25,748 bases of DNA. Origin: an uncultured Flavobacterium sp. (lineage in GTDB: Bacteria; Bacteroidota; Bacteroidia; Flavobacteriales; Flavobacteriaceae). Made by a program: the position numbers and the translations under genes. Shown here piece after piece: positions 1-25,748 of the stretch. Numbering within the stretch: the first letter of the stretch is position 1; every line of letters starts with the position of its first letter. The stretch lies in NCBI RefSeq assembly GCF_946481155.1, contig NZ_CAMLMK010000034.1, forward strand, positions 1 through 25,748, in the 5' to 3' direction. A model generated the notes under the pieces. That model saw nothing but the letters and a program-made list of their open reading frames with translations. It was not told where the DNA came from and did not search any database.

Positions 1-140
1 TTTTGTTGAATTCAACAAAAACTGATTCCAGATCTTCATACATTTCAGGTTCATCCGTATCCAGATAGATAAGAACTTCCCCCTTGAAACTAAATTTTTT
101 AGCGATTTTACCTAAATAGAAACAATCTTCTTTACGCATG
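1..140 (-). CDS. rimM: 16S rRNA processing protein RimM, N-terminal part (runs off the window)
   Basis: This is the first 46 codons of a gene that continues past the left edge. The protein begins [20 protein letters not shown] and continues with a GEVLIYLD stretch. This matches the start of RimM, the 30S maturation factor that binds ribosomal protein S19 and has an N-terminal beta-barrel with the pattern 'xxGKIxKxxGxKGEV'. It starts at the ATG whose first base is position 140, only 15 bp downstream of the rpsP stop codon. The two are therefore almost certainly co-transcribed, and rpsP-rimM is a classic bacterial gene pair. Only the N-terminal domain is visible, so whether the gene is intact cannot be judged. 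The identification rests on the short N-terminus and on the neighbour. Confidence 0.85.
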
Positions 141-155
141 GAACCGCCTTAAAAA

Positions 156-719
156 TTATGCTTGAGTTTCTTCGTTGCTTTCTTCAGCAGCCGGAGCTTC
201 TTCAGTTGCAGCTTCTGCTACTTCTTCAGTTACTTCTGGAGCTTCTTCAACAGCCTCTTCTGCTTTAGCAGCTTCAGCCTGAGCAGCAATACGTTTTGCG
301 TTAGCTTCTTTTTCAGCTTTTAAAGCTTTCGCTTTAGCATCAGCTTCTGCTTTCGATAAACCAGCTTTTTTAGCATCAACAGCACCTGCTTTAGACTCTA
401 ACCAAGCTGCTAATTTAGCGTCAGCCTGTTCTTGAGTTAAAGCACCTTTACGGATTCCTCCATCCAGGTGGTGTTTTAATAAAGCACCTTTGTAAGAAAG
501 GATAGCTCTTGCAGTGTCAGTTGGCTGAGCACCGTTGTGTAACCATTGTACAGCGCTATCAAGGTTTAAGTCGATAGTTGCAGGGTTAGTGTTTGGATTG
601 TAAGTTCCGATTTTTTCTAAGAATTTACCATCTCTTTTCGCGCGTGCATCTGCCGCTACGATCCAGTAAAAAGGTTTCCCTTTTTTACCATGTCTTTGTA
701 ATCTAATTTTTACTGACAT
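156..719 (-). CDS. rpsP: 30S ribosomal protein S16 with a long Ala/Glu/Lys-rich C-terminal tail
   Basis: Ribosomal protein bS16, a small-subunit assembly protein. The N-terminus is diagnostic: MSVKIRLQRHGKKGKPFYWI, then VAADARAKRDGKFLEKIGTYNPNT. The S16 fold occupies about residues 1-80. The remaining ~100 residues form an extension that is first Lys/Ala-rich (about 95-145) and then strongly acidic Glu/Ala-rich to the end (EEVAEAATEEAPAAEE). The usual bacterial S16 is about 80-90 residues, so the tail doubles its size; long tails are, as far as I know, common in this phylum. It is the first gene of a minus-strand operon with rimM 15 bp downstream. A TATCTTTG promoter element lies at 768-775 and a small hairpin (738-752) lies in the predicted leader. 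Confidence 0.97.
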   Translation of the reverse strand: MSVKIRLQRHGKKGKPFYWIVAADARAKRDGKFLEKIGTYNPNTNPATIDLNLDSAVQWLHNGAQPTDTARAILSYKGALLKHHLDGGIRKGALTQEQADAKLAAWLESKAGAVDAKKAGLSKAEADAKAKALKAEKEANAKRIAAQAEAAKAEEAVEEAPEVTEEVAEAATEEAPAAEESNEETQA

Positions 720-737
720 AAATCTTGTGATTAATTT

Positions 738-752
738 GAGGTACTCGACCTC
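738..752 (-). promoter_or_regulatory. Short hairpin in the rpsP 5' leader
   Basis: GAGGT and ACCTC arms of 5 bp flank a 5-nt loop. The hairpin lies between the predicted rpsP transcription start (about 761) and the ATG at 719. There is no T-run, so it is not a terminator. It could be a leader element for autoregulation by S16, but such a short stem can occur by chance. Confidence 0.35.
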
Positions 753-767
753 GGTTATTTAAGGGTG

Positions 768-775
768 CAAAGATA
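768..775 (-). promoter_or_regulatory. rpsP-rimM promoter, -7 element TATCTTTG
   Basis: Read on the minus strand, this is an exact match to the Bacteroidota -7 consensus TAnnTTTG, about 50 bp upstream of the rpsP ATG. A TTG lies at 791-793, only 15 bp further upstream, which is shorter than the usual 17-23 bp spacing. The -33 part is therefore uncertain. Confidence 0.6.
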
Positions 776-867
776 TAAAACTTTACGGTACAAAATAATT
801 TTAGGGCTTTTTTTTATTTCTTCTATCGTTTTGATTCTCTGCTATTTGAAGATTGAAAAGAAAATAC

Positions 868-897
868 TTGGAAATAATTAATTAAAAGTTATTTTTG
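868..897 (+). promoter_or_regulatory. Bacteroidota-type promoter for the DUF6252-like lipoprotein gene
   Basis: TTG at 868-870, a 19-bp spacer, then TATTTTTG at 890-897. This fits the flavobacterial consensus TTG-N17-23-TAnnTTTG. The -7 element overlaps the GTG at 897, so transcription should begin after that codon. This supports the downstream ATG at 930 as the real start. Confidence 0.65.
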
Positions 898-929
898 TGC
901 GTCATATTTCTAATTACAACTCGTCAAAA

Positions 930-1355
930 ATGAAAAAAATAGTTTCGCTGTTTGTTTTAGTAGCAGCATTTGCTTCTTGCGGAGAAGAGATTAAATTCAG
1001 CAATCCTGCATTTCAGGCCACTAAGAATGGCAATATATGGAAAGCCAATGATATGGATGCCATGGCAGATGAAGGTGGGCTTACTATAATAGCAGCTGTT
1101 GGCAGTGAACTGGTAACATTGCATACAACTTCAGGAAACAGAGGAACTTATACATTAAGCGGAAGTTCTGCTAACTCAGCTACCTTTATGTCTGCTGAAG
1201 GCGGCGGGGTAAGTTATGAATCCGTGTCAGGAGAAATTAAGATTACTGAGGCTTTCAGTACAGGAACCGTTACCGGAACATTTAAGTTTGTTGCAGAAGA
1301 CGAAGAAGGCAATCAAGTGACTTTCACTGATGGTAATTTCTATAAAGTGCCGTAA
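930..1355 (+). CDS. Small secreted lipoprotein, probably DUF6252 family
   Basis: A 141-residue predicted lipoprotein of unknown function. From the ATG at 930 it begins MKKIVSLFVLVAAFASCGEE, a short signal peptide ending in a lipobox (FASC) whose Cys would be lipidated. The mature part opens FQATKNGNIWKAND and then alternates short beta-like segments (TTSGNRGTYTLSG, GTVTGTFKFVAED) ending GNFYKVP. This pattern resembles the DUF6252 lipoproteins common in flavobacteria; that assignment is from memory. The upstream in-frame GTG at 897 would add 11 residues in front of the signal peptide and lies inside the promoter's -7 element, so I reject it. It is monocistronic, with its own promoter and a terminator 27 bp after the stop. 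Glu and Asp after the lipobox Cys could affect sorting. Confidence 0.8.
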   Translation: MKKIVSLFVLVAAFASCGEEIKFSNPAFQATKNGNIWKANDMDAMADEGGLTIIAAVGSELVTLHTTSGNRGTYTLSGSSANSATFMSAEGGGVSYESVSGEIKITEAFSTGTVTGTFKFVAEDEEGNQVTFTDGNFYKVP

Positions 1356-1381
1356 TTGCTAAGTCTAAAATACTGATACAG

Positions 1382-1408
1382 AACCACTTCTTCCGAGGTG
1401 GTTTTTTG
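1382..1408 (+). terminator. Rho-independent terminator after the lipoprotein gene
   Basis: A 9-bp stem (1382-1390 with 1395-1403, one T-G wobble), 4-nt loop TTCC, followed by a T-rich run. Confidence 0.85.
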
Positions 1409-1443
1409 TTTTTAGCCAAATAAAACAAAATAAAAACCTAATA

Positions 1444-1477
1444 TTGAGTGAATTGCAATATTATTAGTTTACCTTTA
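1444..1477 (+). promoter_or_regulatory. Possible promoter for the RRM protein gene
   Basis: TTG at 1444-1446, a 23-bp spacer, then TACCTTTA at 1470-1477, which matches TAnnTTTG at all fixed positions except the last. It lies 24 bp before the ATG. It is a weak call because one base is off and the spacer is long. Confidence 0.35.
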
Positions 1478-1500
1478 CCCAGAATTATTAAATAATATAT

Positions 1501-1869
1501 ATGAACATTTTTGTTGGAAGTCTTCCGTTTTCTATTGACGAGGCAGATTTAAGAGAGTCCTTTGAGGCTTATGGTGCAGTAAATTCGGTAAAAATTATTA
1601 CTGATAAATTTACTGGAAGAAGTAAAGGTTTTGGTTTCGTTGAAATGGAAAATGATTCGGAAGCTCAGAAAGCAATCGATGAATTAAACGGCGCTACTGT
1701 TGGTGGCCGTACTATTGTTGTGAACAAGTCAGAACCAAAACCGGAAGGTGAAAGAAGATCTTTCAATAGCAATCGCCCAGCGGGTGGTGGTTATGGAAGT
1801 GGTGGTGGAAACAATCGCGGTGGCGGAAGCTACGGTGGTGGTGGAAACAGCCGTGGAGGAAGATACTAA
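1501..1869 (+). CDS. Glycine-rich RNA-binding protein with one RRM domain
   Basis: A 122-residue RNA-binding protein. Residues 1 to about 80 form a single RNA recognition motif with RNP-2 (IFVGSL, near residue 3) and RNP-1 (KGFGFVEM, near residue 41) both intact, including the aromatic residues that stack on RNA. Residues from about 85 onward are a Gly-rich, Arg/Asn/Ser-containing tail (GGGYGSGGGNNRGGG pattern) ending SRGGRY. This RRM plus RGG-like layout is the one seen in cyanobacterial Rbp and bacterial cold-induced RRM proteins, and it is widespread in Bacteroidota. The likely role is single-stranded RNA binding, perhaps as an RNA chaperone; the targets are unknown. The region before the ATG is A/T-rich with no Shine-Dalgarno. 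It is a single-gene unit ended by the terminator at 1893. Confidence 0.92.
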   Translation: MNIFVGSLPFSIDEADLRESFEAYGAVNSVKIITDKFTGRSKGFGFVEMENDSEAQKAIDELNGATVGGRTIVVNKSEPKPEGERRSFNSNRPAGGGYGSGGGNNRGGGSYGGGGNSRGGRY

Positions 1870-1892
1870 TTTTCTTTTCTGGAAATAACATA

Positions 1893-1920
1893 AGCCGTCT
1901 CATTTGAGGCGGCTTTTTTT
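1893..1920 (+). terminator. Rho-independent terminator after the RRM gene
   Basis: A 9-bp stem (1893-1901 with 1906-1914, one T-G wobble), 4-nt loop, followed by a run of seven T. Confidence 0.9.
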
Positions 1921-1970
1921 ATTCTCCTACTTTGGAGGGGTGCCCGCCGAGACGGGTTGGGTGGTTTTAT
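1921..1970 (+). repeat. Candidate dispersed intergenic repeat, G/C-rich
   Basis: A G/C-rich patch unlike the A/T-rich gaps elsewhere in the window. It holds two small inverted repeats: CTCC/GGAG around 1924-1937, and CCCG/CGGG at 1943-1946 and 1953-1956. From memory, similar 'CTCC..TTTGGAGGGGTG..GGGTGGTT' tracts recur between genes in Flavobacterium genomes. The window has only one copy, so the repeat status is not shown here. Confidence 0.4.
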
Positions 1971-1979
1971 TTTTTCTTT

Positions 1980-2095
1980 TTGGAGCGAATGGTTCGGGCT
2001 TTTTTGCCATCCATTTTCCCGTCTTCGCCTTTAGTCCCCCGCCCAGGCGGTGAAGCTACCGGCTCAACCGGGGCTGGGAGGCTTTCCGTTTGCGT
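1980..2095. repeat. Second candidate dispersed intergenic repeat
   Basis: Together with the preceding element, this fills the 326-bp gap before dnaE. It is G/C-rich with pyrimidine clusters, includes an inverted CCGG..CCGG segment near 2064-2079, and has no convincing open reading frame on either strand. I recall very similar sequence ('GGAGCGAAT..GGGCTTTTTT', 'ACCGGCTCAACCGGGGC') in intergenic regions of other Flavobacterium genomes. It could be a miniature mobile element, a REP-like sequence or a structured RNA; nothing here decides between them. Confidence 0.35.
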
Positions 2096-2113
2096 TTTTG
2101 TTGATAACTAAAA

Positions 2114-2144
2114 TTGATTCTTAAACGCGGAAAATGTATTTTTG
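2114..2144 (+). promoter_or_regulatory. Bacteroidota-type promoter for dnaE
   Basis: TTG at 2114-2116, a 20-bp spacer, then TATTTTTG at 2137-2144: an exact consensus match at normal spacing. The predicted leader is about 45 nt before the ATG at 2196. Confidence 0.65.
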
Positions 2145-2195
2145 AAGCTTCCGTTTTTCAGGAAACCACAATTTTTAAAATCCTCAGTATAAGAT

Positions 2196-5100
2196 ATGTA
2201 CCTAATTTTCGATACCGAAACCACAGGCTTGCCCCGCAGCTGGTCCGCGCCCATTACCGATACCGATAACTGGCCGCGCTGTATCCAGATTGCATGGCAA
2301 TTGCATGACGAGATGGGAAATCTTATCGAACATCAGGATTATCTGGTAAAACCGGAAGGATTCAACATTCCCTACGACGCCGAAAGAATCCACGGTATTT
2401 CCACGGAATTGGCCATGGAGCAGGGAATCGCCCTTTCGGAAGTCCTCGAAAAATTCAATATCGCACTTTCCAAAGCGAAATTCATAGTCGGCCAGAATGT
2501 TGGCTTCGACGTGAATATCATGGGCTGTGAATTTCATCGAATGAACGTAGGTTCAGCTATGGTAAAAATGCCTGTCCTTGACACCTGTACCGAAGTAACG
2601 GCCGAATTGCTGAAACTTCCCGGAGGTAGAGGAGGGAGATACAAATTACCCACGCTAACCGAACTCCATCAATATCTTTTCGGGGTTCCTTTTTCGGAAG
2701 CACACAACGCGACTGCCGACGTAGAGGCTACTACCCGCTGTTTCTTAGAGTTAATCAAACGCGAAGTCTTTACCAAAGAAGAACTCGACGTAACCCCGGA
2801 CTATTTCCGAAACTTCCGCGAAAACAACCCGCAGGAAATCCAACTCATTGGTTTAAAGCATATCAACCTTAAATCAGCTTCGGAAGAAATCAGGAAACGC
2901 CTGCAGCAAATCCAGAAAGAGGAACTGCAAACGCCAATTTCAGAAGAACACCAGCAGGATTTAAAGGAAGCGACTTTCGTACACCTGCACAACCATACCC
3001 AGTTTTCAGTACTGCAGTCCACAATTTCGATTGCAAATCTGGTTTCGGCGGCAGCCAAAAACAAAATGCCGGCCGTAGCCATGACGGATCATGCGAATCT
3101 GATGGGAGCGTTCCATTTTGTGCGTGATGTGCTGAACCACAACAAATCGGCAGCAGCCAAAAATGCAGCAGCTGCAGAAAACGGAGAAGAACCTACTGAA
3201 GTCGAAATGAAACCGATTGTAGGCTGCGAGTTTTTCGTCTGCGAAGATCATAAAGACCGAACCAAGAAAGACAACGGCTATCAGGTCGTTTTCCTGGCAA
3301 AAAATAAAAAAGGCTATCACAATTTAGCCAAAATGTCCTCGATTGCCTATACGGAAGGGTTTTACTATGTGCCCCGAATCGACAGAAAGATCATCGAGCA
3401 ATACAAAGAAGACATTATCGTTCTAACAGGAAATCTCTATGGGGAGATTCCGAGTAAGATCTTAAATATCGGTGAAAACCAGGCGGAAGAAGCTTTGCTT
3501 TGGTGGAAATCCCAATTTGGCGCCGACTTCTACATCGAGCTGATGCGCCACAATCAGGAAGACGAAAACCGCGTCAACCAAACCCTGATTTCGTTTGCCA
3601 GAAAGCATGATATCAAAATTATTGCAACCAACAATACCTTTTACATTTCCAAGGAAGATGCCAATGCCCATGATATTTTACTTTGCGTAAAGGAAGGAGA
3701 AAAGCAGGCAACGCCAATTGGACGCGGCCGTGGTTATCGTTTCGGATTGCCCAATCAGGAATACTATTTCAAGTCGGATGCCGAGATGAAAAAAGTGTTT
3801 TCGGATTTGCCGGAAGCCATCATCAACCTTCAGGAAATTGTCGACAAGATTGAAATTTACTCGCTTTACCGCGATGTTTTGCTTCCAAAATTCGAAATTC
3901 CAAACGAATTTTTAGTCGAAGAAGACAAAGCCGATGAAGGCAAGCGCGGTGAAAATAAATATTTGCGGTACTTAACGTATGAAGGCGCGAAAAGACGCTA
4001 TACTGAAATAACAGAAGAAATACAGGAGCGCATCGACTTCGAATTGCTTACGATTGAGAATTCAGGTTATCCCGGATATTTCCTGATCGTACAGGATTTC
4101 ATTGCCGAAGCGCGTAAGATGGATGTATCCGTTGGACCGGGTCGTGGATCGGCTGCAGGTTCGGTGGTAGCATACTGTTTGGGAATCACCAATATCGATC
4201 CGCTGATGTACAACCTGCTTTTTGAGCGTTTCCTGAATCCGGATCGTGTGTCGTTACCCGATATCGATATCGATTTTGATGACGAAGGCCGAAGCCGCGT
4301 AATGGATTATGTGATCCAGAAATACGGCTCAAAACAGGTAGCGCAGATCATTACTTATGGTACCATGGCTGCTAAATCAGCTATTCGTGATACCGCACGA
4401 GTTTTGGATTTACCACTTTTCGAGGCTGATAAAATTGCGAAATTATTGCCGGGGATGCTGCCGTCAAAATGGAATCTGGCGCGTTTCATGAAAGATTCCG
4501 AAGCCGAAATCAGAAAAGTGTTGCGTCCGGAAGATTTCGACCGTATGAAAGAACTGATTGAACTCTCCAAAGAAGATGATTTGAGCGGAGAAACCATTCA
4601 GCAGGCGCAAATCCTGGAAGGAAACTTAAGAAATACAGGAATCCACGCGTGCGGAGTAATCATTACACCAAGTGATATTACGAATTTCGTTCCGGTGACT
4701 ACAGCGAAGGATTCTGATTTGTACGTGACCCAATTTGACAACTCGGTAGCCGAAAGCGCCGGATTGCTGAAAATGGATTTCCTGGGTCTGAAGACCCTTA
4801 CCCTGATAAAAGATACGGTTAAACTAATAAAATACAGAACCGGGAAAGTGCTCGATCCGGACACGTTCCCGATTGATGATGTAAAGACCTTTGAGCTTTT
4901 CCAACGCGGTGAAACGGTCGGTATCTTCCAGTACGAGAGTGCCGGAATGCAGAAATACATGAAGGAACTGAAGCCTACGGTTTTCAATGACCTGATTGCG
5001 ATGAATGCACTTTATCGTCCGGGACCGATTGCGTATATCCCAAGTTTCATTAAACGAAAGAACGGTGAAGAACCGATCGAGTATGACCTTGAAGCGTGTG

Positions 5101-6707
5101 AAGAATTACTGAAAGACACTTACGGAATTACGGTGTATCAGGAGCAGGTGATGCTTCTGTCCCAAAAACTGGCGGATTTCTCCAAAGGTGATGCCGACGT
5201 ACTCCGTAAGGCGATGGGAAAAAAGCAGCGTGACGTCCTCGATAAGATGAAACCGAAATTCGTCAGTCAGGCTGCAGCGAAAGGCCATCCGGAAGAGAAA
5301 CTGGAGAAAATCTGGAAAGACTGGGAAGCCTTCGCAGAATATGCGTTCAATAAATCCCACTCGACGTGTTATGCCTGGATTGCTTACCAAACGGCCTATC
5401 TGAAAGCCAATTATCCGGCTGAATATATGGCAGCGGTGCTTTCCAATAACATGAGCGATATCAAGCAGGTTTCGTTTTTTATGGAAGAGTGTAAGCGAAT
5501 GGGATTGGACGTTTTAGGTCCGGATGTAAACGAGTCGTTCTACAAGTTTACGGTAAACGAGAACTATGCGGTCCGTTTCGGAATGGGAGCGATTAAAGGT
5601 GTAGGAGAAGGTGCCGTGAATACCATTGTAGAAAACAGAAAAGAAGGCAATTATAAATCTATTTTCGATTTGGCCAAACGAATCGATTTGAGAGCAGCCA
5701 ATAAAAAAGCGTTTGAAAATCTGGCATTAGCCGGCGGTTTTGATTGTTTTACCAATACGCATAGGGCGCAATATTTCCATACCGATGGCGATAACACAAC
5801 TTTCCTTGAAAAAGCGATGCGTTACGGATCGAAGTTTCAGGAAAACGAGAATTCCTCTCAGGTGAGCTTGTTTGGCGATGCTTCCGAAGTGCAGATTCCT
5901 GAGCCGGTTGTACCACCTTGCGCGGAATGGCATACCATGGAAAAACTGGCCAAAGAGAAAGAAGTAGTCGGGATTTACATTTCAGGCCACCCTTTGGACG
6001 ATTATAAATTTGAGATGAAATATTTCTGTTCCACCAAGCTGGAATCGCTGAAAGATTTAAATCCATATGTCGGAAAGAATATTGCCGTTGGAGGAATTGT
6101 GACCGATGTGCAGCACCGAACGGCTAAGAATGGTAAAGGATGGGCGACATTCAACCTGGAAGGGTATGACGAGAGCTGCGAGTTCAGAATCTTCGATGAA
6201 GAGTATTTGAAATTCCGTCATTTCCTTGGGCAGAATCATTTCGTGTACATCCGACTGAATGTAAAAGAAGGTTGGACCAACAGGGAAACGGGTAAGAAAT
6301 CCGATCCCCGAATGCAGTTTTTACAGGTGATTATGCTGCAGGATGTTTTGGCTACATTCGCTAAAAAACTGGTGCTGCAGTTTTCAATTACGGATTTGCG
6401 GGAACATCTGATTATGGAACTAAATGAAATTTTCTCGGCGAACAAAGGAGAAACTACGGTGACATTTGAAGTAATGGAACTGGAGAAAGTCAAAAAAGCA
6501 ATTGAGATTCCCGTAGTGAGTGAGGTTGACGACACTTCAGATACAGATGAAATCGCCGATGAGGTCGAAATGGTTGTTCCGGAAGAAAAAGAGGAAATTA
6601 AGGTGGTAACGAAACTCAGCATGCCGAGCCGAAAACTTAAGATTGCGGTTTCTAATGAGATGTTGACCGAGCTGGAGCGCCTTCAGGTAAATTTTAAACT
6701 GAATTAA
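2196..6707 (+). CDS. dnaE: DNA polymerase III alpha subunit with an N-terminal proofreading exonuclease domain
   Basis: The replicative DNA polymerase catalytic subunit, 1503 residues, about 350 longer than E. coli DnaE. Residues 1 to about 190 are a DEDDh (DnaQ/epsilon-type) 3'-5' exonuclease with all motifs: DTETTG (D6, E8), VGQNVGFD (D105) and HNATAD (H170, D175). Residues from about 260 form the PHP domain, starting FVHLHNHTQFSVLQS (H263, H265, H267). The polymerase core has VGPGRGSAAGS at 646, PDIDIDFDD at 688 (catalytic D689 and D691) and LLKMDFLGLKTLT carrying the third Asp (D861). A C-terminal OB fold (VGGIVTDVQHRTAKNGKGWA) precedes an acidic segment and a short tail. An Ala-rich insert (AAAKNAAAAENGEE) sits inside the PHP domain. 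The start ATG follows a consensus promoter by about 50 bp. It stands alone, and no clear terminator separates it from trxA. Confidence 0.97.
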   Translation: MYLIFDTETTGLPRSWSAPITDTDNWPRCIQIAWQLHDEMGNLIEHQDYLVKPEGFNIPYDAERIHGISTELAMEQGIALSEVLEKFNIALSKAKFIVGQNVGFDVNIMGCEFHRMNVGSAMVKMPVLDTCTEVTAELLKLPGGRGGRYKLPTLTELHQYLFGVPFSEAHNATADVEATTRCFLELIKREVFTKEELDVTPDYFRNFRENNPQEIQLIGLKHINLKSASEEIRKRLQQIQKEELQTPISEEHQQDLKEATFVHLHNHTQFSVLQSTISIANLVSAAAKNKMPAVAMTDHANLMGAFHFVRDVLNHNKSAAAKNAAAAENGEEPTEVEMKPIVGCEFFVCEDHKDRTKKDNGYQVVFLAKNKKGYHNLAKMSSIAYTEGFYYVPRIDRKIIEQYKEDIIVLTGNLYGEIPSKILNIGENQAEEALLWWKSQFGADFYIELMRHNQEDENRVNQTLISFARKHDIKIIATNNTFYISKEDANAHDILLCVKEGEKQATPIGRGRGYRFGLPNQEYYFKSDAEMKKVFSDLPEAIINLQEIVDKIEIYSLYRDVLLPKFEIPNEFLVEEDKADEGKRGENKYLRYLTYEGAKRRYTEITEEIQERIDFELLTIENSGYPGYFLIVQDFIAEARKMDVSVGPGRGSAAGSVVAYCLGITNIDPLMYNLLFERFLNPDRVSLPDIDIDFDDEGRSRVMDYVIQKYGSKQVAQIITYGTMAAKSAIRDTARVLDLPLFEADKIAKLLPGMLPSKWNLARFMKDSEAEIRKVLRPEDFDRMKELIELSKEDDLSGETIQQAQILEGNLRNTGIHACGVIITPSDITNFVPVTTAKDSDLYVTQFDNSVAESAGLLKMDFLGLKTLTLIKDTVKLIKYRTGKVLDPDTFPIDDVKTFELFQRGETVGIFQYESAGMQKYMKELKPTVFNDLIAMNALYRPGPIAYIPSFIKRKNGEEPIEYDLEACEELLKDTYGITVYQEQVMLLSQKLADFSKGDADVLRKAMGKKQRDVLDKMKPKFVSQAAAKGHPEEKLEKIWKDWEAFAEYAFNKSHSTCYAWIAYQTAYLKANYPAEYMAAVLSNNMSDIKQVSFFMEECKRMGLDVLGPDVNESFYKFTVNENYAVRFGMGAIKGVGEGAVNTIVENRKEGNYKSIFDLAKRIDLRAANKKAFENLALAGGFDCFTNTHRAQYFHTDGDNTTFLEKAMRYGSKFQENENSSQVSLFGDASEVQIPEPVVPPCAEWHTMEKLAKEKEVVGIYISGHPLDDYKFEMKYFCSTKLESLKDLNPYVGKNIAVGGIVTDVQHRTAKNGKGWATFNLEGYDESCEFRIFDEEYLKFRHFLGQNHFVYIRLNVKEGWTNRETGKKSDPRMQFLQVIMLQDVLATFAKKLVLQFSITDLREHLIMELNEIFSANKGETTVTFEVMELEKVKKAIEIPVVSEVDDTSDTDEIADEVEMVVPEEKEEIKVVTKLSMPSRKLKIAVSNEMLTELERLQVNFKLN

Positions 6708-6786
6708 AAAATTCCGGATAAAGAATATCAATCTGATCATAATCAAAACTGATTTTCATTCGGGAAACTATTCAAAATAAAATTCC

Positions 6787-6794
6787 TATTTTTG
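6787..6794 (+). promoter_or_regulatory. trxA promoter, -7 element TATTTTTG
   Basis: An exact TAnnTTTG match 22 bp before the trxA ATG. No TTG is found at 17-23 bp upstream, so only the -7 part is supported. Confidence 0.5.
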
Positions 6795-6816
6795 TAGGAC
6801 AAATAAATATAAAATT

Positions 6817-7134
6817 ATGGCTATAGCAATAACAGATGCAACTTTTGAAGAAGTAGTATTAAAATCAGATAAACCGGTATTAGTAGATTTTTGGGCTGCA
6901 TGGTGTGGACCATGTCGTATGGTGGCTCCAATTGTTGACCAAATTAGCGAGGAATATGCCGGTAAAGCAGTAATCGGTAAGGTTGATGTGGATGCTAATC
7001 AGGAATTCGCAGCAAAATATGGTGTTCGTAACATTCCAACGGTTTTGATTTTCCAAAACGGTGAGGTGGTAGGACGTCAGGTAGGTGTAGCGCCAAAGAA
7101 TACTTATACTGAAGCAATCGACGCGTTACTATAA
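6817..7134 (+). CDS. trxA: Thioredoxin
   Basis: A 105-residue cytoplasmic thioredoxin that reduces protein disulfides and is itself recharged by thioredoxin reductase. The protein has the full canonical form: VLVDFWAAWCGPCRM with redox cysteines C30 and C33, the buried Asp (D24) in VDFWA, and the cis-proline P74 in VRNIPTVLIF. The Gly-Val segment that contacts substrates is also present. The length is that of the classical family and there is no signal peptide, so it is not a periplasmic TlpA/ResA-type protein. It has its own -7 promoter element and a strong terminator, so it is probably transcribed independently of dnaE although they share a strand. The neighbouring kinase gene on the other strand ends at the same terminator. 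Confidence 0.97.
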   Translation: MAIAITDATFEEVVLKSDKPVLVDFWAAWCGPCRMVAPIVDQISEEYAGKAVIGKVDVDANQEFAAKYGVRNIPTVLIFQNGEVVGRQVGVAPKNTYTEAIDALL

Positions 7135-7156
7135 TCGAAAGTTGAAAGAAATAAAT

Positions 7157-7185
7157 AAGGTCTGGCGAAAGTCAGGCCTTTTTTT
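7157..7185 (+). terminator. Terminator between trxA and the sensor-kinase gene
   Basis: A 10-bp stem including T-G and G-T wobbles, closed by a GAAA tetraloop (7167-7170), followed by a T-run on the plus strand. It overlaps the stop codon of the minus-strand kinase gene (7184-7186). On the minus strand only short T stretches follow, so it is strongest for trxA and may act weakly for the kinase. Confidence 0.9.
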
Positions 7186-9232
7186 ATGCTAAAACCAAAG
7201 TGAATTTCGTACCGGTATTTTGGTTTATCGCGACGGTAATTTTACAGTCAATGGCTTTTGCCAGATCCCGGATCAGATGTAGGCCCAACCCTGTTTTTAT
7301 TCCGACAACCTCTTTTTCATCATATAAAGCTTTGAATTGTTCCTGGGTTCCGCCGGGGCCATTGTCGGTAATTGATAAATATTTTTGGCCATTTTCATGC
7401 CAGGCTTTCCATACAATACTGGCGTTTGATGTTTTTTCCAAAGCTTTGATAGCGTTTGCAGTCAGATTTCGGATTATGGTTTTCAGATAATTTTCATCAG
7501 TTATGAGCTGGAGATTTTCCGGATTTTCAAAAGTGATTTTCACATTCTCAACAGTAGCAAAATGATTTTTGATGTCTTCAAATATTGATTTCACCTCAGT
7601 ATTTTTAGGCTGAGGTTCGAAATTTTCCATCTGGCCTTTGCTCCACAGCAAAATATCTTCCATCGAATTTAAAAGATTTTCGGCACCGGCAATGGTTTTG
7701 TTTTCCATACGGGCTTTACTCTCTTCATCGAATAATTCCGGATTTTCTTTCTGCAGGTGTAAAAAATGGATGAGATTGGCGACCGGGCTTCTTAAGTCGT
7801 GATTCAAAATACTGAAAAATCGCATTTTGATTTTGTTCGCCTGATCTAATTCGGCGTTCAGGAGCTGCAGTTTTATATTGGTTCTTTTACGGTTGCTGTT
7901 TTGGCGGAATAATAAAGCTGCAATGGTTAGTAAAAGAAAGAAACCGACGGTTAAATAAATTTGCGTCTTGCGAGTATTCTGAATTTGAAGGCTTTTTACC
8001 TGATTTTCAGCGGAAAGCAGATTAATTTTTTCCTGTTTGGTGGTGTTCTGAAATTTTGCTTCAGCATTGGCGATACTTTGTTTAGCCGATTCTTTCAGCA
8101 ATTGCTCGTTGGCTTTGGTATAAATGGTTTGATAGTCAAAGGCTTTTTTCCAGTCGCCTAATTTGGCATAACTTTCCGAGAGCAGCTGGTTAATAATGAT
8201 AAAGGAATTCTTGTCGAATTCATAAGCATTGGTGGTAGCTTGCTGTAAGACAACAATCGCTTTTTCGAACTGCTTTCGTTTGAAGAGTAATTTTCCTTCT
8301 GTTATCTGGGCTTCCATCAGGATTTCGGCATCATTTGATTTTTTGGCCAAAATCAATGCTTTTTCTGCAAATTGTGTGGCTTTCTCAATATTTTCCTTTG
8401 CGATGTAATATTCGGCCATATAGCGGTTGGCGGAACTGCTGCTGATATGGAGCGAATCTTCGGGGGAAATCAGTTTGTAGATGCCGTTGTAGTATTTTGT
8501 AATGCTGTCCAGGTTTTGTTTTGCGGCATAGCATTTTATGTAATCGTTGTATAAAAAAGCTAAAGCATTCGCTGAAGTTTTCAGATACGGTTTTGCCAAA
8601 TTGGAATATTCAATCCCTTTGTCAAATTGTTTCATTTTAATGTATGCCTGTCCGATTTGCGAATAGGAAATACCAATGTTTACAATATTGTTGGCGTCAT
8701 CTTTCGGGAATTTTTTGCGGTATTCGATGGCCTTAAGTTTGTAGCCGATGAAGGGCTCAATTTCTGATTTATCGAGATAATATTCGCCCAGGCTGCCATT
8801 TAAGATGCCTTGTGTATAAATGCTTTTAGTAGTATCTAAAACTGTTTTTATGTAATTGATAAGTGCTTCCCGTTTCTGAAACTGTTTTGTGGAATAGTAC
8901 AGATAGTTCAGCCGCATTAAGGCTAAGGTTTCCTCTTTGAGATTCTTGTTCTTTTTCGCATAATTCCAGGAAGCTTCAAAATACGGGATCGCTTTTTCAT
9001 ACTGATTGTTATCGTATTCAAAACCATAGGCTTTATAAAAATTGAAGCGTGCCTGAAGATAGGAATTGCTGCCGAACAACCCGATGCCTTCTGTAGCCAA
9101 TGCGATTAACAGCCTGTATTTTTCATTGGTTTTCGCAGTTTCGCAGCGGATAAGCAATTCTGCTGCTTTTGGGTTTTGGCTGAAAAGCAAAAGAGGAAAA
9201 AACAAAAGTAAAATCAGTCCGATCTTTCTCAT
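7184..9232 (-). CDS. TPR-repeat membrane sensor histidine kinase (HisKA type)
   Basis: A sensor kinase of 682 residues. The N-terminal MRKIGLILLLFFPLLLFSQ is a signal peptide. Residues about 20-390 are helical tetratricopeptide-like repeats predicted to be periplasmic (for example 'GQAYIKMKQFDKGIEYSNLA', 'EGKLLFKRKQFEKAI'). A Gln/Asn/Lys-rich helical linker leads to one membrane helix (about 426-443, IYLTVGFFLLLTIAALLF). The cytoplasmic part has the phospho-acceptor H478 in ILNHDLRSPV, then the HATPase domain with NLTANAIKAL (N box), ITDNGPGG (G1) and GLGLHLI (G2). All kinase motifs look intact. Its ATG overlaps the stop of the LytTR regulator by 4 bp (ATGA), so the two are translationally coupled and presumably partners. 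The signal sensed by the TPR region is unknown. The last residues (TGTKFTLVLA) end inside the terminator stem. Confidence 0.92.
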   Translation of the reverse strand: MRKIGLILLLFFPLLLFSQNPKAAELLIRCETAKTNEKYRLLIALATEGIGLFGSNSYLQARFNFYKAYGFEYDNNQYEKAIPYFEASWNYAKKNKNLKEETLALMRLNYLYYSTKQFQKREALINYIKTVLDTTKSIYTQGILNGSLGEYYLDKSEIEPFIGYKLKAIEYRKKFPKDDANNIVNIGISYSQIGQAYIKMKQFDKGIEYSNLAKPYLKTSANALAFLYNDYIKCYAAKQNLDSITKYYNGIYKLISPEDSLHISSSSANRYMAEYYIAKENIEKATQFAEKALILAKKSNDAEILMEAQITEGKLLFKRKQFEKAIVVLQQATTNAYEFDKNSFIIINQLLSESYAKLGDWKKAFDYQTIYTKANEQLLKESAKQSIANAEAKFQNTTKQEKINLLSAENQVKSLQIQNTRKTQIYLTVGFFLLLTIAALLFRQNSNRKRTNIKLQLLNAELDQANKIKMRFFSILNHDLRSPVANLIHFLHLQKENPELFDEESKARMENKTIAGAENLLNSMEDILLWSKGQMENFEPQPKNTEVKSIFEDIKNHFATVENVKITFENPENLQLITDENYLKTIIRNLTANAIKALEKTSNASIVWKAWHENGQKYLSITDNGPGGTQEQFKALYDEKEVVGIKTGLGLHLIRDLAKAIDCKITVAINQNTGTKFTLVLA

Positions 9233-9933
9233 GCGATGAAACTCAAATTATCTTTATAGCTCCTTCCTACGGGAATAAGAACACTGTTGTTCAGTTCGAT
9301 TTCCTGTGTGCCGATCTTTTTGATGAATTGCTTCTGAACTGCAAAACTCCTATGAATCCGGATAAAAGATTGGAAATGAGATTCCTTCAGCAATGTTCCG
9401 ATGCTGGATAAAACGCAATGCCTTTTTTCTGAAGTTACTATGAGCGTATAATCTTTCAACGCCTCGAGATATAAAATATCATGAAGTTTTACTTTCGTTT
9501 GCTGATGGCCTTCTTTAATATAAATAGTATCGCCACCAATACTGGCTTCAAAAAGGGATGCCTTGAGCTTGATTTCCATAAATTCCCCAATGCGGCTCAT
9601 GGTTTGGGAAAAACGATCGAATTTCACCGGTTTTACTATAAAATCAAGAGTTTCCAGCTCAAAACTCTCTACGGCGTGTTCCGGATGAGACGTGATAAAT
9701 ACGCAAACCGGAATATGCATGGTTCTTTTTCGGAAATCCATACCACTCAGATTGGGCATGTCAATATCTAAGAAAAGGACATCAATTGCTTCTTTTTCGA
9801 TAATTGAAAGTGCTTCTTCAGCCGATTCAAAAATCCCAACGATATGGAGCTGCGGAAATTTTTTGGCATAAGAAACCACTGTCAATCTGTCGATTTCATC
9901 GTCATCAATAATTATACAATTTAACTTTTTCAT
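9229..9933 (-). CDS. LytTR-family response regulator
   Basis: A DNA-binding response regulator of 234 residues. The receiver domain (about 1-120) has the acidic triad D10/D11/D12 after KKLNCIII, the phospho-acceptor D56 in DVLFLDIDMP, the Ser/Thr switch (VFITSHPEHA) and the conserved Lys in DFIVKPVKF. The LytTR DNA-binding domain (about 135-234) has the characteristic IYLEALKDYTLIV, FIRIHRSFAV and IPVGRSYKDNL segments. I place the start at the ATG at 9933. The upstream in-frame ATG at 9954 would lie inside the predicted -7 element (9952-9959) and is not expected to be in the message. It is the first gene of the pair, followed with a 4-bp overlap by the sensor kinase. The divergent gene on the right is the repeat fibre, and the gap between holds a LytTR-like direct repeat. 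Confidence 0.93.
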   Translation of the reverse strand: MKKLNCIIIDDDEIDRLTVVSYAKKFPQLHIVGIFESAEEALSIIEKEAIDVLFLDIDMPNLSGMDFRKRTMHIPVCVFITSHPEHAVESFELETLDFIVKPVKFDRFSQTMSRIGEFMEIKLKASLFEASIGGDTIYIKEGHQQTKVKLHDILYLEALKDYTLIVTSEKRHCVLSSIGTLLKESHFQSFIRIHRSFAVQKQFIKKIGTQEIELNNSVLIPVGRSYKDNLSFIA

Positions 9934-9951
9934 AAGGGATTGCCACTGAAC

Positions 9952-9959
9952 CAAATGTA
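9952..9959 (-). promoter_or_regulatory. Promoter of the LytTR regulator-kinase operon, -7 element TACATTTG
   Basis: An exact TAnnTTTG match on the minus strand, about 19 bp before the ATG at 9933. No TTG is seen at standard spacing, which would suit a promoter that needs an activator. Confidence 0.5.
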
Positions 9960-9981
9960 TGAATTTTTTAAGGTAAAATAA

Positions 9982-10015
9982 AACGTCCGTCTATTTAAAA
10001 AGTCGTTCGTCTATT
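9982..10015 (+). promoter_or_regulatory. LytTR-type direct repeat, candidate operator between the regulator and fibre genes
   Basis: Two 12-mers, CGTCCGTCTATT (9984-9995) and CGTTCGTCTATT (10004-10015), differ at one base and are spaced 20 bp start to start, about two helical turns. The 9-mers AACGTCCGT (9982) and GTCGTTCGT (10002) match the LytTR consensus [TA][AC][CA]GTTN[AG][TG] at 8 and 7 of 9 positions. The repeat lies about 25 bp upstream of the regulator's -7 element and about 35 bp upstream of the fibre gene's candidate -33 element, so it could serve either or both. Binding itself is inference. Confidence 0.5.
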
Positions 10016-10048
10016 ACCATTTTTTTAAGACAGAATGTAACGCCATTT

Positions 10049-10077
10049 TTGCCGGTAATTAATTGAATATAATTCGG
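10049..10077 (+). promoter_or_regulatory. Possible promoter of the repeat-fibre gene
   Basis: TTG at 10049-10051, an 18-bp spacer, then TAATTCGG at 10070-10077, which departs from TAnnTTTG at two bases. It is 18 bp before the ATG. The imperfect -7 element fits a gene that depends on an activator, but the call is tentative. Confidence 0.3.
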
Positions 10078-10094
10078 AGTTCTAAAAAACAGCT

Positions 10095-13000
10095 ATGAAA
10101 AAATTGCTACTCATCCTTGGATTTTTTCTTACTTCCTTTGACGGATTTTCTCAGGTAGGAATCAATACAACAACGCCTAATGCCCAATTGGATATCAAAT
10201 CCAGCAATCAGGCGGCTCCTTCCAATACGGATGGGATCCTGATTCCGAAGATCGATGCCTTTCCTGCAGTGAATCCAACTGCTGCCCAAACCGGGATGAT
10301 GGTTTATCTGACGACAGTATCTGCAGGCAAACAGCCCGGGTTTTATTATTGGGATAATGGCACTTCAAGCTGGTCTGGAGTAAAAGGGAATGCTGGCTGG
10401 GAGCTAACGGGGAATAGCGCAACGGTTGACGGCACGCATTTTATCGGGACTACAGACAATAAGGCTTTAAACTTCAGAACCAATAATCAGAAAAGCGGGC
10501 GGATTGATCCGGGAGGAACAGTTTTCCTGGGTTATCTTGCGGGGAACAGCAATACTACGGGATTTAGAAATATCGCCATAGGATATAATTCTCTGATGGC
10601 AAACACGACGGGCAGTACCAATGTGGCGGTGGGTTCAGAATCGCTGTTTTCCAATAACGGTGGGAACTACAATGTGGCTATAGGTACTTTATCACTTGCA
10701 GCCAATACCACGGGACATTATAACACAGGAACCGGAAGTTATACGCTGTTTTCAAATACTATCGGTACCAATAACACCGCCTCCGGGTATGCGGCCTTGT
10801 ATTCTAACACGACAGGCTTCAGTAATACGGCTGTTGGCCATTCTTCTCTTTATAATAATACCACAGGAAATTACAACACCGCTGCCGGACATCTCTCTTT
10901 GCAGCTCAATACCACGGGGTACCACAATACTGCAGATGGGTTTTCTACGCTTCGATCTAACACCACAGGTTACAATAATACCGCGATGGGGTTTTCGGCA
11001 TTGTATAATAACAGCACCGGCTTTTCTAATACCGCTGTAGGTTATAATAGTTTATGGGGAAACACATTAGGGGTAGGCAATACCGCGGTTGGGGATTCTG
11101 CATTGCAAATTAATACCACAGGTTCAACAAATACGGCCACGGGAGGAAATGCACTTCGCAACAATACTGTTGGGGATGCGAATACGGCTAACGGATATAA
11201 TGCATTAACCACTAATACAACCGGAGGTTATAACGTTGCAGTGGGGTCTGCTGCTTTGCGTTTAAATACTACAGGTACTGATAATACTGTTGCCGGAGCA
11301 TTTTCGATGACCTCTAATACAACAGGATCCCAAAATACGGCAAATGGACGAAGCGCGATGTACTGGAATACCACAGGAGTACAGAATGTCGCAACAGGAT
11401 ATGAGGCTTTAAGAGACAATACAACAGGAAATTACAATACCGCCAGTGGCAGCCAGGCAATGAGCCGAAATACCACAGGAAGCAGCAATAGCGCTTCAGG
11501 TACGGATGCGTTGTACAACAATACCACCGGAAATACGAATACGGCTAACGGGGCGCAGTCACTTTATTCAAATACGTTGGGAAATAATAACGTGGCATCC
11601 GGTTATCATGCCCTGTATGCGAACACCACGGGTCTGTCCAACACTGCTTCAGGAACCAACGCATTGGCTACCAACACAGCAGGTATGGAAAATGTGGCCA
11701 CTGGTTATCAGGCATTAGGCTCCAGTACTACCGCCTCTTTCAATACAGCAACGGGTACATATGCTCTTGCCGTTACCACAACCGGAAGCGGAAACACTTC
11801 TAACGGATATCAATCACTATTTAACAATACAACAGGGAACGGGAATATCTCCATGGGGTCACAGACTCTGTACGGAAATACTACAGGCGCCTACAATACG
11901 GCTATTGGGAATTTTGCGTTATTTTCAAATACTGTAACGTCGAATCTCGTTGCTGTCGGATACCAGTCCTTATACAGCAATACAACCGGAACTTTTAATA
12001 CAGCCCTTGGGACACAATCGCTTTATTCAAATACTTCCGGAGCGGAAAATACAGCTGTGGGTTATAAATCGCTTTATTCCAATATCAATGCTATCCGAAA
12101 TACGGCTATAGGCTACCAGTCGCTGATGTCCAATACCTATGGTTCATTAAACACGGCTGTCGGACACAATGCATTATCCAGTAATACAGACGGCGATTAT
12201 AATGTGGCAGCCGGCGTTGCTGCTTTATCTACTAATACTTCCGGCAATGATAATATTGCCATAGGGTATTATGCTTTGGGCAGAAATACAACCGGGAGTA
12301 ACAACGTGGGTATCGGAAGTATAACCCTAAGGGAAAACACTACGGGACGTAGTAACACGGCAGTGGGATATGAAGCACTTCTTTCTAATACCACCGGAGA
12401 TGAAAATGCCGCTAATGGAGCTTTTGCGCTATATTATAATACCACCGGAGATTATAACACTGCAAGCGGGGCATATGCTCTTGTTTCCAATACCACCGGA
12501 ATTGAAAATGCCGCTCTGGGTCACCATGCTTTGCATTCCAATACGACAGGGAACAGCAATACGGCCGGCGGGGCAGAAGCTCTGTATTCGAACACTACAG
12601 GGAACAACAATGCAGGTTTCGGTTATAAGGCCTTGCGTGCTAATACTACAGGAACCGAAAATGCCGCGACCGGTTATTATGCATTGTATGGCAATACAAC
12701 CGGTATGGGAAACACTGCCAACGGAAGCAATTCCTTAGTTACTAATACAACAGGTAATTTCAACACGGCAGTGGGAGGGTATACGCTTTATGCCAATACA
12801 ACGGGAGGCTACAATACTACCATAGGTTATGGATCCTTATACTCGAACACGACAGGAAGCGAAAATACCGCGGCGGGATTAAACGCACTTTTTGCCAACA
12901 CCACCGGGACACAGAATACCGCGAGTGGGAATAATGCATTGACTAATAATACTACGGGAAGTAATAATTCTGCGACCGGTTGTCTTTCACTTAACAGAAA

Positions 13001-13865
13001 TTCAACAGGAAACAACAACACAGGTACGGGAAGAAGCGCTCTTTACTATAATACTACGGGATCCAACAATACTGCAACAGGCAAAGATGCTTTACTGAAC
13101 AATACTACCGGCTATAGCAACACGGCGAGTGGTTATACTGCTTTAGATCTGAATACGACCGGAAATAACAATACCGCTGTTGGAACAGGTGCTCTTTACA
13201 ATAATTCAACCGGTTTTCAAAATACTGCGTTTGGGTCCACAGCGCTTGATGTAGCTACAACCGGATCTTATAACACTGCGTTAGGATATAACACGGGCCC
13301 TAATACAAATAGTTTTTTTAATACCACCTGTTTAGGAATAGACGCTATCGCTACCGCCAGTAATTCGGTGCGCATCGGAAATACTTTTGTTACTTCAATA
13401 GGCGGCTACCAAAACTGGACAAACATTTCAGATGGTAGATTCAAGGAAGAGATTCAGGAAAATGTGCCGGGACTGACTTTTATAAACCGACTTCGTCCTG
13501 TAACGTATCGTCTGAACCGCAATAAGATAAACGATATGACGGGAGTAAATGCCCGAAAAAAAGATGGTGGTGATTCGCTTTCCGGTGATGCATATTCGGA
13601 AGTAACAACAGGTTTCATCGCCCAGGAAGTGGAGCAGGCCGCAAAAGCAAGCAACTTTGATTTCAGTGGGGTCGATAGCCCGAAAAACGAAAACGATTTC
13701 TATGGGTTGCGCTATGCAGAATTTGTAGTGCCATTAGTGAAAGCCGTTCAGGAACAACAAACAATCATTGTGCAGGAACAGGAAAAAAACAAACTGCTGG
13801 AGGACAAAGTCAAATCCCTTGAAGAAAGGTTAAAAGCAATCGAAGAAAAAGTAAATAAGCTATAA
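10095..13865 (+). CDS. Secreted repeat-fibre protein with C-terminal Peptidase_S74 (tail-fibre) chaperone domain
   Basis: A 1256-residue exported fibre. The signal peptide is MKKLLLILGFFLTSFDGFSQ. The head (about 21-152) opens VGINTTTPNAQLDI and includes GFYYWDNGTSSW and FIGTTDNKALNFRTNN, a layout typical of Bacteroidota 'tail fiber domain' proteins. Residues 153-1070 are 54 consecutive 17-residue units of the form NTTGxxNTAxGxxALxx with no insertions or deletions, probably a beta-solenoid or trimeric beta-prism stalk. A Peptidase_S74 domain begins at SDGRFK (S1112 and K1117, the Ser/Lys pair that performs self-cleavage in phage endosialidase chaperones) and includes FINRLRPVTYRLN and TTGFIAQEVEQA. 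The final ~45 residues are a coiled coil (LLEDKVKSLEERLKAIEEKV). No T9SS sorting domain is visible. No phage genes flank it, so a cell-surface or matrix fibre is more likely than a phage tail. It is divergent from a LytTR regulator that may control it. Confidence 0.9.
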   Translation: MKKLLLILGFFLTSFDGFSQVGINTTTPNAQLDIKSSNQAAPSNTDGILIPKIDAFPAVNPTAAQTGMMVYLTTVSAGKQPGFYYWDNGTSSWSGVKGNAGWELTGNSATVDGTHFIGTTDNKALNFRTNNQKSGRIDPGGTVFLGYLAGNSNTTGFRNIAIGYNSLMANTTGSTNVAVGSESLFSNNGGNYNVAIGTLSLAANTTGHYNTGTGSYTLFSNTIGTNNTASGYAALYSNTTGFSNTAVGHSSLYNNTTGNYNTAAGHLSLQLNTTGYHNTADGFSTLRSNTTGYNNTAMGFSALYNNSTGFSNTAVGYNSLWGNTLGVGNTAVGDSALQINTTGSTNTATGGNALRNNTVGDANTANGYNALTTNTTGGYNVAVGSAALRLNTTGTDNTVAGAFSMTSNTTGSQNTANGRSAMYWNTTGVQNVATGYEALRDNTTGNYNTASGSQAMSRNTTGSSNSASGTDALYNNTTGNTNTANGAQSLYSNTLGNNNVASGYHALYANTTGLSNTASGTNALATNTAGMENVATGYQALGSSTTASFNTATGTYALAVTTTGSGNTSNGYQSLFNNTTGNGNISMGSQTLYGNTTGAYNTAIGNFALFSNTVTSNLVAVGYQSLYSNTTGTFNTALGTQSLYSNTSGAENTAVGYKSLYSNINAIRNTAIGYQSLMSNTYGSLNTAVGHNALSSNTDGDYNVAAGVAALSTNTSGNDNIAIGYYALGRNTTGSNNVGIGSITLRENTTGRSNTAVGYEALLSNTTGDENAANGAFALYYNTTGDYNTASGAYALVSNTTGIENAALGHHALHSNTTGNSNTAGGAEALYSNTTGNNNAGFGYKALRANTTGTENAATGYYALYGNTTGMGNTANGSNSLVTNTTGNFNTAVGGYTLYANTTGGYNTTIGYGSLYSNTTGSENTAAGLNALFANTTGTQNTASGNNALTNNTTGSNNSATGCLSLNRNSTGNNNTGTGRSALYYNTTGSNNTATGKDALLNNTTGYSNTASGYTALDLNTTGNNNTAVGTGALYNNSTGFQNTAFGSTALDVATTGSYNTALGYNTGPNTNSFFNTTCLGIDAIATASNSVRIGNTFVTSIGGYQNWTNISDGRFKEEIQENVPGLTFINRLRPVTYRLNRNKINDMTGVNARKKDGGDSLSGDAYSEVTTGFIAQEVEQAAKASNFDFSGVDSPKNENDFYGLRYAEFVVPLVKAVQEQQTIIVQEQEKNKLLEDKVKSLEERLKAIEEKVNKL
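10551..13304 (+). repeat. 54 tandem 51-bp units coding the 17-residue fibre repeat
   Basis: The array is exactly 54 x 51 bp and lies wholly inside the fibre gene. The encoded unit is strongly conserved, with Asn1, Gly4, Asn7, Gly11 and Leu15 nearly invariant. The DNA copies differ at many silent positions: the NTTG codons alone appear as AATACTACGGGA, AACACGACGGGC, AATACCACAGGA and others. The most degenerate units are 24-25, 28 and 31. A partly related stretch continues for about two more units past 13304. Confidence 0.95.
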
Positions 13866-13870
13866 AAACC

Positions 13871-13900
13871 AAAAAGGCTAACGGGAATGTTAGCCTTTTG
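13871..13900. terminator. Bidirectional terminator between the fibre and pseudouridine synthase genes
   Basis: An 11-bp perfect stem (13872-13882 with 13889-13899) with loop GGGAAT. T-rich tracts follow on both strands, with the better one on the minus strand. The two genes converge here. Confidence 0.88.
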
Positions 13901-13902
13901 TA

Positions 13903-14796
13903 TTATATGTTTCTCAGGTTGATGATTTCCTGTTCAGTCAGAAAACGCCAGTTGCCACGCGGCAGGTTCTTTTTGGTCAGTCCGGCAAAAATAACGCGGT
14001 CGACTTTTAATACATCGTATTTCAAATGCTCAAAGATGGAACGTACCACTTTTACGTTTGACGATTTCATTTTAACTCCGATTTCGCTTTTAGGCTGATC
14101 CTCGATATAAGATACTTCTTCCACAGCAACGCGATGTCCATCGATAGTCATTCCGCCTGCAATTTTCTCCAAATCCTCGTATTTCAGGTTCTTATCCAAA
14201 GAAACCTGATACACTTTCGAAGAACGCTGGTTCGGAATGGTAAACTTGCGGATCATGTCGGTATCATTGGTGAACAGTAATAACCCTGTTGTGGTTTTGT
14301 CCATTCTTCCAACGGCCTGTAATTTTGCTTTTGTTGCGCCTCGTACCAAATCAAGTACGTTATTGGAATTCATGTCTTCTTCTTTTGAAGTCGTGAACCC
14401 TTTTGGCTTGTTCAGTAAAACGTACTCTTTTTTCTCCGGTGTAATTAAGCTTCCGTCAAAGTTTACTACATCATTTAACTGTACTTTGTAGCCCATTTCG
14501 GTAATTACTTCGCCATTGACTTTTACATTCCCCGATTGGATATAGATATCCGCATCACGGCGTGAGCAGACACCAGAGTTCGCAATATATTTGTTCAGAC
14601 GGATTTCATCCGGATTGGCAGGTTTTTTCGGTGCCTTTGGTTTTTTATCGAAAGCAGGTTTCGCTTTTGGGAAACCCGTTTTTTTATCATCTTTTTTGAA
14701 GGTAGCTTTAGCTGAAGCACTTGGCTTCTTTGCAGTGCCTCCCGCTTTTCTTGGCGACGACGTTTTTTTATTATTATTTCCTTTTCCGTTATTCAT
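13903..14796 (-). CDS. Pseudouridine synthase, RsuA/RluB family, with basic N-terminal extension
   Basis: An rRNA pseudouridine synthase of 297 residues. Residues 1 to about 62 are a low-complexity Lys/Ala/Pro/Asn-rich extension that could help bind rRNA. An S4 RNA-binding domain follows (about 64-112: IRLNKYIANSGVCSRRDAD, VKVNG). The catalytic domain starts with YVLLNKPKGF and has the signature GRMDKTTTGLLLFTND, where D166 is the nucleophilic Asp (family pattern GRLDxxTxGLLL). A later YQVSL segment also fits. This is the family of RsuA (16S U516) and RluB/E/F (23S). RluB is the likeliest by general form, but the target base cannot be read from the sequence. It is the last gene of the minus-strand run from mvaD, but a TATCTTTG element just upstream suggests its own promoter. 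Confidence 0.92.
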   Translation of the reverse strand: MNNGKGNNNKKTSSPRKAGGTAKKPSASAKATFKKDDKKTGFPKAKPAFDKKPKAPKKPANPDEIRLNKYIANSGVCSRRDADIYIQSGNVKVNGEVITEMGYKVQLNDVVNFDGSLITPEKKEYVLLNKPKGFTTSKEEDMNSNNVLDLVRGATKAKLQAVGRMDKTTTGLLLFTNDTDMIRKFTIPNQRSSKVYQVSLDKNLKYEDLEKIAGGMTIDGHRVAVEEVSYIEDQPKSEIGVKMKSSNVKVVRSIFEHLKYDVLKVDRVIFAGLTKKNLPRGNWRFLTEQEIINLRNI

Positions 14797-14812
14797 TTCA
14801 CTATAATTTTTG

Positions 14813-14820
14813 CAAAGATA
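14813..14820 (-). promoter_or_regulatory. Promoter of the pseudouridine synthase gene, -7 element TATCTTTG
   Basis: An exact TAnnTTTG match on the minus strand, 16 bp before the ATG at 14796. It implies a very short leader. No TTG is at standard spacing. Confidence 0.5.
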
Positions 14821-14834
14821 GTGTTTAAAAGCAT

Positions 14835-14864
14835 TAGAAGTTAAAAATCAGCGGCTAGAAGTTA
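14835..14864. repeat. Spaced direct repeat TAGAAGTTA, 21 bp apart
   Basis: Identical 9-mers at 14835-14843 and 14856-14864. The second overlaps the UbiA-family gene's stop codon. The function is unknown, and it may be low-complexity intergenic sequence. Confidence 0.4.
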
Positions 14865-15779
14865 CAATCGCAACAGTGTCCTTCCATTCACCAAAACCAT
14901 CGGATCGATAAGGACAATGGAGAAAACACCTGCAACGATTATCAACTTGAGCACATTGTGCAATTGAACATACTCATAATGGGTTTCCGATTTCCAAAGT
15001 TTAAGAAGGAAGAAAATCAACACAATCAGGCTTACGTAGAAGTAAATGTCCATATAGCCCACATCGTATTTGTCAATCAGGATAAACACTGGGAGTATAG
15101 TGGAAATCGTCAGTGCCGTAATGACTTGTTTCGAAACTTTTTCGCCAAAACGAACCGGAATCGTCTGATAATTATTAGCTACATCGCCTTTTATGTTTTC
15201 AAGATCCTTAATCATTTCACGGATTAAAATTAAGAGGAACAAGAAGGTGGCGTGTGCAAAAATGACATGATAGAAATTTTTAAAGTAGAGCAAAATCCCA
15301 AAGAAAGGCAAGATGGCCAAAAATGAAGCCGTAAGGTTGCCGATAATTGGGTATTTCTTAAGCTTGTGCGAATAGAACCAGATAAGGAAGATGTACGTCG
15401 CAAAAAATAGAGCGGCACGCCATGAAATAATGTAAGCTAAAGCGGTAGCCAGGAAATTCAGGCCAAAATAGACCTGCAGTTTTGTTTTCTGACTCACGAG
15501 TCGGTCCAACATCGATTTGTTCGGACGGTTGATTAAGTCTTTCTCCGAGTCGTAGAAATTATTGATGATGTAACCCGAAGCAATCGTTAATGTCGAAACA
15601 AAAACAATGATAAATAACCGCCAATCAAGGATGACGTCAAGAGCGCGTTTTTCGGGAGCCAATATAAAGATTGACGATAAATACTGCGCCAGGACAATAA
15701 TAGGAATATTATAACCACGCACCACAGAAAATAAACTGAGGATTTTCATCAAGAACATTTTTGATTTTCTTGTGAGCAT
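14862..15779 (-). CDS. UbiA-family membrane prenyltransferase (geranylgeranylglycerol-phosphate geranylgeranyltransferase-like)
   Basis: An integral membrane prenyltransferase of up to 305 residues. It has the first Asp-rich motif of UbiA enzymes, NNFYDSEKDLINRPNK (N73, D77, D81), which binds the prenyl diphosphate through Mg. The second motif is in IKDLENIKGDVANNYQTIPVRFG. Seven to nine hydrophobic segments follow one another (RLFIIVFVSTLTIASGYII, AALFFATYIFLIW, ATFLFLLILI). Flavobacterial proteins of this type are commonly annotated as geranylgeranylglycerol-phosphate geranylgeranyltransferase, an archaeal-lipid-like step. Menaquinone or heme-type activity is possible, so the acceptor is not decided. 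Starts at residues 8 or 11 (MKILSLFSVVRGYNI) are also possible and fit the family's usual N-terminus better. It lies 59 bp downstream of the mevalonate kinase gene, consistent with use of the isoprenoids made by that pathway. Confidence 0.85.
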   Translation of the reverse strand: MLTRKSKMFLMKILSLFSVVRGYNIPIIVLAQYLSSIFILAPEKRALDVILDWRLFIIVFVSTLTIASGYIINNFYDSEKDLINRPNKSMLDRLVSQKTKLQVYFGLNFLATALAYIISWRAALFFATYIFLIWFYSHKLKKYPIIGNLTASFLAILPFFGILLYFKNFYHVIFAHATFLFLLILIREMIKDLENIKGDVANNYQTIPVRFGEKVSKQVITALTISTILPVFILIDKYDVGYMDIYFYVSLIVLIFFLLKLWKSETHYEYVQLHNVLKLIIVAGVFSIVLIDPMVLVNGRTLLRL

Positions 15780-15785
15780 GATTAT

Positions 15786-15817
15786 AGTCTAAAGTGGAAA
15801 GTCGTCAAGTCTAAAGT
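15786..15817. repeat. Spaced direct repeat AGTCTAAAGT, 22 bp apart
   Basis: Identical 10-mers at 15786-15795 and 15808-15817 fill the short gap upstream of the UbiA-family gene. An additional AAAGTC lies between them. It may be a regulatory pair or simple-sequence drift. Confidence 0.4.
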
Positions 15818-15838
15818 CTTAAATTATCTGCAGAAAAC

Positions 15839-16777
15839 TTAAAACTGATACACTACTTCCAATTTGTAATCTTTTAAAGAAGCTTTGGCTTTCTCAAAAT
15901 CCTGCGTAAAACCAAGGATATAACCGCCGCCGCCGGAACCGCAAAGTTTCAGGTAATAATCGTTGGTGTCAATTCCTTTTTGCCAAACCTGGTGGAATTG
16001 CTCCGGAATCATTGGTTTAAAGTTGTTCAAAACCACTTTGGAAAGTTTTTTGGTGTTCGCAAAAAGTGATTTCATATCGCCATGAAGGAAATTCTCCACA
16101 CAGGCATCGGTGTATTTTATGAATTGGGATTTCAGCATTTTCCGGAAGCCTTCTTCTTTCAGGTTTTCCATGAAGATGGTTACCATCGGAGCCGTTTCGC
16201 CCACAATCCCTGAGTCAATCAAGAAAACGGCACCTTTGCCCGACGCGCTTTGCGAAGGAATTCCGGTGGGTTCGATATTGTCCTGAGAATTGATTAAAAT
16301 CGGAAGGCTCAAATAGCTGTTCAGCGGATCTAAGCCAGAACTTTTTCCGTGAAAAAAGGATTCCATCTGCGAGAAGATCGCTTTTAGCTGCAACAATTTC
16401 TCACGGGTCAGGTTTTCCAGCACCGTAATCTTATTTGCTGCATATTTATCGTAAATCGCCGCTACCAAAGCACCGCTGCTTCCTACGCCATATCCTTGCG
16501 GTATACTGGAATCGAAATACATGCCGCGCTCCACATCGGCTTTCAGAAGCTCTAAATTGAATGTTACTAACCCGGGCTGTTCGTTCTGCACGTTTTCAAG
16601 ATGCGTTACAAAACGTTTCAGACTGGCATTGGATTTCAACGCTTCTTCCGACGGATTTTCATCCACTTTCAAAGCACCGTTATAAAAATTATAAGGAATA
16701 GACAACCCTTTAGAATCCTTGATGATTCCGTACTCTCCGAAGAGTAATATTTTTGAGTAAAAAAGCGGTCCTTTCAT
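15839..16777 (-). CDS. mvk: Mevalonate kinase (GHMP kinase family)
   Basis: A GHMP-superfamily sugar/isoprenoid kinase of 312 residues. Motif 1 is FYSKILLFGEYGII near the N-terminus. Motif 2, the ATP-binding glycine loop, is PQGYGVGSSGALVAAIY. Motif 3 is LCGSGGGGYILGF near the C-terminus. The order and spacing fit mevalonate kinase, which phosphorylates mevalonate at C5. The adjacent diphosphomevalonate decarboxylase supports a mevalonate-pathway role. Phosphomevalonate kinase belongs to the same superfamily and cannot be fully excluded from sequence alone. The start ATG at 16777 gives MKGPLFYSKILLFGEYG, with the first motif at its usual place. A 54-bp gap without a recognisable promoter or terminator separates it from mvaD upstream, so co-transcription is likely. 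Confidence 0.85.
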   Translation of the reverse strand: MKGPLFYSKILLFGEYGIIKDSKGLSIPYNFYNGALKVDENPSEEALKSNASLKRFVTHLENVQNEQPGLVTFNLELLKADVERGMYFDSSIPQGYGVGSSGALVAAIYDKYAANKITVLENLTREKLLQLKAIFSQMESFFHGKSSGLDPLNSYLSLPILINSQDNIEPTGIPSQSASGKGAVFLIDSGIVGETAPMVTIFMENLKEEGFRKMLKSQFIKYTDACVENFLHGDMKSLFANTKKLSKVVLNNFKPMIPEQFHQVWQKGIDTNDYYLKLCGSGGGGYILGFTQDFEKAKASLKDYKLEVVYQF

Positions 16778-16831
16778 ATATTGTTTTTGGTTTAAACGTT
16801 GGATCCAGACTTAAGTAAATGTAGTGAAAAA

Positions 16832-17917
16832 TCAAATACGATTTACAGCGCCATGGCCAATTTCGTCACAAATGTACTGACCATTTTGACAATAGCCAAC
16901 TAATTCGTTCTTAATAAATTGTAAAACAGTTTCTTTTGTATTTTCAGGATATAAAACATGGACATTGGCCCCGGCATCAAGTGTAAAACACACCGGAACT
17001 TGCGTCTCAGTTCTATATTTCCAGATTTTATTGATGATCTCCAATGTATTGGGTTTCATCAGGATAAAATAGGGCATCGACGTCATCATCATGGCATGAA
17101 GGGTCAATGCTTCGCTTTCCACGATTTTGATGAAATTTTCTATATCTCCGCTTTCCAGAACGCTCTTTATGGCCGATAAATTGTGATGGGCCTGAGAAAA
17201 ACGCTGTTCCGCAAACGGGTGGCCAAACATCAGGTCGTGACCCACCGTGCTTGATACTTGTTTTTCGCCTTTATCGACAAGAAGAATCGTATCCTGATAC
17301 TTTTTGAAATTAGAATGAACCGAAGAAGGAAATTCCACTCCGAATAAATCGGAACTGCCCTGAATTTCGGCATGATTCCCCCAAACTACAATGCTTCCTT
17401 TTACGCTTCGGCAGGCACTTCCGGAACCTAATCTTGCTAAAAAAGAGGCTTTTTCATAGAAATAGTCTTCTGTGATTTCCGGATGCAAATTTTTTTCCAG
17501 ACTCATAATGTTCATGGCCAAAGCCGCCATTCCTGAAGCCGAAGAAGCAATTCCGGAGCTGTGCGGAAAGGTGTTTTGCGTATCAATCGTGAAATGAAAA
17601 TCTTTCAGATAAGGGCAATATTCGAAAATACGCTCGAAGAATTTTTGGATTTTAGGTTTGAAATCTTCTTTGGGCTGGCCTTCAAAAAGCAAATCGAAAG
17701 AAAAACTTCCATCATTTATTTTCTTTGCGAAAGCCAATTTTGTAATGGTTTTGCAATTGTTCAGCGTAAAACTGATTGACGGATTTGCCGGTATCTGGTT
17801 GTCTTTTTTGCCCCAATATTTTACCAGGGCAATGTTGCTTGGCGCACTCCATTCAAAGCTTCCGTTTTCAACTGAAATGGTATAGTTGTTTTGGATAAAA
17901 TTCTTTTCAAAAATCAT
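16832..17917 (-). CDS. mvaD: Diphosphomevalonate decarboxylase
   Basis: Catalyses ATP-dependent decarboxylation of mevalonate 5-diphosphate to isopentenyl diphosphate, the last step of the mevalonate pathway. The protein (361 residues) has the signature WSAPSNIALVKYWGKKD with the conserved Lys, followed by PSISFTLNNCKT. It also has the glycine/serine ATP loop PHSSGIASSASGMAALA, the SGSACRS segment, and the catalytic Asp in FTLDAGANVHVLY. I use the ATG at 17917, giving MIFEKNFIQNNYTISVENG. The longer frame reaching 18025 adds 36 residues, crosses the TATCTTTG element at 17937-17944 and overlaps the divergent TspO gene, so it is not credible. It is the first gene of the minus-strand isoprenoid cluster. 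Confidence 0.94.
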   Translation of the reverse strand: MIFEKNFIQNNYTISVENGSFEWSAPSNIALVKYWGKKDNQIPANPSISFTLNNCKTITKLAFAKKINDGSFSFDLLFEGQPKEDFKPKIQKFFERIFEYCPYLKDFHFTIDTQNTFPHSSGIASSASGMAALAMNIMSLEKNLHPEITEDYFYEKASFLARLGSGSACRSVKGSIVVWGNHAEIQGSSDLFGVEFPSSVHSNFKKYQDTILLVDKGEKQVSSTVGHDLMFGHPFAEQRFSQAHHNLSAIKSVLESGDIENFIKIVESEALTLHAMMMTSMPYFILMKPNTLEIINKIWKYRTETQVPVCFTLDAGANVHVLYPENTKETVLQFIKNELVGYCQNGQYICDEIGHGAVNRI

Positions 17918-17936
17918 AAAACCTGAAAAATTTAAG

Positions 17937-17944
17937 CAAAGATA
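17937..17944 (-). promoter_or_regulatory. mvaD promoter, -7 element TATCTTTG
   Basis: An exact TAnnTTTG match on the minus strand, 19 bp before the chosen mvaD ATG. It decides the start codon. No TTG is at standard spacing. Confidence 0.55.
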
Positions 17945-17995
17945 CATTTTTAGACTGTTCGATTGGTAAATGCGCGGGTTTCTGTAGTTTTTTCC

Positions 17996-18003
17996 TATTT
18001 TTG
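17996..18003 (+). promoter_or_regulatory. Promoter of the TspO/MBR gene, -7 element TATTTTTG
   Basis: An exact TAnnTTTG match 16 bp before the ATG. It is divergent from the mvaD -7 element 52 bp away, so the two promoters share a compact intergenic region. Confidence 0.5.
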
Positions 18004-18019
18004 AACATAATTTACTCTG

Positions 18020-18496
18020 ATGCAAAAAATCACCCGAATTCTTACTGTTGTCGTTACCTGTTTGTGCATAGGTTATTTTTCCGGATTGGTAATCCGCGAA
18101 AGCGTTGAAATCTGGTTTCCGACATTAGTGAAGCCGAGTTTCACCCCGCCCAATTGGGTTTTCGCCCCGGTCTGGTCAACGTTGTACATCATGATGGGTG
18201 TCGCGGCAGGACTGGTTTGGAACCGCATGGAAACCGATAAGGGCAATGTTCGAAAAGGGTTATTGTTTTTTGCGATTCAGCTGGCGCTTAATTTTTTATG
18301 GTCGTATCTTTTCTTCGGATTACACAATCCTCTTGTGGCCCTGGTGGAACTTATGCTGCTGTGGCTGATGATTTATGAAACCTACCTTCAGTTTAAAAAA
18401 ATTGACAAAATTGCCGGAATGCTGCTGCTGCCTTATTTAGGCTGGGTAGCTTTTGCCGGAATCTTAAACGCAAGTATTTTTTGGTTAAACCGCTAA
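18020..18496 (+). CDS. tspO: TspO/MBR family membrane protein (tryptophan-rich sensory protein)
   Basis: A 158-residue membrane protein with five predicted helices. The TspO signature is clear: KPSFTPPNWVFAPVWSTLYIMMGVAAGLVWNR, with its cluster of Pro, Trp and Phe, followed by LNFLWSYLFFGLHNPLVAL and LPYLGWVAFAGILNASIFWLN. These conserved Trp/Pro segments define the family, whose members bind porphyrins and sterol-like ligands; the physiological role in flavobacteria is unknown. Length and helix number are normal. It is transcribed divergently from mvaD across a short gap, which could mean shared regulation of isoprenoid and tetrapyrrole-related functions, though that is only inference. No clear terminator follows in the 167-bp gap before the next gene. 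Confidence 0.93.
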   Translation: MQKITRILTVVVTCLCIGYFSGLVIRESVEIWFPTLVKPSFTPPNWVFAPVWSTLYIMMGVAAGLVWNRMETDKGNVRKGLLFFAIQLALNFLWSYLFFGLHNPLVALVELMLLWLMIYETYLQFKKIDKIAGMLLLPYLGWVAFAGILNASIFWLNR

Positions 18497-18663
18497 CTTT
18501 TCATCGAATTTTTTTACTTTTTAATGCTTATAATTAACGGGGAACTGATATTTTCGGTAACTTTATGGTTGCCCTGAAATCTCTTTTGTAAAAGGCAGAT
18601 TAGGATATCGGGATTTAGTTTTAAGTTTCTTATTGATGGATTAACAATTAAAAAAGTACAGTT

Positions 18664-19188
18664 ATGGTTTCACTAATTGTTTTAGCTGTTGGCTTATTGG
18701 GAATTTTATTAGGCTATTTGATAGGAAAATCATCGGTTGGATCTCCTAATTCCAGCCGACAAAAGGCTGATTTGGCCAAATACAAAAAAAAGTTATCCCG
18801 ACTTGCGGATGAAATAGAATCTCTAAAGAAAAAAAACGAAGCTGCTGCAACTCCGATATTGGGGTTTTCTGCGCCATTAATTGTAGAGCCGTTTGATGAG
18901 AAAGTGGCCTCTACTGTCCTGGGAAAAAAAGTACAGGAAAATGACTTAACCGTAATCGAAGGCATTGGCCCGAAAGTGGAAGAGCTTCTTAAAACTTCCG
19001 GAATACTGACATGGAAAAGCCTTTCGGAAACATCGGTGGATCGCTGCAATGAAATTCTGTCCAAAGCCGGGGAATTGTTTTCTTTTCACAATCCGGCTAC
19101 CTGGCCGCGACAGGCACGGTTGGCCTATCAGAGAAAATGGAACGATTTAAAAGCCTGGCAGGAATCGCTGCAAAGCGGCGTGGAATAA
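18664..19188 (+). CDS. Membrane-anchored helix-hairpin-helix protein of unknown function
   Basis: A 174-residue protein. Residues 1-22 are a membrane helix (LIVLAVGLLGILLGYLIG), followed by a Lys/Ser-rich helical stretch (about 35-60, LAKYKKKLSRLADEIESLKK) likely to be coiled coil. Residues 97-104 (VIEGIGPK) with VEELLKTSGILTW form a helix-hairpin-helix unit of the sort in DUF4332/HhH_5-like domains. The C-terminal part has SFHNPATWPRQARLA. HhH units bind DNA or proteins; here the domain would face the cytoplasm, so tethering of DNA or protein to the membrane is possible. Similar short proteins with an 'IEGIGPK' core are found in many Bacteroidota and remain uncharacterised as far as I know. 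Two partial -7 matches (18549 and 18558) lie upstream, neither convincing. A bidirectional terminator follows the stop. Confidence 0.8.
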   Translation: MVSLIVLAVGLLGILLGYLIGKSSVGSPNSSRQKADLAKYKKKLSRLADEIESLKKKNEAAATPILGFSAPLIVEPFDEKVASTVLGKKVQENDLTVIEGIGPKVEELLKTSGILTWKSLSETSVDRCNEILSKAGELFSFHNPATWPRQARLAYQRKWNDLKAWQESLQSGVE

Positions 19189-19193
19189 AAAAG

Positions 19194-19218
19194 AAAGGCT
19201 CTCGATGGAGAGCCTTTT
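19194..19218. terminator. Bidirectional terminator between the HhH gene and the T9SS protein gene
   Basis: A 10-bp perfect stem (19194-19203 with 19208-19217) with loop GATG. A short T-run follows on the plus strand and CTTTTTTA on the minus strand. The two genes converge here. Confidence 0.9.
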
Positions 19219-19272
19219 CAATATGGCAATTGAAAATCAGAACAATCTTTACCGTAGTGATTTTGGCAACCT

Positions 19273-20382
19273 TTATTCTTTTATAATTTTTTCTCTTGTA
19301 ATGTCTTTATCAGTAACTATTTCAACAAAATAAATTCCTTTTTTCAAATTACTAACATCTATTTTTTGTTCAGAATTACTGTTCTTGAATGTTTCTTTTT
19401 TCTGTACAGCATTCGAATTGTCAAAAATAGTTACGGCCATTAATTTTTCATTTTCACTAACCTTGATTGTAACTGTTTCTTTCACCGGATTAGGAAAAAT
19501 AAGGTTGCTTGTTTTAAATTTAATCGGGTCTTGTTCCAATTCATTCATGCAGGTCATAAAGTTTTTCGTGAAACTGTAATTCGTCCAACCGTATGCTGTA
19601 TTTGGAATTGTATAAGTTAAACTTTGGCCATGTATCGACGTACTTCTGTATTGCATTGTAACGGTATAGGTTGTTGCTGCATTACAATCATAAAATTCGG
19701 CGCCGTAACTCGGTAAAGTGTTTGTTGGCAAAGATGAATCTAAGCTTAAAAGGGTCAATTTGGTATCCGGGTAGCTGGTGCAGCCGCTAAGAACTTCCAA
19801 ATACAATTTACTGGCATTTACGTAGCTTCCAAATATTTTAAATCCAATATAGCCATTGTATAAATTGTTGCTGTTTTTTTTGCAATAACCGTTTAAGGTT
19901 AGCGAAAGGGATGGGGATGCTTCTTTAACCACATTAATATCGATTAACTGAGTGTTACAGAATTGTGACCCACAATAGCTTTTTACAGTGTAATTATGAT
20001 GCCCAAGAGATAAACCGCTTGGAATGGTATAAGTATGGGAAGCATAAGAAACTCCGTTGACATTGATTGTGCCATAGGTGTCTGATTGAGGGAAAGGATA
20101 ATCACAAAAGGTATTGGTTCTAAGCTGCAATGTTCCCAGTAATGAATTTTCGTAAAACGGAATCGTTACCGTATAGGTTTTATAGGTATCTACTCCATTT
20201 GATGTTCCTGAGCTAACCAGTGAAACAGCATTGGTCTGAATGCTTCCGTTTAGATTTGAAATTGTAAAATTAACCTGGTTCTGATTTTGACAAATTACTT
20301 GCGCTATTGAAGCTTCAGAAATACCAAAAACAGATAGCCCCAAACACAATTTGGCTACAACATTTAAAATAGTTTTTTTCAT
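19273..20382 (-). CDS. Secreted protein with T9SS type A C-terminal sorting domain
   Basis: An exported protein of 369 residues and unknown function. MKKTILNVVAKLCLGLSVFG begins a signal peptide that ends near IAQ (about residue 28). The middle (about 30-285) is rich in Ser, Thr, Tyr and Asn, with scattered Cys (for example NTFCDYPFP, YCGSQFCNTQ, LSGCTSYP), suggesting extracellular beta-sandwich modules that could carry disulfides. The last ~75 residues are a type IX secretion sorting domain: LIFPNPVKETVTIKVSEN, MAVTIFDNSNAV, IDVSNLKKGIYFVEIVTDK, ending REKIIKE. Such domains direct export across the outer membrane and are removed or used for surface attachment. I do not recognise the passenger. 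It lies downstream of the membrane LytTR regulator, with a 200-bp gap carrying three GTGAC boxes. Confidence 0.88.
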   Translation of the reverse strand: MKKTILNVVAKLCLGLSVFGISEASIAQVICQNQNQVNFTISNLNGSIQTNAVSLVSSGTSNGVDTYKTYTVTIPFYENSLLGTLQLRTNTFCDYPFPQSDTYGTINVNGVSYASHTYTIPSGLSLGHHNYTVKSYCGSQFCNTQLIDINVVKEASPSLSLTLNGYCKKNSNNLYNGYIGFKIFGSYVNASKLYLEVLSGCTSYPDTKLTLLSLDSSLPTNTLPSYGAEFYDCNAATTYTVTMQYRSTSIHGQSLTYTIPNTAYGWTNYSFTKNFMTCMNELEQDPIKFKTSNLIFPNPVKETVTIKVSENEKLMAVTIFDNSNAVQKKETFKNSNSEQKIDVSNLKKGIYFVEIVTDKDITREKIIKE

Positions 20383-20406
20383 GATTTTAAAAAATTAAAG
20401 TTTTCA

Positions 20407-20414
20407 CAAAACTA
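20407..20414 (-). promoter_or_regulatory. Promoter of the T9SS protein gene, -7 element TAGTTTTG
   Basis: An exact TAnnTTTG match on the minus strand, 24 bp before the ATG at 20382. No TTG is at 17-23 bp, so this may be an activator-dependent promoter. The first GTGAC box begins about 40 bp upstream of it. Confidence 0.5.
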
Positions 20415-20451
20415 GAAGCAGCAATTCTGTATGCCGTAAGAAAAATAGGCT

Positions 20452-20530
20452 TTGTGACGAATCCTATATAAAATAGTGACTAAAATGATAATCTTTTGCT
20501 TACACAAAAAAGATTCTGTGACAAATCTTT
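20452..20530. promoter_or_regulatory. Three GTGAC-centred boxes upstream of the T9SS protein gene
   Basis: GTGAC occurs at 20454, 20476 and 20518, spaced 22 and 42 bp, so all three fall on nearly the same face of the helix. Boxes 1 and 3 are extended: TGTGACGAATCCT and TGTGACAAATCTT agree at 10 of 13 bases. Box 2 (TAGTGACTAAAAT) is weaker. The spacing is typical of LytTR-type tandem sites, and the gene upstream codes for a LytTR protein. The box sequence itself does not match the general LytTR consensus well. Confidence 0.45.
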
Positions 20531-20582
20531 AATAATCAGGGATGAATATTTTACCATCGTTTTTTCGTAAAACGGAACTAGT

Positions 20583-23159
20583 TTAAAAAACTATTTTATT
20601 TAACTCCGATAAATAGGTTTCACCTACTGGTATTTCCTGTTGTCCAATGAAAATGGATTTTCTCGTTTTCTGTTCCACTTTGTCTATTCGGATAATATAG
20701 GAGCGGTGGATTCTCAGAAATTCAAAAGGATCGGGAACCTGTGTTATAAAATCTCCAATTTTACAACGTACGGTATAGGTTTTTGCGGCCGTAACGATAT
20801 CAATATAGTTTCCGGATGATTTAATATAGAAAATGGTTTCCGTTTTTACACGGATATCCTTGCCTTGTTCCCTAAATTTGAAATACTTCTCATTCCGGCG
20901 TATTTTTTTCACCATCAAGCGCAGGAGTTCCCGGATAATATCTTCGTTGTACGTAAGGACGCGGATTTTAAAGAACAGATAAATAACGGATCCGGAGAGA
21001 CAAACAACCATCAACAGGAACCACCATGTTTTCCAGAAAGGTTCGTTTATGTGTATGGGCAACATAATTTTTTCAGTGGAAAAAAGCCGGTTGTCTTCCA
21101 ATACCTGAACTATTAAAGTGTAATTCCCCGGTGGTAAAAATTCATAGGAAATTTTCCGGTTAGCAGTGAAATTCCAGTTTCTATGAAGGCCTTCGAGTTT
21201 GTACCGGTACAGGAGATCTTTATTGTTAAAGGATACCGATTCAATAAAAAAGTCCAGCTGATTTTCGTTGTGCTTTAAGTCCAGCTGATGGTGCAGTTGA
21301 TTTTCTTTTTTATTGTTTATCGCGATTTTCTTTAATCGGAGAAAATAGTTTCTTTGGGAAAACAGCGCTGTGAAATTCTGCATTGAAAAACTGCAAAGTC
21401 CGTTCGTGGTGCCGGCATAGATCGTATCGCCAATGATTTCAACGTCTCTAATCTGGTTTTCGGACAAGCCGTCTGCTGTAGTAATGTAGTTGACTTTGTA
21501 ATTGCCATCGTTGAAAAATTGAATCCTGTTTAGGCCATAATTGGTACAGGCCCAGATCACATTTTCATTCTCAATATACACCTCGGTTACTAAATCATTT
21601 GAAAGCCCTTTGGATTTATCAATATTGAAAACCTTTTCATTCTTTGGATTGTACACAATCACTCCGCCTCCTAAACTCGCCAGATAAAATAATTTCCTTT
21701 TAGGTTCATAGTCAATATCATCAATTCTGAAATTCAGAAGTGGATTTGTTTTTTCTTTGAGTACGCCTTTATCGCGTACTTTCAGCCCTTTTATGGTAGC
21801 CAGAAAATATTTGCCGTCGGCTTCTGAAATATCGTGAATCCGGAAAGTAAGGGTGTCCGAAAATATTTCCTCTTTTTTTGCCAAGACATTATATACGCCG
21901 TAGCGAACCAGGATTAAATTATCATTATCGTCGGACATTTTCAGGAGCCCAAGGTATTTTACTTCTCTTTCGAAAGAATTGAAAACCATGTTGTCTGATG
22001 AAAAATAAGTAGTGTTTTCAGGACGGGAGTATTGCACTAAGGCCGGTCTGTTTTGTATTCCTGCATGTATTTTCGAAACTGTTCCTTTTTGGTCTATCTT
22101 ATAGATGTCGCCATTGTAACATCCTGAATATAAATTGCCGACATTATCTTTTGTCAACGAATTAATGTTCAGATTCTGTAAAAGGGCATTGTTTATTTTC
22201 TTTTTCTTTACCTGAAATATGCCTGCGTCGGTAGTTGAGAACCACAGGGAACCGTAGCTGTCTTTAAAAACTTCCGTAACAGAATGGTTGTTGAGGTATT
22301 TTTTTAGCAAATTTCCTTTATAATCATAAATCCAAACGCCTTTTCCCCTGTAGGAAATCCAAAGATGATCCGCATCAAAAAGACCACACTCTATAGGTTC
22401 ATGATTTGGTTGCGAGATTTGAATTGCATTTTGATTCTTTACATGCAGGAATACTGATTTTTCCGTAAAAAGTATTTTTCGGTTTTTGCCGGCGTCTATA
22501 ATCCGCTTTGTCGATTCGTCGGTTTTTGTTTTGATAAACCCGGAAGGAGCTGCGGACAGGTAGCTTATAACCTGCTTTTTGTTTATTGCAAAGGTGTGGA
22601 TGTATTTTCTTGCCTGCGTTCTTTGCAGTTCGGCAGGCTTTGTTGACAATTGATTTGTTTTTATCGAAAGTTGGCCTTGAGCATCAATCCGGATATACAT
22701 GCCGCCATTGGTAACAATATGCAGCGTTCCTTTTTTATCGACGGCCAGATCATTGACGAAGAAATAAGAAAATTTGATATTGTTAATTAATTTTTCAATT
22801 ACAGAATTGTATTTATAGGGAATAAACTTTGAAGAACCGTCGTCGAAATAAAATAGTTTATTGTTAAAAGTGATGCACCAGACCTGTCCGTTTTCCTGAG
22901 GGAAAAAATCAAAAATGGTAATGTCTGTCAATCCGTGCTTGGGTTCGAATTTCTTAAACTCATGTCCGTTGTAGCTGGCTAATCCTCTGTCGGTTGCAAA
23001 CCAAAGAAAACCATTTTTATCCTGAAAAATATCGTAGACTTCATTGCTTGGCAAACCGTCTTTATGTGTGAAGTTTTTAAGGTCGGTTTCCTGTGCCGTG
23101 CTGAGGTGGCTGAAAAATAAGAATGCGACTAGATTGCAGAAAAAATAGTTGAATGACAT
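20583..23159 (-). CDS. Transmembrane propeller-Y_Y_Y-LytTR regulator without kinase or receiver
   Basis: An 858-residue membrane-bound transcription factor candidate. A signal peptide (MSFNYFFCNLVAFLFFSHLS, end near residue 22) is followed by two-component-regulator propeller blades, seen as repeated 'GLPSNEVYDIFQDKNGFLWF', 'GSLWFSTTDAGIFQV', 'GLSNDLVTEVYIENENVIWA' and 'GLSENQIRDVEI' units. A Y_Y_Y-type immunoglobulin-like domain follows (about 640-705, LEGLHRNWNFTANRKISYEF, LPPGNYTLIVQV). One membrane helix (about 713-735, WWFLLMVVCLSGSVIYLFF) leads through a short linker to a LytTR DNA-binding domain (about 755-857: TIFYIKSSGNYIDIV, FLRIHRSYIIRIDKVE, IPVGETYLSELN). No H-box, HATPase or receiver sequence is present, so the periplasmic sensor would act directly on DNA. 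It lies 59 bp downstream of the flavoprotein gene and upstream of the T9SS protein gene on the same strand. Confidence 0.9.
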   Translation of the reverse strand: MSFNYFFCNLVAFLFFSHLSTAQETDLKNFTHKDGLPSNEVYDIFQDKNGFLWFATDRGLASYNGHEFKKFEPKHGLTDITIFDFFPQENGQVWCITFNNKLFYFDDGSSKFIPYKYNSVIEKLINNIKFSYFFVNDLAVDKKGTLHIVTNGGMYIRIDAQGQLSIKTNQLSTKPAELQRTQARKYIHTFAINKKQVISYLSAAPSGFIKTKTDESTKRIIDAGKNRKILFTEKSVFLHVKNQNAIQISQPNHEPIECGLFDADHLWISYRGKGVWIYDYKGNLLKKYLNNHSVTEVFKDSYGSLWFSTTDAGIFQVKKKKINNALLQNLNINSLTKDNVGNLYSGCYNGDIYKIDQKGTVSKIHAGIQNRPALVQYSRPENTTYFSSDNMVFNSFEREVKYLGLLKMSDDNDNLILVRYGVYNVLAKKEEIFSDTLTFRIHDISEADGKYFLATIKGLKVRDKGVLKEKTNPLLNFRIDDIDYEPKRKLFYLASLGGGVIVYNPKNEKVFNIDKSKGLSNDLVTEVYIENENVIWACTNYGLNRIQFFNDGNYKVNYITTADGLSENQIRDVEIIGDTIYAGTTNGLCSFSMQNFTALFSQRNYFLRLKKIAINNKKENQLHHQLDLKHNENQLDFFIESVSFNNKDLLYRYKLEGLHRNWNFTANRKISYEFLPPGNYTLIVQVLEDNRLFSTEKIMLPIHINEPFWKTWWFLLMVVCLSGSVIYLFFKIRVLTYNEDIIRELLRLMVKKIRRNEKYFKFREQGKDIRVKTETIFYIKSSGNYIDIVTAAKTYTVRCKIGDFITQVPDPFEFLRIHRSYIIRIDKVEQKTRKSIFIGQQEIPVGETYLSELNKIVF

Positions 23160-23167
23160 AAATAATT

Positions 23168-23198
23168 CCCTAAAAACTTGGAAAAACGTTATTTAGGG
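23168..23198. repeat. Inverted repeat CCCTAAA/TTTAGGG upstream of the LytTR receptor gene
   Basis: Perfect 7-bp arms at 23168-23174 and 23192-23198 flank a 17-bp centre. It lies 9 bp from the receptor's ATG, in a 59-bp gap, and has no T-run. It could be an operator or a leader hairpin. Confidence 0.4.
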
Positions 23199-23218
23199 CT
23201 TAAAAATACAAATATTTC

Positions 23219-24436
23219 TTACAGGGTATTGAAATTTTTTGCGATTAAAAATCCGCCGGTCCAGGCATTCTGAAAGTTGAATCCTCCCGTGATGGCATCG
23301 ATGTTCAGAATTTCGCCTGCGAAATATAAATTCTTGTGCAGTTTGCTTTCCATGGTTTTAAAATTGACTTCTTTTAAATCGATTCCGCCCGCAGTCACAA
23401 ATTCTTCTTTAAAAGTGCTTTTTCCGTTCACCTGAAATTCACCGTTGGTTAATTGGTTTGCCAAATCAAGAAGCTGTTTTTTGGACATATCCGCCCATTT
23501 GGTTTCTGCGTTGATTCCGGAAGCGAGCACCAGGCTTTCCCATAAGCGTTTAGGAAACTCGAACGGGCAAAATTTCAATACCGTTTTTTTTGCATTTTCA
23601 TCTTTCAGGACCTTAAGGATATCTAAAGCTTCTTCAAAATCGGTTTCGTTAAGCCAGTTGACCTGTAAGATGAAATGGTAGTTTTTAGCTGCCAATTCGC
23701 GTGCACCCCACGCAGAAAGGCGAAGGATTCCAGGGCCGCTCATTCCCCAATGGGTTATTAATAACGGGCCCGATGCACTCAGTTTAGAATCTTTTACTTT
23801 GACGGAGGTTTGTGCTGAAACTCCCATTAGATCTTTAATCCTTGAGTCTTTGATATTAAAGGTGAATAGGGAAGGTACGGGTGCTTCTATAGAATGATCG
23901 AAGGTTTCCAGCATTTCCCACATTTTCGGATTGCTGCCGGTGGCTATAACTAATTTATCGCATTTGAACGATTGGTGATTCGTGTCCACTTTCCAATACG
24001 TTTCACCTTTAAAAATAGACTGGACGCTTTGACCGGTCAAAACTGTAATCCCTAATTTCTGTGTGGCTGATAAGAAACAATCGATTATGGTTTGCGAGCT
24101 GTCGGAAACAGGGAACATTCTTCCGTCATCTTCGATTTTTAATTCCACGCCATGTCGTTCAAACCATTCGATGGTGTCACCCGAGCAGAATTGATGAAAC
24201 GGACCTTTGAGTTCTTTTTCGCCTCTCGGATAAAATTTCACTAGATCATTTGGAATAAAACACGCGTGGGTAACATTGCAGCGCCCTCCGCCGGAAATAC
24301 GAACCTTGGTTAGTACTTCTTTTCCGCGTTCTAGTATTGCTATTTTTAAATTCGGATTGGTTTCGGCAATGTTGATGGCTGTAAAAAAACCGGCCGCACC
24401 ACCGCCAACGATAAGTATGTCGTAATTTGAGATCAT
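23219..24436 (-). CDS. FAD-dependent oxidoreductase, BaiN/RdsA (HI0933) family
   Basis: A flavoprotein of 405 residues. The N-terminus has the Rossmann FAD motif YDILIVGGGAAGFFTAINIAE (GxGxxG form). It is followed by the family signature KVRISGGGRCNVTHA, which in this family lies near the flavin. The C-terminus has LYFAGEILNIDAITGGFNFQNAWTGGFLIAKN, the second FAD-contact segment. Length and motif order match HI0933-like proteins, annotated as BaiN/RdsA or 'aminoacetone oxidase family'. Members include an enzyme of bile-acid dehydroxylation, but most have no known substrate and the name should not be read as activity here. Its ATG overlaps the stop of the upstream phosphodiesterase gene by 4 bp (ATGA), so they form a coupled pair. 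Confidence 0.9.
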   Translation of the reverse strand: MISNYDILIVGGGAAGFFTAINIAETNPNLKIAILERGKEVLTKVRISGGGRCNVTHACFIPNDLVKFYPRGEKELKGPFHQFCSGDTIEWFERHGVELKIEDDGRMFPVSDSSQTIIDCFLSATQKLGITVLTGQSVQSIFKGETYWKVDTNHQSFKCDKLVIATGSNPKMWEMLETFDHSIEAPVPSLFTFNIKDSRIKDLMGVSAQTSVKVKDSKLSASGPLLITHWGMSGPGILRLSAWGARELAAKNYHFILQVNWLNETDFEEALDILKVLKDENAKKTVLKFCPFEFPKRLWESLVLASGINAETKWADMSKKQLLDLANQLTNGEFQVNGKSTFKEEFVTAGGIDLKEVNFKTMESKLHKNLYFAGEILNIDAITGGFNFQNAWTGGFLIAKNFNTL

Positions 24437-25113
24437 AAGCGGTCTGGGAAATCGGAAATAATTCCGTCAATTGTATAGGATTCTAGTCGTTCGATATCGA
24501 TTTCGTGGTTCACGGTCCACACGTTGATCTTGTAGCCTTTTTTCTTGGCTTCATTGATGTTGTCGTCCGTCAGTAAGGAAAAATGCGGATGGATTGCATA
24601 AGCCGAAAGTTCGTCAGCCCATTCCATCGCCTGTTCCACACTTGCTTGGGAAAGTGTGGCTAATCGGATGCTTGGATTATTGTGACGCATTTTTTCCAAT
24701 TCGTCTTTCTGGAAACTGGAAACGATAAAATCTTCATAGCGCCAGTTTTTTTCGGTGATGTATTTTTCGATCAATTTAGCCGCAGGTTCTGCGGTTCCGT
24801 GCCCTTTTAATTCGACATTGATCCAGCATTTTCGCTTTATTAAATCGAACGTTTCCGCTAGTGTCGGAATTTCGAATTTGCCGGAAATTTGTAATTTTTT
24901 CAGTTCGGATAAAGAAAGTTTGTGTACTTCTCCGGAACCATTGGTCATCCGGTCGACCGTAAAATCGTGAAAAACTACCAGTTCGCCCGAAGCGCAGACA
25001 TGGACATCCAATTCGATTCCGTCAACACCCAAATCCAGTGCTTTTTGAAACGATTCCAGCGTGTTTTCGGCTACATGGCCTTTGGCGCCACGATGTCCTA
25101 TTTTCTGAACCAT
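24433..25113 (-). CDS. Glycerophosphodiester phosphodiesterase
   Basis: Hydrolyses glycerophosphodiesters to glycerol 3-phosphate and an alcohol. The protein (226 residues) has the family motifs: IGHRGAKGHVAENT with catalytic H7, DGIELDVH with metal ligands E34 and D36, and LVVFHDFTVDRMTNGSG with H49. Later segments (CWINVELKG, INVWTVN) are also typical. There is no signal peptide, so a cytoplasmic, UgpQ-like enzyme is expected. The length is that of the short bacterial form. It is first in a minus-strand unit with the BaiN-type flavoprotein (4-bp overlap). A TATCTTTG element is at 25141-25148, so its leader would be about 20 nt. Confidence 0.93.
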   Translation of the reverse strand: MVQKIGHRGAKGHVAENTLESFQKALDLGVDGIELDVHVCASGELVVFHDFTVDRMTNGSGEVHKLSLSELKKLQISGKFEIPTLAETFDLIKRKCWINVELKGHGTAEPAAKLIEKYITEKNWRYEDFIVSSFQKDELEKMRHNNPSIRLATLSQASVEQAMEWADELSAYAIHPHFSLLTDDNINEAKKKGYKINVWTVNHEIDIERLESYTIDGIISDFPDRL

Positions 25114-25140
25114 GCAAACTTTGACATTTATTTAACTATG

Positions 25141-25148
25141 CAAAGATA
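25141..25148 (-). promoter_or_regulatory. Promoter of the phosphodiesterase gene, -7 element TATCTTTG
   Basis: An exact TAnnTTTG match on the minus strand, 27 bp before the ATG at 25113. No TTG is at standard spacing. Confidence 0.5.
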
Positions 25149-25197
25149 AGATAGATTCTAGTGTTATGCGTAAATTGGATAGCTTAATCCTGAGATT

Positions 25198-25671
25198 ATG
25201 AAAAATATAGTTATAGCATTTGTTCTTGTGTTTTTTTCGATGGGTTGCTCTTCCAAAAAAGTGGTTGCGGATGAAAAAGTCGAGCCTACAGTGCAATACC
25301 GTGATGATTTCCGATCAGTTTCAGAAGCGGGTAAAAAGAAATTCCTAACAGAAATGAAAGCGACCAGCGGTACCACATCCGTTTTGATTCTTACCAAAGG
25401 CTTTAAAGGAGAAGACGTTTTAATAGCCAACGAGAAAAAATCGCTGTACAAAGGAAATCCTATAAGTCATCTGGAAACAGGAATCGCGGGTTATATCACC
25501 ATTGACAATACTGTCGATACAAAGATTACAGATAAATTAAGCAAAAAAGAAGCGGTGATTAATATGGCAAATGCGAAGAAATACAAGTTCGTTTATGTGA
25601 TGAAAAATCCGTCGCAGCCTGGAAATCCGTATGTTATAACTTATAGCAATAAGCTTCGGCCTTTGGAATAA
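25198..25671 (+). CDS. Small predicted lipoprotein of unknown function
   Basis: A 157-residue predicted lipoprotein. The N-terminus MKNIVIAFVLVFFSMGCSSK has a hydrophobic core and a lipobox (FSMGC), so Cys17 would be acylated after signal peptidase II cleavage. The mature part begins KKVVADEKVEPTVQYRDD, continues with mixed alpha/beta sequence (TTSVLILTKGFKGEDVLIAN, GYITIDNTVDTKITDKL) and ends PYVITYSNKLRPLE. I recognise no domain. A 7/8 match to TAnnTTTG is at 25171-25178, 20 bp before the ATG. It is divergent from the phosphodiesterase gene and ends at a strong hairpin shared with the convergent tRNA-Leu gene. Confidence 0.75.
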   Translation: MKNIVIAFVLVFFSMGCSSKKVVADEKVEPTVQYRDDFRSVSEAGKKKFLTEMKATSGTTSVLILTKGFKGEDVLIANEKKSLYKGNPISHLETGIAGYITIDNTVDTKITDKLSKKEAVINMANAKKYKFVYVMKNPSQPGNPYVITYSNKLRPLE

Positions 25672-25700
25672 AAAAAGCTTCCCAATTTGAGAAGCTTTTT
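25672..25700 (+). terminator. Terminator after the lipoprotein gene, shared with the tRNA
   Basis: A 10-bp perfect stem (25672-25681 with 25691-25700), loop CCAATTTGA, rich in A on one arm and T on the other, so it can act in both directions. It ends one base from the tRNA's predicted 3' end. Confidence 0.88.
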
Positions 25701-25701
25701 G

Positions 25702-25748
25702 TGCGGGTGATAGGACTCGAACCTACACACCGTGAGGCACCAGATCCT
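25702..25748 (-). tRNA. tRNA-Leu, 3' half (anticodon NAG; runs off the window)
   Basis: Read on the minus strand, the sequence holds the end of an anticodon loop and stem (AGGA, then TCTGG), a long variable arm (GCCTCACGGT), a T-arm (TAGG TTCGAGT CCTA), an acceptor strand CACCCGC and a discriminator A. Counting back from the stem, the last two anticodon bases are A and G, with G37 after them. The anticodon is therefore NAG, for leucine CUN codons, and the first anticodon base is outside the window. The long class II variable arm and A73 fit Leu. CCA is not encoded (the bases after A73 are C, A, A). Confidence 0.88.

Follow-up and report, generated by a model that had tools for sequence, protein, structure and literature searches.

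CoxC, presented in 2024 as the prototype of membrane LytTR one-component regulators, combines a membrane sensor with a C-terminal LytTR domain on a kinase-free chain, and the direct repeats to which it binds are spaced by about two helical turns (PMC11347149, available sections). HigX and other transmembrane LytTR factors of Caulobacter also possess a membrane-anchored LytTR domain, and the N-terminal membrane part was found to be required for promoter regulation (PMC13384398, published 2026, available sections). In LytTR Regulatory Systems (LRS) and the LRS-like operons of Bacteroides, direct repeats are located just upstream of the promoter (PMC6193735, available sections). The ToxR/CadC-like transmembrane regulators unite a transmembrane segment and an inner DNA-binding domain in one polypeptide, and among the transmembrane transcription regulators catalogued in the same study 7.7%, hybrids included, carry a Y_Y_Y domain (PMC10269533, available sections). 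The general kind of Y_Y_Y transmembrane regulators is already catalogued there, while the available sections describe neither a Y_Y_Y-LytTR type nor its operator or its targets. In the open-access literature no LytTR receptor of this type with operator and target was found. Membrane LytTR regulators and Y_Y_Y transmembrane regulators are known; what is new is a receptor that joins LytTR to a large periplasmic sensor and has a predicted operator and a predicted target. It is encoded in a window of 25,748 nucleotides, the whole stretch of DNA analysed here, from an uncultured Flavobacterium sp.

Domain layout and conservation of the receptor

The receptor gene begins with ATG, and its product consists of a signal peptide, two beta-propellers, a Y_Y_Y domain, a single membrane helix, approximately 27 residues and the LytTR domain (Table 1). 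The Pfam matches of Reg_prop (49.6 bits), Y_Y_Y and LytTR (52.4 bits, residues 769-856, cut-off 22.6) are each above the curated cut-off. The signal peptide was inferred from the sequence, from a helix at residues 4-17 of the structural model and from the nearly invariant Q23 behind ...STA; its hydropathy stays below the threshold of 1.4 in 19-residue windows. Windows above this threshold begin only at residues 708 and 710-719, i.e., there is one strongly hydrophobic segment. The AlphaFold2 model (pLDDT 84.5) belongs to the listed protein P0001, which is, or closely matches, the protein encoded in the window (one differing residue was noted). It comprises the propellers, a sandwich, the transmembrane helix, a lone 15-residue helix and the LytTR fold, with about 27 residues from the transmembrane helix to the first LytTR strand and low model confidence at the junction 733-737.

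Table 1. Features of the receptor locus in the window (positions count from the first nucleotide of the window).
Feature	Position	Strand	Basis
Membrane receptor-regulator gene, 858 aa	20583..23159	-	ORF, Pfam, homologues, model
Signal peptide, residues 1-22, inferred cleavage before Q23	23094..23159	-	sequence, Q23, N-terminal helix
Periplasmic double beta-propeller, about residues 24-620	21300..23090	-	Reg_prop, model, Foldseek
Y_Y_Y domain, residues 645-690	21090..21227	-	PF07495, 45.1 bits
Sole transmembrane helix, residues 712-731	20967..21026	-	hydropathy, model helix
Conserved juxtamembrane stretch, residues 732-757, including helix 739-753	20889..20966	-	conservation, model
LytTR DNA-binding domain, residues 759-858	20586..20885	-	PF04397, model strands from 759
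Possible extra GTCAC element, 42 bp (2 x 21) upstream of the pair	20518..20522	-	sequence
Predicted operator, direct repeat GTCACTATT...TTCGTCACAAA, RTCAC start-to-start 22 bp	20451..20480	-	pattern, recurrence
Putative Bacteroidota -7 box TAGTTTTG (TAnnTTTG)	20407..20414	-	composite pattern, recurrent spacing
Predicted target gene, 369-aa secreted protein, T9SS type A sorting domain at residues 295-369	19273..20382	-	TIGR04183, PF18962

Sensors built from propellers and Y_Y_Y are best known from two-component proteins. The top Foldseek matches of the receptor's sensor part were the sensor domains of BT4663 and BT3049 of B. thetaiotaomicron (PDB 4a2l and 3v9f), which share the periplasmic double propeller with Y_Y_Y and are annotated as two-component proteins. 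These entries are titled hybrid two-component systems, whereas the transmembrane helix of the receptor leads directly to LytTR. None of the domains that define a histidine kinase or hybrid system (HisKA, HATPase_c, Response_reg) was detected in the receptor by Pfam at E<=1, while the identical scan detected HATPase_c and Response_reg in the adjacent two-component pair. The model likewise gives no sign of a cryptic H-box, since only a single short helix and no two-helix hairpin is placed between the membrane and LytTR. The preliminary description, made from the sequence alone, had proposed exactly this layout with a linker of roughly 20-30 residues and neither H-box, HATPase nor receiver, and Pfam, hydropathy and model bear it out, including the membrane helix on which the reading depends.

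With a DNA-binding domain and at least one transmembrane segment in one chain, the receptor falls under the definition of transmembrane transcription regulators (PMC10269533, available sections), and it differs from each of the described systems in other respects. CoxC has a seven-helix MHYT gas sensor without a large periplasmic domain (PMC11347149, available sections), whereas the receptor has one transmembrane segment and no Pfam match to MHYT. HigX is a four-helix bundle without periplasmic domain, and the alpha-proteobacterial membrane LytTR proteins are described in the available sections as lacking a periplasmic part that would enable extracellular sensing (PMC13384398); the receptor, in contrast, has a periplasmic domain. 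In LRS the membrane protein and the regulator are separate genes (PMC6193735, available sections), whereas here sensor and LytTR form one protein in place of a separate membrane inhibitor gene beside a LytTR gene. The only DNA-binding domain that Pfam found in the receptor is LytTR. The DNA-binding domain of ToxR and CadC is a winged helix, and no winged helix-turn-helix was found in the receptor. The receptor may work like ToxR but is not a member of the ToxR family.

The architecture represents a large, patchily distributed family and is no peculiarity of the window genome. Among 7992 scored proteins, 2472 are homologues at E<=1e-3; all 120 listed homologues carry LytTR, 118 of them all three domains, and the precomputed Pfam column reports no kinase or receiver domain for any of the 120. 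A frameshift or assembly error joining two genes, which had been named as a possible objection, is thereby excluded. It is also extremely unlikely that the protein is an ordinary fusion or a degenerate kinase without own function; the likeness of its sensor part to the hybrid two-component sensors BT4663 and BT3049 might suggest such an origin, but the full-length conservation across many homologues and the recurring site described below speak against it. At E<=1e-60 the receptor was detected in 7 of 299 genomes of Flavobacterium (the genus of L001), 16 of 397 genomes of the family and 6 of 395 genomes of the order, which are lower bounds because scoring covered no more than 2-3 candidates in each genome.

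In alignment A1, which holds 35 of the 120 listed proteins (P0032, P0035 and P0038-P0120 left out), mean identity reached 82% at residues 729-757, compared to 78% in LytTR, 61% in the membrane helix and 59% in the propellers. Eight of the 29 columns of residues 729-757 are invariant, and the invariant juxtamembrane residues include Y737, N738, D740, R743, E744 and R747. Judged from this sequence conservation, the segment is probably not merely a neutral tether, and its high conservation favours helix-mediated dimerisation or signalling above proteolytic release. The preliminary description had left activation open between dimerisation and release; the first is now favoured, the second less likely. 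In the latter case a protease would cut at the membrane and the freed LytTR domain would act as soluble factor. The low-confidence junction 733-737 could, in the model, be a flexible cut site, and a direct-repeat site is equally suited to a soluble domain, but a stretch with invariant residues that is conserved above the propellers would be unusual for a disposable tether. We regard regulated proteolysis as unlikely.

Direct repeat beside receptor genes

The gap between the receptor and its downstream gene contains GTCAC-N17-GTCACAAA, and the predicted operator reads GTCACTATTTTATATAGGATTCGTCACAAA. RTCAC-N17-RTCAC matches the window once (20454-20480; mean of 0.05 in shuffled sequences), and no repeats were found in the window receptor's own promoter. 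The same arrangement recurs in relatives. The locus set comprised 28 of 79 regions (L001-L027, L032), the window and 20 later regions; removal of the duplicates L159 and L162 left 47 loci, and dropping L023 and L025, which lack LytTR, left 45, among which receptors of incomplete length (such as L021, L146 and L160) were counted. In 25 of these 45 non-redundant LytTR-bearing loci, RTCAC-N16/17-RTCAC is found no more than 500 bp away from the receptor, compared to a mean of 0.2 and a maximum of 2 loci in 200 dinucleotide shuffles of the flanks; the remaining 20 loci have no pair within this distance. The motif is present in 14/27 of the loci used for its discovery and in 11/18 of those fetched after it had been defined. 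Its density amounts to 39 matches in 44,036 bp near receptors versus 10 in 612,078 bp elsewhere, a 54-fold difference.

The spacing of RTCAC pairs in the flanks peaks at 21 bp (19 pairs) and 22 bp (20 pairs), with smaller groups at 42-43, 53 and 64 bp; L022 and L145 display arrays of four RTCAC elements at 21/21/22 bp. An unbiased count of exact 5-mer repeats in the flanks also placed GTCAC at 21 bp first (8 loci); the next were GTCAC at 22 bp (7 loci) and GACGA at 21 bp (7 loci). In a midpoint-rooted tree, with branch support not considered, 22 of 28 receptors in the group of the window protein bear the site versus 3 of 17 outside, and none of these three outside sites has an exact -7 box. 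The placement of the site varies: some sites lie downstream of the receptor, some are divergent to it and others are found at distant places in the genome. In L005, L147, L148, L150, L152, L153 and L154 a pair is located 47-66 bp before the start of the receptor gene and points away from it.

On the genome scale, the strict form of the site is matched only once, next to the receptor, in the genomes of L001, L002, L004 and L006 (G001, G002, G004 and G005) and four matches in that of L003, two of them inside the receptor locus; the remaining four of the nine genomes searched have none. For a looser form, each of the 7 Flavobacterium genomes in which a receptor was detected has a match within 2.5 kb of it, but so do, at any position, 59 of the 292 genomes without a detected receptor. 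The pattern that combines operator and promoter occurs in 6/7 genomes with a detected receptor versus 12/292 without (Fisher p 1.3e-7), assuming that the receptor, looser-site and composite searches covered identical genome sets. With RTCACT and RTCACAAA required, the counts become 6/7 versus 0/292 (Fisher p 7.4e-12), although genomes counted as receptor-free may hold missed receptors, at most 2-3 candidates having been scored in each; the zero arises because all 12 receptor-free matches lack RTCACAAA, as read from the match list.

These counts bear on the question of who owns the operator. It might belong to another regulator, for example a soluble LytTR response regulator, and the receptor would then be a neighbour that feeds in or is co-regulated. 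Such candidates exist, as the window also encodes a LytTR response regulator with a TPR histidine kinase (7184-9954) and a Flavobacterium genome may hold many LytTR response regulators, 20 being given for F. johnsoniae UW101 (PMC5395568, Table 2, the part available). However, the strict operator-promoter follows the detected receptors at 6/7 versus 0/292, and the site accompanies receptors with differing target families and, in L022, with differing neighbours. A different owner is therefore quite improbable.

Promoter box, spacing and target genes

In the window, TAGTTTTG begins 44 bp after the start of the second GTCAC, and the composite operator-promoter pattern has one match in the window and none in 100 shuffles. 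A scripted rule that discarded the more distal pairs of the same array reduced the 39 near matches to 26 promoter-proximal sites. Scored as the best match within 40-48 bp, TAnnTTTG occurs 43-45 bp after the start of the second RTCAC, exactly at 16 of these 26 sites and with one mismatch at a further 8; two sites have neither. The start codon mostly follows about 70-80 bp past the RTCAC pair. In Bacteroides, the LytTR repeats are given as 11 bp, an 11-bp gap, 11 bp, an 11-bp gap, TGTA, 19 bp and TATCTTTG (PMC6193735, Table 3, the part available), and their period of 22 bp and their distance of 45 bp to TATCTTTG match the receptor-linked sites. In contrast to the LRS repeats, which precede their own operon (PMC6193735, available sections), those in the window precede a neighbouring gene.

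This geometry also bears on the direction of control. The receptor could be a repressor that frees the promoter upon signal, as CoxC, likewise a membrane LytTR one-component regulator, represses (PMC11347149, available sections). But the CoxC operator lies over the -35 box, with the half-site TTNNNGCN in place of TTCRTCAC, whereas here the end of the repeat (RTCACAAA) precedes the -7 box by about 36 bp, an arrangement shared with activator-type LytTR promoters. Moreover, no conserved -33 TTG was noticed in the table of the 26 sites, which is as expected for an activator-dependent promoter. Repression is hence a rather unlikely alternative to activation.

The target of a site was by definition the next ORF that it faces; for one of the near sites, that of L163, no such ORF was found. 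Adjacent to the window receptor are the genes for an HI0933-like flavoprotein and for the predicted target, which scored 46.3 bits with TIGR04183 (cut-off 23) and 54.7 bits with PF18962 and is thus classified as T9SS type A cargo. Its cluster is found downstream of the receptor in L001, L002, L006 and L022, in the last of which the other neighbours are different. When the N-terminal 280 residues of the target were compared with 239 Flavobacterium genomes, 4 gave a match, and a receptor was detected in each of these 4. In one of them, G201, the copy is a distant homologue (31% identity) that is encoded far from the receptor and lacks such an operator upstream. The type A sorting-domain cut-off was passed by 6 of the 10 targets chosen for scanning. 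Other targets appear lipoprotein-like by eye, among them that of L005, in which a cadherin domain above cut-off was found.

In Kordia the targets are small peptides, and one of the four scanned (L178) matches a class I lanthipeptide leader with 31.5 bits, above the cut-off of 22; the L186 peptide is nearly identical to it. By a crude N-terminal rule, 21 of 24 adjacent targets were called exported versus 141 of 333 background ORFs, the background consisting of ORFs of at least 150 aa and some targets being shorter. The three targets not called exported are the Kordia peptides of L007, L008 and L032. The L151 target (71 aa), one of the 21, looks more like a small membrane protein.

Among 35 receptor genomes the composite pattern was found in 18, with 26 matches, some of them non-adjacent to the receptor, and in none of the other 17. 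The L026 genome, for example, has no composite match beside the receptor and two elsewhere; one (L177) precedes a gene for a secreted repeat protein, while behind the other (L187) no ORF was found. L187 belongs to four of the 26 matches, together with L170, L181 and L185, behind which there is no ORF or only one of 37 aa.

Proposed regulation and its meaning

Our data support, with a probability of about 0.77, the reading that the protein is a one-component, phosphorylation-free membrane receptor with a private predicted operator, from which it directly activates the neighbouring gene while staying in the membrane. The architecture without known kinase or receiver domains, the recurring repeats with their spacing, the co-occurrence and the mostly exported-looking targets were computed; direct binding, dimerisation, activation over repression and action from the membrane are what we infer from them. 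In this regard, the propeller/Y_Y_Y part would read a periplasmic signal, and signal binding would alter the receptor dimer. Since sensor and LytTR are on one chain, the signal must cross via the single membrane helix and the conserved helix behind it, and this juxtamembrane helix would relay the change. Two LytTR domains could then seat on the direct repeat, whose half-sites TTCRTCAC are spaced by 21-22 bp, or two helical turns. Binding to direct repeats with about this spacing is known for LytTR proteins (PMC11347149, available sections), which fits a receptor dimer. From the membrane, the receptor would activate RNA polymerase at the TAnnTTTG promoter. The -7 box of this promoter begins 43-45 bp after the start of the half-site nearest to it, and the location of the site upstream of the promoter fits activation. 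In the window, the promoter so activated would be that of the next gene, encoding the T9SS-secreted protein. A mode of action in the manner of ToxR or CadC had been suggested before, and it gains support from the predicted operator-promoter beside the receptor gene and its recurrence in relatives.

It is conceivable, albeit rather doubtful, that receptor, operator and adjacent exported protein form a self-contained cassette. The surface protein or peptide would then be under the control of the kinase-free receptor, and its fate, product or ligand would be what this receptor senses. This would close a loop from the surface to the gene without phosphorylation, while the targets (T9SS cargo, lipoproteins and small GG-leader-like peptides) would be swapped and receptor and operator kept.

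Collectively, a kind of sensor whose best fold matches are two-component proteins appears here to exert direct control over a promoter, for which operator, spacing and target are predicted precisely. This makes it possible to test, on a single gene pair and a site of 30 bp, how a membrane-held factor locates its gene and activates it. The proposed reading offers a prediction of how part of the type IX secretion cargo and of the small peptides in Flavobacteriia would be turned on, and searches with the operator pattern can bring to light targets in further genomes.

Other genes of the window

The consecutive genes for a pseudouridine synthase, a UbiA prenyltransferase, a GHMP kinase and a diphosphomevalonate decarboxylase form an ordinary run. 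Within the two-component pair, the ORF of the LytTR response regulator is listed with a TTG start.

Coordinates of the neighbouring genes in the window
Feature	Position	Strand	Remark
Two-component pair: TPR-containing histidine kinase, LytTR response regulator	7184-9954	-	4-bp overlap between the genes
1256-aa protein with C-terminal Peptidase_S74 (endosialidase chaperone) domain	10095-13865	+	adjoins the two-component pair
Pseudouridine synthase, UbiA prenyltransferase, GHMP kinase, diphosphomevalonate decarboxylase genes	13903-18025	-	consecutive

Predicted operators at divergent and tandem receptor genes

In loci from other genomes (L005, L147, L148, L150, L152, L153, L154), a predicted operator pair with a 21-bp period is located 47-66 bp 5' of the receptor start and faces away from it. 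A second, 22-bp pair follows toward the divergent gene, exactly 100 bp beyond the first in L005, L148, L150, L153 and L154 and 109 bp beyond it in L147. The receptor-proximal pair may serve autoregulation.

Locus L013 harbors two tandem receptor-like genes (611-6076; 910 and 901 aa), with an operator-like pair 2.8 kb past the first.

Genes behind predicted operators and another promoter-like block

On the reverse strand of L199, a repeated promoter-like block, GAAACCCGAAAAACCAAT...GAGTAGGG, distinct from the predicted operator, is situated 5' of a 357-aa ORF. Since the block and a near copy are found ahead of a small GG peptide and a T9SS-like protein, a further regulator common to both genes is suggested.

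In Kordia (L007, L008, L032, L178, L186), small peptides are encoded behind the predicted operator, and one peptide type scores above the cut-off against the class I lanthipeptide leader model. A RiPP under the control of a membrane LytTR protein is possible in Kordia.
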